From positions 186,001 to 250,000 of the forward strand of contig NZ_BAAAWH010000001.1 in the NCBI RefSeq assembly GCF_039534975.1: 64,000 nucleotides of DNA. Direction: 5' to 3'. The stretch is from Microbacterium terregens (GTDB taxonomy: Bacteria > Actinomycetota > Actinomycetes > Actinomycetales > Microbacteriaceae). The first letter of the stretch is position 1; every line of letters begins with the position of its first letter. Below are positions 1-64,000 of the stretch, one piece after another. The notes beneath the pieces are model-generated. The model was not told the DNA's origin and made no database searches. It saw nothing but the letters and a program-made list of their open reading frames with translations. Both the position numbers and the translations under genes were made by a program.

Positions 1-703
1 CCTCGTACGTGAGCTCCTTGACGACCTCGATGTTCGACGCGCCCTCGATGGCCTCCTTGAAGCCCTCGACGTAGCCGTCGCCGTAGTCGTCGTTCTGCGA
101 GAGGATCGCGACCTTGTGGTCTTCACCCGACTCGGCGAGCAGCTCGCCGAACGCGCCGCCCTCCTGCTGGTAGATCGGCACGAGTCCGATCTGCTCGGGG
201 CTCTCTTCGCGATCGCTGAAGATCGGGTCGCCGGTCATGACGAGGACCTGCGGGACGCCCTCGTCGATGGCCGCCTCGCGCCAGGCGCGGTTGGTGGGCG
301 TGCCCAGTCCTACGCCGGCGGCGAAGACGCCGTCCGAGACCATCTGCTGGAAGTTCGTCAGCGCCTTCTGCGGGTCGTAGCCGTCGTCGTACGACTTGAT
401 CTCGATGGTGCGCGTCTTGCCGTCGCCGAATTCGATGCCGCCCTCGGCGTTCTTGACGCCGAAGTAGGCGAGTGCGCCGTCGACCGTGCAGTTGCCGGGC
501 CCAGCGGTGCCGCCGGTGAGCGGGCTGGTGATACCGAACGTGAGGCTCGTGTCGGTGATGCCGGGGCTCGCCTCGGCGGGACCATCGGTGGCGTCTGCGC
601 CATCGCTCGCGCCGCCGCGGCTGCAGCCGGCGGCCAGAACGGCGACGATGCCGATTCCGGCGACGACCGAAGTGATCCGCACCTTCTTCCGGAGTGTGCT
701 CAT
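1..703 (-). CDS. Branched-chain-type ABC transporter substrate-binding lipoprotein (3' end cut by window)
   Basis: Reading leftward from an ATG at 703, the product has a lysine-rich start, a hydrophobic stretch and a lipobox (LAAGC, Cys at about residue 27), so it is an exported lipoprotein. The following sequence (ITSPLTGG, PQKALTNFQQMV, ILSQNDDYGDGY) is that of LivJ/LivK type periplasmic-binding proteins. Only about 234 codons are inside the window. The ATG overlaps the stop of the permease gene upstream (ATGA), making it the last visible gene of a livG-livF-livH-livM-binding protein operon. Importers of this class often carry aromatic acids in soil bacteria; the catabolic context favours that over amino acids, but this is inference. 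Confidence 0.85.
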   Translation of the reverse strand, partial: MSTLRKKVRITSVVAGIGIVAVLAAGCSRGGASDGADATDGPAEASPGITDTSLTFGITSPLTGGTAGPGNCTVDGALAYFGVKNAEGGIEFGDGKTRTIEIKSYDDGYDPQKALTNFQQMVSDGVFAAGVGLGTPTNRAWREAAIDEGVPQVLVMTGDPIFSDREESPEQIGLVPIYQQEGGAFGELLAESGEDHKVAILSQNDDYGDGYVEGFKEAIEGASNIEVVKELTYE

Positions 704-1797
704 GTGTCCTGCCTCTTTTCTTGTGACTGTGTGGGTGTGGGGGGAGTGGAGGGATCCGGCGCTGCGCCGGGCGCCACGGTCGCGGCTGCCGCGTTCTTCG
801 CCGCGGGTATCACCGGTGCCGCGGCCGCGTTGGGGCCGCCTCGCTTCTTTCGACGCCACAGCCGGGGGAGCGAAACCAGCCCACCGGGGAGGACGAAGAG
901 GATCACCAGCAGGATGACGCCCTGCAGCACGGCGGTCAGACTCGAGTCGATGGCGTTGGTCAGCTGGGGCGCGAGGACGTAATAGGCACCGCCGAGCAGC
1001 GAGCCGAGGATGCTCCCGGCGCCGCCGATGACCATCGCCGCGAGCAGCGAGATCGAATGGCCGAAGCTCATCGTCTCGGGGGACGTGTACTGGACCACGA
1101 CCATATAGAGGAAGCCGCTGACGCCGCCGATGAGCGATGCGATGGTGAACGCGAGCACCTTGTAGCGGTACGGCGAGATGCCCATGGACGAGGCGACCGC
1201 CTCGTTGCCCTTCACGATCGCGAATGCGCGGCCGTACTTACCACGGACGAGGTTGCGTGTCAGCAGGAAGACGACGGCGGCGACGGCGATCACGATGTAC
1301 AGCTGCCACTGGTCGTTGAACAGGCCGGTCCACTCCGGTGCCGCGGAGAACCGCGCGGAGGAACCCTGCGATCCGCCCGTGACGTCGGACAGGCGCTTGG
1401 CCAGGGGGACGCCGATGATCGGCAGTGCGATCGTGACCATCGCGATCGCGAGCCCGCCCAGCCGGGCCGCGGCCAGGCTGATGACCAGGCCGATGATGCC
1501 CGGGATGAGCGCTGCGAGGATGAAGACGAGCGCGATGTTCCAGTCGTTGTTGACGCCGTACGCGGTCACGTATGCGCCCACACCGACGAAGAAGATCTGG
1601 CCGAGCGAGACCTGTCCGGTGTAGCCCATCACCACGTTCAGGCCGAGGACCGCGACGGCGAAGACACCGATGCGGGCCAGGGTCTGGTTGAGGAACTCCG
1701 GCAGCACCAGGGGCGCCACCACCAGGAGGACGACGATCAGCAGCACGCCGACCCACCGCACCCACGGCTTGTTCATGAATACCGCTGCCCGGGCCAT
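700..1797 (-). CDS. livM: Branched-chain-type ABC transporter permease, LivM family
   Basis: A 365-residue polytopic membrane protein with the LivM family core (LGLNVVMGYTGQVSLGQ near residues 50-70) and about nine hydrophobic segments. It ends in an alanine/proline-rich cytoplasmic tail of about 45 residues that is unlikely to be part of the pore. The start at 1797 shares one base with the stop of livH (TGATG), so the two are probably translationally coupled; the open frame extends further upstream but that part is the shadow of livH. Partner of livH, livF, livG and the lipoprotein downstream. Substrate unknown; the neighbouring aromatic genes suggest an aromatic acid. Confidence 0.88.
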   Translation of the reverse strand: MARAAVFMNKPWVRWVGVLLIVVLLVVAPLVLPEFLNQTLARIGVFAVAVLGLNVVMGYTGQVSLGQIFFVGVGAYVTAYGVNNDWNIALVFILAALIPGIIGLVISLAAARLGGLAIAMVTIALPIIGVPLAKRLSDVTGGSQGSSARFSAAPEWTGLFNDQWQLYIVIAVAAVVFLLTRNLVRGKYGRAFAIVKGNEAVASSMGISPYRYKVLAFTIASLIGGVSGFLYMVVVQYTSPETMSFGHSISLLAAMVIGGAGSILGSLLGGAYYVLAPQLTNAIDSSLTAVLQGVILLVILFVLPGGLVSLPRLWRRKKRGGPNAAAAPVIPAAKNAAAATVAPGAAPDPSTPPTPTQSQEKRQDT

Positions 1798-2678
1798 CAC
1801 ACTCGCACCACGTCTTTCCGGCCGAACAGGCCCTGGGGGCGCACGAGAAGCACGACGAAGATCAGAATGAACGGCACGGCGATCTTGAGATCGAATCCGA
1901 TCAGGGGGATGTACACGGCGGCGAGGTTCTCGAGGACACCGATCATCCACGCGGCGATCACGACGCCCAGTGGGCTCGACAGTCCGCCGAGGATGACGGC
2001 GGCCAGCGCGTAGACCAGCGCCGCATCCATCATGCCGGGCGTCAGCGTCAGAGACGGGGCGACCAGCGCACCGGCGATGGCGCCCAGTGCGGCCGCCAGT
2101 CCCCAGCCGACCATGAGCAGGCGCCCGACCGGCAGACCCGAGAACGCGGCGGACTGCGGGTTGACCGCCACCGCCCGCAGGGCGAGGCCCAGCTTGGTGC
2201 CGATGAACAGCAGCTGCAGCAGGATCATGATCCCGACGATCACCAGGGTCGTGCCGATCGAGCGGACACTGACCACGGCGCCGAGGATGTTGACGCTCTG
2301 CACGGGGAACAGCGACGGGAACTGCAGGTTGTTGAAGCTCCATATCCAGCCGGCGATGCCGGTGATGAGCGTCAGCAGGCCGATCGTGACCACGACCGCG
2401 GTATCGGGATCGCCGCGCTCGAAGCGCCGCATCAGGAAGCGTTCGATCAGCGCTCCGAAGATGAACGACACCACGACGGCCAGCAGGATGGCGAGCACGA
2501 GCGGCACGCCGATCCGCAGGAACGAATAGGCGACGTAGGCGGAAAGGACCGCCATCGCACCCTGCGCGAAGTTGATCAGTCCGGTGGCCTGATTGACCAG
2601 CACGATCGCCAGCGCGAGCGCGGCATAGATCGAACCGGCCGAAAGGCCATCGATGACCAGTTGGATGAAAGTGCCCAT
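1797..2678 (-). CDS. livH: Branched-chain-type ABC transporter permease, LivH family
   Basis: 293 residues, the normal LivH length. The N-terminus (QLVIDGLSAGSIYAALALA) and the following GLINFAQG motif are the LivH signature; about eight hydrophobic helices follow. It begins only three bases after the stop of livF, in one operon with the two ATPase genes upstream and livM downstream. It should form the heterodimeric channel with LivM in the cytoplasmic membrane. Substrate cannot be read from the sequence. Confidence 0.9.
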   Translation of the reverse strand: MGTFIQLVIDGLSAGSIYAALALAIVLVNQATGLINFAQGAMAVLSAYVAYSFLRIGVPLVLAILLAVVVSFIFGALIERFLMRRFERGDPDTAVVVTIGLLTLITGIAGWIWSFNNLQFPSLFPVQSVNILGAVVSVRSIGTTLVIVGIMILLQLLFIGTKLGLALRAVAVNPQSAAFSGLPVGRLLMVGWGLAAALGAIAGALVAPSLTLTPGMMDAALVYALAAVILGGLSSPLGVVIAAWMIGVLENLAAVYIPLIGFDLKIAVPFILIFVVLLVRPQGLFGRKDVVRV

Positions 2679-2681
2679 CGG

Positions 2682-3392
2682 TCAGCCTCCCAGATAGGCG
2701 CGTCGGATCTCGTCCATGCCCTTGAGCTCGGTCGAGGTGCCGGTCAGAACGCTGCGGCCGGTCTCCAGGACCGTCGCAGTGTCGACCAGAGTGAAAGCGA
2801 GATTCGCGTTCTGCTCGACGACGAGCATCGCGATCCCGGACTCTCGGCGCAGTCGGCCGATCGCCTGATAGACGTTCTTGGCGGTGCTCGGCGCGAGCCC
2901 GAGAGACGCCTCGTCCAGAAGCATCAGCCGCGGCTTGGCCATCACGGCGCGAGCGACGGCCAGCATCTGCTGCTCACCGCCCGAGAGCGCCGAGCCGTGC
3001 GAACGGATCCGCTCCTTGAGATTCGGGAACAGGTCCAGGCAGTACTCGATGTCCGCCTCGATGCCCTTGCGGTCCTTGCGCAGGTACGCGCCGACGCGCA
3101 GGTTCTCTCGAACCGTGAGGTCGGCGAGCGTCCCACGACCCTCGGGCACGTGGGCGATGCCGAGGGCGGCGACCTTGTCCGGCCGCATCCCTCGGATGTT
3201 CTTGCCGTCGAAGAGAATCTGGCCGCCGGCGCGCACGGTTCCGCTGATGGCGCGGAGCGTGGTCGTCTTGCCGGCACCGTTCGCGCCGAGGATGCCCACG
3301 GCGCCTTCGTCGGGAACGGAGAGCGATACGCCTTCCAGGACCTGGACAGGCCCGTAGAAGGCGGTCACATCGGTGAGCTCAAGCAGCGTCAT
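2682..3392 (-). CDS. livF: ABC transporter ATPase, LivF family
   Basis: 236 residues with Walker A GANGAGKT (36-43), the signature LSGGEQQ and Walker B MLLDEAS, matching the compact LivF ATPase. The start at 3392 was chosen because a strong ribosome-binding site (AAGGAGG) lies just upstream; it lies 14 bases inside the end of livG, so the two are coupled. It would energise uptake together with LivG for the LivHM channel. Confidence 0.9.
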   Translation of the reverse strand: MTLLELTDVTAFYGPVQVLEGVSLSVPDEGAVGILGANGAGKTTTLRAISGTVRAGGQILFDGKNIRGMRPDKVAALGIAHVPEGRGTLADLTVRENLRVGAYLRKDRKGIEADIEYCLDLFPNLKERIRSHGSALSGGEQQMLAVARAVMAKPRLMLLDEASLGLAPSTAKNVYQAIGRLRRESGIAMLVVEQNANLAFTLVDTATVLETGRSVLTGTSTELKGMDEIRRAYLGG

Positions 3393-4161
3393 CCGCGGCC
3401 TCCTTGCCGATGTAGGCCTCGATGACGCGCGGGTCGGACTGTGCTTCAGCCGCCGTGCCCTCCATGAGCTTGCGACCATGGTCGAGGACGACGACGCGGT
3501 CGGTCAGCGCGGCGATCAGGCCCATGTGGTGCTCGACGATGACCACCGTGACGTCCTCTTCGTCGCGCAGTCGTTTGATGGAGGCGATGAACTGCTCGAC
3601 CTCCGCGTGCGGCAGGCCGGCGGCGGGCTCATCCAGCAGCAGCAGCTGCGGCTTGGACAGCAGTGCGCGACACAGCTCGATGCCCTTGTGCAGGCCGTGC
3701 GAGAGCTCATCGGCGTGGAGGTCGGCTGCCCAGCCCAGCCCGTTGCGTTCGAGCAGCGCGCGCGCCTCGATGCGCAGGCTCTTCTCGGACCGCGTCGTGC
3801 GGGGCAGTCGCAGCGACCACTCCACCGGGCCGCCGGAGAGTCGTGTGTGCGCACCCAGCAGCACGTTCTCGAGCACGGTCGCGTGCAGTTGCAGCGCAGG
3901 ATGCTGGAACGTGCGTGCCAGACCATGGGCGGCCAGCGCCGACGGCTGTGCGCCTGCGACCTCGGTCTCGCCGATCATGATCGACCCCGACGACGGCTTG
4001 TAGTGGCCGCTGATGCAGTTGAACAGTGAAGTCTTACCGGCGCCGTTCGGACCGACGAGTCCGAAGATCGCGCCGGGTTCCACATCGAAGGTGACCTCTT
4101 CGAGGACCTTGATGCCGCCGAAGCGCAGCGAAACGTCTTTCAGCTTCAATCGCGCGGCCAT
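3379..4161 (-). CDS. livG: ABC transporter ATPase, LivG family
   Basis: 260 residues; Walker A GPNGAGKT at 37-44, a variant signature LSHG at 153-156, Walker B LLLLDEP near 173-179 and the C-terminal LivG extension ending in VIEAYIG. Start at 4161 is preceded by GGAGAGG. It is the first gene of the minus-strand transporter operon and faces the IclR gene across 246 bases that hold a palindromic box at 4333. That arrangement suggests control of the importer by the IclR protein. Confidence 0.9.
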   Translation of the reverse strand: MAARLKLKDVSLRFGGIKVLEEVTFDVEPGAIFGLVGPNGAGKTSLFNCISGHYKPSSGSIMIGETEVAGAQPSALAAHGLARTFQHPALQLHATVLENVLLGAHTRLSGGPVEWSLRLPRTTRSEKSLRIEARALLERNGLGWAADLHADELSHGLHKGIELCRALLSKPQLLLLDEPAAGLPHAEVEQFIASIKRLRDEEDVTVVIVEHHMGLIAALTDRVVVLDHGRKLMEGTAAEAQSDPRVIEAYIGKEAADDAA

Positions 4162-4332
4162 TCGCCACCTCTCCCCGATCGCCCCATTGCTCGGGATGTA
4201 AAGCGATCTTTCACCACATGGAACGTTATGGATCGCGGACGAGATTGTCAACGATTTTGGAACGAGTTTCGAAATCGTGATGATTCCGCCGCTTTAGAGC
4301 CTATTCTGGCGGCGAAATCACGCGAACTCGGG

Positions 4333-4347
4333 TTCCGTTCAATGGAA
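4333..4347. promoter_or_regulatory. Candidate IclR-type operator, copy 1
   Basis: The sequence TTCCGTTCAATGGAA is a 15-base near-perfect palindrome (one mismatch) in the divergent region between livG and the IclR gene, 61 bases before the IclR start. The same word occurs with a perfect palindrome at 10541 before the P450 operon, 14 of 15 bases identical. IclR-family proteins bind short palindromes of this kind; assignment to this IclR is inference. Confidence 0.55.
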
Positions 4348-4407
4348 TTCGAGCATAGGATGGCGGGCGGCCGTGTCCGGCGGCGACGCGCTCGATGAGG
4401 AGTAACG

Positions 4408-5274
4408 GTGGCAAGGGCATCCGACGGCGAGTCCGTCCTCTCCAAGCATCTTCGTATCCTCGGGACGTTCGAGGCGGCGGTCCCCTTTCTGACACTCTCG
4501 GAGATCGCCGAGCGAGCCGGGCTGGCGCCCTCCACCGCGCACCGGATCGTGGGTGAGCTCGAGCGGGAGGGATTGCTGGAGCGGTTGCCCGACCGGACGT
4601 ATCGTCTGGGCGTGCGGCTGTGGGAGCTGGCGTGCCGCACGCCAGGAGCCCTGGGCCTGAGGGAGCTCGCCCGTCCGTATCTGCAGGCCGTCCACGCGCG
4701 CGTGCGGCAGCACACGCAGCTCGGGGTGCTCAGCGACACCGCGGTGCTGTTCCTGGATCGGCTCTCGACGCGCGACGCCGTGGTGAACGCCACCCTCATC
4801 GGCGGGCGGATCCCGCTGCACGCCTCTTCGAGCGGGCTCGTTCTTCTGGCCCACTCGGGCCAGGCCGTGGTGGATGCCGTACTGGCCGGCCCGATGCGCC
4901 GCTACACACCGCACACGATCCGGACCGAGGCGGACCTGTACGCGAAGCTGCGGCGGGTGCGGGCGGACGGCTGGGCGGTCTGCAACGGACATATCCATGA
5001 GGAGTCGCGCGGAATCGCGGTGCCCGTGTACGGCGCGCACGAGGATGTCATCGCGGCCATCGGTGTCGTCGTGCCCAACGACGATGCACCGACCCTCGGC
5101 CACATCGAGCTCTTGACCCGGGCCGCGCGCGAGATCACGGTGGCGATGCGGGCGGCGTACTTGCCGACCGCACATCCCGCCGCGACTCCCGGCGGCCGCT
5201 TCCGGCCGCTCGTGACCTCCTCGGTGCGGTCGATGGAGTACCTCGAGTCGATCTCCGCGGTGGCACCGTCGTAA
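4408..5274 (+). CDS. IclR-family transcriptional regulator
   Basis: 288 residues. An N-terminal winged helix-turn-helix (about 15-75, with LTLSEIAERAGLAPSTAHRIV) is followed by the IclR effector domain (about 80-250). GTG start at 4408 with GAGGAG upstream. Family members commonly sense aromatic acids (PcaR, PobR). It is divergent from the liv importer operon and precedes the MetE-like gene on the same strand. The palindromes at 4333 and 10541 are its most likely binding sites, which would link importer and P450 operon in one regulon. Confidence 0.88.
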   Translation: MARASDGESVLSKHLRILGTFEAAVPFLTLSEIAERAGLAPSTAHRIVGELEREGLLERLPDRTYRLGVRLWELACRTPGALGLRELARPYLQAVHARVRQHTQLGVLSDTAVLFLDRLSTRDAVVNATLIGGRIPLHASSSGLVLLAHSGQAVVDAVLAGPMRRYTPHTIRTEADLYAKLRRVRADGWAVCNGHIHEESRGIAVPVYGAHEDVIAAIGVVVPNDDAPTLGHIELLTRAAREITVAMRAAYLPTAHPAATPGGRFRPLVTSSVRSMEYLESISAVAPS

Positions 5275-5326
5275 CGTCAGGACACGTCAGCGCGGCCTTC
5301 CGCACCTGGGAACTAAAGTTGGCGGC

Positions 5327-6445
5327 ATGTCTGTGAACCCCCCGTTCCGCGCCGATATCGTCGGCAGTTTCCTGCGTCCCGAGGCGATCAAGGTCGCACG
5401 TGCGCGTCACGCAGCCGGCGAACTCGACGCCGCGGGCCTCCGCCTCGTCGAGGACGAGGCGATCAGCGCGCTCGTCGCTCGTGAGGCGGCCGCCGGCCTG
5501 AAGGTCGCCACGGATGGCGAATTCCGACGGTCATGGTGGCACTTCGACTTCTTCGGGATGCTGGACGGCGTCAATCTCGTCGAGCTCGATCACGGCATCC
5601 AGTTCCAAGGGGTCCAGACCCGACCGCTCGGGCTGCACATCGACGGGACCGTGGGCTTTCCGAGCGATCACCCGATGATCGAGCACTTCCGCGCACTCAA
5701 GCCGATCGCCGACGCCGCCGGTGTCGTGGCGAAGTTCACCATCCCTGCCCCGACGGTGCTCGACTTCCGCCTCGAGCGCGACGCGCTCGCGGGCTCTTCC
5801 TACGCCGGTCACGACGACATCTTCGAGGACCTGGCCGCGACCTATCGGAGCGCGGTGCAGGCGTTCTACGACGCCGGCTGTCGCTACCTGCAGTTCGACG
5901 ACACCGCGTGGGCCTACCTGTGCTCGGACGTCGAGCTGGCAAAAGCCGCCGAGCGCGGCATCCGCACCGATCATCTGCCCGAGCGCTACGCGGCGCTGGT
6001 CAATGCGTCGCTGCGCGACAAGCCGGCCGACATGGTGATCACGACCCACGTGTGCCGCGGGAACTTCCGCTCGACGTGGATCTCGTCCGGCGGGTACGAG
6101 CCGGTCGCGGAGCAGCTGCTGGGCGAGACCGCCTACGACGGCTACTTCCTGGAATACGACAGTGAACGCGCCGGCGGATTCGAGCCGCTGCGGTTCCTCC
6201 CGAAGGGCGACAAGGTCGTCGAGCTCGGCCTGGTCACCACGAAGTCCGGCGCGCTGGAGAACCCCGACGAGCTGAAGCGCCGCATCGACGAGGCGGCCAC
6301 GATCGTGCCGATCGAGCAGCTGGCGCTGAGCCCGCAGTGCGGCTTCGCCTCGACCGAGGAGGGCAACGTCCTCACCGAGTCCGAGCAGTGGGCCAAGGTC
6401 GAGGAGACGGTCGCGCTGGCGGCCGAGGTGTGGCCCGACGCGTAG
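5327..6445 (+). CDS. MetE-like (cobalamin-independent methionine synthase core) methyltransferase
   Basis: 372 residues, equal to the catalytic half of MetE, like Bacillus YxjG/YxjH. The zinc-type ligands are visible: H241-x-C243 in HVCRGN and C338 in QCGFAS; DFDD-like and TDGE motifs are also present. The family moves methyl groups from folates to thiols; epoxyalkane:coenzyme M transferase is a close relative. Next to a THF-dependent demethylation island it could consume 5-methyl-THF and so regenerate THF, but the methyl donor is not proven. A -10 box TAAAGT lies at 5314-5319, seven bases before the ATG, so the mRNA is probably leaderless. Convergent with the next gene. Confidence 0.75.
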   Translation: MSVNPPFRADIVGSFLRPEAIKVARARHAAGELDAAGLRLVEDEAISALVAREAAAGLKVATDGEFRRSWWHFDFFGMLDGVNLVELDHGIQFQGVQTRPLGLHIDGTVGFPSDHPMIEHFRALKPIADAAGVVAKFTIPAPTVLDFRLERDALAGSSYAGHDDIFEDLAATYRSAVQAFYDAGCRYLQFDDTAWAYLCSDVELAKAAERGIRTDHLPERYAALVNASLRDKPADMVITTHVCRGNFRSTWISSGGYEPVAEQLLGETAYDGYFLEYDSERAGGFEPLRFLPKGDKVVELGLVTTKSGALENPDELKRRIDEAATIVPIEQLALSPQCGFASTEEGNVLTESEQWAKVEETVALAAEVWPDA

Positions 6446-6522
6446 GCGTTGACGGGGCCTGAGCGCGGCGAACGGCCGACCCACGACGCGTCCGCAAGCT
6501 CAGCGTGCGGCAGGTTCGGGAC

Positions 6523-7296
6523 TCAGCGACCGGTGCGTCCGGCGACCGCGTGCAGCCACTCGATCGTGCCGTCGGTCATGGGATGCGGCGTATCGAGCGA
6601 CCGCAGGAACTCGCGCGCCGCGATCATCTCGGCTTCTCGCCGCACGGCGTGCTTGGTCGTGCCATCGATGAGGTGATCCACCGCCGTGCGGTCCGGTGCG
6701 CCGAGTTCCGAGGCGATCTGGCCGATCAGCCATTCCTCGGCGCCGAAGATCTCGGCGGCGGTGACGCTCTCGACCACCACCGCGGCCAGTCCCTTCATGA
6801 AGACGCTCCGCAGGAGCTTCAGTCGGGCCGCCGCTCCCGGCTCCGGACCGACCTCGGTCGCCGGAATGCGCAGATCCCGCAGGAAGGGCTGCAGCTGCGC
6901 GACCCCGGGGCCGCTCAGCAGCAGCGGCGTGTCGATGCGGGCGCGCGGCACCGGCGCCATGATCGCCACATCCACGAACGGGATGCCGCGCGCCGCCGCG
7001 ACGGCGGCCAGCTCTCGCTTGTCGGTGGGTCCGCTGGTGTTCATGTCGGCGAAGATGCTGGTGGCACCCATCGCAGGCAGCGCCTCCTCGAGGACGGATG
7101 CCGCGGAACTCGCGCCGACCAGGCTGAGGACGACGTCGGCGCCGCGCACGGCGCGCGGGATGTCGTCCGCCCGGTCGACCCCTGCCGGAGCGGCCGAGAT
7201 GCGCACATCGGTACCGACGACGGATGCACCGCGTGTCGGCAGGTCGGTCGCGTAGATGCTCCCTGCTTCACCCAACCCCAGGACCGCAATGCGCAT
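6523..7296 (-). CDS. NAD(P)-binding dehydrogenase of the 6-phosphogluconate/3-hydroxyisobutyrate type with DUF1932 domain
   Basis: 257 residues. A Rossmann start (VLGLGEAGSIYA, residues 4-15) is followed by the beta-hydroxyacid dehydrogenase pattern and a C-terminal helical DUF1932 region (KLLRSVFMKGLAAVVVE near 160). Such proteins oxidise beta-hydroxy acids; the substrate here is unknown. Start at 7296 has GGGAGG upstream. It is divergent from the GntR gene and shares with it a palindrome at 7329, so it is probably regulated by that protein. Confidence 0.75.
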   Translation of the reverse strand: MRIAVLGLGEAGSIYATDLPTRGASVVGTDVRISAAPAGVDRADDIPRAVRGADVVLSLVGASSAASVLEEALPAMGATSIFADMNTSGPTDKRELAAVAAARGIPFVDVAIMAPVPRARIDTPLLLSGPGVAQLQPFLRDLRIPATEVGPEPGAAARLKLLRSVFMKGLAAVVVESVTAAEIFGAEEWLIGQIASELGAPDRTAVDHLIDGTTKHAVRREAEMIAAREFLRSLDTPHPMTDGTIEWLHAVAGRTGR

Positions 7297-7328
7297 ACTG
7301 ACCTCCCACCCACGGGCATTCGCCTCTA

Positions 7329-7342
7329 TATTGTTGACAATA
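7329..7342. promoter_or_regulatory. Candidate GntR operator in divergent promoter
   Basis: TATTGTTGACAATA: six-base perfect arms around TG. The TTGT-ACAA core is typical of FadR-type GntR sites. It contains a TTGACA word (7335-7340) that could be a -35 element for the GntR gene at 7391. It lies between the dehydrogenase and GntR genes. Confidence 0.55.
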
Positions 7343-7390
7343 GTGGTTGGAGCTTGGGCCTACGGTCTCGGCTGACCCGAAGGAGACTCG

Positions 7391-8053
7391 ATGTCGATGA
7401 CCGCCGAGGACGCGGCTGCAAGCGCCGCGACGTCCGAGGAACGGGTGACGGATGTCATCCGCAACGCGATCGTGCGGGGAGAGTACGCCCCCAACCAGCG
7501 CCTCATCGAAGCGGACCTCAGCGACACGTTCGCGGCCAGCCGTGCGACCGTGCGCACCGCGCTGCTCGAACTCGCCAACGAGGGACTGGTCGAGCGCCTC
7601 CCCAATCGCGGATCACGGGTGCGAGCGATCTCGGTCGAAGAGGCGATCGAGATTCTCGAGGTCCGCATCGGGGTCGAGGGCCTGTGCGCCGCCAAGACCG
7701 CGGCATCCGTCACGGACGGCGAGATCCAGGAGTTCCTCCACCTCCGCCAGGACCTCATCGACGCCGTGGCCGACGGTGACCTCGTGGAGTACTCCCGGCT
7801 CAACCAGCGGCTCGACGAGCGCGTGCGCGTGCTGAGCCGGCACCACACAGCCTCGGAAGTGCTCGCGCGCCTGCACGCACAGAGCGTGCGTCACCAGTTC
7901 AAGCTCTCGTCTCGTCCGCAGCGCGCGAAGGTGTCGGTGCTCGAGCACGCGGCGATCATCGACGCGATCGTCGCGCGAGACCCCGCCGCCGCGGAGCAGG
8001 CCGTGCGTGCGCACCTGCTGAGCGTGATCGGGGCCCTGCGCGAGGTCGCCTGA
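7391..8053 (+). CDS. GntR-family regulator, FadR/FCD subfamily
   Basis: 220 residues: winged helix N-terminus (about 18-80, with NQRLIEADLSDTFAASRATVRTALLELANEGLV) and an all-helical FCD ligand domain (about 90-215) carrying the conserved histidines, including EHAAIIDAI. Start follows GAAGGAG. Divergent from the DUF1932 dehydrogenase and convergent with the first LigM-like gene. FCD regulators usually sense organic acids. The palindrome at 7329 is the likely autoregulatory site. Confidence 0.85.
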   Translation: MSMTAEDAAASAATSEERVTDVIRNAIVRGEYAPNQRLIEADLSDTFAASRATVRTALLELANEGLVERLPNRGSRVRAISVEEAIEILEVRIGVEGLCAAKTAASVTDGEIQEFLHLRQDLIDAVADGDLVEYSRLNQRLDERVRVLSRHHTASEVLARLHAQSVRHQFKLSSRPQRAKVSVLEHAAIIDAIVARDPAAAEQAVRAHLLSVIGALREVA

Positions 8054-8067
8054 CCCGCCCCTCTCGA

Positions 8068-8100
8068 CCGCGAGACCGGATAGGCGCCGCTGTCTCGCGG
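8068..8100. terminator. Bidirectional hairpin between gntR and ligM-like gene 1
   Basis: Nine-base perfect stem (CCGCGAGAC / GTCTCGCGG) around a 15-base loop, in the 62-base gap between two convergent genes. No T-run, as is common in this group. Confidence 0.5.
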
Positions 8101-8115
8101 CCAAGGGAGCGAGGG

Positions 8116-9468
8116 TCAGCTCTTGCGGTAGTTCTCCCGGGCGAACGCCGAGTACGGCGCAGGCTGGACGGTCGCCCGCATCGACACCTGACGGTGCTTC
8201 TCGACCGCGGGCTTGTGCGAGTTCGGCTCCTCGCCCCAGATCACCTCGACCTCGGTGCCGGGCGTCGCGTGATCGTTGTCGATGCTCGCGCGCGACACGA
8301 AGGCGTGCTCGTTCGTGATGTAGCCCACGTCATGGGAGATCCCGACGTCCTTCCCGTCGACGAGCACCCGGTCGAGCTGGTGCTGGCCGTAGCGCGCCTT
8401 GGGGAAGTCGATGTACTTGACCGGCAGGCCGGGCTCCAGGAGGGACTGCGCTGCCGATGCGACGTCCTCGGGGTTCCACACCAGCGTCACCTTCTGACGG
8501 TTCTGCGCGGCGGCGTGACGCTCGAGCGCGGCCCGGCCGATGAAGTCGTGGTCGAATGCGACGCTCCGCCCGTAGCCGATGTCGTACGGCGTGATGTAGT
8601 AGTCCTCGATCCGATCCGAGTTCAGGCTCCCGGCGAGCGACCCGGTGCGGGTGACCGGCAGCCACTCGCGGTACGCATCGGTGCCCTCGCCGCTGAAGAT
8701 CGCGGGAAGCGGGGAAGGCACCCAGGCCGACTCGAGGTTCGCGGAAGAATACGCCTTCGACCCGACCAGGACCAGGTCCAGGCCCTCGCCCGCGGCGATG
8801 AGGGCCGCGCGAACGCGTTCGCCATCGGCCCAGGGACCGAACAGCTCGAAGCCCGGCTGCCCCGCCATGCCGTGGCGCAGCGAGCGCACCTCGACACCGT
8901 CGATCGTGAAGGTCGCCATTCCGAAGAACTTCGTCGCCGGCACCTCGGCGCCGGTGACCTTCTCCATCAGAGCCAGCGCGTTCGGGCCCTGCAGCTCGTA
9001 GCGATACAGCTTCGGGTCGCCCTCGCGAACGACCGAGCTGGCGTCGCGTTCGAACGAGACGTCGTAGTCACCGGTCTCGCCGTGGAACTGCACCCAGTCC
9101 AGCACCATGTGCCATCCGACGAGGTCGAACGACTGCTCGGCGAGATAGAACAGGATCGCGTCGCCGATCAGGTAGCCCTCGTGGTTGACCGCGATGAACT
9201 GCTTGGCCTGATCGATCTGGAATTTCGCGAAGCTGTTCACGCCGACATCCGAGAGCAGTCTGAGCGCGTCGGGGCCGGTGATGAACAGATCCGTCATGTG
9301 GTGCGACTGATCCAGCAGCGCGACCGAGGTGCGCCACGACTGCTGCTCGGAGCGCCAGTTGCTGAACTCCGGCGTCACCGGAAAGACGGTGGGGCGGGCC
9401 TGGGCGTTGCGCAGCAGGTCCACGGCACTCCCGGCGCGGGTGATGGCTTGCGCGAGTGACTCGGGCAT
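8116..9468 (-). CDS. LigM/DesA-family tetrahydrofolate-dependent aryl O-demethylase, divergent paralogue 1
   Basis: 450 residues of the GcvT-like fold used by LigM and DesA (SYK-6 type) to move an aromatic methoxy methyl to THF. Family motifs present: LLDQSHHM (about 52-58), QFHGETG, LQGPNAL, LRHGMAGQPGFELFGP, and SKAY with Y240, which matches the catalytic tyrosine region. It differs from the other two copies at likely pocket positions: the VGRAP arginine is W119 here, a YIYPV tyrosine is F29, and SRAY is SKAY. It therefore probably takes a different methoxyaromatic. Start at 9468 has GAAGGAG upstream; the frame is open further but without signal. Divergent from a LysR gene. Confidence 0.82.
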   Translation of the reverse strand: MPESLAQAITRAGSAVDLLRNAQARPTVFPVTPEFSNWRSEQQSWRTSVALLDQSHHMTDLFITGPDALRLLSDVGVNSFAKFQIDQAKQFIAVNHEGYLIGDAILFYLAEQSFDLVGWHMVLDWVQFHGETGDYDVSFERDASSVVREGDPKLYRYELQGPNALALMEKVTGAEVPATKFFGMATFTIDGVEVRSLRHGMAGQPGFELFGPWADGERVRAALIAAGEGLDLVLVGSKAYSSANLESAWVPSPLPAIFSGEGTDAYREWLPVTRTGSLAGSLNSDRIEDYYITPYDIGYGRSVAFDHDFIGRAALERHAAAQNRQKVTLVWNPEDVASAAQSLLEPGLPVKYIDFPKARYGQHQLDRVLVDGKDVGISHDVGYITNEHAFVSRASIDNDHATPGTEVEVIWGEEPNSHKPAVEKHRQVSMRATVQPAPYSAFARENYRKS

Positions 9469-9533
9469 GGAGACTCCTTCGTTCCTTGAGACTCCCATGC
9501 TATGCACCAGGACATATCGGGCCTACGATCTTG

Positions 9534-9550
9534 CATAAGCAGTGGTTATG
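9534..9550. promoter_or_regulatory. Candidate LysR box (T-N11-A)
   Basis: CATAA-N7-TTATG inverted repeat containing a T-N11-A LysR-type core, between ligM-like gene 1 and the LysR gene. A -10-like TACGAT lies at 9524-9529. Such a site would control the divergent pair. Confidence 0.5.
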
Positions 9551-9561
9551 GACGAGAAAGG

Positions 9562-10527
9562 ATGCCTTACCCGGCGCTCGTGGACCTCAACCTGATCCGA
9601 GTGTTCGTGGCGGTGTACGAGACGCGAAGTCTCACGACAGCCGCCGCGCGCCTGTACGTGACCCAGCCGGCGGTGAGCCAAGCCCTCGGCAGGCTGCGGC
9701 GCGACCTCAACGACCCCCTGTTCCGGCGCGTGGGACGGACGATGGAACCGACGCCGATGGCGGTCGGCCTGTTCCCCGGATTCCGCGACGGACTCGCGGG
9801 CATCGACCGCACGATCGACGGCGTCGTCGGCTTCGACCCCGCGCAGTCGCGGCGTCGGTCCCGGATCGCACTGTCGGAGCTGGGCGAGATCGGGTACTTC
9901 CCCTCGATTCTCGGCGCCGTGCGCTCCGCGGCTCCGCACCTGCGCGTCGAGGCCGTGCCGCTGGACGTGCAGGCGCTGCCCGACTGGCTCTCGCAGGGGA
10001 CGATCGACCTGGCCGTCACCTCGTCTCCGGTCGCGGGAGGGTTCGAGCACGCCGTGCTGAAGTCGCAGGCCTACGGCGTGCTGATGTCCCGCGAGCATCC
10101 GCTCGCCTCCGCGCCGGGCGGCATCACGCTCGCGGACTACCTCGCCGCCGATCACGTGGTCGTCGCCGGCGACTCCGGGCTGCCCCGCCTGGAGTCCGCG
10201 TTCCGCAGGGCCGGCGCGGTGCTGCGGACGGACGTCGTGCTCAATCACTTCGCCTCGCTGCCGCCGCTGCTGGCGACCAGTCCCGACCTGCTCGCCACGG
10301 TTCCCGACACGATCGCCTCGGGCTGGGCGCAGAGCTGGCCCCTCGTGGTCCACCCCCTGCCGCTGGACATGCAGGCGGTGGAGGTGTGCCTGTACCGGCG
10401 TACCACCACGCAGCAGCTGGGCGCCCTGGACTGGCTCTACGAGACGGTGGTGCGGGCCGTGCGCGGAACCCACGGCGAGTTCTTCGCGATCCACGGTGCC
10501 GCCCGCGGATCCGCGACGTCGCCGTAG
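9562..10527 (+). CDS. LysR-family transcriptional regulator
   Basis: About 321 residues. N-terminal helix-turn-helix (LNLIRVFVAVYETRSLTTAAARLYVTQPAVSQALGRLRR, here split by positions 9-47) and a periplasmic-binding-like effector domain. This NodD/LinR-like branch often responds to aromatic compounds. The start is uncertain: ATG at 9562 has AAAGG almost touching it. It is divergent from ligM-like gene 1 and lies 106 bases before the reductase/P450 pair, either of which it could control. Confidence 0.85.
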   Translation: MPYPALVDLNLIRVFVAVYETRSLTTAAARLYVTQPAVSQALGRLRRDLNDPLFRRVGRTMEPTPMAVGLFPGFRDGLAGIDRTIDGVVGFDPAQSRRRSRIALSELGEIGYFPSILGAVRSAAPHLRVEAVPLDVQALPDWLSQGTIDLAVTSSPVAGGFEHAVLKSQAYGVLMSREHPLASAPGGITLADYLAADHVVVAGDSGLPRLESAFRRAGAVLRTDVVLNHFASLPPLLATSPDLLATVPDTIASGWAQSWPLVVHPLPLDMQAVEVCLYRRTTTQQLGALDWLYETVVRAVRGTHGEFFAIHGAARGSATSP

Positions 10528-10540
10528 GCACGCCCAGCGA

Positions 10541-10555
10541 TTCCGTTCAACGGAA
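10541..10555. promoter_or_regulatory. Candidate IclR-type operator, copy 2
   Basis: TTCCGTTCAACGGAA is a perfect palindrome (7-base arms, one central base) 79 bases before the reductase start. It repeats the box at 4333 with one change. Confidence 0.6.
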
Positions 10556-10633
10556 ATCGGCTTCGACCCTCTGCGGTGGCCGCGTAGCGTCCCTGGTGGA
10601 GCGGCGCCGATGCCGCCCGGCAAGGAGTTCGCG

Positions 10634-11614
10634 ATGGCCGATACGCTGACCGCGGCATCCGCTCGTCGCAACGCCGCCCACGGCGGCACGCTGGTCGTCA
10701 CCGCCCGCCGCGACGTGGCGCAGGATGTCGTGGAGCTCACGCTCGCCCGACCCGGCGGCGAGCGACTGCCCGACTGGGCGCCGGGCGCGCACATCGACAT
10801 CGTGCTGCCGGATGGCACCACCCGCCAGTACAGCCTGCTCGGCGACCGCTGGGATGCGCACAGCTTCACGATCGCGGTGCTGCGCGAACGCGAAGGGCGC
10901 GGCGGCTCGGAGCACATCCACACGCGCCTCACCGCCGGCGACACGGTCGGCTTCGGCGGCCCGCGCAACAACTTCCGCCTCTCCCCCGCACCGGGATACC
11001 TGTTCGTCGCCGGTGGCATCGGCATCACCCCGCTGATGCCGATGGTCCGCCAGGCCGAGCTCCTGGGCGATCCGTGGCGGCTGCTCTACCTGGGCCGGTC
11101 GCGCGCCCGCCTCGCCTACCTCGACGAACTGGCGCAGTACGGCGAGCGGGTGACCGTCCACGCCGCCGACGAGAGCGGCCGCGCGGTGATCGACGACTGG
11201 ATGCCGGACCCTGCCGTCCCGCCTGTCGTCTACGCCTGCGGGCCGGAGCGCATGCTCGACGCCGTCGACCTGTGGGCCGCTCCGCTGGGGCGCCACCGGG
11301 TCCGCCTGGAACGGTTCACCGCGCGCGGCGATGCCGACCGCCCGGCCACCGTCTTCGAGGTCGAGGTGGCCAGCAGCGGCGCCGTGGTCACCGTGCAGAA
11401 GGACGAGTCCATCGTCGACGCGCTTCGCCGCGTCGACGTGGACGTCATCACCTCGTGCGCCCAGGGAGTCTGCGGCACGTGCGAGACCGGTGTGCTGCGT
11501 GGCGTCCCCGACCACCGCGACGCACTGCTGAGCGAGGCGGAGCGCGCGGAATCCCGCTGCCTGTACCCGTGCATCTCACGGGCGGTCTCGGACCGCCTCG
11601 TACTCGACCTGTGA
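10634..11614 (+). CDS. Phthalate-dioxygenase-reductase/VanB-type flavin [2Fe-2S] oxidoreductase, electron donor to the P450
   Basis: 326 residues in the order flavin domain (RQYSL near 57), NAD domain (GGIGITPLMPM near 118-128) and C-terminal plant-type ferredoxin with the C-x4-C-x2-C spacing in CAQGVCGTC and a last Cys in CLYPC. This layout is that of phthalate dioxygenase reductase and VanB. Start at 10634 follows AAGGAG. The P450 gene starts 28 bases after its stop, so it most probably carries NADH electrons to that P450. The same domain set is fused to P450 in P450RhF-type enzymes; here it is separate. It could also serve a Rieske oxygenase elsewhere. Confidence 0.85.
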   Translation: MADTLTAASARRNAAHGGTLVVTARRDVAQDVVELTLARPGGERLPDWAPGAHIDIVLPDGTTRQYSLLGDRWDAHSFTIAVLREREGRGGSEHIHTRLTAGDTVGFGGPRNNFRLSPAPGYLFVAGGIGITPLMPMVRQAELLGDPWRLLYLGRSRARLAYLDELAQYGERVTVHAADESGRAVIDDWMPDPAVPPVVYACGPERMLDAVDLWAAPLGRHRVRLERFTARGDADRPATVFEVEVASSGAVVTVQKDESIVDALRRVDVDVITSCAQGVCGTCETGVLRGVPDHRDALLSEAERAESRCLYPCISRAVSDRLVLDL

Positions 11615-11642
11615 ACGACCGACCGAATCACGAAGGAAACCC

Positions 11643-12851
11643 ATGAGCATCGTCGAGTCTCCGACCACGCCGGACGCGGCATCCATCGATCCGTTCGACC
11701 TGGAGTTCCTGCGCGATCCGCTGCCGCACCACGCGGCCCTGCGCGATGCCGGGCCGGTCGTCCGCCTCGAGAAGTACGGCGTGTACGCGATGGCGCGGTA
11801 CGACGAGGTGCACGCCGCCCTCGTGGACTGGCAGTCCTTCCAGTCGGCGGCCGGCGTCGGCCTGTCGAACTTCCGGCACGAGAAGCCGTGGCGTCCGCCG
11901 AGCGTGCTGCTGGAGGCCGACCCGCCGCGCCACGACGGGCCTCGGGCCGTGGTGGCGCCGCTGCTGACCACGCGGCGTCTGCGCGATCTGGAACAGCAAT
12001 GGCGGGCGGATGCCGCGACCGTCGTCGATGCGGTCCTCGACCGCGGCGAGGAATTCGACGCGGTCACGGATCTGGCGGAGGTCTTCCCGTTGCGGGTCTT
12101 CCCGGACGCGGTGGGCATCGGCAAAGAGGGCCGGGAGAACCTGCTCCCCTACGGCGACTTCGCCTTCAACGCGTTCGGCCCCCCGAACGAGCTCGTCACG
12201 AGTGCCGCGCCGCACATGCCGCCCGTGACGGAGTGGATCGGTCGGCAGTGTCTGCGCGAGAACCTCACCGAGGACGGTTTCGGGGCGCAGATCTGGGCCG
12301 CGGCCGATCGTGGCGAGATCTCGCCCGAGCACGCGCCGATGATCGTGCGCTCACTGCTGACGGCCGGAGTCGATACCACCGTGACCGGCATCGCGGCGAT
12401 CGTGCACGCTCTGGCGCACACCCCGGGCGCCGTCGCCCGGCTGCGGCGCGACCGTTCCCTCACGCGGACGGCGTTCGAGGAGGCCGTGCGGCTCACCTCG
12501 CCGGTGCAGACTTTCTTCCGCACCGCGACGCGCGACCTGCAGGTGGGCGGGGTGGACATCGCCGACGGGGAGAAGATCCTGATGTTCCTGGGCTCGGCCA
12601 ACCGCGACCCGCGGCGGTGGGAGGACCCCGACACGTTCGACCTGGACCGGGACCCGTCCGGCCACGTCGCGTTCGGGATGGGCATCCACCAGTGCGTCGG
12701 ACAGCACATCGCCCGCCTCGAGGCGATCTGCGTGCTCGACGCGCTGCTGGACCGCATCGTCGACATCGAACCCGCCGCTCCGGAGCAGCGCCACCTCAAC
12801 AACACCCTCGTCGGCTGGGAGCACATGCCGGTGCGCGTGCACCGCGGCTGA
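11643..12851 (+). CDS. Cytochrome P450, CYP199A-like para-methoxybenzoate O-demethylase
   Basis: 402 residues, soluble class I type P450. Heme ligand is Cys351 in FGMGIHQCVG; the I-helix has AGVDTT (241-246). It strongly resembles CYP199A4 as I recall it: KPWRPPS with R84 and S87, FNAFGPPNEL (F175, F178), IVRSLL (R236, S237), SPVQTFFRT and NNTL near the end, which in CYP199A4 hold the benzoate carboxylate and the ring. CYP199A enzymes remove the para methyl of 4-methoxybenzoate and veratrate as formaldehyde. A similar P450/reductase pair (PbdAB) is known from Rhodococcus. Product would be a 4-hydroxybenzoate, the form LigM enzymes need. It forms an operon with the reductase. Confidence 0.85.
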   Translation: MSIVESPTTPDAASIDPFDLEFLRDPLPHHAALRDAGPVVRLEKYGVYAMARYDEVHAALVDWQSFQSAAGVGLSNFRHEKPWRPPSVLLEADPPRHDGPRAVVAPLLTTRRLRDLEQQWRADAATVVDAVLDRGEEFDAVTDLAEVFPLRVFPDAVGIGKEGRENLLPYGDFAFNAFGPPNELVTSAAPHMPPVTEWIGRQCLRENLTEDGFGAQIWAAADRGEISPEHAPMIVRSLLTAGVDTTVTGIAAIVHALAHTPGAVARLRRDRSLTRTAFEEAVRLTSPVQTFFRTATRDLQVGGVDIADGEKILMFLGSANRDPRRWEDPDTFDLDRDPSGHVAFGMGIHQCVGQHIARLEAICVLDALLDRIVDIEPAAPEQRHLNNTLVGWEHMPVRVHRG

Positions 12852-12869
12852 GCCGCGGCCCGGGCGCGA

Positions 12870-12905
12870 AGAAGGGGACGGATGCCGCGGCATCCGTCCC
12901 CTTCT
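12870..12905. terminator. Perfect 36-base palindrome, bidirectional terminator
   Basis: Arms of 18 bases with no mismatch lie between the convergent P450 and ligM-like gene 2. The centre is GATGCCGCGGCATC. It very likely ends transcription from both sides. Confidence 0.75.
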
Positions 12906-12911
12906 CAGTGA

Positions 12912-14396
<1,485 letters not shown>

Positions 14397-14539
14397 TCAG
14401 GGTCACCAAAATTGTAACCAGAATCTTGACCATTGCGCTAGGGGTGTGGTTCTCTGGGTTCACGGGCCGGGCCGTGTTCGCTGCGGTTACCCATGCCCGC
14501 TGTCCGCCGTCGGCGGAGATTGTCGAGTCAGGAGTCCCT

Positions 14540-15295
14540 TTGGCTGAGTCAACCCGCACGCTTCTCGTGGTCAGCGCCCACGCCGGCGATTTCGTCTGGC
14601 GTGCCGGCGGTGCGATCGCCGCCGCCACTCTGCGCGGAGAGCGGGCCGTCGTGGTCTGCGTGTCGTATGGAGAGCGCGGCGAGTCGGCCAGCCAGTGGCT
14701 GCAGGGCAAGTCGCTCGATGAGATCAAGGCCATCCGCCGCGAAGAGGCGACAGCCGCGGCATCCGCCCTGGGCGCCGAGATCGAGTTCCTTGATGCCGGC
14801 GACTACCCGTTGCTCGAATCGACCGAGACCGTCGCGAAGCTCGTCGACGTCTTCCGCCGCGTGCAGCCCACCGTGGTGCTGACGCACCCGCTGGCCGATC
14901 CGTACAACGGCGACCACCCGGCGGCCGCGCGCATGGCGCTGGAGGCCCGCGTCCTGGCACAGGCGATCGGTGTGGCCAACTCGGACGGCACCTTCCCCAC
15001 CACCGACGAGATCATCGGCGCACCGCCGGTGTTCTTCTTCGAACCCCACCAGCCCGAGCAGTCGGACTTCAAGCCGAACGTGCTCCTGGACATCACGGCC
15101 GCGTTCCCGATGAAGCAGAAGGCGATGGAGTGCCTGCCCGCCCAGAAGCACATGTGGGAGTACTACACCTCGCTCGCGGTGCGCCGCGGGGTTCAGCTCA
15201 AGCGCAACGCCGGCCCGAACCTGGGGCTGCCGGTGGACACGATGGGCGAGGCGTACGTGCGCTACTACCCCGCGGTCACGGACATCCTCGAATGA
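14540..15295 (+). CDS. galB: 4-oxalomesaconate hydratase, GalB/PIG-L family
   Basis: 251 residues of the PIG-L (LmbE) metal-dependent fold. The motif SAHAGDFVWRAGG (H14, D17) replaces the deacetylase HPDDE, as in Pseudomonas GalB; further ligands H115 and H125 in THPLADPYNGDHP. GalB hydrates the keto form of 4-oxalomesaconate to 4-carboxy-4-hydroxy-2-oxoadipate in gallate and protocatechuate 4,5-cleavage. TTG start at 14540 is chosen for AGGAG five bases before; the frame is open upstream but lacks a signal. galC follows with an ATGA overlap. The neighbours make this reading much more likely than a sugar deacetylase. Confidence 0.85.
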   Translation: MAESTRTLLVVSAHAGDFVWRAGGAIAAATLRGERAVVVCVSYGERGESASQWLQGKSLDEIKAIRREEATAAASALGAEIEFLDAGDYPLLESTETVAKLVDVFRRVQPTVVLTHPLADPYNGDHPAAARMALEARVLAQAIGVANSDGTFPTTDEIIGAPPVFFFEPHQPEQSDFKPNVLLDITAAFPMKQKAMECLPAQKHMWEYYTSLAVRRGVQLKRNAGPNLGLPVDTMGEAYVRYYPAVTDILE

Positions 15296-15996
15296 GCGCC
15301 GATCACGTCGTCGTCACCGACATCGAGCGGGCGGATGCCGCGACCGTCGACGCGCTCGCCGAACTGGGTTCGGCGACCGTCCACGAGGCGATGGGGCGCA
15401 TCGGCTACGTCGGTCCCCGCATCCGTCCCATCCAGCAGGACGTGTCGATCTCGGGCAGCGCCATCACCGTGCTGACCGCCCCGGGCGACAACCTGATGGT
15501 GCACGCCGCGATCGAGCAGGCCCGCGCCGGCGACGTCGTCGTCGTCGTGCCCACGACCGACTCCCCCTTCGGGTTCATCGGCGAGCTCATGGCCACGCAG
15601 ATGCAGGAGCGCGGCGTGCGCGCCTATGTCACCTCCGGCGGTGTGCGCGACACGGGCGAACTGCGCACCATGGGCTTTCCGGTGTGGACCGCGCACATCA
15701 GCTCGGAGGGCACCGTCAAGGACACGGCCGGCTCGGTCAACGTTCCGGTGGTGCTCGGAGGCGTCGTGGTGAACCCGGGCGACATCGTGGTCGCCGACGA
15801 CGACGGCGTGACGATCGTGCCGCGCGCCCGCGCCGCGGCGACCCTCGAAGCCGCCCAGGCGCGTGCCGCGAAAGAGGCGGCCACCCGGCTCCGCTACCAG
15901 GCCGGCGAACTCTCGCTGGACGTCAGTTCGCTGCGCCCGCTCCTCGCCGACCTCGGCGTCCGGTACGTCAGTCAGGCGGAATACGACCGTGACTGA
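15292..15996 (+). CDS. galC: 4-carboxy-4-hydroxy-2-oxoadipate aldolase, GalC/LigK (RraA-like fold)
   Basis: 234 residues, RraA-like. The divalent-metal class II aldolase signature is clear: GGVRDTGEL with R119 and D120 (R123/D124 in the Pseudomonas HMG/CHA aldolase), and GELMA near 98. It cleaves 4-carboxy-4-hydroxy-2-oxoadipate to pyruvate and oxaloacetate. ATGA overlap with galB before it and an 8-base overlap with galD after it show one tightly coupled operon. Confidence 0.9.
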   Translation: MSADHVVVTDIERADAATVDALAELGSATVHEAMGRIGYVGPRIRPIQQDVSISGSAITVLTAPGDNLMVHAAIEQARAGDVVVVVPTTDSPFGFIGELMATQMQERGVRAYVTSGGVRDTGELRTMGFPVWTAHISSEGTVKDTAGSVNVPVVLGGVVVNPGDIVVADDDGVTIVPRARAAATLEAAQARAAKEAATRLRYQAGELSLDVSSLRPLLADLGVRYVSQAEYDRD

Positions 15997-17089
15997 GGAC
16001 GTGCGCGATCCCTCCGGCGACGGCATCCGCTGCATGCTCATGCGCGGAGGCACGTCGAAGGGCGCCTACTTCCTCACCGAGGACCTGCCCGTCGAGCCCG
16101 CGCAGCGGGACAGCCTGCTGCTGCGGATCATGGGCAGCCCCGACCCCACCCAGATCGACGGCCTCGGGGGTGCGCACCCGCTGACCAGCAAGGTCGCCCT
16201 CGTGTCGCGCTCGGCCGAGTCCGGCGTCGACGTCGACTATCTCTTTTTGCAGATCGGTGTCGACCAGGCCACCGTGAGCGACGCGCAGACGTGCGGCAAT
16301 CTGCTGGCCGGCGTCGGCCCGTTCGCCGTCGAGCGCGGACTCGTCGCACCGGGTGACGAGACCACGACGGTGCGCATCCGGCTCGTGAACACCGGCGACC
16401 TCGCCATCGAGACCTTCCTCACGCCGCAGGGCCGCGTCGACTACGACGGCGCCTCGTCCGGCACCGGGACGGCCATCGACGGCGTGCCCGGTACCGCCGC
16501 CGGCATCGAGATCGCCCTCAGTCCCGGCCCCGACGCGCGGCTGCTGCCGTCCGGCAGCGTTTCCGACACGTTCAACGGTCACTCCGTCACGCTCATCGAC
16601 AACGGGATGCCGGTCGTCCTGCTGCGCGCGGACGAATTCGGCGTCGCGGGCACGGAGTCCCCGGCCGAGCTCGAAGAGCGCATCGATCTGAAGGTCGCGC
16701 TCGAGAGCATCCGCCTGCAGGCAGGGCCGGCGATGGGCCTCGGCGATGTGGCGCACGCCACCGTCCCGAAGATGTTCCTGCTCTCGCCCGCGCTCCACGG
16801 CGGCGCGGTCTCGACCCGCGCCTTCATCCCCGCTCGCGTCCACACCTCGATCGGCGTGCTCATGGCCGCGTCCGTGGCCGCCGGCATCCGCATCCCCGGC
16901 GCCGTCGGCGCCGACATCGCGGCGCTGACCGACACCGGTCCCGACCTCATCGAACACCCCGGCGGCACCTTCCCCGCCCGCGTTCAGGTGCAGCTCGGCG
17001 ACGACGGCCAGTGGCACGCCACATCGATTTCCACCCGCACCGCCCGCAAGATCTTCGACGGCGTGGTCTTTCCGCGACCACGCCTGTAA
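15989..17089 (+). CDS. galD: 4-oxalomesaconate tautomerase, GalD/PrpF family
   Basis: 366 residues of the PrpF diaminopimelate-epimerase-like fold, with MRGGTSKGAYF near 13-23, TCGNLLAGVGPFA and a second-half GDVAHATVPK motif. GalD interconverts the enol and keto forms of 4-oxalomesaconate made by gallate ring cleavage. GTG start at 15989 overlaps the galC stop. PrpF-like aconitate isomerases are an alternative in isolation, but galB and galC next to it fix the role. Confidence 0.88.
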   Translation: MTEDVRDPSGDGIRCMLMRGGTSKGAYFLTEDLPVEPAQRDSLLLRIMGSPDPTQIDGLGGAHPLTSKVALVSRSAESGVDVDYLFLQIGVDQATVSDAQTCGNLLAGVGPFAVERGLVAPGDETTTVRIRLVNTGDLAIETFLTPQGRVDYDGASSGTGTAIDGVPGTAAGIEIALSPGPDARLLPSGSVSDTFNGHSVTLIDNGMPVVLLRADEFGVAGTESPAELEERIDLKVALESIRLQAGPAMGLGDVAHATVPKMFLLSPALHGGAVSTRAFIPARVHTSIGVLMAASVAAGIRIPGAVGADIAALTDTGPDLIEHPGGTFPARVQVQLGDDGQWHATSISTRTARKIFDGVVFPRPRL

Positions 17090-17112
17090 CACCCGCCAGA
17101 GAGGACCGCACG

Positions 17113-18075
17113 ATGACCGATTTCACCGCGTTCGACGTCGCCCACATCGGCAGCGTCGAGCTGCTCACACCCAAGTTCGAGGAGAGCAAGGCGTTCTTCA
17201 CCGACCTGCTCGCGATGCGCGTCGTCGCCGAGGAGGGCGACTCCGTCTTCCTGCGCACGTGGGACGAGTACGAGCTGTACACGATCAAGCTCACGGCATC
17301 CGATGCCGCGGGTGTGGGACGCACGACGTTCCGCACATCCAGTGAGGATGCGCTGCAGCGCCGTGTCGCAGCGATCACCGAGACGGGCTTCGGCGGCAGC
17401 TGGGTCGACGGCGAGGTCGGAACGGGCCCCACGTTCGAGTTCACCGACCCCGACGGCCACGCCATGGCGATCTACTACGAGACCGAACGCTATGTCGCGA
17501 CCGATGACAAGCCGGCTCTGAAGAACCAGGCATCGCGCTTCCCGGGCTACGGCGTCAACGCCCGCCGCCTCGACCACATCAACTACCTCGCCAAGGACGT
17601 CGTCGCCAACGGCGAGTTCATCGCCAACGCTCTCGGCGGTCGCGAGAGCGAGCGCATCAAGCTGGATGCCGGCGGCTACGCGGCATGGTGGTTCCACTTC
17701 AACAACAAGTCCTACGACGTGGTCTACTCCGATGACTGGACCCGTCACGGCAACCGCCTGCACCACATCGCCTTCGCGCCCGACACGCGCGAGGACATCC
17801 TCAAGGCCGCCGACATCTTCATCGAGAACGGCATCTACATCGAGTCCGGTCCGCACAAGCACGCGATCAACCAGACCTTCTTCCTGTACGTCTGGGAGCC
17901 CGGCGGCAACCGCATCGAGTTCGCCAACGCCGGCGCGCGCCTGCTGCTGGACCCGGACCAGCCCGTCGTGGAGTGGAGCCAGGAAGAGCGCAAGAAGGGC
18001 CAGGCGTGGGGCATGAAGACGATCGAGAGCTTCCACACGCACGGCACGCCGGTCGTGGACGTCGTCGCAGACTGA
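17113..18075 (+). CDS. Type I (VOC-fold) extradiol ring-cleavage dioxygenase in the gallate operon
   Basis: 320 residues, two vicinal-oxygen-chelate modules like catechol 2,3-dioxygenase. The Fe(II) ligands of the C-terminal module are complete: H155 (RRLDH), H218 (RLHH) and E269 (GNRIEF); H248/H250 and Y259 match the second-sphere His and Tyr of XylE. It is therefore probably active. It lies 23 bases after galD, with AGAGGA before the ATG. Known gallate, 3-O-methylgallate and protocatechuate 4,5-dioxygenases are of the unrelated LigAB type, none of which is in this window; position implies that this enzyme opens gallate, methylgallate or protocatechuate. Exact substrate is inference. Confidence 0.85.
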   Translation: MTDFTAFDVAHIGSVELLTPKFEESKAFFTDLLAMRVVAEEGDSVFLRTWDEYELYTIKLTASDAAGVGRTTFRTSSEDALQRRVAAITETGFGGSWVDGEVGTGPTFEFTDPDGHAMAIYYETERYVATDDKPALKNQASRFPGYGVNARRLDHINYLAKDVVANGEFIANALGGRESERIKLDAGGYAAWWFHFNNKSYDVVYSDDWTRHGNRLHHIAFAPDTREDILKAADIFIENGIYIESGPHKHAINQTFFLYVWEPGGNRIEFANAGARLLLDPDQPVVEWSQEERKKGQAWGMKTIESFHTHGTPVVDVVAD

Positions 18076-18218
18076 ACCTTTCCCGCGCCGGCGCCCGGCT
18101 CATGGGACGTTCCCGCCCCCGCTGAGCGAATCAGTGGTGGAATGAACAGAGATCGGGCGCTGCGCTGGGCAGGGCCCTCGGCAACAATCTGAGCAACAAC
18201 GCACAGAGGGGTGTGGAC

Positions 18219-19745
18219 ATGACGGACACGATAGGCGCGGACTCCGCGACCGCGGTCACCGGCGAGGCCGGCACGGAAATCAGGACACGGCTGTACATCG
18301 GCGGCCAAGAGCGGCACACCGCCGCGACCCTGGATGTCGCTGACCCGGGCAAACCGGGCGTGATCGTCGGCCGCGCGGCCTCCGCCACTCCGCAGGACGT
18401 CGACGACGCCGTCGCCGCGGCGAAGGCCGCCTATCCGGCGTGGTCAGCCCTCTCGGCCCTCGAGCGCGCCGAGCAGATGCGCGCGGCGCTGGAAGGGATC
18501 GCCGAGGCACGGGATGCCGATGCTGCGATCCTGTCGCAGGAGAACGGCAAGGTCCGCTTCGAGGCCTGGGTCGACTCCCTGGTCTTCGAGATCCGGTGGA
18601 ACCTCGCGTTGATGCTCGCCGACGAGGTCGACACGGGCAAGGTCCTGCCCGTGGTTCCCGGCATCCCGGTCGAGACCTCCGTCTCGTACCAGTCGCTGGG
18701 CGTGGTGACCCTGATCGTGCCCTTCAACTGGCCGATCGCGATCCTCGGCGCCGCACTCCCGCACGCGCTGCTGGCCGGTAACACCGCGATCGTCAAGCCG
18801 CCGCCCTCGACGCCGCTGGCGCTCACCCGGGTCGTGCAGCGGATCGCCGAGAAGCTTCCCGCCGGCGTGCTGAACGTGGTCACCGGCAAGGACGAGAACA
18901 TGTCCGGCCTGATCTCCAACACCGACGTCGCGAAGGTGTGCTTCACCGGCAGCGTCAACGGCGGCAAGCGCATCATGGAGATGGCATCGAAGTCGCTCAC
19001 CCGGGTGACGCTCGAGCTGGGCGGGAATGACGCGGCGGTGTTCCTCGAGGACGCGATCCTCGACGACACCCACCTGGACCGCATCTACGCCGCCGTGTTC
19101 GACACGACGGGTCAGATCTGCATGAACGCCAAGCGGCTGTACGTGCACCGCTCGCGCATCGATGAGCTCGTCGAGGGCCTGTCGGCACGGCTGGACAAGG
19201 CCGTGATCGGGTACGGGCTGGACGAGGGCACCACGATGGGGCCGCTGCACCAGAGCGCGCAGAAGGCGTTCGTGGAGGACATCATCCAGGAGGCGAAGGA
19301 TGCCGGCGCCGACGTGCGCGAGTTCGGCGAGCTCCCCGGTGGGGACCTTGCCGGCGGGAACTTCCTGCGCCCGGCGATCGTCGTCGACCCGGACCCCGCG
19401 CTGCGCGTGGTCACCCAGGAGCAGTTCGGTCCGGTCATCCCGATCCTCCCCTTCGACACCGAGGACGAGGCGATCGCCGCGGCCAACGACACGTGGGCGG
19501 GGCTTTGCGGCTCGGTCTGGACGGCCGACGTCGACGCCGCCAACCGTGTCGGCGGCCAGCTCGCCTGCGGCTACGTGTGGGTCAATGACCACGGCGCGAC
19601 GCGACTGGACCTGCGGGCGCCGTTCGGCGGCATGAAGCAGTCCGGGTTCGGGCGCGAGCAGGGCATCGAGGGCATCCGTGCCTTCCAGGACACCCGCTCC
19701 ATCGCCCACATCGACGCTGAAGCCCTCGCGGCGCAGGCGCACTGA
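18219..19745 (+). CDS. Aldehyde dehydrogenase, copy 1 (probable aromatic aldehyde)
   Basis: 508 residues of the NAD(P)-dependent ALDH superfamily. Visible: PFNWPIAILGAALPHALLAGN (cofactor side, residues about 167-187), LELGGND with the general-base Glu, and GQICMNAKR with the nucleophilic Cys. Start at 18219 has GAGGGG seven bases before. It follows the gallate operon by 143 bases without a clear promoter. It is nearly the same protein as copy 2 at 41718. In this island vanillin or syringaldehyde oxidation to the acid is the likely task; substrate is inference. Confidence 0.83.
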   Translation: MTDTIGADSATAVTGEAGTEIRTRLYIGGQERHTAATLDVADPGKPGVIVGRAASATPQDVDDAVAAAKAAYPAWSALSALERAEQMRAALEGIAEARDADAAILSQENGKVRFEAWVDSLVFEIRWNLALMLADEVDTGKVLPVVPGIPVETSVSYQSLGVVTLIVPFNWPIAILGAALPHALLAGNTAIVKPPPSTPLALTRVVQRIAEKLPAGVLNVVTGKDENMSGLISNTDVAKVCFTGSVNGGKRIMEMASKSLTRVTLELGGNDAAVFLEDAILDDTHLDRIYAAVFDTTGQICMNAKRLYVHRSRIDELVEGLSARLDKAVIGYGLDEGTTMGPLHQSAQKAFVEDIIQEAKDAGADVREFGELPGGDLAGGNFLRPAIVVDPDPALRVVTQEQFGPVIPILPFDTEDEAIAAANDTWAGLCGSVWTADVDAANRVGGQLACGYVWVNDHGATRLDLRAPFGGMKQSGFGREQGIEGIRAFQDTRSIAHIDAEALAAQAH

Positions 19746-19821
19746 CCGTGCCGGGTCAGGGAGGATCGTTCTGCCTGACCAGGAGTCTCGCTCGCGCGGC
19801 GCGGTCATCGGGGCACACCCG

Positions 19822-21039
19822 ATGACCGCTCCCCGCACGGTCGACCGCGTCGCAGAGCACGGCAGCAGTCCTCGGCTGCTCCTGCTGGTGGCCGTCCTGC
19901 TCATCGCGGCGAACCTTCGCGCGACCATCACCGGCCTGGGCCCGCTCCTCGCGCAGGTCGCCGAAGACCTGGGTACGAGCGAAGCCGCGCTGGGCGCGCT
20001 GGCCGCCGTTCCACTGATCGCCTTCGCGGTGGTCTCCCCGTTCGCGCACGGACTCAGCGCGCGATTCGGGATGCCGCGCGTCGTGCTGTGGTCCCTCATC
20101 TTCATGGCGGTCGGCACGATCTGGCGATCGATCCCGGGTTCGCCGGTGAACCTCTGGCTGGGCACCGCGCTGATCGGCTCCGCCATCGCGGTGGCGAACG
20201 TTCTGATGCCCGCGGTCATCAAGCGGGACTTCGGCGACCGCATCACCGTCGTGACCGCCGCGTTCACCGCCCTGCTGGCCGGCATGGGGGCGGTCGCCTC
20301 GGGCGTGGTGGTGCCGATCTCGCACATCGAAGTGGGCACCGGCGAACTGGGCTGGCAGGGCGCACTGCTGTGGACCGGCGCGCTGCTGCCGTTCGCGCTG
20401 GTCGCGTGGCTGCTGTCGCTGCGCGGTCGCCCGCGCGATGCGGGATCCACGGCGCGGCGCCCGCGCACGGGCATCTGGACCGACCCGCTCGCCTGGCAGG
20501 TGCTGGGGTACATGGGCCTGCAGTCGAGCATCTTCTACATGCTCGTGACCTGGTTCGCGCCGATCGCCCACTCTCTGGGCCGCGCCGAAGTGGTGGCCGG
20601 CATCGATGTCATGATCTATCAGCTGTGCGCGATCGTCGGCTCGCTGACCGTTCCCCTGCTGCTGCGCGGCCGCATCAAGCGGATTGCGCCCGCCCTCGTC
20701 CCGGTCCTGGCGATCATCGGCGTCGGCGGCCTCATCGCGTTCCCGCAGGCTTTCCTGGTGTGGGTCATCCTGTGCGGCCTGTCCTCGGGCTCATCCCTCG
20801 CGGTATCCCTCAGCCTGTTCAGCCTTCGCGCCCGCACGCACCAGGCCGCCGGCGCCCTGTCGGGAATGGCGCAGTCCGGCGGATACCTCATCGCCGCGGC
20901 CGGTCCGATCCTCTTCGGCGCGCTCATCAGCCTCACCGACGGCTGGCTCGCCCCGCTGATCCTGGTCGGTGCGGTCCTGATCGGCCAACTGTTCCTCGGC
21001 CTGCTGGTCGGCCGCGACCGCTACGTGCTCGAGCGCTGA
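19822..21039 (+). CDS. MFS transporter, CynX/NimT-like
   Basis: 405 residues with about twelve hydrophobic segments; LLIAANLRATITGLGPLL near the start and the later FSLRARTHQAAGALSGMAQSGGYL-type region (shortened here) are typical of the cyanate/nitroimidazole CynX family. The start at 19822 lacks a strong ribosome-binding site, so the N-terminus is uncertain. It follows ALDH copy 1 on the same strand and may move an aromatic acid or aldehyde; direction is unknown. Between its stop and the MarR gene lie about 249 bases with a long inverted repeat. Confidence 0.8.
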   Translation: MTAPRTVDRVAEHGSSPRLLLLVAVLLIAANLRATITGLGPLLAQVAEDLGTSEAALGALAAVPLIAFAVVSPFAHGLSARFGMPRVVLWSLIFMAVGTIWRSIPGSPVNLWLGTALIGSAIAVANVLMPAVIKRDFGDRITVVTAAFTALLAGMGAVASGVVVPISHIEVGTGELGWQGALLWTGALLPFALVAWLLSLRGRPRDAGSTARRPRTGIWTDPLAWQVLGYMGLQSSIFYMLVTWFAPIAHSLGRAEVVAGIDVMIYQLCAIVGSLTVPLLLRGRIKRIAPALVPVLAIIGVGGLIAFPQAFLVWVILCGLSSGSSLAVSLSLFSLRARTHQAAGALSGMAQSGGYLIAAAGPILFGALISLTDGWLAPLILVGAVLIGQLFLGLLVGRDRYVLER

Positions 21040-21178
21040 CCCGGGCGTCCGCTCGGCGCTCTGCGCCGTCCGCGCGTCCTCTCGGCGGCGACTCCGTCCG
21101 CGCGTCCTCTCGGCGGTCTGCGCCGTCCCCGCGTCCGCCCTGTCGGCTCGCCCTGGGCACGCGGTCGCGGCCCCCCTT

Positions 21179-21241
21179 TGTTCACTTGCCCTGTTTGTAC
21201 GCCGGAAGCTCGGTTTCGCGTACGAACAGGGCAAGTGAACA
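21179..21241. repeat. Long inverted repeat (24-base arms), REP-like element
   Basis: Left arm 21179-21202 and right arm 21218-21241 pair at 23 of 24 positions around a 15-base loop. A third partial copy of the arm (GGGCAAGTGAAC) lies at 21252-21263. Before it, 21050-21130 holds short direct repeats of CGCGTCCTCTCGGCGG. It sits between the 3' ends of convergent genes and could also stop transcription. Confidence 0.7.
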
Positions 21242-21288
21242 GAGGGAGGCGGGGCAAGTGAACGAGTGTGGAGACCCGAACCGCCGAC

Positions 21289-21771
21289 TCAGTCGGCGTC
21301 GGGCGCGCCGGCAAGCATGCGCAGCGCCGCGTCGAGCGGGGCACCGAGCGCGCCGAGCGGGGCGAGGAATTCCTGCTCCGCCCGCCGGCTCGCCGCACGG
21401 GCGGCGCGGAAGAGTTCACGTCCGCCGTCCGTTGCGACCAGGACATTGGCGCGTCGATCCTGCGGGTCCGGCTCGCGACGGACGAGCCCGCGAGATTCCA
21501 GATCGTCCACGAGCGCGACGATCTGGCTCGGGTCGAGACGGAGGAACTCCGACAGTTCGCGCTGCGAGGGCCGCGAACCCTCGGCGGCGATCGCCAGCAC
21601 GGAGTAGGACCGCACGCGCAGGTCGTATTCGGCCAGGGCCGCGTGCACGCCGGCCAACGAAAGGGCGTTCGCACGAGCGAGGCGGAAGCTCAGGTCGTTG
21701 CCGACGACGCTGTCCCAGAGTCGGTCATTGCTCGCCGGCGTCCCGCTGTTCGTTCGGCTCGCCATCGACAT
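21289..21771 (-). CDS. MarR-family regulator of the hydroxycinnamate-type module
   Basis: About 160 residues with the MarR winged helix (SQRELSEFLRLDPSQIVALVDDLE followed by the wing DPQDRRANVL). It is divergent from the SDR-amidohydrolase-MaoC-CoA ligase operon, as CouR in Rhodococcus and PhdR in Corynebacterium are from their hydroxycinnamate genes; those repressors are released by the CoA thioester. ATG at 21771 follows a TATGAT box (21783-21778, minus strand) by six bases, so a leaderless message is likely. Its operator candidate is at 21810. Confidence 0.83.
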   Translation of the reverse strand: MSMASRTNSGTPASNDRLWDSVVGNDLSFRLARANALSLAGVHAALAEYDLRVRSYSVLAIAAEGSRPSQRELSEFLRLDPSQIVALVDDLESRGLVRREPDPQDRRANVLVATDGGRELFRAARAASRRAEQEFLAPLGALGAPLDAALRMLAGAPDAD

Positions 21772-21809
21772 GCTCACATCATAAACACAACTTGGTAGAG
21801 ATTTCGAAT

Positions 21810-21840
21810 GATTGACAATCTCAATGAACTCGACTTCAAT
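21810..21840 (+). promoter_or_regulatory. Promoter and overlapping palindrome of the side-chain operon
   Basis: TTGACA at 21812-21817 and TTCAAT at 21835-21840 are 17 bases apart. The -35 lies inside the inverted repeat GATTG-A-CAATC (21810-21820), a good site for MarR repression. Confidence 0.55.
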
Positions 21841-21865
21841 GAGCACGAGACACAAAGGAGCGTTC

Positions 21866-22798
21866 ATGTCACTCGAAGGCAAGGTAGCCATCGTCACGGG
21901 GTCCGGCCGCGGGCTCGGACTCGCGTACGCGCAGGAACTCGCGCGTCAAGGTGCCGCCGTCGTCGTCAATGACGTGGATGCCGCCACCGCCGACGCCGGC
22001 GTCGCCACCATCGAAGCCGCCGGCGGCAAAGCCGTCGCCGTGGTCGCTCCGGTCGGATCGACCGAGACCGCCAAGAAGCTGGTCGCCGCGGCGGTGGAGA
22101 ACTTCGGCCGCCTCGACATCCTCGTCACCAACGCCGGCGTCCTGCGAGACACCGTGCTGTGGAAGATGAGCGATGAAGACTTCGACCTGGTCATCAACGT
22201 GCACCTGCGCGGCACCTTCACCTGTGTCCGCGAAGCCGCGACCTACATGCGGGAGAACAGCATCGCCGGCCGGATCATCTGCATCGGCTCCCCCACCGGG
22301 CAGCGTGGCAACTTCGGGCAGACCAACTATGCCGCGGCCAAGGCGGGAATCGTCGGCATGGTTCGCACCTGGGCGCTCGAGTTGAAGAAGGCCGGCATCA
22401 CCGCGAACGCCGTCATCCCGGTCGCTGCGACAGCCATGACCGCCACCGTTCCGTACTTCGCGGCAGCCGTCGAGGCCGACGCGGCCGGCGATCCGATGCC
22501 CGCCTTCTTCCGCCACGACCTCGGGTTCGGCACGTCCGGCGACGTCGCGGGTCTGGTCGCGTATCTGGCATCGGATGCCGCAGCCGGCGTCACCGGCCAG
22601 GCCATCGGCATCGGCGGAGACCGCCTGCAGCTATGGGCCCACCCCGAACCGGTCGTCACCGCCTACCACGACGAGGGGTGGTCCTACGAGGCCCTCGAGG
22701 CGGACTTCCCGACCGTCATCGGCGGGGAACTCCAGCCGGTCGGCGAGAAATTCCCCCCCCTGCCCGAAGAGCTGGTCCGCCCAGCCCCGTCGGCCTGA
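21866..22798 (+). CDS. Short-chain dehydrogenase, probable 3-hydroxyacyl-CoA dehydrogenase (CouN/PhdE-like role)
   Basis: 310 residues. Classical SDR with TGSGRGLGLAYA (residues 10-21), NAG, catalytic Ser in IGSPTGQ and YAAAK, plus a C-terminal extension of about 50 residues like those of HSD17B4-type hydroxyacyl-CoA dehydrogenases. In the CouN/PhdE step, 3-hydroxy-3-arylpropanoyl-CoA is oxidised to the beta-keto thioester. Start at 21866 has AAAGGAG. First gene of a nine-gene operon with the amidohydrolase, hydratase and CoA ligase needed for that pathway. Confidence 0.82.
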   Translation: MSLEGKVAIVTGSGRGLGLAYAQELARQGAAVVVNDVDAATADAGVATIEAAGGKAVAVVAPVGSTETAKKLVAAAVENFGRLDILVTNAGVLRDTVLWKMSDEDFDLVINVHLRGTFTCVREAATYMRENSIAGRIICIGSPTGQRGNFGQTNYAAAKAGIVGMVRTWALELKKAGITANAVIPVAATAMTATVPYFAAAVEADAAGDPMPAFFRHDLGFGTSGDVAGLVAYLASDAAAGVTGQAIGIGGDRLQLWAHPEPVVTAYHDEGWSYEALEADFPTVIGGELQPVGEKFPPLPEELVRPAPSA

Positions 22799-22818
22799 CA
22801 CTGCGAAGGCTGAGACAC

Positions 22819-23712
22819 ATGACCCGCTACGAATCGGCGATCGACCTCGACGCGATCGACGCGATCGACGTGCACGTGCACGTCGAGGTCGATGCCCGCG
22901 GCAACGCCTCGCTGCCAGCCGCCTTGACGGAGGCGGCCTCGAAGTACTTCAGCACCGACGGCCCCCGGCCGGACCTCGACTCCATCGCCGCGTACTACCG
23001 CGAGCGCCGGATGGCCGCCGTCGTGTTCACCGTCGATGCCCAGACGCAGGTGGGCCACCCGGCGATCTCGAGTGAGGACATCGCGGAGGGCGCTGCGCGC
23101 CACAACGACGTGCTCATTCCGTTCGGCTCCGTCGATCCGCGCACCGGCGCGGCCGCGGTCGACCGGGCGAGGCGGTTGATCGAGGACTACGGAGTGCGCG
23201 GGTTCAAGTTCCACCCGACCGTCCAGGGCTTCGACCCGAGCGACGAGACGTACTACCCCCTCTACGACGCGCTCCAGGATGCGGGTGTCGTCGCTCTCTT
23301 CCACACCGGTCAGACCGGGATCGGAGCGGGGATGCCGGGCGGCTACGGGTTCCGGCTCGGCCTGTCCAACCCGATGCTTCTAGACCGCATCGCAGGGGAC
23401 TTCCCCGACCTGCAGATCATCATGGCCCACCCCTCGGTACCGTGGCAGGACGAGGCTCTCTCGGTCGCGACGCACAAGCACAACACGTGGATCGACCTGT
23501 CCGGGTGGAGCCCCAAGTACTTCCCGGCAGAGCTCATCCGCTACGCCAATTCGATGCTCAAGCGCCGCGTGCTCTTCGGCTCGGATTTCCCCATGATCAC
23601 CCCCGACCGCTGGATTCGCGACGTCGAGCAGACGGCGCTCAAACCCGAAGTCATGCCCGGGATCATGAAGGACAACGCCGCCCGCCTGCTGGGACTCGGG
23701 ACGCCTTCATGA
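22819..23712 (+). CDS. Amidohydrolase-2 family protein, probable aryl-beta-ketoacyl-CoA hydrolase (CouO/PhdC-like)
   Basis: 297 residues, TIM-barrel amidohydrolase with DVHVHVEV near 17-24, FKFHPTVQGF, IMAHPS and FGSDFPM motifs. In Rhodococcus CouO and Corynebacterium PhdC, relatives hydrolyse 4-hydroxybenzoylacetyl-CoA to the benzoate and acetyl-CoA. The neighbours (SDR, hydratase, CoA ligase, MarR) reproduce that gene set. A LigI-type 2-pyrone-4,6-dicarboxylate hydrolase is the main alternative on fold and length, but the CoA context argues against it. Confidence 0.75.
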   Translation: MTRYESAIDLDAIDAIDVHVHVEVDARGNASLPAALTEAASKYFSTDGPRPDLDSIAAYYRERRMAAVVFTVDAQTQVGHPAISSEDIAEGAARHNDVLIPFGSVDPRTGAAAVDRARRLIEDYGVRGFKFHPTVQGFDPSDETYYPLYDALQDAGVVALFHTGQTGIGAGMPGGYGFRLGLSNPMLLDRIAGDFPDLQIIMAHPSVPWQDEALSVATHKHNTWIDLSGWSPKYFPAELIRYANSMLKRRVLFGSDFPMITPDRWIRDVEQTALKPEVMPGIMKDNAARLLGLGTPS

Positions 23713-23750
23713 GCCTCGCAACGCATTCGCCGGAACCATCAAGGAGCACC

Positions 23751-24203
23751 ATGACCACCACCGTCAGCTACACCGACCTGCCCGGCCTGGTAGGCACCGA
23801 CCTCGGCTACACCGACTGGTTCGAGATCTCGCAGGATCGCGTCAACACGTTCGCCGACGCGGCATCCGATCATCAGTGGATCCACACCGACCCGGAGCGG
23901 GCGAAGGGCGGTCCGTTCGGCGCCCCGATCGCCCACGGATTCCTCACACTCTCGCTGCTGATCCCGCTGTGGGTCGAGCTGCTCGATGTCCAGGGTGTCT
24001 CGACGAAGGTGAACTACGGACTGGACAAGGTCCGCTTCGTCTCGCCGGTTCCGGTCGGATCCCGCATCCGCATGACCGCCGCCGTCGTCGAGGTGACCGA
24101 GGTCGCCGGCGGCTACCAGCTCACCGTTGATGCGACGATCGAGACAGAAGGCGGCACCAAGCCGGCTGTCGTCGCGCGCAGCCTCCAGCGGTTCTACCTC
24201 TGA
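23751..24203 (+). CDS. MaoC-like hot-dog hydratase
   Basis: 150 residues. The R-hydratase motif is intact: DHQWIHTDPERA followed by GPFGAPIAHGFLTLSL, giving the catalytic Asp and His. Start at 23751 has AAGGAG; an upstream in-frame ATG has none. It would hydrate the cinnamoyl-CoA double bond, taking the place of the crotonase-type hydratase CouM of Rhodococcus. Single hot-dog domain, so probably a dimer. Confidence 0.82.
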   Translation: MTTTVSYTDLPGLVGTDLGYTDWFEISQDRVNTFADAASDHQWIHTDPERAKGGPFGAPIAHGFLTLSLLIPLWVELLDVQGVSTKVNYGLDKVRFVSPVPVGSRIRMTAAVVEVTEVAGGYQLTVDATIETEGGTKPAVVARSLQRFYL

Positions 24204-24276
24204 CCGTCCGAATCACAACTGAACACGCAGCATCCGCCCTCGGGCACCCAGCACAGTTCACAAAGGAGTAACTGAA

Positions 24277-25263
24277 ATGAAAATCACACGAATCGCGGCT
24301 CTGGCGGCCGTGACCGCCGCAGGCCTCATGCTCGCCGCATGCTCGTCCGGGGATCTCAGCGGGAGCGAGACCTCCGCCCCGACCGCGGAGGCGGAGGGCT
24401 CTGGCGAGCTCACGCCCATCACCGTCGGGTTGCTTCAGATCGCCCCCTCGGCCGCCGTGCAGCTCGGCATCGATGAGGGGATCTTCGAGAAGCACGGCCT
24501 CGACGTCACGGTCCAGCTCGGCCAGGGTGGCGCGGCCCTTCTGCCGGCCGTCTCCAGCGGGTCGATCCAGTTCGCCGTCGGAAACCCGCTCTCCGTGCTC
24601 GTCGCCGCCAGCCAGGGGCTGGAGATGAGCATCGTCTCCGGCTTCTCCGCCGTCGCCGACCCGCCCCCCTCGGGCATCGTCGTCAAGGAGGACTCCGGCA
24701 TCGCCTCGTGGAAGGACCTCGAGGGCAAGACCGTCGCGCTCAACGCCGTCAACACCCAGGGCGACCTGACCACGAAGGCGTACGTCGAAAAGGACGGCGG
24801 CGACCCGGCCGCGGTGAACTTCATCGAGATCGCCTTCCCCGACCAGCTCGCCCAGCTCGAGCAGGGCAACATCGACGCCTCGTGGATTCCGGAACCGTTC
24901 CTCAGCGCCTCGCTGGCCACCGAGGGCGTGACCTTCCTCGGCGACCCGCTCACCGCGATCGATGGTCTGTACACGATGGTGGGCTTCTCCTCCACGGCGT
25001 ACGTGGAAGAGAACCCCGAGATCGCCGAAGCGTTCGCCGCGGCGATCACCGAGGCGACCGCGCTGGCGATGGATGACACCGACCGCTACCGCGACACCAT
25101 CGTCGAGTTCACCGGCATGCCCGCCGATGTCGTGAAGAACATCGCCCTGGAGAACCTCTCCGGCGACCTCGACCGCGGCGTCATCGAGGAGCTGAGCGCG
25201 ATGGCGCTGAAGTACGGCTTCATCGACAGCGAGCCGGACCTCGACAAGGTCATCATCCAGTAG
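24277..25263 (+). CDS. ABC transporter substrate-binding lipoprotein, NMT1/TauA type
   Basis: 328 residues with a lipobox LAAC (Cys22) and the SsuA/TauA/NMT1 fold (GVLQIAPSAAV-like start, KDLEGKTVALNAVNTQGD region, IPEPFLS). AAAGGAG before the ATG. Such binding proteins take sulfonates, pyrimidines, nitriles and also aromatic acids. Its operon partners (two permeases and an ATPase) follow the CoA ligase gene, so the ligand is probably the acid that the ligase activates. Confidence 0.87.
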   Translation: MKITRIAALAAVTAAGLMLAACSSGDLSGSETSAPTAEAEGSGELTPITVGLLQIAPSAAVQLGIDEGIFEKHGLDVTVQLGQGGAALLPAVSSGSIQFAVGNPLSVLVAASQGLEMSIVSGFSAVADPPPSGIVVKEDSGIASWKDLEGKTVALNAVNTQGDLTTKAYVEKDGGDPAAVNFIEIAFPDQLAQLEQGNIDASWIPEPFLSASLATEGVTFLGDPLTAIDGLYTMVGFSSTAYVEENPEIAEAFAAAITEATALAMDDTDRYRDTIVEFTGMPADVVKNIALENLSGDLDRGVIEELSAMALKYGFIDSEPDLDKVIIQ

Positions 25264-25271
25264 TTCCCACC

Positions 25272-25302
25272 GCCCGGTGCCGCCGTCGCGGCGGCACCGG
25301 GC
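25272..25302 (+). terminator. Intra-operon hairpin after the binding-protein gene
   Basis: Perfect 14-base stem with a TCG loop, nine bases after the lipoprotein stop and before the CoA ligase. No T-run. More likely an attenuator or 3' mRNA stabiliser that raises binding-protein level than a full stop. Confidence 0.6.
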
Positions 25303-25335
25303 CTGGGCACCAGTCGTCTCCAGGAAGGGGATGTC

Positions 25336-26889
25336 GTGCACAATCACGGGATCGGACCGTGGGTCTGGCGCAGACGCGAGCGTTCGCGCGGCGACGTCGC
25401 ACTGACCTTCCGCGACGAAGGACTCCACTACGAGCAGCTGGCCGAGCGGATCGACCGGCTCGCGAACGCACTCAGCGACCGCGGGGTGACCGCCGGCGAA
25501 CGCGTCGCCTACCTCGGGAACAACCATCCGTCGTTTCTCGAAGTCTTCTTCGCGACGACGACGCTCGGGGCCATCTTCGTGCCCCTGAACACCCGCCTGG
25601 CACCCCCGGAGATCGAGTTCGCCCTCGAGGATTCGGGCGCCACGACTCTCTTCTTCCACGCGGACCTCACCGACCTCGCCCGGTCGGGAAGCTGGTCCAC
25701 GCGCGCCAAGCGCCGCATCATCATCGCCGGTGAGTCCCCCGTCGCCGGCATCGAGCAGTACGAGGATGTACTCAGCTCGGGGAAGGCCGAGCACCGCGAC
25801 GAGCCGGTCACTCAAGACGATCCCGCGATCATCCTGTACACCTCCGGGACCACCGGGCATCCCAAGGGCGCCGTACTCACCCACGGCAACCTGACGTGGA
25901 ACTGCTTCAACGTCCTCGTCGACTACGGTGTCAGCCCCGGCGAGCGGGTCCTGCTCATCTCGCCCATGTTCCACGTCGCCTCGCTCAGCAACGGAGCGCT
26001 TCCGACCCTGCTGCAGGGCGGCACCGTGATCCTCCACGAGAAATTCGACCCCGCCCACGTGCTGGAGACGGTCGAGTCCGAGCGCGTCACGATGCTCTCC
26101 GGCGTCCCGACCACGTTCCAGCTGCTGCAGGAGAGCGACTCCTGGGCTTCCGCGGACATCAGCAGCCTTCAGCACCTCACGTGCGGCGGCTCCTCCATGC
26201 CGGAGCGGATGCTGGCGGCCTATGCGGATCGCGGCCTCGGATTCTCGTGCGGCTACGGTATGACCGAGACCGCCCCGGGAGCCACTGCCATGCCGGCCCA
26301 TATGGCGCGACACAAGATGGGCTCCTCGGGCTTGAAGCACTTCTTCACCGACGTCAAGATCATCGACGAGGACGGCAACGAACTGCCGCCGGGTGAGGTC
26401 GGTGAGATCTGCGTGAGCGGTCCCAACGTCATCAAGGAGTACTGGCGGCGCCCCGAGGCGACCGAGCGGGCGTTCGTCGACGGCTGGTTCCGCTCGGGCG
26501 ATCTCGGCTACTTCGACGAGGACGGCTACGTCTACATATCGGACCGGTTGAAGGACATGATCATCTCGGGCGGCGAGAACATCTACTCCGCCGAGGTCGA
26601 GGGCGTCATCATGGAACTCACCGATATCTCCGCGGTCGCACTGGTGGGCGTGCCTGACGACAAGTGGGGCGAGGTTCCTCTCGCCGTGATCACGCTGAAG
26701 GATGGTGCCGCGGTGGAACCAGAAGCTGTCATCGCTCATCTCACGGGGCGTCTGGCGAAGTACAAGATCCCCAAGCGGGTGGTCGTCGTGGACGAGCTGC
26801 CCCGGACGGCGAGCGGTAAGATCCGCAAAGCCGAGCTCCGTGCGCAATACGCCGCTCCGGTGGCCGAGCGATCGGTGAGCGAATCATGA
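25336..26889 (+). CDS. Acyl-CoA synthetase, probable hydroxycinnamate-CoA ligase (CouL/PhdA-like role)
   Basis: 517 residues of the ANL adenylating family. P-loop YTSGTTGHPKG (about 165-175), YGMTET, the GDLGYFDEDGYVYISDRLKDMI-type region and the C-terminal PRTASGKIRK with the catalytic Lys. It should activate a carboxylic acid with ATP and CoA. GTG start at 25336 follows GGAAGGGG. The first permease gene overlaps its stop by ATGA. Aromatic acid specificity is inferred from the operon. Confidence 0.83.
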   Translation: MHNHGIGPWVWRRRERSRGDVALTFRDEGLHYEQLAERIDRLANALSDRGVTAGERVAYLGNNHPSFLEVFFATTTLGAIFVPLNTRLAPPEIEFALEDSGATTLFFHADLTDLARSGSWSTRAKRRIIIAGESPVAGIEQYEDVLSSGKAEHRDEPVTQDDPAIILYTSGTTGHPKGAVLTHGNLTWNCFNVLVDYGVSPGERVLLISPMFHVASLSNGALPTLLQGGTVILHEKFDPAHVLETVESERVTMLSGVPTTFQLLQESDSWASADISSLQHLTCGGSSMPERMLAAYADRGLGFSCGYGMTETAPGATAMPAHMARHKMGSSGLKHFFTDVKIIDEDGNELPPGEVGEICVSGPNVIKEYWRRPEATERAFVDGWFRSGDLGYFDEDGYVYISDRLKDMIISGGENIYSAEVEGVIMELTDISAVALVGVPDDKWGEVPLAVITLKDGAAVEPEAVIAHLTGRLAKYKIPKRVVVVDELPRTASGKIRKAELRAQYAAPVAERSVSES

Positions 26890-27737
26890 GCATCGCGCCC
26901 GCAGGCGATGAGACCATCACCCGCGCCGTCACCGTCGCTCGGGCCAAGAACCGCCGCCGGCGGTATCGCCCCCGCAAGACCCTGCTGGGCATCGCCGGCG
27001 TCCTCACGCTGCTGATCGTCTGGGAGCTCGTCGTGCGCGTCGGCCTGGTCGACGCCCGCTTCCTGCCGCCCCCGACCGAGGTCATCCCGCGGCTCTTCCA
27101 GGTCGCCACGCTCGCCCAGTTCTGGGTGGCCGTCGGCGAGACGCTGGTTCAGTGGGGATTGGGCCTGGCTATCGCACTCGTCCTCGGCGCCGTGCTCGGT
27201 GTCGTGATCGGGCTCTCCCCCTTCCTGCGGCGGGCGACCAACTCCACGGTCGAATTCCTGCGCCCGGTCCCTTCCGTCGCACTGATCCCGCTGGCCGTGC
27301 TGCTGTTCGGCGTGCGGATCGAAGCGAGTCTCCTGCTGATCGTGTACGCGGCGTTCTGGCAGATCTTCATCCAGGTCCTCTACGGCGTCGCCGACGTGGA
27401 CACCGTGGCGATGAGCACCGGCCGCAGCTACGGGTTCTCCTCGTGGCAGCGCATCCGCGACATCGTGTTCCCGACCACGCTCCCCTACCTGATGACCGGG
27501 CTGCGGCTGGCTGCGGCGGTCGCGCTGATCCTGGCGATCACCGCGCAGTTGATCATCGGCACCCCCGGACTGGGCCTGGAGATCGCCAAGGCGCAGAACG
27601 CAGGCCTGTATACGACGATGTACGCGCTGATCCTGGCCACCGGCTTCCTGGGTGTGCTGATCAACTTCGGCGCACGGCTCCTGGAGCGCGCCCTGCTGTC
27701 GTGGCACGTGTCGGTGCGAGAGGACGTGCCCGCATGA
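26886..27737 (+). CDS. ABC transporter permease, SsuC/TauC type (first)
   Basis: 283 residues. A basic N-terminus is followed by about six hydrophobic helices and the binding-protein-dependent transport loop (EFLRPVPSVALIPLAVLLFG near 120-140). ATGA overlaps at both ends couple it to the CoA ligase and to the second permease. Confidence 0.87.
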   Translation: MSIAPAGDETITRAVTVARAKNRRRRYRPRKTLLGIAGVLTLLIVWELVVRVGLVDARFLPPPTEVIPRLFQVATLAQFWVAVGETLVQWGLGLAIALVLGAVLGVVIGLSPFLRRATNSTVEFLRPVPSVALIPLAVLLFGVRIEASLLLIVYAAFWQIFIQVLYGVADVDTVAMSTGRSYGFSSWQRIRDIVFPTTLPYLMTGLRLAAAVALILAITAQLIIGTPGLGLEIAKAQNAGLYTTMYALILATGFLGVLINFGARLLERALLSWHVSVREDVPA

Positions 27738-28510
27738 AGAAGACACTCGTCGCCCTCGGCTACGCGTTCGGCCTGCCGGCGATCCTCGTGCTGCTGTGGT
27801 GGATCGCGACCATCGTGTCGCCGAGCTTCTTCATCCCGACCCCCAGCGAGCTCATCGTCACGTTCTTCGAGACCTGGTTCGGTCCGCGCCTCTGGCTGGA
27901 CGTCCTGCCCAGCATCCTGCGATTCGGAGTCGGGGTCATCATCGCGATCGTCGCGGGGCTGCTGCTGGGCATCCTGGTCGGACTCAACCGGGACCTGCGC
28001 GCGTTCACCGAGCCGGTCTTCGAGTTCTTCCGCGCCCTCCCCGCACCCGTCCTGATCCCGGTACTGCTGCTGCTGCTCGGCCCCACCGACGCAATGAAGA
28101 TCTTCGTCATCGCGCTGGCTGCCATCTGGCCCGTGCTGCTGAACACGATCGAGGGCGTGCGCAACGCAGACCCGGTGCAGAACGAGACCAGCCGCTCCTA
28201 CGGCATCCACGGGTTCTCCCGCGTGCGCTATCAGGTCCTGCCGGGCGCCGCCCCCCAGATCATGGCCGGCATCCGCCAGAGCCTGCCGATCGGCCTGATC
28301 CTGATGGTGATCTCCGAGATGTTCGCATCCTCGTCGGGTCTGGGCTTTTCCATCATCCAGTTCCAGCGCAGGTTCGCCATCCCCGAGATGTGGTCGGGCA
28401 TCCTCGTGCTGGGACTGATCGGCTACGGCGTGGCAGCGGTCTTCCGCTACGCCGAGCGACGAGTTCTCCGCTGGTACACCGGACTGAAGGACCTTGAGAA
28501 TGTTGTCTGA
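27734..28510 (+). CDS. ABC transporter permease, SsuC/TauC type (second)
   Basis: 258 residues with six hydrophobic helices and EFFRALPAPVLIPVLLLLLG near 98-117. Having two different permease genes in an NMT1-type importer is less common than one and suggests a heterodimeric channel. Overlaps the ATPase gene by 11 bases. Confidence 0.87.
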   Translation: MKKTLVALGYAFGLPAILVLLWWIATIVSPSFFIPTPSELIVTFFETWFGPRLWLDVLPSILRFGVGVIIAIVAGLLLGILVGLNRDLRAFTEPVFEFFRALPAPVLIPVLLLLLGPTDAMKIFVIALAAIWPVLLNTIEGVRNADPVQNETSRSYGIHGFSRVRYQVLPGAAPQIMAGIRQSLPIGLILMVISEMFASSSGLGFSIIQFQRRFAIPEMWSGILVLGLIGYGVAAVFRYAERRVLRWYTGLKDLENVV

Positions 28511-29363
28511 CACCTCCCCGCCCCTGAACACCGTCTCCTACGGGCGCACACTGCCCCCCGAGGACACGCTCCTGTCGGTGCGGAATCTGAAGAAGGTCTA
28601 TTCCACGGACGGCGGCGACATCGAGGCCGTCCGCGATCTGACATTCGATCTCGGCAAGAACGAGCTCACGTGCCTCGTCGGGCCGTCCGGGTCGGGCAAG
28701 ACGACGCTCCTGAAGTGCATCGCCGGGCTGCTCGCGCCGACCAGCGGCGAGGTGATCCTCGACGGCAAGAAGGTCACGGCGCCGCCGAAGAAGATGGCCG
28801 TGGTGTTCCAGGAGTACGGCCGCTCGCTGTTCCCCTGGCTGCGCGTCGCCGAAAACGTCGAGCTGCCTCTGAAGAACGCGGGCATGCCGAAGGAGCAGCG
28901 CACCGCGCTCGTCCAGGAAGCCCTGGCCAGTGTCGAGCTCGACCACGTGCCGCGCTCCTACCCGTGGCAGCTCTCCGGCGGCATGCAACAGCGCGTGGCC
29001 ATTGCCCGCGCCATCGCCTACCAGCCGGAGGTTCTGCTGATGGACGAGCCGTTCGCGGCGGTGGACGCCCAGACGCGTGCCGACCTCGAGGATCTCGTGC
29101 GCCGGGTCCGCAAGACGCTCGGACTGTCGGTGCTGTTCGTCACACACGACATCGACGAGTCGGTGTACCTCGGCGAGCGGGTCGTGATGCTCTCGAGCTC
29201 GCCGACGGTCGTGCAGGAGGATCTGATCATCGATCTTCCGGAGGAGCGCGACCAGCTCGAGACGCGCTCGATGCCGCGGTTCACCGAGCTTCGCCACCAC
29301 GTTTACGAGCAGATCCAGCTCGCCAAGCGGGGCTTCCGTCCCGACGCCGCCGCGGCACGGTGA
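28500..29363 (+). CDS. ABC transporter ATPase, SsuB/TauB type
   Basis: 287 residues with Walker A GPSGSGKT (about 60-67), Q-loop FQEYGRSLFPW, signature LSGGMQQR and Walker B VLLMDEPFAAVDA. ATG at 28500 chosen; a TTG two codons earlier is possible. Its stop overlaps the next MFS gene by GTGA. Confidence 0.88.
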   Translation: MLSDTSPPLNTVSYGRTLPPEDTLLSVRNLKKVYSTDGGDIEAVRDLTFDLGKNELTCLVGPSGSGKTTLLKCIAGLLAPTSGEVILDGKKVTAPPKKMAVVFQEYGRSLFPWLRVAENVELPLKNAGMPKEQRTALVQEALASVELDHVPRSYPWQLSGGMQQRVAIARAIAYQPEVLLMDEPFAAVDAQTRADLEDLVRRVRKTLGLSVLFVTHDIDESVYLGERVVMLSSSPTVVQEDLIIDLPEERDQLETRSMPRFTELRHHVYEQIQLAKRGFRPDAAAAR

Positions 29364-30577
29364 CGTCCCCCGCACCAAGGGCGAAGGGCGACTACCGGCT
29401 CGGTGGCGGATTGCTCGCCGCGCTCGGCTACGTCTCCATGGCGGGGTCACTGTCGACGGATCTCTATCTGCCGTCGTTCCCCTCGATCGCTCAGGACCTG
29501 GGGGTCGGCGCCTCCGCGGTCCAGCTCACTCTGACGGCCTTCCTGGCCGGCTCGGCAGTCGGTCAGCTCTTCATCGGCGCACTCTCGGACGCGCTGGGGC
29601 GTCGGCGGGTGCTCATTGCGGCGCTCGCGCTGTTCACGGTGTGCGGTTTCGCAGCGGCGGCCAGTCCGACGCTCGCCGTGCTGATCGGGGTGCGCGCCGT
29701 GCAGGGGTTCGCCGGTGCGGCCGGCGCAGTGCTCGCCCGCGCCGTGGTCGCAGACCTCGTCTCGGGCGAACGAGCCGTCCGAGCGTTCAGCACCCTGTTC
29801 ATCATGATCGCGCTGGGCCCCACCATCGCAAGTCCGCTCGGCGCCCTGCTGACCGGAGTGGGCGGCTGGAGGCTGGCGCTGCTCGGCCTGGCGGTGTTCG
29901 CGACCGGGATGCTGGTGGTGGCGATCCTGTTCATTCCGGAGAGCATGCCGCCGGACGAGCGTCACCCCCTCCGGGTGGGTGCGCTCGCCCGCAACGTCGG
30001 CCGGTTGGTGCGGAATCCGACCTACATCAGCTACGCGATCGCGTATGCGTCGGGCTACGCCGCGCTGATGGTCTACATCAGCTCGTCGTCGTTCATCGTC
30101 CAGGGGGTCCTCGACGTCACTCCGTTCGGCTACGCGCTCACCTTCTCGCTCAGCTCGATCGCGGTCATGCTCGGTGCCTGGTCGAGCGGACGCATCGCGC
30201 GAGCGCGCGGCGCGACGACCACGATGCGGGTGGGGCAGGTCGTCACGCTCCTCGGCGCATCGGCCACCGCCCTGTTCGCGAGCACCGGAACCCTCGTGCT
30301 CGGCACGTACCTGCCCTCGGTGTTCGCCGTCGCCGTCGGCTGCGGCATCGTCATGTCCAGCGCATCGGCGTTGGCCATCGGCCACGCCGTCGCGGCTGCG
30401 GGGGCCGGCTCGGCGCTGCTCGGGTTCCTGCAGTTCCTCTTCGGCGCGCTCGCCTCACCACTGGGCGGCACCCTGGGCACGGACACCGCCGTTCCTGCGG
30501 GGGTGTCGATGACCGCGTTCGCCCTGACCGGGCTGGCAGCAGGGTTCGTCGCGACCCGCCGACGCACCGCCGCCTGA
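29360..30577 (+). CDS. MFS transporter, Bcr/CflA type
   Basis: 405 residues, twelve hydrophobic segments, with STDLYLPSFPSIAQDLG and the first-loop motif GALSDALGRRRVL typical of Bcr/CflA drug efflux. GTG start inside the ATPase stop (GTGA), so it is part of the operon. It may export a toxic aromatic intermediate or help with uptake; unknown. Convergent with the alcohol dehydrogenase gene; a small CCCGG/CCGGG stem lies at 30583-30595 in the 26-base gap. Confidence 0.83.
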   Translation: MTSPAPRAKGDYRLGGGLLAALGYVSMAGSLSTDLYLPSFPSIAQDLGVGASAVQLTLTAFLAGSAVGQLFIGALSDALGRRRVLIAALALFTVCGFAAAASPTLAVLIGVRAVQGFAGAAGAVLARAVVADLVSGERAVRAFSTLFIMIALGPTIASPLGALLTGVGGWRLALLGLAVFATGMLVVAILFIPESMPPDERHPLRVGALARNVGRLVRNPTYISYAIAYASGYAALMVYISSSSFIVQGVLDVTPFGYALTFSLSSIAVMLGAWSSGRIARARGATTTMRVGQVVTLLGASATALFASTGTLVLGTYLPSVFAVAVGCGIVMSSASALAIGHAVAAAGAGSALLGFLQFLFGALASPLGGTLGTDTAVPAGVSMTAFALTGLAAGFVATRRRTAA

Positions 30578-30603
30578 TCCGACCCGGCCGCCGGGGACCG
30601 GGA

Positions 30604-31692
30604 TCAGAACCGGGTGATCACCGTCCGTGCGATCTTGCCCGAGCCGAGCGCGTCGTACGCGTCGTTGATCTCGTCGATGGCGATCTCGGATGCGATGAGG
30701 TCGGACAGGTTGAGCCGGCCCTGCAGGAACAGCGACGCGTAGAGCGGGATGTCGCGCTTGATGTTCGAGGATCCCATGTAGACCCCGTTCACCTTCTTCT
30801 GCTCCCGCAGCAGCCCGTTCGCGTCGAACTCGATCTTTCCCCCGGCGCCGTGGATGCCGATGAGGCTCGCGGTGCCGCCGACGCGGAGCATGGCGATCGC
30901 CTGCTCGGCGGTCTCCTTCCGGCCGATCACCTCGAATGCGTGGTCGACACCTCCCCCGGTGAGCTCACGCACCCGCGCCACCACGTCGCCCGCACCAGCG
31001 TTCACGCCGTCGGTCGCGCCGAAGGCGCGAGCGAGCTCGAGCTTCTCGTCGTTCAGGTCGATGCCGATGATCCGCGCCGCCCCGACCAGCCGGGCGCCGC
31101 TGACCACGTTCAGGCCCACGCCACCCAGGCCGATCACCGCGACCGTGTCGCCGGCGCGGACGCCCGCGGCGTTCAGCACGGCCCCCGCGCCGGTGATCGT
31201 GCCGCAACCGAGGACCGATGCTTCGGGGAACGGCACCGACTCGTCGATCCGCACGAGCTGGTTCTCGTGGATCAGCGCCTGCTCAGCGAATCCGGCAGTG
31301 CCCATCGCGGCGAGGATCGGCTCGCCGCGGCGGCTGAGCCGTGGCGGCGCATCGTCGGCCCGCAGCGTCGCCTCGGGGCGGAGGCAGCTGACCGTGCGCC
31401 CGCTCAGGCACTCCAGGCACGCGCCGCAGAACTGGACGAGCGAGCCGACCACGTGATCGCCGACGGCGAACTCGGTGACGTCCGGTCCGACCGCCGCGAC
31501 GATCCCGGACACCTCGTGGCCCAGCACCATGGGTGGCGCCATTCCGAAGTCGTTCACGGCGAAGTGCAGGTCGGAGTGGCACAGCCCCGAGGCCTTGACG
31601 TCCACGAGAACCTCGCGGCCGGTGGGCTCGGCGATATCGATGTCCTCGATATCGAATCCGCCGCCGAAGGCGTTGACGACTGCTGCTCTCAT
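30604..31692 (-). CDS. Zinc-dependent alcohol dehydrogenase, class III-like
   Basis: 362 residues, medium-chain dehydrogenase. Catalytic zinc ligands in GLCHSD and GHE, structural zinc cysteines in CGACLECLSGRTVSC, Rossmann motif GLGGVGLN. The class III-like chain length also fits thiol-linked formaldehyde and aryl-alcohol dehydrogenases. Last gene of the ten-gene minus-strand operon; its ATG overlaps the ALDH stop (ATGA). The pair could oxidise an alcohol to an acid. A role in formaldehyde from P450 demethylation is only a guess. Confidence 0.8.
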   Translation of the reverse strand: MRAAVVNAFGGGFDIEDIDIAEPTGREVLVDVKASGLCHSDLHFAVNDFGMAPPMVLGHEVSGIVAAVGPDVTEFAVGDHVVGSLVQFCGACLECLSGRTVSCLRPEATLRADDAPPRLSRRGEPILAAMGTAGFAEQALIHENQLVRIDESVPFPEASVLGCGTITGAGAVLNAAGVRAGDTVAVIGLGGVGLNVVSGARLVGAARIIGIDLNDEKLELARAFGATDGVNAGAGDVVARVRELTGGGVDHAFEVIGRKETAEQAIAMLRVGGTASLIGIHGAGGKIEFDANGLLREQKKVNGVYMGSSNIKRDIPLYASLFLQGRLNLSDLIASEIAIDEINDAYDALGSGKIARTVITRF

Positions 31693-33152
31693 GCGGATCG
31701 TCCGATGCTCGTGTTGATCGCCTTGGTGTTCAGATAGTTGTACAGAACCTCGGTGCCCTGTTCGCGACCGAGTCCCGACTCCTTGTAGCCGCCGAACGGC
31801 GTGGCCAGATCGGGCGCATAGCCGTTCACGCCGATCGTGCCGGTCTGCACGGCGCGCGCGATCTCCAGCGCGGCGGCCGTGTCGGCCGAGAAGACCGCCC
31901 CGCCGAGCCCGTAACGCGAGTCGTTCGCCAGCGCGATCGCCTCGTCGATGCCGTCGTACTCGAAGACGGTCACGACCGGGCCGAAGATCTCCTCGCGGGC
32001 GATCTGGGAATCGGCGGATGCCCCCGCGATGATCGTCGGCTCGTAGAAGTAGCCGCGCTCGCCGGGCAGGTCCCGGCCGCCGGTGAGGATCTGCGCGCCC
32101 TCGCCGCGGGCATCCTCGACCATGGTGCGCACCCGGCCGCGGATCCGCTCGGACACGAGAGGACCCATGTCCGTGGCAGAGTCGCGGGGGTCGCCGAGAC
32201 GGAAGGACCGGGCGAGCTCCACCAAGCCCTCGAGGAGTTCGTCCTTCCGGGTGCGCGGCACGAGCACCCGCGAGAGCAGGAAGCAGGTCTGACCCGAGTT
32301 CATGAACGATCCGGAGCGCAGCCCGGCGAGAGTGACGTCGATGTCCGCGTCCTCGGCGATGATGGCCGCGGACTTGCCACCGAGTTCGAGCGTCACCGGG
32401 ATGAGACGCTCACCGCAGTTGCGCGCGATGATGCGACCGGCGGCGGTCGAGCCGGTGAAGGCGATCTTGTCGACACCCGGATGCTTGACCAGGGCGTCGC
32501 CGGTCTCGCGACCACCCGTGACGACGTTGACCACGCCGGGCGGGAACCCGACGGCCTCGACCGCGGCGGCCAGGGCGAGCGCATCCAGCGGCGTCTCGGC
32601 AGCGGGCTTGATAACCACCGTGCAGCCCACGGCGAGCGCGGGGGCCAGTTTGGCCGAGAGGATGGACTGCGGGTAGTTCCACGGGGTGATGAGCCCGGCG
32701 ACGCCGACCGGTTCGAGGCGGACCACCGAGGTGCCCGGTCCATTGGCGTTCTGCCGCTGCTCCTCGAAGGCGAAGCCGCGGATCATCTCGGCGAAGTACC
32801 GGAGATGCCGCGCCGGAAGAGCGATGTTGACGATCCGGGAGAAGCCGACCGGCTGGCCGATCTCGCCGGTGACCAGGCTGGCGGTGCCCTCCCCGCGGCG
32901 CTCCAGCTCATCGGCGAGGCGCTCCAGGTAACCGGCGCGCTCGTCCGGGGTCATTCGCGGCCAGGGTCCGTGGTCGAAGGCGGCTCGGGCCGCGCGCACG
33001 GCCGCATCGACATCGTCGAAGCTGCCGTCCGGTGCGACGCCCACGGTGGTGCGGGCGTACGGGTCCTCGACCTCGATGCGCAGGGTCGACCGCGCCGGCC
33101 GCCACTCCCCGCCGACGAACAGCCGGTTATCGGATTCCGTGATGATCGTCAT
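31689..33152 (-). CDS. Aldehyde dehydrogenase (third in window)
   Basis: 487 residues, ALDH superfamily with PWNYPQ, LELGGKSA (Glu) and NSGQTCFLLSR (Cys). Start at 33152 has GGAGGAAAC. It is only distantly like the two near-identical ALDH copies. In the sugar-type operon it may oxidise glycolaldehyde or another short or sugar aldehyde, passing it on from the dehydrogenases around it. Substrate unknown. Confidence 0.83.
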   Translation of the reverse strand: MTIITESDNRLFVGGEWRPARSTLRIEVEDPYARTTVGVAPDGSFDDVDAAVRAARAAFDHGPWPRMTPDERAGYLERLADELERRGEGTASLVTGEIGQPVGFSRIVNIALPARHLRYFAEMIRGFAFEEQRQNANGPGTSVVRLEPVGVAGLITPWNYPQSILSAKLAPALAVGCTVVIKPAAETPLDALALAAAVEAVGFPPGVVNVVTGGRETGDALVKHPGVDKIAFTGSTAAGRIIARNCGERLIPVTLELGGKSAAIIAEDADIDVTLAGLRSGSFMNSGQTCFLLSRVLVPRTRKDELLEGLVELARSFRLGDPRDSATDMGPLVSERIRGRVRTMVEDARGEGAQILTGGRDLPGERGYFYEPTIIAGASADSQIAREEIFGPVVTVFEYDGIDEAIALANDSRYGLGGAVFSADTAAALEIARAVQTGTIGVNGYAPDLATPFGGYKESGLGREQGTEVLYNYLNTKAINTSIGRSA

Positions 33153-33189
33153 TCGTTTCCTCCGTCTTGCGTGGTCAGCTTCGGTTCGA

Positions 33190-34089
33190 TCAGATGCCGC
33201 GCGGCGGCGGGTTCGTGGTCCAGGCCCGCTGGACGAGACGCATCGCGTCGGTCGCCAGTTCGGCGCCCTGGTCGTACGGCGAGCGCCAGATGGCCAGCAT
33301 GTCGGCGGCCCCGTCCGACAGCACGGAGCGCGAGAACGCCTCGACACCCCAGCGGCCCGAGTATCCGGCATCCCGAGCCGTACGCACGATGCGTTCGATG
33401 TCGACGGATCCCGTTCCGAGCCGGCCCCGGCCGGACTGTCCGAGCTCGAGGTACGACAGTTTGGGCAGGGCGAGCAGGACGGCCGCGGCCATGTCGGCTT
33501 CCTCGACGGCCATGTGGAAGGTGTCCAGGTGGATGCGCAGGTGCTCCGAGCCGCTTGCCGCGACGAATACCAACGCCTGGGCGGCCGTGTTGATCACCGA
33601 GGTCTCGTAGCGGTTGAGCACTTCGAAGGTCATCGTGATGCCGCGCTCGTGCGCGTAGTCCGCGACCGCGCCGACCTCGTGCGCGGCGCGGTCGAACGCC
33701 GCGGCCGAGGTGGGACCGGCGGGGTGGCCGAAGACACCGTAGGGAACGCCGTTCATCTGGTCCGAGCCGAGCGCCGCGGTGAGGTCCACACTCGCCCGCA
33801 GCGCGGCCGCGCCCGCAGCGCGCTCGTCAGCGTCGGCGGATGACACATCGGCGCCAGGCCCCTGTCCGGCGATCGTGATCGGCACGAGCCCGTGGTCGGC
33901 GAAGGCTGCGCGCAGCACGGCCGCGTCGGTCGACTCGGGATCGACCGGGGGCAGCACGACACGCGCGTAGCCGGCGGTGGCGATCGCGGCCAGCGCCTCC
34001 GGCAGTGTCCCGGGTGAAAGGTCGGGGACGACGACGTTGAGGTGGCACGCGACGTCGAGCGTGGTGGACGTAGTGGACTGTGCGGTCAC
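33190..34089 (-). CDS. Xylose-isomerase-like TIM barrel, ketose 3-epimerase/hydroxypyruvate isomerase family
   Basis: 299 residues. The metal-site motifs of this family are there: FEVLNRYE (Glu), HLDTFHM (Asp), and VEAFS (Glu). The fourth ligand, His in tagatose 3-epimerases and Gln in hydroxypyruvate isomerases, appears to be Glu in YLELGQSGRGRLGTG. This may alter metal or substrate. GTG start at 34089 follows GGGGAG. Together with transketolase and dehydrogenases it points to an unphosphorylated ketose or similar polyol-derived substrate. Confidence 0.72.
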   Translation of the reverse strand: MTAQSTTSTTLDVACHLNVVVPDLSPGTLPEALAAIATAGYARVVLPPVDPESTDAAVLRAAFADHGLVPITIAGQGPGADVSSADADERAAGAAALRASVDLTAALGSDQMNGVPYGVFGHPAGPTSAAAFDRAAHEVGAVADYAHERGITMTFEVLNRYETSVINTAAQALVFVAASGSEHLRIHLDTFHMAVEEADMAAAVLLALPKLSYLELGQSGRGRLGTGSVDIERIVRTARDAGYSGRWGVEAFSRSVLSDGAADMLAIWRSPYDQGAELATDAMRLVQRAWTTNPPPRGI

Positions 34090-34103
34090 GGCTCCCCCGC
34101 TCG

Positions 34104-34886
34104 CTAGAAGGTCGGCAGGTCGAGGCGCTGCTTGAACACCGAGTAGCCGTCGTCGACGTGCACGACGGTCCCGTTGATGACGTTCGACTCGTCCGAGGCC
34201 AGGAAGGCGACCACGTTGGCGATCTCTTCGGGCGCGGTCATCTTGTTGCGCAGCTGCTCGGACGCGAAGGTGCTCTTCAGGTCTTCGCTGAACTGGTTGA
34301 TGATCGGCGTCCCGACGCGTCCGGGGGTGATGGCGACGGCACGGATGCCGAATTCGGCCAGCTCGTAGGCGGCCGAACGCGTGAAGGAGATGACCGCCGC
34401 CTTGGCGGCGCTGTAGGTGAACGACAGCTCAGCGGCCTGTTCGCCGTAGATCGAGGAGGTGCTGATGATGACGCCCCCCGTGCCCTGGTCGCGGAACTGA
34501 CGGCCGGCGGCCAGGATGCCGTAGTAGACGCCGTCCTGATCCACGCGGATCATCGGGGCGTAGTCGACCGCGGGGTCGTGGTCCAGCAGCGGCTTGCCGC
34601 CGGCGATGCCGGCGTTGTTGAAGATGACGTCGAGACGCCCGTACACCTCGACCGCGCGTGCGACAGCGGCCTCGACGTCGGCGTACACCGAGACATCGGT
34701 CCGTACCGCCGTGGTCGAGCCTTCGAATCCCAGCGCGTCCACCTGCGCGACGACCTCTTCGGCCTGCGCCAGATTCATGTCGGCGATGACGACCTTGGCG
34801 CCCTCACGGACGAACTTCAGCACGGTGGCCTGTCCGATTCCGCTGGCGCCGCCGGTGATGACGGCTACTTTGCCTTCCAAACGCAT
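34104..34886 (-). CDS. Short-chain dehydrogenase/reductase
   Basis: 260 residues, classical SDR: TGGASGIGQA (residues 11-20), NNAG, catalytic Ser in ISTSSIYG and Tyr in YSAAK. The proline-rich upstream part of the open frame is not coding; the ATG at 34886 follows GAAAGAG. In a sugar operon a polyol or sugar-acid oxidation is likely. Only 14 bases from the epimerase-like gene. Confidence 0.8.
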   Translation of the reverse strand: MRLEGKVAVITGGASGIGQATVLKFVREGAKVVIADMNLAQAEEVVAQVDALGFEGSTTAVRTDVSVYADVEAAVARAVEVYGRLDVIFNNAGIAGGKPLLDHDPAVDYAPMIRVDQDGVYYGILAAGRQFRDQGTGGVIISTSSIYGEQAAELSFTYSAAKAAVISFTRSAAYELAEFGIRAVAITPGRVGTPIINQFSEDLKSTFASEQLRNKMTAPEEIANVVAFLASDESNVINGTVVHVDDGYSVFKQRLDLPTF

Positions 34887-34925
34887 GAGGATTCTCTTTC
34901 GTGGTGCGTGATGTGCGGGGGGAAA

Positions 34926-34953
34926 CGTGGGGGCCGGTCGCCCGGCCCCCACG
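34926..34953 (-). terminator. Hairpin after the sugar-binding-protein gene
   Basis: Perfect 12-base stem (CGTGGGGGCCGG) with a four-base loop, eight bases after the lipoprotein stop and before the SDR gene. Second case in the window of a strong stem right after a binding-protein gene. Confidence 0.6.
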
Positions 34954-34960
34954 GGTGCGG

Positions 34961-35953
34961 CTAGAGCTTGTCCGACGGAGTGGTGTCGGCGGCGTTCTCC
35001 TTCGTCACGAGCGTCACATCGACGTCGACGAAGTTCTTGGCCGGCAGCTTGCCGTCCTTCTGGAATGCCACGACGTCCTCGATCAGCATGTCCAGAACGG
35101 CCGGCCAGGGCTGGTCGATCGTCGCCAGCATGTTGCCGCCCGCCTCGATTGCCGCGAGCGTCTCGGAGAGCGCGTCGACACCGGTCACCGGCGCGGTCGA
35201 GCCCGCTTCGGCCAGGCCCTGTGCGGCACCGAGTGCCGCGTCATCCCAGCCGGCCCACACGGCGTCCAGCCCGTCGGGGTTGGCGGAGAGGTAGTCGGAG
35301 ACGAAGTTCAGCGCCTCGGTGCGGCCGGTGGCCGGGTTGGTCACCTGCTGGGGCTCGCCGCCCACGACCGTCGCCCCGGCCTTCTCGAATGCCGTGACAG
35401 CGAGCGCGGAGCGGAACCGGATGCCGGCGTGCGGGTCGTGGCCGATGACCATGACGGTCTTGCCTTCCAGGCCGCCGATCGACTCGTCGATCGCCTCCAC
35501 CGTCTTGTCGACGATCTGCTGCTGGTTGGTGGTGATGTTGGTGACGAACGCATCGGTCGCCTCCGTGCCGGCGTCCATCGCGAAGATCGGGATCTCGGCG
35601 TCCTTCGCCGCTGTGACGATCGAGCCGATGGACGAGACATCGGTGTAGCCATCGAGGATGACGTCGGCGCCCTGGCCGATCGCGCTTTCGACGGCGGGGT
35701 TCATCTTCTGGAAGTCGAAGTCGCCCGGGATCATGGTCAGGTCCCAGCCCAGCTCATCCGCCTTGGCGGTGACGGCCTTGACCCACCATGCGCCGACCGG
35801 CGTCTGGTTGCCGGAGGTGAAGGCGATGACCTTGAGGGGCTCGTCTCCGCTTCCACCGCTGCTGTCGCCCGAACCCGAACCGGAACTGGAGCATCCGGTC
35901 AGTGCGAGAGCGGCCGCGGCGACCACGGCCGCGATCTTGAACGTGTTACGCAT
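34961..35953 (-). CDS. Sugar ABC transporter substrate-binding lipoprotein, RbsB type
   Basis: 330 residues. Signal peptide with lipobox LTGC (Cys21), a Ser/Gly-rich linker, then a periplasmic-binding protein 1 fold of the ribose type (AFTSGNQTPVGAWWVKAV, GADVILDGYTDVSS, VWAGWDDAALGAAQGL). Placed after its permease and flanked on both sides by stable hairpins (35998 and 34926), which may keep its mRNA abundant. Ligand unknown. Confidence 0.87.
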   Translation of the reverse strand: MRNTFKIAAVVAAAALALTGCSSSGSGSGDSSGGSGDEPLKVIAFTSGNQTPVGAWWVKAVTAKADELGWDLTMIPGDFDFQKMNPAVESAIGQGADVILDGYTDVSSIGSIVTAAKDAEIPIFAMDAGTEATDAFVTNITTNQQQIVDKTVEAIDESIGGLEGKTVMVIGHDPHAGIRFRSALAVTAFEKAGATVVGGEPQQVTNPATGRTEALNFVSDYLSANPDGLDAVWAGWDDAALGAAQGLAEAGSTAPVTGVDALSETLAAIEAGGNMLATIDQPWPAVLDMLIEDVVAFQKDGKLPAKNFVDVDVTLVTKENAADTTPSDKL

Positions 35954-35997
35954 GTGTTGACTCCTTTGTGTGACTGCGTTTCTTGCTTCTTGATACC

Positions 35998-36019
35998 CAC
36001 GCGGAACGGGTTCCGCGTG
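35998..36019 (-). promoter_or_regulatory. 22-base palindrome between permease and binding-protein genes
   Basis: CACGCGGAAC-GG-GTTCCGCGTG has ten-base perfect arms, 44 bases before the binding-protein start. With only two central bases it fits a protein-binding site; as RNA it would be a processing hairpin. No T-run follows. Confidence 0.5.
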
Positions 36020-36040
36020 ACGTTCGGCCGGATCGGGTCG

Positions 36041-37030
36041 CTATCTCTCCCGCGTCTTGAGACCGGACAGGACGACTGCGGCGATGATGATGAGCCCCGT
36101 CACCACCTGCTGGATGTAGGCGTTGACGCCGAGGATGTTCAAGCCGTTGCTCATCACGCCGATGATTCCCACGCCGATCATCGTGCCGCCGAGGTTGGCC
36201 GCCCCGGAGCGGATGACGGTCATGCCCAGGAAGACGGCCGCCACCGAGAACAGCGTGTTGTCGCCGCCTTGTTCGGCCGCGGCGCTGCCGAGCCGAGCGG
36301 CCAGCAGGATGCCGCCGATCGCGGAGATGAAGCCCGCCATCGTGAAGGCGAGCATCCGCGCCCAGCGCACGTTCACGCCGGACAGCCGTGCGACCTCTTC
36401 GTTGCCGCCGATCGCATGCAAGCGCCTACCCAGCGTCGTGAATCGCAGCAGTGCCCAGATGAGCACCGAGATCACGACGGCGAAGTACACCGGCAGCGGC
36501 ACGTTGAGGAACCTGCCCTGTCCCAGCTCGTTGAACTCGGCCGGCATGCCGAACACCGTCGTGCCGCCGGTGACCAGATACGCCAACCCGATGACCGAGG
36601 TCATCGTGGCCAGGGTTGCGATGAACGCCGAGAGGCGCAGATAGGCGATCAGCACGCCGTTGACCAGTCCCACCAGTAGACCGACCGCGAGACCGGCCAG
36701 GATCGACACCGGCAGCGGGTTGTCCCCGAGCAGGAGCGCGGCCGTGACCGCGCCGGCGAGACTCGAGGTCGCTCCTACCGACAGATCGAAGTCGCCGACG
36801 ACCATGACGATCGTCTGGGCCCCGGCGATGATCGCCAGGATCGAGATCTGGTACAGGATGTTGCGGATGTTCACGAACGACAGGAAGGTGTCGGGGCGCA
36901 TCGCGAAGAAGAAGAGGATCAGCAGGATCAGCGCCACAATCGTGCCGCTCTGCAGGAGGACTCGTCCGGCCGTGCGCGACTGCTGGGCCATCATGGCCCC
37001 GGTCCGGGTCGGCTCCTTCTGAATCGTCAT
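36041..37030 (-). CDS. Sugar ABC transporter permease, RbsC type
   Basis: 329 residues, eight to ten hydrophobic helices with the family motif GDFDLSVGATSSLAG and the C-terminal GTMIGVGIIGVMSNGLN. Start at 37030 overlaps the ATPase stop by ATGA, so the long upstream open frame is a shadow of the ATPase gene. Confidence 0.88.
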   Translation of the reverse strand: MTIQKEPTRTGAMMAQQSRTAGRVLLQSGTIVALILLILFFFAMRPDTFLSFVNIRNILYQISILAIIAGAQTIVMVVGDFDLSVGATSSLAGAVTAALLLGDNPLPVSILAGLAVGLLVGLVNGVLIAYLRLSAFIATLATMTSVIGLAYLVTGGTTVFGMPAEFNELGQGRFLNVPLPVYFAVVISVLIWALLRFTTLGRRLHAIGGNEEVARLSGVNVRWARMLAFTMAGFISAIGGILLAARLGSAAAEQGGDNTLFSVAAVFLGMTVIRSGAANLGGTMIGVGIIGVMSNGLNILGVNAYIQQVVTGLIIIAAVVLSGLKTRER

Positions 37031-38553
37031 GATGTGGACCTTCCGTAGGCGTAAGAGAGGAGGAGTTCGTCGTCGGCGCCCTCTGCGGGGACGTCGCCCG
37101 AGATCGAGCCTTCGTGCATGATGAGGATGCGATCGCACATGCCGATCAGCTCGGGCAGTTCGGAGCTGACAGCGATCACGGTGGTGCCGCTCGCTGCGAG
37201 CTCGCGGATGAGGCGGTAGATCTCCGCTTTGGTTCCGACGTCGATGCCGCGGGTGGGCTCGTCCATCAGAAGGACCTTCGGCCGGCGCGCGAGCATCTTG
37301 GCCAGTACGACCTTCTGCTGGTTGCCACCGGAGAGCTCGCCGACGGTCTGGCGCGCGCTGCGCGCCTTGATCTGAAGGTCGGCCATGCCGCGGTTGGCTA
37401 TCTGTGCGATCCGCTTGCCCGAGACCCAGCCGCCACGACTGACCGCCGGGATGTTGGCGAGGGCGATGTTGTCCTGGACGGACGAACCGAGCAGCACCCC
37501 CTGGCTGCGGCGCTCTTCCGGCACGAGCGCCATTCCGGCAGCGAGGACCCGGCCGACGCCGGCACGATGGGGGACGGCCACCCCACCCACGGTCACCGTT
37601 CCGGATTTCGCCCGCTGGGCCCCGGCGAGGATGCGCAGCAGCTCGCTGCGTCCGGAGCCGGCGAGGCCGCCGATGCCGAGGACCTCCCCCACGTGCGCCG
37701 TGAATGACACGTCCTTCACTCGCCGCCCCTGCAGATCCTCCACGGCGAGGGCGACCTCCGCGGTCGCCGTCCCCCGCTCGGGGTAGAGGGAGTCGGCGTT
37801 GCGGCCGACCATTGTCGAGATGACCTCGTTGATGGTCGTGTCGGCCACGTTCTTCGTGATGATCGTCTCGCCGTTGCGCATGATCGTGAGGCGGTCGCAG
37901 AGTTCGAAGACCTCCTCGAGCCGGTGGGAGACGTAGACGACTGCCACGCCCTCGTCGCGGAGGGAGCGCAGGACGGTGAAGACCTCGCGGATCTCGGTGT
38001 CGGTGAGCGATGCCGTCGGCTCGTCCAGGATCAGGACCCGCGCATCCGTGGCCAGAGCACGCGCGACCGCGACCATCGTCTGCTGCACCGGCGACAGGTC
38101 GCCGGCCAGCTTGCGCATCGAGATCTTCTGGTTCAGCCGATCGAGCTGCACACGGGCCTGACGCCGGAGCGCGCGGCCGTTGACGATGCCGGCCCGACTG
38201 GGCAGCTGCTCTCCGAGCAGCACGTTCTCGGCGACCGAGGTCGTCGGCACGATCGAGAGCTCCTGGTAGAGCGCCACGATGCCGGCCTTGTGAGCTGCGC
38301 GGACGTTGGCGAACTCGACCTCCTCGCCGTTGCGATGGATCTGTCCCGAGTCGGGTGCGTAGAGACCCGTGATGACCTTGATGAGCGTCGACTTGCCGGC
38401 ACCGTTCTCGCCGAGGAGTGCGTGGATCTCGCCGGGTTGGACCGACAGCTGCACACCCTTCAATGCGTGGACACCGTCGAAGCTCTTCACGATATCGACG
38501 GCCTCGAGAGCTGGGGTCGCGGTGAGGACGGCCTCGCTCGCGGGCAGCGTCAT
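37027..38553 (-). CDS. Sugar ABC transporter ATPase with two nucleotide-binding domains, RbsA type
   Basis: 508 residues. First domain Walker A GENGAGKS (about 48-55), with Walker B ILDEPTAS; second domain with a degenerate P-loop (GLAGSGRSE) and LSGGNQQKV, typical of RbsA/MglA. ATGA overlaps on both sides. It powers the RbsBC-like importer. Confidence 0.9.
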   Translation of the reverse strand: MTLPASEAVLTATPALEAVDIVKSFDGVHALKGVQLSVQPGEIHALLGENGAGKSTLIKVITGLYAPDSGQIHRNGEEVEFANVRAAHKAGIVALYQELSIVPTTSVAENVLLGEQLPSRAGIVNGRALRRQARVQLDRLNQKISMRKLAGDLSPVQQTMVAVARALATDARVLILDEPTASLTDTEIREVFTVLRSLRDEGVAVVYVSHRLEEVFELCDRLTIMRNGETIITKNVADTTINEVISTMVGRNADSLYPERGTATAEVALAVEDLQGRRVKDVSFTAHVGEVLGIGGLAGSGRSELLRILAGAQRAKSGTVTVGGVAVPHRAGVGRVLAAGMALVPEERRSQGVLLGSSVQDNIALANIPAVSRGGWVSGKRIAQIANRGMADLQIKARSARQTVGELSGGNQQKVVLAKMLARRPKVLLMDEPTRGIDVGTKAEIYRLIRELAASGTTVIAVSSELPELIGMCDRILIMHEGSISGDVPAEGADDELLLSYAYGRSTS

Positions 38554-39620
38554 GACGCAGTCCCGGAGTCTTCGATGTCGTTGCAGCGGATCAGCACCTT
38601 CGCATAGGCACCGCTGATGTGCGTGGCGAACGCCTCGGCGGCATCTTCGAGGTCGAACACCGACTGGGTCAGATCGTCCAGCTCCAGGTAGGGCAGGAGC
38701 TGCAGGGCTCGCGGGAATGCGTAGGGCGAGACGAAGACGCCGGTGAGGGTGAGTTCCTTCAGATAGAGGTAGTCCGAGAGGTTCAGCGGCATCTCGAAGT
38801 CGTGCGGATACATCGCCCCGTAGATGACCGTCGCACCCTTCGCGGCGATATCGAGCAGGCCCCGCACGGCACGAGCGGACCCGGAGGCGTCGATCACGAC
38901 GTCGAACCCGGCGCCCTGCGTGATCTCCTCCGACCGCTGGTACTGATCCTCGGTGACCGGGTCGATGACGGCATCCGCTCCGTGCCGCAGAGCCATCTCG
39001 CGGCGTTCGGCGATCGGCTCGATGAGAGTGAGTGAGGTCGCGCCGTTGCGCTTCATGACCTGCAGCGCGAGTTGGCCGATCGGGCCGCCCCCGCAGATCG
39101 CGACGCGGTCGCCGACCTTGATGTGGGTCTTATCGGCGATGCGCACCGCCACCGAGATGGGCTCCAGGAGGCATCCGTGCAGGAGCGATACCGAGTCGGG
39201 CAGCTTGTACACCTGCGACTCGTGCCAGGTCACCGTCTCTGCCATGCCGGGCCGGTTGTAATCCTGAATGTGCTCGCAGAACTGCTGCTTGCCGGCACGG
39301 CAGGGTGTGCACGTGCCGCAGAAGCGCAGGAAGTTCCCGGCGACGCGGTCGCCGATCTGCAGCCCGTTGCGGTGCGCGCGGTCCCCGAGCGCCTCGACCA
39401 CGCCGGACAGCTCGTGGCCCAGACCGATCGGGACGTCGGTGCCGAAGAATCCCTCGGCCAGGTGCGGGTCGGATCCGCAGATGGCCGAGTAGGCCACACG
39501 GATCCGGACGTCCTCCGGGCCCAGTGGCTGGTCGGGGAAGTCCACGACGCCGATGCGGCCCCGCGTAACTTCATCCGGATCGCGCAGGCTGCCGATCTTG
39601 GTGACCGCGACTGTTCTCAT
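38550..39620 (-). CDS. Zinc-dependent medium-chain dehydrogenase, sorbitol/threonine dehydrogenase type
   Basis: 356 residues. Catalytic zinc in AICGSDPH and GHELSG, structural zinc in CGTCTPCRAGKQQFC, Rossmann GGGPIGQLA. Start has GGAGAG upstream. In the operon it follows the transketolase halves and precedes the transporter, so oxidation of the imported polyol or sugar to a ketose is a fair guess. Confidence 0.82.
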   Translation of the reverse strand: MRTVAVTKIGSLRDPDEVTRGRIGVVDFPDQPLGPEDVRIRVAYSAICGSDPHLAEGFFGTDVPIGLGHELSGVVEALGDRAHRNGLQIGDRVAGNFLRFCGTCTPCRAGKQQFCEHIQDYNRPGMAETVTWHESQVYKLPDSVSLLHGCLLEPISVAVRIADKTHIKVGDRVAICGGGPIGQLALQVMKRNGATSLTLIEPIAERREMALRHGADAVIDPVTEDQYQRSEEITQGAGFDVVIDASGSARAVRGLLDIAAKGATVIYGAMYPHDFEMPLNLSDYLYLKELTLTGVFVSPYAFPRALQLLPYLELDDLTQSVFDLEDAAEAFATHISGAYAKVLIRCNDIEDSGTAS

Positions 39621-39656
39621 TCGTCTCTCCGTTGGGCGAGCGGGGGCCGTCGGGCG

Positions 39657-40622
39657 TCAGTCGCCGGCGGCGAGAACGCGGCGGGTCGCGGCGATGGTCG
39701 CGGTCAGGCCGTAGCCGTGCTTGTCGCGCAGCTCCTCGTCCTCGCCGAAGCCGGCGTAGACCTGCGGGATGCCGAGCCGCTCGAACGCGGTCAGATGGAT
39801 GCCGCGGTCGGCGATCACGTCCGCCACCCGGGAGGCGAGACCGCCGTAGGCGAGGTGGTCCTCGAGGATCACGAACCGTCCGCCGGTCTCGGCGGCGCAC
39901 TGCGCGATGAGTTCCTCGTCGATCGGCTTGAGCGTGAACATGTCCACCACGCGGACAGACCGGCCGTCCTTCGCGAGCTCCTCAGCGGCATCCAGTGCCT
40001 GGGCCACGACCGTGCCGTGCGTGAAGATCGTCGCGTCCGTGCCCTCGCGGGCGATGATGCCCTTGCCGATGCGGATCTCGTGCTGTCCGGGTTCGTAGAG
40101 GACCTTGTCCTTCTTGCCGACGGCGAGACGGATGTAGATCGGACCCTCCATCGTCATCGACTGCCGAATGATCTCGCCCACCATCAGCGGGTCACCGACC
40201 GAGGTGACCGTCATGTTGGTCAGCGCGCACATCAACGCGAGGTCCTCGACGGCGTAGTGGGTGGAGCCGCCGTTGCCGACCAGTCCGCCGTGGGTGCCGA
40301 TGATCTTCACCGGCAGATTCGGGTAGCAGACGTCGCTGCGGACCTGTTCCAGCGCCCGCATGCTCAAGAACGGCAGCATGCCCGACACGACGGGGATGTT
40401 CCCGTCGTAGGCCAATCCGGCGGCGATGCCGACGCACACCTGCTCGGCCAGCCCCACGTCCAGGAATCGCTCCGGGAACTTGTCGCGGAACTCCACCAGG
40501 GTCGCGCCGATGTCTGGGGTGAGCACCCAGAGGTTCGGGTAGTCGTCGCCGAGCTCGGCGAGGGTCGTTCCGATCACGGAACGGGCGGAGAGCATCTCTC
40601 CGAAGGTGAAGGTAACGGGCAT
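39657..40622 (-). CDS. Transketolase, C-terminal subunit
   Basis: 321 residues holding the pyrimidine-binding and C-terminal domains of transketolase: DIGATLVEFRDKFPERFLDVGLAEQ-type motif near 36-60 with the conserved Glu, and GTHGGLVGNGGSTH. Start at 40622 overlaps the N-subunit stop by ATGA. Split transketolases of this size occur in specialised sugar pathways (for example apiose and sulfosugar routes). No sugar kinase is in the operon, so a donor without phosphate is possible. Confidence 0.85.
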   Translation of the reverse strand: MPVTFTFGEMLSARSVIGTTLAELGDDYPNLWVLTPDIGATLVEFRDKFPERFLDVGLAEQVCVGIAAGLAYDGNIPVVSGMLPFLSMRALEQVRSDVCYPNLPVKIIGTHGGLVGNGGSTHYAVEDLALMCALTNMTVTSVGDPLMVGEIIRQSMTMEGPIYIRLAVGKKDKVLYEPGQHEIRIGKGIIAREGTDATIFTHGTVVAQALDAAEELAKDGRSVRVVDMFTLKPIDEELIAQCAAETGGRFVILEDHLAYGGLASRVADVIADRGIHLTAFERLGIPQVYAGFGEDEELRDKHGYGLTATIAATRRVLAAGD

Positions 40623-41500
40623 CAGACGGACTCCTTCTGGCGGGATGCCTCGAGCGCTGCCATCGCGCGCTCCAGATCGGCGGCGCCGAGCGAGCCGGCG
40701 TGCCAGGCGAGGTTGCGCTCCATGAAGTCGACGCCCTTGCCCTTGACGGTTTCGCAGATGACCACGGTGGGGCGGTTGCTGTCCGTGGCCGGGAGCGCAT
40801 CGATCGCCTCGACCAGCTGGCCCATGTCGTGGCCGTCGATGTGCACGACATTCCAGCCGAACGCCGCCCACTTGTCCGGATACGGCTCGAAGACGACCCG
40901 CTCCTCGGCGAAGCTCGTCATCATCTGACGGTTGCGGTCCACGAACGCCACGAGATTGCCGAGCTCATTGCTGCGCGCGGCCATCGCCGCTTCCCACACC
41001 GACCCCTCGCCGGTCTCCCCGTCGCCGAGCAGACACACGACGCGGTGCGATTCGCCACGACCCCGGGCGCTCAGCGCCATGCCGACCGCGATCGGCAGAC
41101 CGTGCCCCAAAGACCCGGTGGAGCACTCCACACCTGGCAGCTGCACCTTGCACGGGTGCATCCCATACGCACTGTCGAGCTGCCCGTATGTGTCGACGAT
41201 CCCCTCATAGGAGAAGAACCCGCGGATCGACATCGCGATGTACATGCACACCGCCGCGTGACCCTTGCTCAGAACGAAGCGGTCGCGCTCCGGGTTGCGC
41301 AGATCGGTCGGGTCCACGTGCAGGCCGTACTCGAACAGCGCGGTGAAGATGTCCGCCGCGGACAGATCGCCGCCGATATGAACGGCGCCCTCATAGGTGC
41401 CGCACAGGTGCAGCAGCTTCGACCTCAGCTCGAACGCGAGATCTTCCAGCTCCTCGACGGTGCGCGGGTTCTCCCGCTTCTGAAGCGTCGCTTCACCCAT
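40622..41500 (-). CDS. Transketolase, N-terminal subunit (thiamine diphosphate domain)
   Basis: 292 residues. Thiamine diphosphate motif GDGETGEGSVWEAAMAA ending in FVDRN; also SKGHAAVCMY and STGSLGHGLPIAVG. Start at 41500 chosen because GAGGAGG lies six bases before; two upstream ATGs lack it. First gene of the minus-strand operon running to 30604, with palindromes in its promoter at 41624 and 41646. Confidence 0.86.
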   Translation of the reverse strand: MGEATLQKRENPRTVEELEDLAFELRSKLLHLCGTYEGAVHIGGDLSAADIFTALFEYGLHVDPTDLRNPERDRFVLSKGHAAVCMYIAMSIRGFFSYEGIVDTYGQLDSAYGMHPCKVQLPGVECSTGSLGHGLPIAVGMALSARGRGESHRVVCLLGDGETGEGSVWEAAMAARSNELGNLVAFVDRNRQMMTSFAEERVVFEPYPDKWAAFGWNVVHIDGHDMGQLVEAIDALPATDSNRPTVVICETVKGKGVDFMERNLAWHAGSLGAADLERAMAALEASRQKESV

Positions 41501-41623
41501 CACATGCCTCCTCATCGATGACACGGACATCTCTGAGGCGGCATGGCGCGCGTCCTCAGCGACTCTCGCTTGCGATCGGATCCGTGTTCCGGACCTCGAC
41601 TGAGCGACAATAACACGAAGTGA

Positions 41624-41635
41624 TTTACAAGTAAA
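41624..41635. promoter_or_regulatory. Operator candidate 1 of the sugar-type operon
   Basis: TTTAC-AA-GTAAA. On the minus strand a TTTACT -35 in this site is 17 bases from TATTGT, a plausible promoter of the transketolase operon, so binding here would repress it. Confidence 0.5.
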
Positions 41636-41645
41636 CAGGAATGCA

Positions 41646-41661
41646 CGTAAACTTGTTTACG
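41646..41661. promoter_or_regulatory. Operator candidate 2 of the divergent region
   Basis: CGTAAAC-TT-GTTTACG, perfect seven-base arms, centred 24 bases from the site at 41624, about two helix turns. Both share TWWACTTGTWWA on one strand. Confidence 0.55.
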
Positions 41662-41717
41662 ATGCTCATAGGCATCAGTGGTGCATATGCAAGTCACAGA
41701 GAGGTGCTTGATCAGTC

Positions 41718-43205
41718 ATGACTGAAACGTTGGAGACCGTTCGAACGGGTCTGTTCATCGGTGGGGTGGAGCGGTCCACTGCCGAGTCGCTTGCGGTTGC
41801 GGATCCGGGTAAGCCGGGTGTGATCGTGGGGTATGCGGCGTCTGCCACGGAGGAGGATGTCGCGGATGCGGTGGCCGCGGCGAAGGGTGCGTTCCCGGCG
41901 TGGTCGGCGTTGAGCGCGACCGAGCGGGCCGGGGTGATGGCCGAGGCGATCGCCGGGATCGCGGATGAGCGTGATGCGGATGCGGCGATCCTGTCGCAGG
42001 AGAACGGCAAGGTCCGGTTCGAGGCGTGGGTGGACGCGCTGGTGTTCGAGATCCGTTGGAACCTCGCGTTGATGGTCGCCGATGAGGTGGACACCGGCAA
42101 GGTCCTCCCGGTGGTCCCGGGTATCCCGGTCGAGACGGTCGTGTCGTACCAGGCGTTGGGTGTGGTGACCCTGATCGTGCCGTTCAACTGGCCGATCGCG
42201 ATCCTCGGCGCCGCGCTGCCGCACGCGCTGCTGGCCGGTAACACCGCGATCGTGAAGCCGCCGCCCTCGACGCCGTTGGCGTTGACCCGTGTGATCCAGC
42301 GGATCGCGCAGAAGCTTCCCGCCGGGGTGCTGAACGTGGTCACCGGCAAGGACGAGAACATGTCCGGCCTGATCTCGAACACCGATATCGCGAAGGTGTG
42401 CTTCACCGGCAGCGTCAACGGCGGCAAGCGGATCATGCAGATGGCCGCGACCTCGCTCACCCGGGTCACGCTCGAGCTGGGCGGGAACGACGCGGCGATC
42501 TTCCTCGAGGACGCCATCATCGATGACACCCACCTGGACCGTCTCTACGCGGCGATCTACGACACCACCGGGCAGATCTGCATGAACGCCAAACGCGTCT
42601 ACGTGCACAACTCCCGGCTGGACGAGGTCGTCGCCGGGCTCAGCGCCCGGCTGGAGAAGGTGGTCCTCGGATACGGGCTGGACGAGGGCACCACGATGGG
42701 GCCGCTACACCAGTCCGCGCAGAAGGCGTTCGTGGAGGAGCTCATCCAGGAGGCCAAGGACGCCGGCGCCGACGTGCGCGAGTTCGGCGAGCTCCCCGGT
42801 GGGGACCTTGCCGGCGGGAACTTCCTGCGCCCGGCGATCGTGGTCGGCGCCGACCCCGCACTGCGCGTGGTCACCCAGGAGCAGTTCGGTCCGGTCATCC
42901 CGATCATCGGCTTCGACACCGAGGACGAAGCGATCACGGCAGCCAACGACACCTGGGCGGGCCTGTGCGGGTCGGTCTGGACCGCCGACGCGGACGCCGC
43001 CACCCGGGTCGGCGGGCAACTCGCCTGCGGCTACGTGTGGGTCAACGACCACGGCGCGACCCGCCTGGACCTGCGCGCCCCGTTCGGCGGCATGAAGCAA
43101 TCCGGATTCGGCCGCGAACAGGGCATCGAAGGCATCCGCGCCTTCCAAGACACCCGCTCCATCGCCACCATCGACGCCACCGCGCTCGCCGCACAGGCGC
43201 ACTGA
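41718..43205 (+). CDS. Aldehyde dehydrogenase, copy 2
   Basis: 495 residues, aligned along its whole length with copy 1 at 18219 and differing mainly near the N-terminus; catalytic Glu in LELGGND and Cys in GQICMNAKR. An 80-base block (42762-42841) is identical in DNA to copy 1 (19302-19381). The first half prefers G- and T-ending codons, the second half C-ending ones, so the gene looks mosaic. Divergent from the transketolase operon and upstream of MarR, metF, purU and ligM, where an aromatic aldehyde substrate fits. Confidence 0.83.
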   Translation: MTETLETVRTGLFIGGVERSTAESLAVADPGKPGVIVGYAASATEEDVADAVAAAKGAFPAWSALSATERAGVMAEAIAGIADERDADAAILSQENGKVRFEAWVDALVFEIRWNLALMVADEVDTGKVLPVVPGIPVETVVSYQALGVVTLIVPFNWPIAILGAALPHALLAGNTAIVKPPPSTPLALTRVIQRIAQKLPAGVLNVVTGKDENMSGLISNTDIAKVCFTGSVNGGKRIMQMAATSLTRVTLELGGNDAAIFLEDAIIDDTHLDRLYAAIYDTTGQICMNAKRVYVHNSRLDEVVAGLSARLEKVVLGYGLDEGTTMGPLHQSAQKAFVEELIQEAKDAGADVREFGELPGGDLAGGNFLRPAIVVGADPALRVVTQEQFGPVIPIIGFDTEDEAITAANDTWAGLCGSVWTADADAATRVGGQLACGYVWVNDHGATRLDLRAPFGGMKQSGFGREQGIEGIRAFQDTRSIATIDATALAAQAH

Positions 43206-43333
43206 TGGGCGGTCGCGGCCGGCATCCTCGGCTTCCCGGGTCGAGGGTGTCGGCCGCGGCACCCTTCGCGCCTCCGCGTGGGCGGCTGACGACGATCCCA
43301 GTGGTCTCGTTCAGCCCGCTCGATAGACTCACG

Positions 43334-43351
43334 TCACGGAATCTGCCGTGA
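43334..43351. promoter_or_regulatory. Inverted repeat before the second MarR gene
   Basis: TCACGG-N6-CCGTGA, five bases after a -10-like TAGACT (43324-43329). It covers a possible GTG start at 43348 and thus favours the later TTG start. Possible autoregulatory site or leader hairpin. Confidence 0.4.
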
Positions 43352-43374
43352 TCCGTCGCTGGAACGGAGTCCGA

Positions 43375-43917
43375 TTGACTGGCGACTTGGACGCTGACGC
43401 CGGGCCCCTGTTCGTCGGCGGCCCGGAGATCGTCACCGCACCTTTGGAGGACGTGATCGACACGGAGAAGTTCACGCCGCGGCTGATCGCCCTGCTGTCG
43501 AACGCGCTCGTCTGGCGGGAGTCGCGCCTGCTGCGGCAGGAGTTCAGCCTGGGCACGAACGATTGGCGGGTCATCTCCGCGCTGGCGATCCGGCCCGGTG
43601 CCACCTCCAGCGACATCTCCGAATTCGTGGCGATGAACAAGGCGGTGGTCTCCAAGAGCGTCAACACGCTCATCACCCGCGGACTGATCGTTCCAGCCGA
43701 CGGTGCCCGCGGGTCGCGTCCCCTCTACCTCACCCGCGAGGGCGCGGATATGCACGTCCGCATGATGCCGATCTCACTGGAGGGGCAGGAGATCGTGCTC
43801 GGCGACCTGAGCTCCGCCGAGATCGACCAGCTCAACTCTCTGCTCGGCAGGCTCCTTCAGAAGATGCCCGAGCTCTCGCGCGCGTCCGAGTCGCCCGCGC
43901 CCGCAGACGCGGGCTGA
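43375..43917 (+). CDS. MarR-family regulator (DesR-like position)
   Basis: About 180 residues, MarR winged helix near 55-130 (ATSSDISEFVAMNKAVVSKSVNTLITRGL). TTG at 43375 with GGAG five bases before is preferred; GTG at 43348 would add nine residues. In Sphingobium a MarR protein, DesR, represses ligM and desB and is released by vanillate and syringate. This gene is directly upstream of metF-purU-ligM, and a palindrome at 43942 recurs at 14379 near ligM-like gene 2 and galB. That supports a DesR-like job by context; homology beyond the family is not shown. Confidence 0.8.
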   Translation: MTGDLDADAGPLFVGGPEIVTAPLEDVIDTEKFTPRLIALLSNALVWRESRLLRQEFSLGTNDWRVISALAIRPGATSSDISEFVAMNKAVVSKSVNTLITRGLIVPADGARGSRPLYLTREGADMHVRMMPISLEGQEIVLGDLSSAEIDQLNSLLGRLLQKMPELSRASESPAPADAG

Positions 43918-43941
43918 CGAGCGATTTACCTATAGACATTC

Positions 43942-43955
43942 CCTATGTACATAGG
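43942..43955. promoter_or_regulatory. Candidate MarR-type operator, copy 2
   Basis: CCTATGTACATAGG, a perfect 14-base palindrome between the MarR gene and metF. A half-like CCTATAGACATTCC precedes it at 43929. Confidence 0.6.
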
Positions 43956-44015
43956 TACTGTGGAGGGCGGAAGGCACAGACGACTTCCGACTGAAAGCGG
44001 AAAGGACCTCGATCA

Positions 44016-44894
44016 GTGTCAAAGACCACGCATGTGACCGCGAACCGTGAGGCAGCGCTTCAGCTGGTGAACGGCTACTCCCTGGAGATGACCGGCAAGG
44101 ATGTGCCGGGCCTCATCGAGGCGAAGGACGCGATCCCCGCCGGCACCAAGATCAACGTGACCTTCCTCGGCAACGAGGACCTGGAGATGCGCATTGCGGC
44201 GTCCAAGGCTGTCCGGGAACTCGGCTTCATCCCCGTCCCCCACATCTCCGCGCGGCGCCTGGCCTCGCGCGCTCAGCTCGAGGAGTTCCTCGATCGCCTG
44301 CAGGATGTCGGCGCGACCGAGCACGTCTTCGTCGTCGGTGGCGACCCGGCCACGCCGGAGGGCCCGTACGAGGACTCCTACGACGTGATCCGCACGGGCC
44401 TGCTGCGCGACTACGGCGTCAAGGAGGTCTCCATCGCCGGCTACCCCGAGGGGCACCCGGACATCAAGGAAGACGTCCTCTGGCGCGCACTGGAGGACAA
44501 GTCCCTCTCCCTCAAGCAGCAGGGACTGGACGCGACCATCCTCACCCAGTTCGCTTTCGACACCGACCCGGTGATCGCCTGGGTCGAAGCAGTCCGCGCC
44601 CGCGGCATCGAGAGCACCATCCGCATCGGCACGCCCGGACCCGCCGGCATCAAGCGTCTGATCGGGTTCGCCCGCCGCTTCGGCGTCGGCGCGAACGCGA
44701 TGATCGTGAAGAAGTACGGTTTCTCGCTGACCAACCTGATGGGCACCGCAGGTCCGGACAAGTTCGTCACCGACCTGTCCGCGCTGCTGGCCGAGGACCC
44801 GGCTTCGGGCGACGTCAAGCTGCACTTCTACACGTTCGGCGGCCTGCTGGCGACCGCCGACTGGGCCCGCGGCTACGCCGCCGCCCAGTCCTGA
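44016..44894 (+). CDS. metF: Methylenetetrahydrofolate reductase-like protein (MetF family)
   Basis: 292 residues, TIM-barrel flavoprotein of MetF size. The catalytic Glu is E24 in YSLEMTGKD; VGGDPATPEGPY and IAGYPEGHPD are the usual folate and flavin motifs. GTG start with GAAAGGACC upstream. In SYK-6, metF sits beside ligM and oxidises the 5-methyl-THF made by demethylation to 5,10-methylene-THF; the same role fits here. It may also serve methionine synthesis, but the operon argues for catabolism. Confidence 0.85.
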   Translation: MSKTTHVTANREAALQLVNGYSLEMTGKDVPGLIEAKDAIPAGTKINVTFLGNEDLEMRIAASKAVRELGFIPVPHISARRLASRAQLEEFLDRLQDVGATEHVFVVGGDPATPEGPYEDSYDVIRTGLLRDYGVKEVSIAGYPEGHPDIKEDVLWRALEDKSLSLKQQGLDATILTQFAFDTDPVIAWVEAVRARGIESTIRIGTPGPAGIKRLIGFARRFGVGANAMIVKKYGFSLTNLMGTAGPDKFVTDLSALLAEDPASGDVKLHFYTFGGLLATADWARGYAAAQS

Positions 44895-44921
44895 CGGCCG
44901 CCCGAGGCCTGAGGAGAAGTC

Positions 44922-45794
44922 ATGACTCTGCAGAATGAATCACTGCGCGATCACGCCTGCCTGATCGTGCACGGCCCGGACAAGCCGGGCATCGTCGCGG
45001 CGGTGACGGCGCTGATCACCCGCAACAAGGGCAATATCGTCACGTTGGACCAGTACTCCGACGACGCGAACGGCGGCGCGTTCTTCCAGCGCGTCGTCTT
45101 CCACCGTCCCGACCTGAGCGCAGCGATGCCCGACATCGAGGCGGACCTGGCCGACACGGTCACCGCGCTGGGCCTGGAGTGGACCCTGACGGACCAGTCC
45201 GTGCCCAAGCGGATGGCGATCCTCGCCTCCACCTCGGACCACTGCCTGCTCGAGCTGCTCTGGCGGCACCGCCGCGGTGAACTGCCGGTCACCATCCCGA
45301 TGGTGATCTCCAACCACACCAACGTCGCCGCGGACGTCCGCTCGTTCGGCATCCCGTTCTTCCACGTCCCCTCCCAGGGACCGGACAAGTCCGAGGCCGA
45401 AGCGAAGATCCTGGAGCTGCTGAAGGGCAACGTCGACTTCATCGTCCTCGCCCGCTACATGCAGATCATCTCGGAGGACTTCCTCGACAGCGTCGGGGTT
45501 CCGGTGATCAACATCCACCACTCGTTCCTGCCCGCCTTCATCGGCGCCGCTCCCTACCGCAAGGCCAAGGAGCGCGGCGTGAAGCTGATCGGTGCGACCT
45601 CGCACTACGTCACGAAGGACCTGGACGAGGGGCCGATCATCGAGCAGGACGTTGCCCGCGTGGACCACGCCCACTCGGCCGCCGACCTCCAGGCCCGCGG
45701 GGCCTATGTCGAACGCGCCGTGCTCTCCCGTGCCGTGCAGTGGCACGCCCAAGACCGCGTCATCCGACACGGCAACCAGACCATCGTCTTCTGA
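44922..45794 (+). CDS. purU: Formyltetrahydrofolate deformylase
   Basis: 290 residues: N-terminal ACT domain (about 10-90) and a formyltransferase-type domain with N197, H199 and D235 (NIHHSFLPAF, LDEGPI), the PurU catalytic set. It hydrolyses 10-formyl-THF to formate and THF. GAGGAG before the ATG. Between metF and ligM it would close the THF cycle and drain methyl carbon as formate; the SYK-6 system uses LigH (formyl-THF synthetase) instead, so this is a different exit without ATP gain. Confidence 0.9.
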   Translation: MTLQNESLRDHACLIVHGPDKPGIVAAVTALITRNKGNIVTLDQYSDDANGGAFFQRVVFHRPDLSAAMPDIEADLADTVTALGLEWTLTDQSVPKRMAILASTSDHCLLELLWRHRRGELPVTIPMVISNHTNVAADVRSFGIPFFHVPSQGPDKSEAEAKILELLKGNVDFIVLARYMQIISEDFLDSVGVPVINIHHSFLPAFIGAAPYRKAKERGVKLIGATSHYVTKDLDEGPIIEQDVARVDHAHSAADLQARGAYVERAVLSRAVQWHAQDRVIRHGNQTIVF

Positions 45795-47270
<1,476 letters not shown>

Positions 47271-47281
47271 CTGAACGACTC

Positions 47282-47334
47282 GAGGGGGTTCGCCCGCACA
47301 GGCTCATTTCGCCTGTCCGCGGGTGGGCCCCCTC
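47282..47334 (+). terminator. Terminator hairpin after ligM
   Basis: GAGGGGG...CCCCCTC outer stem with an inner ACAGGC/GCCTGT stem around TCATTTC; begins 12 bases after the ligM stop. Confidence 0.65.
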
Positions 47335-47377
47335 GCACCATTGATAGCCTCGGTGTCACCCGCTGGAAGGAGGACCC

Positions 47378-47965
47378 ATGAGTCTGCGTTATGCCCTGCT
47401 TGCGCTGCTGCGCGTGGGTCCGCAGTCGGGCTACGACCTGCAGAAGCAGTTCACCGAGTCGGTCGGCCATGTCTGGCACGCGCCGGACTCGCAGATCTAT
47501 CCCGAGCTGCGCAAGATGGAGGCCGAGGGCCTGATCGAGGGTGAGGAGCAGGTGCGCGGCGCCCGCGGCACCCGGCGCCTATACCACGTGACCAGGACCG
47601 GCGACCAGGCGTTCCTCACCTGGATGGCCGATCCTCTGCACTATCAGCGGGTCCGCGACCCGGCGCACCTTCGCGCGGCGTATCTGGAGACGACGACTCC
47701 CGAGGCGGCGCGGGCGTTCCTGCGCGCCCACATCACGCAGTGGGAGAGCGAGCTCGGAGTGTGGGAGAACGAACTGCGCCGTATCGCCGCGCGCGACAAC
47801 CCCATGCTGATCCGGCGCCTCGCTGCCACGCCGGAGGACGAGCGCGACCGCACCCTCGCGTACAAGCGCTTCGCGTACGAAGGCCTCGTCGACCGCGCCC
47901 GCATCGAGATCGAGTGGGCGCACCGAGGGCTCGCCCTGGTCGACGAGCTGGAAGTCTCCCCTTAG
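47378..47965 (+). CDS. PadR-family transcriptional regulator
   Basis: 195 residues. N-terminal PadR winged helix (ALLALLRVGPQSGYDLQKQF, LYHVTRTG) and a long helical C-terminal dimerisation region of the AphA-like type. AAGGAGG before the ATG. PadR proteins often respond to phenolic acids, but this branch also controls unrelated functions; no operator was recognised. It could belong either to the aromatic island or to the following ordinary genes. Confidence 0.83.
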   Translation: MSLRYALLALLRVGPQSGYDLQKQFTESVGHVWHAPDSQIYPELRKMEAEGLIEGEEQVRGARGTRRLYHVTRTGDQAFLTWMADPLHYQRVRDPAHLRAAYLETTTPEAARAFLRAHITQWESELGVWENELRRIAARDNPMLIRRLAATPEDERDRTLAYKRFAYEGLVDRARIEIEWAHRGLALVDELEVSP

Positions 47966-48002
47966 CGGCAGGCCGCACCGGGGCGACGCCGTCGGCGCCG
48001 GC

Positions 48003-48923
48003 TCAGAACACGTACTCCATCAGGTCGACCCCGAGCGTGCGGAACGCCTCGTGCGCGCGCAGCCGATGCGTGATCGACAGGTCGTCGAAGCAGACGATGA
48101 GCGCGTAGGACACGCCCGCCCGGGGACCCGCCAGGACTCCCGCCTCGGCACGGATGCCGGCATCCTGCCCCGTCTTGTTCACGAAGAGCAGCCCGTGCTC
48201 GTCGTTCTCGTGCGAGAAGGGGTCGAGGCCGGTCGCCGACGCGACCAGCGACAGGTCGTGGTTGAGGCTGAGCCACTCGGCGACCTGGGCGCTGACGCCG
48301 GCGGAGACGACCTCTGAGTTCACGAGGGCGGCGAACAGCTCGGACAGCTCACGGGCAGAACCGAGCGCGACGTGCGGGGCGTCGTCGGGTCCGCGTTCGT
48401 CGCGGAACACGTCCAGCAGGGCCGAATGCGCAAGGCCGAGCTGCTCGATGCGGGCGCGGACAGCGGGAAGCCCGACGCGCTCGATCAGCGCGTTCGTGGC
48501 GAGGGCGTCCCCGGTCGCCGCGGCCAGGACCGCGAGGTCCGACAGCGGCAGGGCGGGAGCCTTCAGGTGCTGCCAGACCCCGGCGATGGCGACCTGATCG
48601 AGCGCGGAACGATCGATGATCTCCAGCGGATCGAGGGCGCCCGACTCGAAGCCGGCGGCGATCTCGACCAGCAACGGCACCACCCCGAGGCCGGCGACCG
48701 GAAGCATCTCGTGGTCGTCCCCGGCGAGCACGGCGCTGCCGCGGTCGAGATCGGTGATGCGGACAGCGACCCGCGCACCGGACGCGGCGAGCTGATCGAG
48801 CACCTTCAGCGTCGACGTGAAAGACCTGCGACCGATCGCGGCCCGTCGCGGCAGCCGTCTGTTGCTTCGTCGCGACCCCCGCAGCGACTCTGCGTCCCGT
48901 TTGGGCTCTGGGGCAATGCCCAC
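48003..48923 (-). CDS. Beta-lactamase-like protein lacking the catalytic serine
   Basis: 306 residues with the class A beta-lactamase/penicillin-binding fold. The usual S-x-x-K is replaced: the region reads LPVAGLGVVPLL, where class A enzymes have PVASxxKxxx. The SDN-type motif is also gone (TGDALATNAL), while KTG is kept (VNKTGQD). It should not hydrolyse beta-lactams. No clear signal peptide; the N-terminus is basic and the protein may be cytoplasmic. GTG start at 48923 follows GGAAGGA. Possible ligand-binding or peptidoglycan-sensing role, unproven. Confidence 0.75.
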   Translation of the reverse strand: MGIAPEPKRDAESLRGSRRSNRRLPRRAAIGRRSFTSTLKVLDQLAASGARVAVRITDLDRGSAVLAGDDHEMLPVAGLGVVPLLVEIAAGFESGALDPLEIIDRSALDQVAIAGVWQHLKAPALPLSDLAVLAAATGDALATNALIERVGLPAVRARIEQLGLAHSALLDVFRDERGPDDAPHVALGSARELSELFAALVNSEVVSAGVSAQVAEWLSLNHDLSLVASATGLDPFSHENDEHGLLFVNKTGQDAGIRAEAGVLAGPRAGVSYALIVCFDDLSITHRLRAHEAFRTLGVDLMEYVF

Positions 48924-49056
48924 CAGTGTTCCTTCCGGTGTCAGTGGGAGTGAGTAATGCGCCGTCGGCGCCAGTTGATCATCCGGTGGCGCGCTCTGGG
49001 TTGTGGAAAGGATGCAGCGGATGCCGCGCGCGAGTCGGGTGACTGCGCGGAGCGTA

Positions 49057-51018
49057 TCACCAGATGGTTACGCGTTCGTCGGCGTCCAGCCAGAGCTCGT
49101 CGGACTCCGTCACCGCGAACGCGTCGTAGAACGCGTCGATGTTGCGGACGATCTGATTGCACCGGAACTCGTTCGGCGAGTGCGGGTCGATGGTCAGCAG
49201 CCGGATGGTCTCGGCATCCCGGCCCTTCTGCTGCCAGATCTGCGCCCACGACAGCAGCAGGCGCTGGACGCCGCTGAACCCGTCGATCTCCGGCGCCGGT
49301 GCGCCGTCGAGCGACAGCTCGTAGGCCTTGATCGCGATTCCGAGGCCGCCGAGATCGCCGATGTTCTCACCGATCGTGAGAGCGCCGTTGACCGTGTTGT
49401 CCTCGGCCAGCCCGCGCGGCACCAGCGCGTTGAACTGCTCGATCAGCACGCTGGTGCGTTCCTCGAAGGCCACGCGGTCGGCATCCGTCCACCAGTCCCG
49501 CAGCGAGCCGTCACCGTCGAAGCGACTGCCCTGGTCATCGAACCCGTGGCCGATCTCGTGGCCGATGACGGCGCCGATGCCGCCGTAGTTCGCCGCGGCA
49601 TCGCGGTCTGCCTCGAAGAAGGGATACTGCAGGATCGCGGCCGGGAAGACGATCTCGTTCATCAACGGGTTGTAGTAGGCGTTGACCGTCTGCGGCGTCA
49701 TGTACCACTCGTCGCGATCGACCGGCTGGCCGATGCGTCCCAGCTGGCGGTCGTGTTCATGGATGTGCGCGCGTCGGACGTTGCCGATCAGGTCGAGTGC
49801 GTCGACCTCCAGCGCGGAGTAGTCCCGCCACTTCACCGGGTAGCCGATCTTCGGGGTGAACGCGTCGAGCTTGGCCAGCGCCCGCTCACGGGTCTCGGGG
49901 CTCATCCATTCCAGGTCCGAGATGCTCTGCCGGTAGGCCTCGATGAGGTTGGCGACCAGCTCGTCCATCGCGACCTTGGCCGCCGGCGGGAAGTGCCGCT
50001 CGACGTACACCCGCCCGATCGCCTCACCCATCGCGGCCTCGGACAGTCCCACCCCGCGCTTCCAACGCTCACGGTTGACCGGCACGCCGGTCAGCTGCGT
50101 TCCGTAGAACGCGAAGTTCTCGTCGACGAACGGGTCGGACAGGAACGCCGCGGCACCGTGGACGATCCGCCAGCGCACCCACGCCTTCCAGTCCTCGAGG
50201 CGCTCTTCGCCCAGCAGCGACCCGAGCCCCTCGAAGAAGCTGGGCTGATAGACGTTCACCTCCGCGAACGCGTCCTCGCGGCCCGGCGCGGTGCCCTCGA
50301 GCCAGGGGCGAAGATCGACCCCCGCCAGTTCGATGACCTCGGCCCACGGCAGCAGGTTGTAGGTCGCCACGGCGTCGCGGCTCTTCACGTTGTCCCAGTG
50401 GTGGGTGGCGATCTCGGTCTCGAGCGCGAAGATGCGATCAGCGGATGCCGCGGCACCCGCCACATCCGCCAGCTCGAGCATCCGCTGGATGTGTCCGCGA
50501 TAGGTGGTGCGCAGTTCGGCGAAGTTGTCGAGGCGGTAGTAGCTCTCATCCGGCAGCGACAGGCCGCCCTGAACGAGGAACGGCACGTAACGCTGCGGGT
50601 TGCCGGGATCGGGTTCGACGTACAGCCCGATCAGGCCTCCGATGCCGTCACGCTCGAGCTCGCCGAGTGTGCGCAGGAGTGCGGGAATCGATGAGATGGC
50701 ATCCGCCCGAGCGAGCTGGTCCAGGAGCGGTGCACCACCGAGCTCCGCGATGCGCTCGGTGTCCATGAAGCTGGTGTACAGGTCGCCGATCTTGCGCGAC
50801 TCGGTGCCCGGCTCGGCAACCCGCGTCTCTTCGACGATCGCGTGCACGTCCTTCTCGGCCTGTTCGGCGATCAGGTGGAACGAGCCCCAGCGGGCCTTGT
50901 CCTCGGGGATCTCGGTGCGTTCCAACCAGGCGCCGTTCACGTGGCGGAACAGGTCGTCCTGGGGGCGGATCTCGGCACTGAGTTCGTCGAGCGCGAGACC
51001 GGAGCGGGTTTCGGTCAT
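49057..51018 (-). CDS. M13 family zinc metallopeptidase (neprilysin/PepO-like)
   Basis: 653 residues, full M13 length. Zinc site HEIGH at about 487-491, NAYYNP upstream, GENIGDLGG with the third ligand Glu downstream, and the C-terminal SPNEFRCN motif for substrate binding. No signal peptide or membrane anchor, as in actinobacterial PepO-like cytoplasmic enzymes. ATG at 51018 follows TATCCT by six bases, so the message is probably leaderless. Confidence 0.92.
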   Translation of the reverse strand: MTETRSGLALDELSAEIRPQDDLFRHVNGAWLERTEIPEDKARWGSFHLIAEQAEKDVHAIVEETRVAEPGTESRKIGDLYTSFMDTERIAELGGAPLLDQLARADAISSIPALLRTLGELERDGIGGLIGLYVEPDPGNPQRYVPFLVQGGLSLPDESYYRLDNFAELRTTYRGHIQRMLELADVAGAAASADRIFALETEIATHHWDNVKSRDAVATYNLLPWAEVIELAGVDLRPWLEGTAPGREDAFAEVNVYQPSFFEGLGSLLGEERLEDWKAWVRWRIVHGAAAFLSDPFVDENFAFYGTQLTGVPVNRERWKRGVGLSEAAMGEAIGRVYVERHFPPAAKVAMDELVANLIEAYRQSISDLEWMSPETRERALAKLDAFTPKIGYPVKWRDYSALEVDALDLIGNVRRAHIHEHDRQLGRIGQPVDRDEWYMTPQTVNAYYNPLMNEIVFPAAILQYPFFEADRDAAANYGGIGAVIGHEIGHGFDDQGSRFDGDGSLRDWWTDADRVAFEERTSVLIEQFNALVPRGLAEDNTVNGALTIGENIGDLGGLGIAIKAYELSLDGAPAPEIDGFSGVQRLLLSWAQIWQQKGRDAETIRLLTIDPHSPNEFRCNQIVRNIDAFYDAFAVTESDELWLDADERVTIW

Positions 51019-51088
51019 GCGTACAGGATAAGCGTCCACGCTGGGCACCCGGACCGGCCTGTGGGCAGGCTCGGCTTAAGCTTCTCGG

Positions 51089-52407
51089 GTGCCCCGCGAC
51101 ACTCTGAACCGCGACATCCGGCGGCTGGCCGTCCCCGCGCTGGGTTCGCTCGTGGCCGAGCCGCTGTTCCTCATCGTCGACTCCGCACTGGTCGGCCACC
51201 TCGGCGTCACACCCCTCGCCGGCCTCGGCATCGCCTCGGCCGTCCTGCAGACGATCGTCGGGCTCATGGTCTTCCTCGCCTACGCCACCACCCCCGCCGT
51301 CGCCCGCCGCTTCGGCGCGGGAGACCCGACCCGGGCGGTGTCCGTGGGCATCGACGGCATGTGGCTCGCGCTCGGAATCGGCGCCGTCCTGGCCCTGGTC
51401 GGCTACCTGACCACGCCCCTGCTGGTCGGCATGTTCGCAGCGAGCCCGGAGGTCGCCCGGGACGCCGAGACCTACCTCGGCATCTCGATGTGGGGGCTGC
51501 CCGCGATGCTCATCGTGTTCGCCGCAACGGGGCTGCTGCGCGGCATGCAGGACACCGTGACACCGCTCTGGATCGCCGGGCTCGGCTTCACCGCCAACGC
51601 GCTGCTGAACTGGCTGTTCATCTACGGCTTCGGGTGGGGCATCGGCGGGTCGGCGTTCGGCACCGTCGTGGCCCAGTGGGGCATGGTCGCCGCATACGTC
51701 TTCGTGATCGGACGGCTCGCCCGCAGGCACGAGGCATCCATCCGTCCACGTCGCGACGGAGTGCGCGGCTCCGCACGATCGGGCGGCTGGCTCTTCGTCC
51801 GGACGGTGTCACTGCGCGTGGCCCTGCTCGCGACGGTGGCGGTGGCAACCGCTCTGGGCACCGAGGAACTGGCCGGCTGGCAGGTCGCGTTCACCATCTT
51901 CTCGACCGCCGCCTTCGCCCTGGACGCCCTGGCGCCCGCGCCCAGGCCCTGGTCGGCAAGGGCCTCGGCGCGGGCGACACGGTCGAGGTGCAGCGCACGC
52001 TCGGGCGGACCGTCGCCTGGGGCGCCTGGTTCGGCGTGATCGTGGGCGCTGTGATCGGCGCACTCTCGGGTGTGATCGGACTTCTGTTCACCGGGGACGC
52101 CGCGCTGGCCGCGCTCATTCAGCCCGCACTGATCGTGCTGGCGGTGGCGCAGCCGCTGTGCGGTGTCGTGTTCGTGCTGGACGGAGTTCTGATCGGCGCC
52201 GGAGACGCGAAGTACCTTGCGATCGCGGGTGTGCTCAATCTCATCCCGTTCGTTCCGGTGCTGGTGGTCATCGCCGTCGTCGGGGCGGGCGATGCGGCCG
52301 GACTCGCGTGGCTGTCGGTCTCGTTCTTCGGCGTGTACATGCTCGCCCGTTTCGCAACGCTGGGCTGGCGCGTCCGCGGCGCGGCGTGGATGAGCACGGC
52401 GGCCTGA
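51089..52407 (+). pseudogene. MATE/DinF-family efflux transporter with a frameshift
   Basis: The N-terminal part (51089 to about 51940) reads as a DinF-type MATE protein (SLVAEPLFLIVDSALVGHLG) and then turns into nonsense to a stop at 52039. The remaining helices (ALVGKGLGAGDTVEVQR onward) continue in another frame to 52407. Eleven bases lie where twelve are expected, in GCGCCCGCGCC near 51931-51943, so one base was lost or misread. A GC-rich stretch makes a sequencing error possible. Repaired length would be about 439 residues. GTG at 51089 follows TAAGCT by six bases (leaderless). Confidence 0.8.
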
Positions 52408-52436
52408 GCCGCAGCATCCGCCGCGCATCCCCCCTT

Positions 52437-52557
52437 CGCTCGCCTGTCACAACACGCCGGCGCGAGCCGCAGAACGCGACAGGCGAACCGGGGATCCTCC
52501 CGCTCGCCTGTCACAACACGCTGGCGCGACCCGCAGAACGCGACAGGCGAACCGGGG
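52437..52557. repeat. Tandem pair of 57-base extragenic repeats
   Basis: Two copies (52437-52493 and 52501-52557) differ at two bases, period 64. Each begins CGCTCGCCTGTC and ends GACAGGCG, so each can fold into a stem. Located between convergent genes. Confidence 0.8.
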
Positions 52558-52579
52558 CGCCGCGGGGGCTGACGGAGGG

Positions 52580-53254
52580 TCAGGCCGCCGGTGCGACCCA
52601 GCGCCGACACCACTCGTACATGACGACGGCCGCGGCGGCCGCGGCGTTGAGGGAGCGGGTCGAGCCGTATTGCGTGATCTCGACGGTTCCGGATGCCGCG
52701 GCCAGCGCCTCCGGCGACAGCCCCGGGCCCTCCTGGCCGAAGAAGAGCACGCACCGCTCCGGAAGCTCCGCGCGATCGACCGGCACCGCACCCGGCAGGT
52801 TGTCGACCGCGATGACGGGAATGGACGCGGCATCCGCCCACGCTGCGAAGGCCGCGACGTCCTCGTGGTGCCGGACGTGCTGGTAGCGGTCGGTGACCAT
52901 CGCGCCGCGGCGGTTCCACCGGCGCTTGCCGACGATGTGCACCTCGGCGGCGAGGAAGGCGTTGGCGCTGCGCACGATCGAGCCGATGTTCATGTCGTGC
53001 TGCCAGTTCTCGATCGCGACATGGAACGGATGCCGTCGCCCGTCGAGGTCGGCAACGATCGCGTCCATTCGCCAATAGCGGTACTCGTCGATCACGTTGC
53101 GCGAATCGCCGTGGGCGAGCAGCTCCGGGTCCAGATGCGGGTCCGCGGGCCAGTTCTCCGGACCGCCGGGCCAGGGTCCGACCCCGTGCGAGAGCACCGG
53201 CTCGACGTGCTCTGGGGCACTCGCGGGCGTCTCGGGGAGGGTCGGGTCCGTCAC
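52580..53254 (-). CDS. TrmH/SpoU-family RNA 2'-O-methyltransferase
   Basis: 224 residues of the SPOUT knot family: NIGSIVRSANAF (motif 1), FFGQEGPGLS (motif 2) and QYGSTRSLNAAAAAAVVMYEW-type motif 3 forming the SAM knot. Target is tRNA or rRNA; cannot be told. GTG start at 53254 follows TAGCCT by six bases. Confidence 0.88.
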   Translation of the reverse strand: MTDPTLPETPASAPEHVEPVLSHGVGPWPGGPENWPADPHLDPELLAHGDSRNVIDEYRYWRMDAIVADLDGRRHPFHVAIENWQHDMNIGSIVRSANAFLAAEVHIVGKRRWNRRGAMVTDRYQHVRHHEDVAAFAAWADAASIPVIAVDNLPGAVPVDRAELPERCVLFFGQEGPGLSPEALAAASGTVEITQYGSTRSLNAAAAAAVVMYEWCRRWVAPAA

Positions 53255-53310
53255 CGGCCCAGGCTACCCGGCGCGGCTGAGCCCGAGCCCCAGCCGCGGC
53301 TTCCGCGCGC

Positions 53311-53516
53311 GCTCGCCTGTCGCAATCTGCCGGGCCGGACGGCACGTCGTGACAGCCGAGCGGCAGGAGGCGCGAGTCGAGACGAGACCCACGCGGGGCT
53401 CGCCTGTCGCAATCTGCCGCGCCGAGCGGCAGGAGGCGCGAGTCGAGTCGAGACCCGCGCAGGGCTCGCCTGTCGCAAACCGCCGCGCCGAGCGGCACGT
53501 CGTGACAGCCGAGCAT
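53311..53516. repeat. Three-copy extragenic repeat cluster
   Basis: GCTCGCCTGTCGCAA starts copies at 53311, 53398 and 53464; GAGCGGCAGGAGGCGCGAGTCGAG occurs twice and GCGGCACGTCGTGACAGCCGAGC-like words twice. It is related to the repeat at 52437. Fills most of the 331-base gap between the TrmH-type gene and mntH. Confidence 0.75.
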
Positions 53517-53545
53517 CAAACGAGGCTGCGGAACCGCGGGCTCAC

Positions 53546-53571
53546 GGATATTTCGGTGGACCGAAATATCC
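53546..53571. promoter_or_regulatory. Manganese operator 1 before mntH
   Basis: GGATATTTCGGT-GG-ACCGAAATATCC, twelve-base perfect arms, covering the -35 region of a promoter with TACAGT at 53574-53579. Core TTTCGG-N4-CCGAAA. Likely target of the DtxR-type regulator at 55009. Confidence 0.65.
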
Positions 53572-53578
53572 GCTACAG

Positions 53579-53594
53579 TTTCGGTGTGCCGAAA
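53579..53594. promoter_or_regulatory. Manganese operator 2 over the mntH start
   Basis: TTTCGGTGTGCCGAAA repeats the core of operator 1 (14 of 16 bases), centred 28 bases downstream and covering the GTG start. Confidence 0.6.
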
Positions 53595-54938
53595 ACTGCC
53601 TCCGACATCGACGTTCGTCCCCCGACAGGACGCGCACCGCGCTCCACCGCTCGTCTCGCGTGGCTGATCGGCCCCGCCCTCGTCGCGGGCGTGGCCTACC
53701 TCGACCCCGGCAACGTCGCGAGCAACATGACCGCCGGCGCCCGCTACGGATACCTGCTGGTCTGGGTCGTCGTGCTCGGCAACGTGATGGCCTGGCTGAT
53801 CCAGTACCTGTCGGCGAAGCTCGGCATCGTAACGGGCCGAAGCCTGCCCGAGACGCTCGGGGGTCGGATCCGCAACCCGTGGGCGCGACGCGCGTACTGG
53901 CTGCAGGCCGAGCTCGTCGCGATGGCCACCGACATCGCCGAGGTCATCGGCGGTGCGGTCGCGCTGAACCTGCTCTTCGGCATCCCGCTGCTGTGGGGCG
54001 GGGTCATCACCGGGGCGGTGTCGATCGTCCTGCTTATGCTGCAGACGCGGCGCGGACCGCGCACGTTCGAGTTCGTGGTCATCGGGCTCGTCGCGATCAT
54101 CGCGATCGGCTTCACTTTCGGCGTCTTCATCGCTCCGCCCGACGCGGCAGCGGTCGCCGGCGGGCTGGTCCCGCGCTTCGAAGACACCGGTTCGGTGCTG
54201 CTGGCGGCATCCATCCTCGGTGCGACGATCATGCCGCACCCCATCTACGCCCACAGTGCGCTCGCACGTGATCGCTTCGCCCCGATCGCCGCCGGGCAGC
54301 CCGAGGTGTTCCAGTCCACCACCGAGACCGCCACCGAGCGCAACGTCCGCGCGAACGGCGAACTCGAGGAGAAGCGCGGCATCTCGACGGCGCGCCTCCT
54401 TCGTGCCACCAAGTGGGACGTCAGCATCGCGATGCTGATCGCCGGAACGGTCAACCTCTGCATCCTGCTGCTGGCCGCTGCCAACCTCTCCGGCGTCGCC
54501 GGCACCGACACGCTCGAGGGCGCGTACGCGGCGCTGCGCGACGGCATCGGCCCGCTGGTCGCGACCCTGTTCGCCGTCGGACTCCTCGCCAGCGGCCTGG
54601 CCTCAACGAGCGTCGGCGCGTACGCCGGCGCCGAGATCATGCACGGACTCCTGCACGTCCGCATCCCGCTTCTCGCACGGCGACTGGTCACGCTGATCCC
54701 CGCGCTCGCGATCCTGGCTCTCGGCGCCGACCCCACGCTCGCCCTCGTGCTCAGCCAGGTCGTGCTGTCCTTCGGCATCCCGTTCGCGCTGATCCCGCTG
54801 GTCGTCCTGACCGCCCAGCGCCGCACGCTCGGCCGGTTCCGCAACCGCGGCGTGACAACCGCGACGGGGGTCGCGGCATCCGTGTTCCTCATCACTCTGA
54901 ACGGCGTGCTCCTCTGGCTGGTGCTCAGCGGTGCGTGA
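53586..54938 (+). CDS. mntH: Nramp-type manganese/divalent metal:proton symporter
   Basis: 450 residues, about eleven hydrophobic helices. Nramp metal motifs DPGN (YLDPGNVASN in the first helix) and the helix-6 region MPHPIYAHSAL (MPH). GTG start at 53586 lies six bases after TACAGT, so it is read from the first base of the message; the upstream open frame is repeat DNA. Two identical-type palindromes overlap promoter and start, matching repression by manganese-loaded MntR encoded just downstream. Confidence 0.9.
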   Translation: MPKTASDIDVRPPTGRAPRSTARLAWLIGPALVAGVAYLDPGNVASNMTAGARYGYLLVWVVVLGNVMAWLIQYLSAKLGIVTGRSLPETLGGRIRNPWARRAYWLQAELVAMATDIAEVIGGAVALNLLFGIPLLWGGVITGAVSIVLLMLQTRRGPRTFEFVVIGLVAIIAIGFTFGVFIAPPDAAAVAGGLVPRFEDTGSVLLAASILGATIMPHPIYAHSALARDRFAPIAAGQPEVFQSTTETATERNVRANGELEEKRGISTARLLRATKWDVSIAMLIAGTVNLCILLLAAANLSGVAGTDTLEGAYAALRDGIGPLVATLFAVGLLASGLASTSVGAYAGAEIMHGLLHVRIPLLARRLVTLIPALAILALGADPTLALVLSQVVLSFGIPFALIPLVVLTAQRRTLGRFRNRGVTTATGVAASVFLITLNGVLLWLVLSGA

Positions 54939-55008
54939 GAACCGACCGATGCGCTCGGCAACGGTCCTGACCACGTGCGACGTGAGCGCCGCCGGGTAGC
55001 CTGGGCGC

Positions 55009-55644
55009 GTGCCTTCCCCCGCCGTCGACGACTATCTGAAGACGATCTACCACCACACCGAGTGGCAGGACGATCGGATCACGCCGTCGCAGCTGGCCGC
55101 CGAACCGGGCCTGGCCCCGTCGAGCGTCACGGAGATGGTTCAGAAGCTCGCCGCACAAGGGCTCGTGACGCACCGGCCGTACGGCCCGATCTCACTCAGC
55201 CCGGAGGGAACCCGCCGCGCAGCGTCGATCATCCGCCGCCACCGGCTCGTCGAGACGTGGCTGGTCCGCGACTTCGGCTACACGTGGGACGAAGTCCACG
55301 ACGAGGCCGAGGTCCTCGAGCACGCCCTCAGCGACCGACTGCTCGAGGGCATCGACGAGCGACTCGGCCGCCCGCGGTTCGACCCGCACGGCGATGCGAT
55401 TCCGGATGCCGCGGGCACGGTGCACCGCGAACCCTTCGTCCTGCTCGCCGACGCCGTGCCGGGTCACTCCGGCCGCGTGCTGCGGGTCAGCGACCGTGAC
55501 CCCCACCTGCTGCGGGCCGTCGAGGCGGCGGGCGTGGCCGTCGGAGCCGAGGTGGCGGTGACGGATGCTGCGACCCTCCGGATCGACGGAGCCGACGTCG
55601 CGCTGCCGGACGCCGCGGCGGGCGCGATCTGGCTCAGCGCGTAA
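55009..55644 (+). CDS. mntR: DtxR/MntR-family metal-dependent regulator
   Basis: 211 residues: N-terminal helix-turn-helix (VDDYLKTIYHHTEWQDDRITPSQLAAEPGLAPSSVTEMVQ region), metal-binding dimerisation domain with HRLVETWL and EVLEHALSD, and a C-terminal SH3-like FeoA domain. GTG at 55009 follows TAGCCT by six bases. Next to mntH, manganese is the likely co-repressor; iron (IdeR-like) is the alternative. Confidence 0.87.
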   Translation: MPSPAVDDYLKTIYHHTEWQDDRITPSQLAAEPGLAPSSVTEMVQKLAAQGLVTHRPYGPISLSPEGTRRAASIIRRHRLVETWLVRDFGYTWDEVHDEAEVLEHALSDRLLEGIDERLGRPRFDPHGDAIPDAAGTVHREPFVLLADAVPGHSGRVLRVSDRDPHLLRAVEAAGVAVGAEVAVTDAATLRIDGADVALPDAAAGAIWLSA

Positions 55645-55750
55645 CGCGCAGCGGTCGGCGCGGCAGGGACCTCAGCGCGCAACGCGCATCGGCGGCCGCG
55701 GCAGGACGTGTAACGCGCGGCAGGGACGCCGGCGCCGGCTCGGTCGCGGA

Positions 55751-56719
55751 TCAGCGGCCCAGCACGCGCACGCCGGCGGCCTTCGCGAAGGGCCAGCGGA
55801 CGGCCGTCGCGTCTTCGCAAAAGGTCCACATGCGCGCGGCGATCTCGGTGTCGCGGCTGATCTTGGATGCCGTCGCGCGATGCGGCGCGCCGCGCGTGAC
55901 GAATCGCGGTCCCCAGAACTCGCCACCCGCGATGGCGGGATCGACCAGCGCGCGCACCAGCGTCCACGCCCCGCGCTCCTTGGACTGCGTGATCGCGAAC
56001 TGCAGGTTGTCGGCGAACCGCCCGAGTCTGGTGGGCTCGTTCACGCCCCGGATGCCGGGCGTCCGTCCGCTCGTGGAGTAGCCGGGGTGCGCGACGACGC
56101 TGGTCACCGGGACCCCCTCGTGGCGCAGCCGCCGGTCCGCTTCGAGTCCGAGGCCCGCTGTCGTCACCTTGGACTGCACGTAGGCGCGCCATCCCGTGTA
56201 GTCCTCCACCAGCTGCGGGTCGACCGGGTCGTACTTCCACAGCGACGTCGACATGCTGCCCAGCCACACCATCCGACCGGATGCCGCGGCCAGCGAGGTC
56301 AGCAGCTCTCCGGCTAGCGCGAAATGGCCCAGGACGTTCGTGGCGAAGACGAGCTCGTGCCCGTCTCCGGTGGTCTGGCGGGTCTTCGGCGGATGCACGA
56401 CTCCGGCGTTCAGCAGGAGGCCGTCCAGCGCTCCGCGAGCGGCGACCGTCGCGGCGGCGGCGCGCACCGAGCCCAGGTTGCTGGTGTCCAGGAGGAGCGT
56501 CTGGACGCGGTCGCCGGTGTCCGGCAGCCGTCGCCGCAGCGCCGCGCGCGCCGCCATGAGCCGATTGGGACTGCGGCCGGTCATGAGCACGCCGGCACCC
56601 GCGCGGGCCAGCTGCTCGCTCGCGAAGTACCCGAGCCCTCTGTTCGAGCCGGTCACGAGGTAGGTGCGACCGGTCAGGTCGGGGAGCATCACGGGGTCCC
56701 ACGCCTGTTCTCGCGCCAC
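55751..56719 (-). CDS. Short-chain dehydrogenase, protochlorophyllide-reductase-like/retinol-dehydrogenase-like
   Basis: 322 residues. TGSNRGLGYFA near 21-31, LLLNAGV, the active-site Tyr in DYTGWRAYVQSKV. GTG at 56719 is chosen because TAGGCT lies seven bases before it (leaderless); ATG at 56689 is also possible. Divergent from the HAD gene. Substrate unknown. The 106 bases after its stop hold three near-copies of AACGCGC...GGCAGG and no gene. Confidence 0.82.
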   Translation of the reverse strand: MAREQAWDPVMLPDLTGRTYLVTGSNRGLGYFASEQLARAGAGVLMTGRSPNRLMAARAALRRRLPDTGDRVQTLLLDTSNLGSVRAAAATVAARGALDGLLLNAGVVHPPKTRQTTGDGHELVFATNVLGHFALAGELLTSLAAASGRMVWLGSMSTSLWKYDPVDPQLVEDYTGWRAYVQSKVTTAGLGLEADRRLRHEGVPVTSVVAHPGYSTSGRTPGIRGVNEPTRLGRFADNLQFAITQSKERGAWTLVRALVDPAIAGGEFWGPRFVTRGAPHRATASKISRDTEIAARMWTFCEDATAVRWPFAKAAGVRVLGR

Positions 56720-56823
56720 GACATCGAGCCTACGGCTGTTGCCCACTCCTCGCCGCCCCGAGTGGGCTGCGAGGCGAGCGGCGGTCGGGCGAGCGCGTCA
56801 CACCGGCCGGATAGGCTGTGCGC

Positions 56824-57639
56824 ATGCGGAGCCGCGCCGACATCGAATGCTGGCTGACAGACATGGACGGCGTCCTCGTCCACGAGAACACACCCGTCCC
56901 CGGCGCCTCCGAACTGCTGCAGCAGTGGCGCGACCAGGGCACGCCGTTCCTCGTGCTCACCAACAACTCGATCTTCACCCCGCGCGATCTGAGCGCGCGG
57001 CTGCGGGCGTCCGGGCTGGTCGTGCCAGAGGAGTCCATCTGGACCTCGGCGCTGGCGACCGCCGACTTCCTGAAGGGCCAGGCACCCGGGGCCAGCGCCT
57101 TCGTGATCGGCGAGGCGGGGCTGACCACCGCCCTGCACGAAGCGGGCTACATCATGACCGAGACCTACCCCGACTACGTGGTCGTCGGCGAGACCCGCAA
57201 CTACTCCTTCGAGGCCATCACGAAGGCGATCCGCTTCATCGCCGACGGCGCGCGCTTCATCGCCACCAACCCGGACGCCACCGGACCGTCCGTCGACGGC
57301 ATCCTGCCCGCGACGGGCGCGATCAGCGCCCTCATCACCAAGACCACCGGCAAGGAGCCGTACGTCGTCGGCAAGCCGAACCCGATGATGTTCCGCTCGG
57401 CGCTGAACCGGATCGGCGCGCACTCCGAGAACACCGGGATGATCGGAGACCGGATGGACACCGACATCGTCGCGGGCATCGAGGCCGGGCTGCACACCGT
57501 GCTGGTGCTCACGGGCATCAGCGACGCGGCCGAGATCGAGCGGTATCCGTTCCGCCCCGACGAGGTGCTCGATTCGGTCGCCGACCTGCTGGCGGCCGAG
57601 CCGATGGAGACCGACCTGCCCGAATCGGACGTGCTGTGA
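56824..57639 (+). CDS. HAD-superfamily phosphatase, NagD type
   Basis: 271 residues. HAD motif 1 LTDMDGVL (residues 11-18), motif 2 LTNNS, cap domain with the C2a topology, motif 3 GKPNPMMF and motif 4 GDRMDTDI. NagD-like proteins dephosphorylate nucleotides or glycerol phosphates. ATG at 56824 follows TAGGCT by six bases (leaderless). Confidence 0.9.
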   Translation: MRSRADIECWLTDMDGVLVHENTPVPGASELLQQWRDQGTPFLVLTNNSIFTPRDLSARLRASGLVVPEESIWTSALATADFLKGQAPGASAFVIGEAGLTTALHEAGYIMTETYPDYVVVGETRNYSFEAITKAIRFIADGARFIATNPDATGPSVDGILPATGAISALITKTTGKEPYVVGKPNPMMFRSALNRIGAHSENTGMIGDRMDTDIVAGIEAGLHTVLVLTGISDAAEIERYPFRPDEVLDSVADLLAAEPMETDLPESDVL

Positions 57640-57669
57640 AGGTACGGGCATGAGGGGAGGCGGGCACTG

Positions 57670-58245
57670 ATGGGGGCTCTCGACGACGGCGAGCGTGTTC
57701 ATGCACCGGATGCCGCGACCTGGCGCGCCTGGCTCGAGGAGAACCACGCGACCTCCAAGGGCGCGTGGCTCGTGCGCGCGCGCCCGGGCTCGGACGTTCA
57801 GGCCGTGGCGTACGAGGACTCGATCCTGCATGCCCTCTGCTTCGGCTGGATCGACGGGCCGGTACGCAGCTTCGACGAGCGGATCGGTGGACTCTGGTTC
57901 GCGCCGCGCCGCCCCTCGAGCGGGTGGGCGGCGACGAACAAGGCACGCGTCATCCTGCTCGAGGAGCAGGGACTCATGGCCGAGCCCGGCCGCCGCGCGA
58001 TCGAGGTCGCGAAGGCCAACGGCGCATGGACCGTGTTCGACAACGCCGAGGCCATGCGTGAGCCCGACGACTTCGCCGCCGCGCTCGATGCCTCACCCGC
58101 GGCGCGCGCGGAGTGGGACGCATTCCCTCCGTCCGCCCGGAAGATGGGGATCGGCCAGGTGGACGCGGCGCGACGTCCCGAGACGCGCGCGAGCCGCATC
58201 GCGAAGATCGTGGCGGATGCCGCGAACGGAAAGAGGCCGTCATGA
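57670..58245 (+). CDS. YdeI/OmdA-family protein
   Basis: 191 residues with the YdeI signature (WRAWLEENHATSKGAWLV, LCFGWIDG, FAPRRPSSGWAATNK). The family (YdeI/OmpD-associated) is widespread but its biochemical role is not settled. Directly after the HAD gene on the same strand; an ATGA at its end starts a ten-codon frame that leads into the small membrane protein. Confidence 0.85.
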   Translation: MGALDDGERVHAPDAATWRAWLEENHATSKGAWLVRARPGSDVQAVAYEDSILHALCFGWIDGPVRSFDERIGGLWFAPRRPSSGWAATNKARVILLEEQGLMAEPGRRAIEVAKANGAWTVFDNAEAMREPDDFAAALDASPAARAEWDAFPPSARKMGIGQVDAARRPETRASRIAKIVADAANGKRPS

Positions 58246-58270
58246 GCCGCTCCGCGCACAGGAGGCCGGT

Positions 58271-58378
58271 ATGAGCGACTTCGAGCAGACGCTGCTGTTC
58301 GCGGCGACCGCGATCGTCCTGGTCGGGACGCTCATCGTGTTCGTCTGGCAGTACCTGCGCAACAACCGCAAGGACTGA
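58271..58378 (+). CDS. 35-residue single-pass membrane protein
   Basis: MSDFEQTLLFAATAIVLVGT is followed by a hydrophobic stretch and ends in YLRNNRKD: acidic start, one helix of about 20 residues and a basic tail, so N-out/C-in is likely. GGAGG lies five bases before the ATG. A ten-codon frame (58242-58274) overlaps its start by ATGA and could couple it to the YdeI gene. No homologue recognised. Confidence 0.65.
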   Translation: MSDFEQTLLFAATAIVLVGTLIVFVWQYLRNNRKD

Positions 58379-58397
58379 GGAGGGTCTCGGCCGCGAC

Positions 58398-58434
58398 GGG
58401 TCTCGATACGCTCGCTGGCGCTCGCTACTCGACC
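58398..58434. repeat. Extragenic GGTCTCGATACG...CTCGACC hairpin element
   Basis: Imperfect palindrome starting GGTCTCGATACGCTCGC and ending CGCTACTCGACC, a word familiar from Microbacteriaceae intergenic DNA. Lies between convergent genes. Confidence 0.55.
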
Positions 58435-58440
58435 TTGACC

Positions 58441-58483
58441 CGAGCCGCATCAACGCGGGCCTGGCCCGCATTGATCCGGCTCG
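58441..58483. terminator. Terminator of pyrE
   Basis: 21-base arms (19 pairing) with a one-base centre, two bases after the pyrE stop. Probably works for both strands. Confidence 0.7.
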
Positions 58484-58485
58484 CG

Positions 58486-59067
58486 TCAATACTGCGGGGT
58501 CAGGCCCAGGTCGTCGAGGTCGATCGCGGCGAGCCACGTCAGGCCCTCGGCCTCGATGGCCGCCTGCGCGCCGGTCCTGCGGTCGACGATGACGGCGACC
58601 GCCACCGGCTCGGCGCCCTCGCGACGCAGGGCTTCGACGGCCTTCAGCGCCGACTGGCCCGTGGTGGAGGTGTCTTCGAGCACGACGACCCGCTTGCCCG
58701 CGACGTCCGCACCCTCGACCTGGCGGCCGCGGCCATGGTCCTTGGGCTCCTTGCGCACCACGAACGCATCCAACGGGACGTCGGTGCGTGCCGACTCGTG
58801 CATCACCGCGTTCGCGATCGGGTCGGCGCCGAGGGTCAGGCCGCCGACGGCCACGACGCCGTCGATGTCGCGGACGAGGTCCAGCATGATGCGGCCGATC
58901 GCCGGCGCGGCACGGTGGTCCAGCGTGAGCTTGCGCATATCGACGTAGTACGTGGCCTTCTTGCCGCTGGACAGCGTGAAGTCCCCGTGGAACACGGCCT
59001 CGTCCTGAATCAGCGCGATGAGCGCCTGACGGTCGGCTTCGATTTCGGGCGTGCTGGCGGCGGTCAT
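58486..59067 (-). CDS. pyrE: Orotate phosphoribosyltransferase
   Basis: 193 residues, type I phosphoribosyltransferase. PRPP loop VVVLEDTSTTGQSAL, flexible-loop RKEPKDHGRG and FTLSSGKKATYYVD near the start identify PyrE of pyrimidine synthesis. ATG at 59067 follows TAAACT by seven bases (leaderless promoter, divergent from xth). Confidence 0.93.
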   Translation of the reverse strand: MTAASTPEIEADRQALIALIQDEAVFHGDFTLSSGKKATYYVDMRKLTLDHRAAPAIGRIMLDLVRDIDGVVAVGGLTLGADPIANAVMHESARTDVPLDAFVVRKEPKDHGRGRQVEGADVAGKRVVVLEDTSTTGQSALKAVEALRREGAEPVAVAVIVDRRTGAQAAIEAEGLTWLAAIDLDDLGLTPQY

Positions 59068-59171
59068 GACTCCGAGTTTACGGACGCGGACGAGGCGCCC
59101 GACCATCGCGTCGATGCGCGCTCCGCGACCGGCACGCCGGGGCGTCGCCGGCTCGCCGTAGTCTTGTCCGC

Positions 59172-60017
59172 ATGCGGCTTGCCACGTGGAACGTCAACTC
59201 CGTCCGTGCTCGGGTGGACCGGATCATCGACTTCGCGGTGCGCGAATCGATCGATGTGCTGGCGATGCAGGAGATCAAGTGCAAGGCCGAGCAGTTCCCC
59301 TTCGAGATGTTCGAAGACGCCGGCTACCACGTCGAAGCGCACGGGTTCTCGCAGTGGAACGGTGTCGCGATCGCGAGCCGGGAGCAGCTCACCGACGTGG
59401 AACATGCCTTTCCCGGCATGCCCGGTTTCGAGAAGGACCATGCGGGGCCGGACGCTCCGCAGGAAGCGCGGGCGATCGGTGCCACCGTGGGCGGCGTGCG
59501 GGTGTGGAGCCTCTACGTTCCCAACGGTCGGTCACTCGGCGACCCGCACTATTTCTACAAGCTGGAGTGGCTGAGCGCCCTGCAGCAGTACACGTCCGAG
59601 ACGCTGGCGACCACGCCGGACCTTGCGCTCGCGCTGACCGGCGACTTCAACATCGCGCCGACGGATGCCGACAACGGCGACCCCGCGGTGGTCCAGGGCT
59701 TCGCGACGCACATCTCACCGCCCGAGCGCGAGGCATTCGCCGCTCTCGAGTCGGCCGGCCTGACCGACGTCGTCCGTCCGCTCGTGCCGACCGGATTCAC
59801 CTACTGGGACTACAAGCAGCTGCGCTTCCCTCGCAACGAGGGGATGCGCATCGATTTCATCCTGGGCTCCCACGCGCTCGCGACCGCTGTCACCGGCGCC
59901 GCGATCCACCGCAACGAGCGCAAGGGCAAGGCGCCGAGCGATCACGTCCCCGTGGTCGTCGACCTCGACTTGGCCTCCCCCGAGGACGACGACGATCGCC
60001 CGATGATCTTCGGCTGA
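59172..60017 (+). CDS. xth: Exodeoxyribonuclease III (AP endonuclease)
   Basis: 281 residues, endonuclease/exonuclease/phosphatase fold: ATWNVNSVRAR, LAMQEIKCK (metal Glu), SLYVPNG, TGDFNIAP and the C-terminal SDHVPV with the catalytic His. DNA repair enzyme cutting at abasic sites. ATG follows TAGTCT by seven bases. Confidence 0.93.
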   Translation: MRLATWNVNSVRARVDRIIDFAVRESIDVLAMQEIKCKAEQFPFEMFEDAGYHVEAHGFSQWNGVAIASREQLTDVEHAFPGMPGFEKDHAGPDAPQEARAIGATVGGVRVWSLYVPNGRSLGDPHYFYKLEWLSALQQYTSETLATTPDLALALTGDFNIAPTDADNGDPAVVQGFATHISPPEREAFAALESAGLTDVVRPLVPTGFTYWDYKQLRFPRNEGMRIDFILGSHALATAVTGAAIHRNERKGKAPSDHVPVVVDLDLASPEDDDDRPMIFG

Positions 60018-60147
60018 GCGACCGCGAAACTGTCACTATCGCCGCAGTTGCGGCATCCGCTACTGTGTGGCGAACCCGAAGCACACCGATGCGACTGTGA
60101 ACCGACGCGACTGTCGACGACCCGAAGCTCGACAGGAAGGCGCCGCC

Positions 60148-60516
60148 ATGGCTGGAACCCGCCCGGGAGGGGTCACCCTCGTCGCTGTTCTGGCCTGGAT
60201 CTCCGGTGCCGTCAACATCGTCGCCGGAATCCTGCTGCTGATCGCCGCCCTCATGGCGCCGGACGCGCTCTGGTTGGGGCTGATCCAGCTCGCGCTCGGC
60301 ATCATCACGATCGTGGTGAGCATCGGGCTGCTTCGCGGAAGCAATGGCGCGCGGATCGTCGTGACGGTCGTGTTCGTGCTGAACCTGATCTCGGCGGTGT
60401 TCGTGATCTTCTCCCAGCAGGCGCAGGTCTGGTCCGGGATCGTCTCCGGCGTCGTGGTGCTGATCGGTCTGGTGCTGCTCTGGACGCGCCGGGCCAATGC
60501 GTTCTTCCAGGTCTGA
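60148..60516 (+). CDS. Small four-helix membrane protein, function unknown
   Basis: 122 residues with four hydrophobic segments (about 10-35, 40-62, 67-88, 92-113). AGGAAGG before ATG 60148; a TACTGT box at 60061 could be its -10. It resembles DUF-type integral membrane proteins common in actinobacteria; no function can be given. Convergent with the RibD-like gene. Confidence 0.72.
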   Translation: MAGTRPGGVTLVAVLAWISGAVNIVAGILLLIAALMAPDALWLGLIQLALGIITIVVSIGLLRGSNGARIVVTVVFVLNLISAVFVIFSQQAQVWSGIVSGVVVLIGLVLLWTRRANAFFQV

Positions 60517-60529
60517 TCCGCGGCGCGGA

Positions 60530-61162
60530 TCAGAGACCGCGGTCGTCCGCTCCCATGTCCCCGGTGCGCACTTCGCCCGCGGGACCGTAACGCAGCAGCA
60601 CCGCCCCCTGGGCCGAGACCAGCGGGCGCTCCAGCAGTGTCATCGTCGCCGGCGCGGCGCCGTCCGGGAAGAGCTTCTTGCCCTGCCCCAGCACGACCGG
60701 GTACACCCACAGGCTGAGCTCGTCGTAGGCGCCCGCGGCCAGCAGGGACTGGACGAAGTCGATGCTGCCGATCACGTGGATCCGCTCGTGCTTGTCCCGC
60801 AGCGCGACGACGTCGGCGACGGCATCCGGTCCCAGCTGTGACGTGCCCGCCCAGTCCAGCGCCAGCGGGTGACGGGATGCGACGTACTTCGGGATCCTGT
60901 TGAACGTCTGGGCGATCGGGGCGTCCGCGCCGGTGTGCTGGGGCCAGTAGGACGCGAAGATGTCGTAGGTCTTCCGGCCCAGCACCAGCGCGTCCATCGC
61001 GGCGATACCCTCGCCGACGGACCGGCCGTCCACCTCGCCGATCAGAGGCGCCTGCCATCCGCCGAACGGGAAGCCCGATTCGCGGTCCTCGTCCGGGCCG
61101 CCCGGCGCCTGGGCCACGCCGTCCAGGGTGAGAAACAGATCGATGTAGATCCGACCGGTCAT
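60530..61162 (-). CDS. RibD C-terminal/dihydrofolate-reductase-like protein
   Basis: 210 residues of the bacterial bifunctional deaminase-reductase C-terminal fold: RIYIDLFLTLDGVAQAPGG start, ALVLGRKTYDIFASYWP and HVIGSIDFVQSLL. Such stand-alone proteins bind NADPH but their substrate is mostly unknown. Start at 61162 follows AAAGGAC. Third gene of the VOC-HxlR-RibD operon. Confidence 0.85.
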   Translation of the reverse strand: MTGRIYIDLFLTLDGVAQAPGGPDEDRESGFPFGGWQAPLIGEVDGRSVGEGIAAMDALVLGRKTYDIFASYWPQHTGADAPIAQTFNRIPKYVASRHPLALDWAGTSQLGPDAVADVVALRDKHERIHVIGSIDFVQSLLAAGAYDELSLWVYPVVLGQGKKLFPDGAAPATMTLLERPLVSAQGAVLLRYGPAGEVRTGDMGADDRGL

Positions 61163-61173
61163 GGGTTGTCCTT

Positions 61174-61881
61174 TCATGCCGCAGCCGCGGGGACTGCAGC
61201 GGGTGAGTCGATGTGGAATGTCGAGGCGAACCCCTCGAGCAGGTCCGCCCGCCCCGAGACCACGGCGAGCACGTCCTGCGCGATGGCCTCGGCGGGAGTC
61301 AGCTCCCCCGAGATGAGGCGGCGGATCCCCGGCCCTGCCGCGAACACCAGGTCGGCCTCCCCCGTGGGCAGCCGACCCCCCACGGGCGGGGCCGGTGGGG
61401 CGAGCTGAGCGATCCGTAGGTGCTCGCCGTCCACCTGAACCCGCAGCGCGACCTCGCCGACGTGCACTTCGTAGTCGGCCGCAGGCAGTCCGGCCGCGGC
61501 ATCCGCTCGGAAAGCGGTCCGCAGCGCCATCGTCAGGGAGTCCGCGGTCACGACGTCGTCGGGACCGGGTTCGCCCATCTGTCGGAAGCCCCACCGGCCC
61601 AGCGCGAGCACGATCGGCTCGAGCTCGCGCCCGTAGTCGGTGAGTTCGTACACGAGCCCGGTTCGGTACAGCGGCGCGCGGCGCACGACACCGCCCTCCT
61701 GGAGTTCCTTCAACCGTGTGGAGAGGATGTTGGTGGGGATCTTCGGCAAGCCCTGCTTGAGGTCCGTGTACCGACGCGGGCCGACGAGCAGATCGCGGAC
61801 GATGAGCATCGCCCATCGCTCGCCGATCAACTCGACGGCCGTCGTGACCCCGCAGTACTGCCCGTAGCTGCGAGAGGCCAC
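61174..61881 (-). CDS. HxlR-family regulator with C-terminal SCP2-like domain
   Basis: 235 residues. HxlR winged helix (YGQYCGVTTAVELIGERWAMLIVRDLL-type start, IPTNILSTRLKELQEGGVV) fused to a sterol-carrier-like domain from about 120 onward. GTG at 61881, four bases after the VOC stop. Likely controls its own operon through CAAG repeats at 62387. HxlR proteins often sense reactive electrophiles, but the Cys here (C10) is only suggestive. Confidence 0.85.
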   Translation of the reverse strand: MASRSYGQYCGVTTAVELIGERWAMLIVRDLLVGPRRYTDLKQGLPKIPTNILSTRLKELQEGGVVRRAPLYRTGLVYELTDYGRELEPIVLALGRWGFRQMGEPGPDDVVTADSLTMALRTAFRADAAAGLPAADYEVHVGEVALRVQVDGEHLRIAQLAPPAPPVGGRLPTGEADLVFAAGPGIRRLISGELTPAEAIAQDVLAVVSGRADLLEGFASTFHIDSPAAVPAAAA

Positions 61882-61884
61882 CCG

Positions 61885-62322
61885 CTACGCCTGGGCGTGC
61901 TCGGCCAGGTACACCTCGGGGCCCTGTTCCGCCGCCTGCGGCTCCATGTAGAGGAACCCGAGGATGTTGCCGTCGGGGTCTTCCAGATCCCGGCTGTACA
62001 TGAAGCCGTAATCCTGCGCCGGCTTGGGCTCGGTGCCACCACTGGCCAGTCCCGCGGCCATGATCGCGTCGACCTCGTCGCGCGAGTCACGACTGAGCCC
62101 GATGCTCGTCTGCGCGTGGGTCTTCGGGTCGATGATCTGCTTGTCGGTGAAGGTCGCGAAGTACTCCTTGGTGAGCACCATGAAGAAGACGTTCTCGTCC
62201 CAGACGATGCACGCGGCGTTCTCGTCGGTGAACAGCGGATTGATGCCGGCGCCGAGAGCGGTGTAGAACGCCTTCGCGCGTTCCAGATCGGACGTCGGGA
62301 TGTTGACGAAGATGTGCGTCAT
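61885..62322 (-). CDS. VOC-family (glyoxalase-like) protein
   Basis: 145 residues, one pair of beta-alpha-beta-beta-beta modules: HIFVNIPTSDLERAKAFYTALG start and DPDGNILGFLY end. Single-gene VOC proteins of this kind include lactoylglutathione-lyase-like and resistance proteins; substrate unknown. ATG at 62322 follows AAGGAGAAAG. First gene of the operon with HxlR and the RibD-like protein. Confidence 0.83.
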   Translation of the reverse strand: MTHIFVNIPTSDLERAKAFYTALGAGINPLFTDENAACIVWDENVFFMVLTKEYFATFTDKQIIDPKTHAQTSIGLSRDSRDEVDAIMAAGLASGGTEPKPAQDYGFMYSRDLEDPDGNILGFLYMEPQAAEQGPEVYLAEHAQA

Positions 62323-62386
62323 TTCTTTCTCCTTGCCGGTCGTGTGTGCGGCTCCGCCGCGGGTGATGACGACATGGTTGCAAAAA

Positions 62387-62409
62387 GCAAGTGTGCTTGT
62401 CAATAGCAA
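62387..62409. promoter_or_regulatory. CAAG-type repeats in the VOC/HxlR promoter
   Basis: AGCAAGTGTGCTTGT followed by AGCAAGTGT: a CAAG-N4-CTTG inverted repeat plus a direct repeat, placed 65 bases before the VOC start. Plausible HxlR site. Confidence 0.45.
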
Positions 62410-62471
62410 GTGTCGGCGTCTCCGCCCCACGGGGGATGTTCGTCGACCGGCTCCCCCGTACCGTGGATGCC

Positions 62472-63746
62472 ATGCCCGTGCTCACCGTTCCCGCCGGGGC
62501 GACGACTCGCCCGCGCCCGACCCCGAACGAGCTCCGCGCCGACATCTGGCTCGCCGGCGGACTCCTCCTGGGCGCGATCCTGAGCGCGGCTCTCGGCTCG
62601 GTGGCCGGGGTGTACGGCGAGGACAGCACGCACCTGAGCTGGGCGCTGCTCTACACGGTCGCGCTGACCGCGCCGCTGGCCGTTCGCCGCCGGTTCCCCG
62701 AGATCGCCGCCGTCGTCGTCGCCGTGGCGTTCTTCGTGGGCGTCTCACTGAAGGTTCCCGAGCTGTACGTCGGCAACATCGCTCTGTTCATCGCCATGTA
62801 TACAGTCGGCGCCTGGGTGGACGACCGTCGCCGCGCGAACCTCATCCGCATCCTGATCATCGTCGGCATGTTCGGGTGGCTCCTGATCACCACGTTCCAG
62901 TCCGCGACGGCACCCACCGACGAAGGCTTCTCGCGGGTGGGTGTGTTCTCGCCGTTCGTGGCGTTCATGCTGATCCAGTTCCTCGTGAACGCCGCATTCT
63001 TCGGGGGCGCGTACTACATGGGTGATCGGGCATATGCCGCGGCGATCGAACGCACCGCTCTGCACGAGCGCACCGTCGAGCTCGAACGCGAGCGCGAGCG
63101 CACCTCCGCCCAGGCCGTCGCCCTCGATCGGGTGCGGATCGCGCGCGAACTGCACGACGTGGTCGCGCATCATGTGTCGGCCATGGGCGTTCAGGCCGGC
63201 GCCGCGCGGGCTGTGCTGGAACGTGATCCCGAGGCCGCGCGCGGTGCCCTCCTCGGCATCGAGTCCTCGGCCCGATCCGCCCTGACCGAACTGCGTCAAC
63301 TGCTGGAGACCCTGCGCACCCCGCAGGGCGCCGAGCCGAGCGAATCCACGGTCAGCCTCGCCGCGCTTCCGCAGCTCATCGAGCACGCCCGCGAGAACGG
63401 CCTGCCGACCAGCTTCACCATCGTCGGGGAGCCGGTCGAGGTCCCCGCGCTCGCGCAGGTGAACATGTACCGCATTGCACAGGAGGCGCTGACGAACGCG
63501 CGCCGCCACGGCGGACCGGATGCCGCGGCCGACGTCCGGCTGCGGTACGACGTCGCCGATGTCGAGCTGGAGGTGACCAACACCGGTCGCGCATCATCGC
63601 TCGCCCGGCCCGGGCTCGGCATCGTGGGGATGCGCGAGCGCGCCGCGGCCTCGGGCGGCGAGATCGAGATCGGCCCGCGCGGGCGGGGCGGGTTCCTCGT
63701 GCGTGCGCGGATCCCGGTCCCTGCGCACGCCGGGCTCCGGGCATGA
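62472..63746 (+). CDS. Sensor histidine kinase, NarL/HisKA_3 type
   Basis: 424 residues: about five hydrophobic segments in the first 190 residues, a coiled-coil stretch (ERTALHERTVELERERERT), HisKA_3 with H228 in RELHDVVAHHVSAM, and an ATPase domain with N box (EALTNARRHGG) and GLGIVGMRER. ATG at 62472 follows TACCGT by seven bases. Signal unknown. It overlaps the response-regulator gene by ATGA. Confidence 0.9.
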   Translation: MPVLTVPAGATTRPRPTPNELRADIWLAGGLLLGAILSAALGSVAGVYGEDSTHLSWALLYTVALTAPLAVRRRFPEIAAVVVAVAFFVGVSLKVPELYVGNIALFIAMYTVGAWVDDRRRANLIRILIIVGMFGWLLITTFQSATAPTDEGFSRVGVFSPFVAFMLIQFLVNAAFFGGAYYMGDRAYAAAIERTALHERTVELERERERTSAQAVALDRVRIARELHDVVAHHVSAMGVQAGAARAVLERDPEAARGALLGIESSARSALTELRQLLETLRTPQGAEPSESTVSLAALPQLIEHARENGLPTSFTIVGEPVEVPALAQVNMYRIAQEALTNARRHGGPDAAADVRLRYDVADVELEVTNTGRASSLARPGLGIVGMRERAAASGGEIEIGPRGRGGFLVRARIPVPAHAGLRA

Positions 63747-64000
63747 GGAGGCCCAGGACGAGCGGAGCGATGACAGGATCCGAAGGGCCGATCCGCGTGC
63801 TGCTCGTGGACGACCACGCCGTGATGCGCGCCGGCTTCCGGATGATCCTCGAGACCGAGCCCGACATCGTCGTGGCCGGCGAGGCTGCCACCGGCGTGGA
63901 GGCGGTCGCCGCGGCATCCGCTCTGCGCCCCGACGTCATCTGCATGGACGTCCAGATGCCCGACATGGACGGGCTCGAGGCGACCCGCCGCATCGTGGCG
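63743..64000 (+). CDS. Response regulator, NarL/FixJ type (3' end cut by window)
   Basis: Receiver domain: VLLVDDHAVMRAGFRMIL with the acidic pair, and phosphoacceptor Asp in VICMDVQMPDMDGL. Start by ATGA overlap with the kinase at 63743; ATG 63770 is an in-frame alternative. The DNA-binding part lies outside the window. Confidence 0.88.
   Translation, partial: MRRPRTSGAMTGSEGPIRVLLVDDHAVMRAGFRMILETEPDIVVAGEAATGVEAVAAASALRPDVICMDVQMPDMDGLEATRRIVA

Follow-up and report, generated by a model that had tools for sequence, protein, structure and literature searches.

A type I (VOC) extradiol dioxygenase encoded with galB, galC and galD in Microbacterium terregens as a probable gallate dioxygenase

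The window, that is, the whole 64,000-nucleotide stretch of Microbacterium terregens DNA that was analysed, carries an operon of galB, galC, galD and a gene for a type I (VOC) extradiol dioxygenase of 320 residues (Table 1). In agreement with the preliminary description, the first three genes are joined by overlaps (4 nt for galB/galC and 8 nt for galC/galD), and the dioxygenase gene follows galD after a gap of 23 nt. GalB, a PIG-L family protein, had the 4-oxalomesaconate (OMA) hydratase 5cgz as its top PDB match (E 2.5e-74). GalC scored 297.8 bits with NF006731, above the cut-off of 179, and 273.5 with TIGR02798, below the cut-off of 304.5, and it matched the 4-carboxy-4-hydroxy-2-oxoadipate (CHA) aldolase 3noj (E 1.8e-73). 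GalD reached 429.7 bits with NF033377, about 10 below the cut-off of 440, and was taken as an OMA tautomerase despite this score because it matched the (4E)-oxalomesaconate Delta-isomerase 6p3j (E 2.3e-102). The OMA tautomerase, OMA hydratase and CHA aldolase that define a gal operon are thus all encoded here.

Table 1. Features of the window (positions count from its first nucleotide).
Feature	Position	Strand	Remarks
Cobalamin-independent methionine-synthase-like protein	5327..6445	+	NF005085 549 bits, cut-off 313
NAD-binding 6PGDH-like DUF1932 dehydrogenase	6523..7296	-	recurrent in VOC-gal clusters
DesA/LigM-like O-demethylase	8116..9471	-	DesA NF047633 585.7 bits, below cut-off 800
FAD/2Fe-2S reductase	10634..11614	+	P450 neighbour
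Cytochrome P450	11643..12851	+	also near VOC gene in loci L066, L068, L113, L116
LigM-type tetrahydrofolate-dependent vanillate/3-O-methylgallate O-demethylase	12912..14375	-	divergent from galB; NF047885 930.8, cut-off 580; 5tl4 E 2.4e-217
galB-like 4-oxalomesaconate hydratase (PIG-L fold)	14540..15295	+	TTG start; 5cgz match
galC-like CHA aldolase, RraA/LigK family	15292..15996	+	NF006731; 3noj
galD-like OMA tautomerase, PrpF fold	15989..17089	+	GTG start; NF033377; 6p3j
Type I (VOC) extradiol dioxygenase, proposed gallate dioxygenase	17113..18075	+	H155, H218, E269; Tyr201 replaces second-sphere His
Aldehyde dehydrogenase (ALDH), accessory, after dioxygenase	18213..19745	+	at least 60% identity in 8/114 loci
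MetF-like methylenetetrahydrofolate reductase	44016..44894	+	PF02219 36.5, cut-off 24; putative C1 recycling role
Formyltetrahydrofolate deformylase PurU	44922..45794	+	TIGR00655 352.5, cut-off 285.95; putative C1 recycling role
Second LigM-type O-demethylase	45804..47270	+	NF047885 875.6 bits, cut-off 580

The dioxygenase was assigned to the type I (VOC) extradiol enzymes by its 2-His-1-Glu ligands and its fold. The catechol-2,3-dioxygenase fold and the complete ligand set H155, H218 and E269, both proposed earlier, were found as described, and the three residues align with the metal ligands of HPCD. A profile search placed PF00903 above its cut-off and gave no match of PF02900, the LigB domain that marks LigAB-type (type II) enzymes. 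Scores with the curated families TIGR03211 (C23O; 297.4, cut-off 320.2) and TIGR02295 (HpaD; 178.4, cut-off 321.4) were both below threshold, so that the protein is C23O-like yet sub-equivalog; these scores and its second-sphere residue set it outside canonical C23O and HpaD. The AlphaFold (AF2) model had a pLDDT of 85.7 and a pTM of 0.88, and Foldseek matched it to AphC and C23O structures (E 2.5e-37, TM 0.87). Over the subfamily alignment, H155 and E269 are present in 116/116 rows and H218 in 115/116. Position 201 is Tyr in all 116 members, and 14/14 outgroup sequences have the second-sphere catalytic His. R293, Q297 and T303 are likewise specific to the subfamily; since residues 298–300 of the model have a pLDDT below 50, this stretch is placed unreliably. 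The next homologue outside the subfamily (47% identity) has His at position 201 and an ALDH neighbour, and its genome yielded no OMA tautomerase match. A quick tree, which omits 23 of 130 rows (13 frameshifted, incomplete or from short contigs, and 10 near-identical Bradyrhizobium sequences), agreed with the Tyr subfamily having arisen once (97), the positions of 9wgj, Thermus and the outgroup long branches being unsure. Many database records name subfamily members "catechol 2,3-dioxygenase".

Among the matches listed, the nearest fold was that of AphC, the alkylcatechol 2,3-dioxygenase of Rhodococcus jostii RHA1 (3lm4, 7q2a; 35% identity, TM 0.87). AphC 3lm4 shares the metal triad but has His at position 201 and lacks R293 and Q297. 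HpaD/HPCD has the type I fold, the metal triad and a carboxylated catechol substrate in common with the proposed function, so that action of a type I fold on such a substrate is not new in itself. In HPCD, however, His200, which we take to be the second-sphere catalytic residue, corresponds to the subfamily Tyr, and R243 and R293, presumably the carboxylate anchors, align with S/T/Y/F245 and G296 of the subfamily. The PDB entry 9wgj, absent among the 50 Foldseek matches listed (structure set to 2026-04-08), is a Tyr201 member by sequence (356.6 bits, with the R293/Q297 motif) and forms the first branch inside the subfamily in the quick tree. Its depositors label it "Catechol 1,2-dioxygenase", and another substrate may therefore have been recorded for it; a search under its code found no paper. 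GalA is of the LigAB type and PraA is a type I extradiol dioxygenase. According to PMC9942251 and PMC12314914, GalA of Pseudomonas putida and DesB of Sphingobium SYK-6 convert gallate into 4-oxalomesaconate, which is then processed by GalB, GalC and GalD; DesB is described as a type II extradiol enzyme in PMC3962378. These enzymes share the proposed reaction and the downstream partners with the VOC enzyme, which differs in being type I and in residing in a genome devoid of the LigB domain. PraA of Paenibacillus JJ-1b, as presented in PMC12455638, cleaves protocatechuate at the 2,3-bond and feeds a different lower pathway; likened here by description rather than by sequence, it is an earlier case of a benzoate undergoing extradiol ring opening, from which our proposal differs in both respects. 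No published type I gallate dioxygenase was found in the accessible portions of a mainly open literature, in which "2,3-dioxygenase" names were probably under-matched (PMC8671467, PMC12311729, PMC12314914, PMC9942251, PMC8431788, PMC12455638, PMC6486533).

Linkage was examined over 114 related loci, for which the best 80 of 588 relatives were taken, so that shares within the 80 are no population estimates; of the plasmid records, 14/67 were inspected. In 82/114 loci a gal gene lies on the same strand as the VOC gene and at most 200 nt away. The pairing occurs in Actinomycetota and Alphaproteobacteria, with the order galB-galC-galD-VOC in most actinobacterial loci, galB-VOC-galC-galD in Agrobacterium, Thioclava and Rhizobium, and VOC-galB-galC-galD in Roseibium; a link tied to one gene order or phylum was accordingly rejected. 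Five of the 114 loci, from two phyla, have a tannase gene (PF07519) close to VOC, and 42/114 have a LigM-like gene at ≥60% identity. In 11 of the best 80 of 588 loci a LigJ-like gene is present and GalB was not detected, and LigJ, a hydratase unrelated to GalB, appears to stand in for it there. A LigB-like gene was found near the VOC gene at a single locus of the 114, that of Roseomonas gilardii, in which a gene of the class III extradiol type precedes VOC at a distance of two genes. The VOC protein might instead be an ordinary catechol or alkylcatechol 2,3-dioxygenase hitchhiking in the operon while another, unrecognised enzyme opens gallate, as its C23O-like fold and sequence, its frequent database name and some subfamily loci without nearby gal genes would allow. 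Against this stand the adjacency kept in different gene orders across phyla, the scores that fall short of the thresholds for C23O and HpaD, the fixed His-to-Tyr change with the family-specific R293, Q297 and T303, and the lack of LigB in the organism's own genome, and we consider it the least probable of the explanations weighed here.

The preliminary description had proposed non-orthologous replacement of the ring-opening step, and had named a LigAB homologue elsewhere in the genome as evidence to the contrary. A search of the whole M. terregens genome (99.55% complete) with PF02900 returned no match, while the same search was positive in 4/14 control genomes; a LigAB enzyme encoded elsewhere as the source of gallate dioxygenase activity was therefore rejected. 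The survey was extended to 398 Microbacteriaceae genomes, in which all 21 close VOC homologues (55–100% identity) adjoin galD. At E≤1e-90 there were 22 VOC matches, of which 21 adjoin galD, the exception being the 47% homologue. An OMA tautomerase match was present in 21/22 of these VOC-positive genomes versus 61/398 overall (40 above the cut-off), with a Fisher p of 5e-18 that is only indicative because the genomes are related. By a count of coordinates over 58 galD genomes, 21 have VOC beside galD, 17 have LigB within approximately 4 kb and none has both; the VOC enzyme is absent from 17/17 family genomes with LigB near galD. LigB is present somewhere in 4/21 VOC-bearing Microbacteriaceae genomes and in 31/49 named genomes searched, which speaks against the assignment. 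In 3/20 family loci (L073, L074, L075) galB was not detected. Given the repeated linkage in the family genomes and the related loci, chance adjacency of VOC and gal genes was rejected. Together with the missing LigB and the mutual exclusion of VOC and LigB near galD, the conserved link with galBCD supports the proposed replacement.

Upstream of galB, the divergent gene encodes a LigM family member by its NF047885 score. The product of 8116..9471 remained below the DesA threshold and was filed as DesA/LigM-like only; it is a probable candidate for the syringate step. The methionine-synthase-like protein may possibly perform the methyl acceptor step, the P450 is a possible aromatic O-demethylase, and the reductase is its likely partner. 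Both the P450/reductase pair and the ALDH are sporadic among loci and were rejected as core parts. The ALDH behind the dioxygenase gene resembles ordinary semialdehyde-forming meta pathways, an observation that counts against gallate as the substrate.

The dioxygenase could alternatively be a type I protocatechuate 4,5-dioxygenase, with the adjacent ALDH oxidising the semialdehyde to 4-carboxy-2-hydroxymuconate (the OMA enol) and skipping LigC and LigI. In the window, as in L099, L101, L102 and L110, the gene immediately after VOC encodes an ALDH, and LigM, by its family name, also yields protocatechuate from vanillate. However, such an ALDH at ≥60% identity is found in 8/114 loci only, and LigC, searched for with a gene whose name came from reading, near VOC in 0/114. 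PcaH, scoring above its threshold, is encoded immediately upstream of the window and renders protocatechuate improbable as the substrate, and a PobA-type hydroxylase is also encoded in the genome; protocatechuate is probably ortho-cleaved via PcaH in M. terregens. LigI gave no match in this genome, in a search that had no positive control, and the LigC and LigI that accompany a ring-cleaver in protocatechuate 4,5-cleavage were thus not found together. As the tannase linkage also points to gallate, we regard this explanation as very unlikely.

Similarly, the true substrate might be 3-O-methylgallate, with an OMA monomethyl ester or 2-pyrone-4,6-dicarboxylate as the product and LigM on a side branch. 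DesA-like and LigM-like demethylases are close by, and a LigI-like pyrone hydrolase occurs near VOC in 5 of the best 80 of 588 loci. Over all 114 loci, however, LigI is found near VOC in only 5, LigM adjoins the operon and takes off the last methyl group, a LigM-like gene at ≥60% identity is missing from 72/114, and the tannase-linked loci provide gallate instead. This reading was judged highly improbable.

Several loci fit less well. In 17 genomes, VOC occurs with an incomplete galBCD set at the locus. In favour of the assignment, a CHA aldolase scores above cut-off in 15 of them and an OMA tautomerase in seven; against it, no tautomerase match was found in eight, namely, 6/12 Bradyrhizobium and the genomes of L126, whose VOC enzyme has lost a metal ligand, and L128. 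The match in the L103 genome was weak (226.9 bits, cut-off 440). Of the actinobacterial genomes among these 17 that lack galC and galD at the locus, 3/3 have a LigJ-LigK cluster elsewhere, which again favours the assignment. Two plasmid loci, of Chimaeribacter and Pantoea At-9b, have no gal genes in their 6-kb flanks. Conversely, L084–L088 and L090 are galBCD-like clusters without a VOC family member or nearby LigB, of which L084 and, from an ORF list filtered by GC, L090 were inspected at the level of single genes; GalC was not detected in L085 and L087, and the L088 genome has LigB on another contig. On account of these clusters, galBCD by itself was rejected as proof of gallate use.

Overall, the gene content, couplings, ligands, fold, conservation, linkage and absence of LigB argue that the VOC enzyme is probably a gallate dioxygenase of type I that has gone unrecognised and forms 4-oxalomesaconate, and that the operon probably encodes a complete gallate pathway. 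From these data we infer both substrate and regiochemistry. The enzyme would use Fe(II) or Mn(II), with the vicinal hydroxyls of gallate binding the metal at H155, H218 and E269, and would cleave the C4–C5 bond; because C5 carries the third hydroxyl, the product would be an acid, 4-oxalomesaconate, and not a semialdehyde. GalD would then isomerise OMA, GalB would hydrate it to 4-carboxy-4-hydroxy-2-oxoadipate, and GalC would split the latter into pyruvate and oxaloacetate. Tyr201 and the additional hydroxyl group of gallate may jointly assume the proton-handling role of the second-sphere His. In M. terregens, gallate would be supplied by a flux from syringate and 3-O-methylgallate through the adjacent folate-dependent O-demethylases; other bacteria may additionally obtain it from tannins via tannase. 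The His-to-Tyr change, tannase linkage, LigJ/GalB exchange and PcaH gene extend the preliminary description.

With somewhat less assurance, we favour the broader view that the whole type I subfamily evolved gallate opening independently, in Actinomycetota, Alpha- and Gammaproteobacteria and possibly Deinococcota, with the fixed His-to-Tyr change enabled by the third hydroxyl of gallate, and that it is common in soil and plant bacteria degrading tannin and syringyl lignin, hidden as "catechol 2,3-dioxygenase". The subfamily would represent a natural experiment on the extradiol mechanism, as the second-sphere His probed by engineered HPCD H200 variants (PDB titles) is Tyr in every member examined, with a different substrate class proposed. 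If the assignment is true, lignin valorisation would gain a single-polypeptide alternative to GalA, DesB and LigAB, and a large gene group now often called catechol 2,3-dioxygenase would receive a corrected function. It would also reveal a gallate route from tannins and syringyl lignin in actinobacteria without LigAB and in some plant-associated proteobacteria.

The preliminary description placed galB, galC, galD and a dioxygenase gene in a four-gene arrangement, and the coordinates, overlaps and gap bore this out. galB and galC overlap by 4 nt and galC and galD by 8 nt, followed by a gap of 23 nt between galD and the VOC dioxygenase gene (table below). GalD fell 10 bits short of its NCBIfam cut-off, and GalC scored above the cut-off of NF006731 and below that of TIGR02798. 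O-demethylase genes also lie in the window, one of them transcribed divergently from galB. The region at 21812–26889 contains SDR-like, amidohydrolase, SBP-type lipoprotein and acyl-CoA-ligase-like ORFs, of which the amidohydrolase was profile-scanned and the others were assigned by reading of the ORFs; this composition suggests a hydroxycinnamate side-chain module supplying the O-demethylases.

Features of the window, with positions and supporting matches
Feature	Position	Match or remark
DUF1932 NAD-binding 6PGDH-like gene	6523–7296 (−)	
DesA/LigM-like protein	8116–9471	585.7 bits, below DesA cut-off of 800
LigM-type demethylase		Divergent from galB; 930.8 bits vs cut-off of 580; PDB 5tl4, E 2.4e-217
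galB	14540–15295	Best PDB match 4-oxalomesaconate hydratase 5cgz, E 2.5e-74
galC	15292–15996	Best PDB match CHA aldolase 3noj, E 1.8e-73
galD	15989–17089	Best PDB match (4E)-oxalomesaconate Delta-isomerase 6p3j, E 2.3e-102
VOC dioxygenase gene	17113–18075	320 residues
Second LigM with PurU and MetF-like gene	44016–47270	

The VOC dioxygenase is of type I, as judged from its PF00903 match, and all three metal ligands claimed for it (H155, H218 and E269) were found in its sequence. It is C23O-like, yet scores under the equivalog cut-offs for catechol 2,3-dioxygenase and HpaD. The structural matches of its predicted AlphaFold model (pLDDT 85.7) included AphC, the alkylcatechol 2,3-dioxygenase of Rhodococcus jostii RHA1, as well as C23O and HPCD, with no LigAB-type entry among the best 50 matches listed. 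Its relatives in the same genome at E≤0.001 reach 30–34% identity at most and comprise one HpaD above the cut-off and two C23O-like proteins below it. The latter (loci L096 and L097) have near-duplicate neighbourhoods with similar flanking ORFs, and both carry histidine at the position of Tyr201.

The search for LigAB homologues in the rest of the genome, which had been put forward as a check, returned none: PF02900 had no match in the 3.57-Mb assembly (99.55% complete), and the same search was positive in 4 of 14 control genomes. Upstream of the window, at a distance of about 1.5 kb, is a gene encoding the beta subunit of protocatechuate 3,4-dioxygenase (336 bits against the TIGR02422 cut-off of 296.4), with a weak second PF00775 match beside it. 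The genome also encodes a PobA-type hydroxylase (490 bits to NF006091, above the cut-off of 351) and a PcaF-like thiolase below the PcaF cut-off. Protocatechuate is thus probably processed by ortho cleavage in this organism.

Among 398 Microbacteriaceae genomes, OMA tautomerase was matched in 61, in 40 of them above its cut-off, and 58 were taken further after exclusion of three with fragmentary matches only (G012, G078 and G112). PF02900 was present anywhere in the genome in 26 of the 58, and 25 had a VOC match at E≤1e-40. In 21 of these 25, a VOC gene 55–100% identical to that of the window directly adjoins galD; the remaining four matches are 32–42% identical. By a count from coordinates, 17 of the 58 genomes carry LigB on the galD contig at no more than about 4 kb from that gene, and all 17 are without a VOC match at E≤1e-90. 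Across all 398 genomes, this threshold recovered 22 matches, namely the same 21 and a 47% identical protein in genome G200, which lacks an OMA tautomerase match. Fisher's test for the association of VOC gene and OMA tautomerase over the 398 genomes gave p = 5e-18, which is indicative only because the genomes are related. In the 20 neighbourhoods fetched from this bacterial family besides the window, galC and galD were present in all, galB in 17 and LigB in none; LigB occurs elsewhere in the genome in 4 of the 21 VOC–galD genomes (G036, G044, G199 and G234).

A scan of genome contigs with the VOC family profile yielded 588 relatives, of which the best 80 were analysed. Within flanks of up to 8 kb, these 80 had GalC in 57, GalD in 57, GalB in 44 and LigB in none. 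Plasmid records matching the family at E≤1e-60 numbered 67, and the 14 inspected had GalC nearby in 12, GalD in 9 and GalB in 9. The gene order is galB-VOC-galC-galD in Agrobacterium, Thioclava and Rhizobium, and VOC-galB-galC-galD in Roseibium. About 6 kb separate the VOC gene from galD in Pantoea piersonii, and the Chimaeribacter and Pantoea At-9b plasmid loci have no gal gene within 6 kb of the VOC gene. Pooling the 20 Microbacteriaceae loci, the best 80 of the 588 genome relatives and the 14 plasmid loci gave 114 loci, 82 of which have a same-strand gal gene at most 200 nt from the VOC gene. A LigM-like gene of at least 60% identity is nearby in 42 of the 114, and a tannase gene (PF07519) in five (the walnut Agrobacterium pAt plasmid, two Microbacterium and two Arthrobacter). 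The sole locus of the 114 with a LigB-like match is on Roseomonas gilardii plasmid pRo-1, where a class III extradiol dioxygenase is encoded two genes upstream of VOC. The DUF1932 gene of the window also recurs near VOC–gal clusters, a protein of at least 35% identity being encoded at 14 of the 20 Microbacteriaceae, 27 of the best 80 genome and 3 of the 14 plasmid loci.

An alignment of 116 VOC family rows, including the structure 9wgj, and 14 outgroup rows showed tyrosine at position 201 in all family rows and histidine in all outgroup rows. This position aligns with His200 of HPCD, for which the PDB holds many engineered variants, as judged from entry titles. R293, Q297 and T303 are likewise fixed in the 115 family rows covering them. 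The G200 protein, the next homologue outside the family, has histidine at 201 and lacks R293, Q297 and T303; its gene neighbours are ALDH-like and ABC-transporter-like, and no gal genes were found in the 17 kb fetched around it. In a tree built after 23 of the 130 rows had been left out, the family formed one clade with a support of 97, and galC and galD are nearby in 77 of its 93 family rows.

Certain genomes fit the gallate reading imperfectly, as does a Thermus locus. The exceptions set comprised 17 genomes with a VOC locus missing part or all of galBCD nearby; CHA aldolase scored above its cut-off in 15, and an OMA tautomerase match was missing from 8. Three Actinomycetota loci without galC and galD (L103, L126 and L128; Sinomonas/Microbacterium) belong to genomes with a LigJ-LigK-LigI-LigAB cluster elsewhere. 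These clusters (L202, L203 and L204) are of the 4,5-protocatechuate type, and a LigC-like gene, identified by reading, adjoins LigAB in L202 and L203. The OMA tautomerase match was weak in the genome of L103 (226.9 bits) and absent from those of L126 and L128. The VOC gene of L126 (8001–8933) has lost a metal ligand (H218R) and looks like a decaying copy. L144 and L147 have galB and galC at the locus, with galD elsewhere on the same contig. All 12 Bradyrhizobium genomes had CHA aldolase above the cut-off, and LigJ was not matched in any of them at E≤1e-30; OMA tautomerase was above its cut-off in five, weaker in one and unmatched in six. On Thermus oshimai plasmid pTHEOS01, PIG-L (galB) and CHA aldolase (galC) genes are near the VOC gene, and galD was not found at the locus; a gene annotated as 4-hydroxybenzoate 3-monooxygenase is also close by. 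Separately, six gal-like clusters (L084–L088 and L090), all with GalB and GalD and four with GalC, have neither a VOC family member nor LigB nearby. They also hold DUF1932 dehydrogenase and ABC-transporter-like genes, and possibly serve the uptake of a non-aromatic tricarboxylate that joins the OMA route.

The known ring-openers named in a 2025 paper are LigAB, LigA2B2, DesZ, DesB and GalA (PMC12314914). A gallic-acid biosensor built in E. coli depends on galA, its regulator GalR being responsive to 4-oxalomesaconate (PMC9942251). Our literature search, which was partly blind to comma-form enzyme names, found no type I gallate dioxygenase. Independent discovery of the function of the VOC family elsewhere is possible, since the structure 9wgj exists and a search under its PDB code did not find the paper describing it.

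At 11 of the best 80 of the 588 genome loci, a LigJ-like gene was present and galB was not detected. Two were viewed gene by gene, in Kocuria (L117) and Arthrobacter globiformis (L129), and the LigJ-like gene lies between galD and galC in both. The best PDB matches of the A. globiformis protein are the 4-oxalomesaconate hydratases 2gwg and 6dxq, and the same locus encodes a 2-pyrone-4,6-dicarboxylate hydrolase (match 4d8l). With LigJ in place of GalB, two unrelated OMA hydratases therefore serve one and the same type of ring-cleaving enzyme, suggesting that this enzyme produces OMA. In the mechanism we consider most likely, the vicinal hydroxyls of gallate would chelate the metal and the VOC enzyme would cleave the C4–C5 bond, with the third hydroxyl and Tyr201 perhaps standing in for the usual histidine in proton transfer. 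The product would be the tricarboxylate 4-oxalomesaconate because C5 carries a hydroxyl. GalD, GalB and GalC would then convert it to pyruvate and oxaloacetate, a route established in P. putida (PMC12314914 and PMC9942251).
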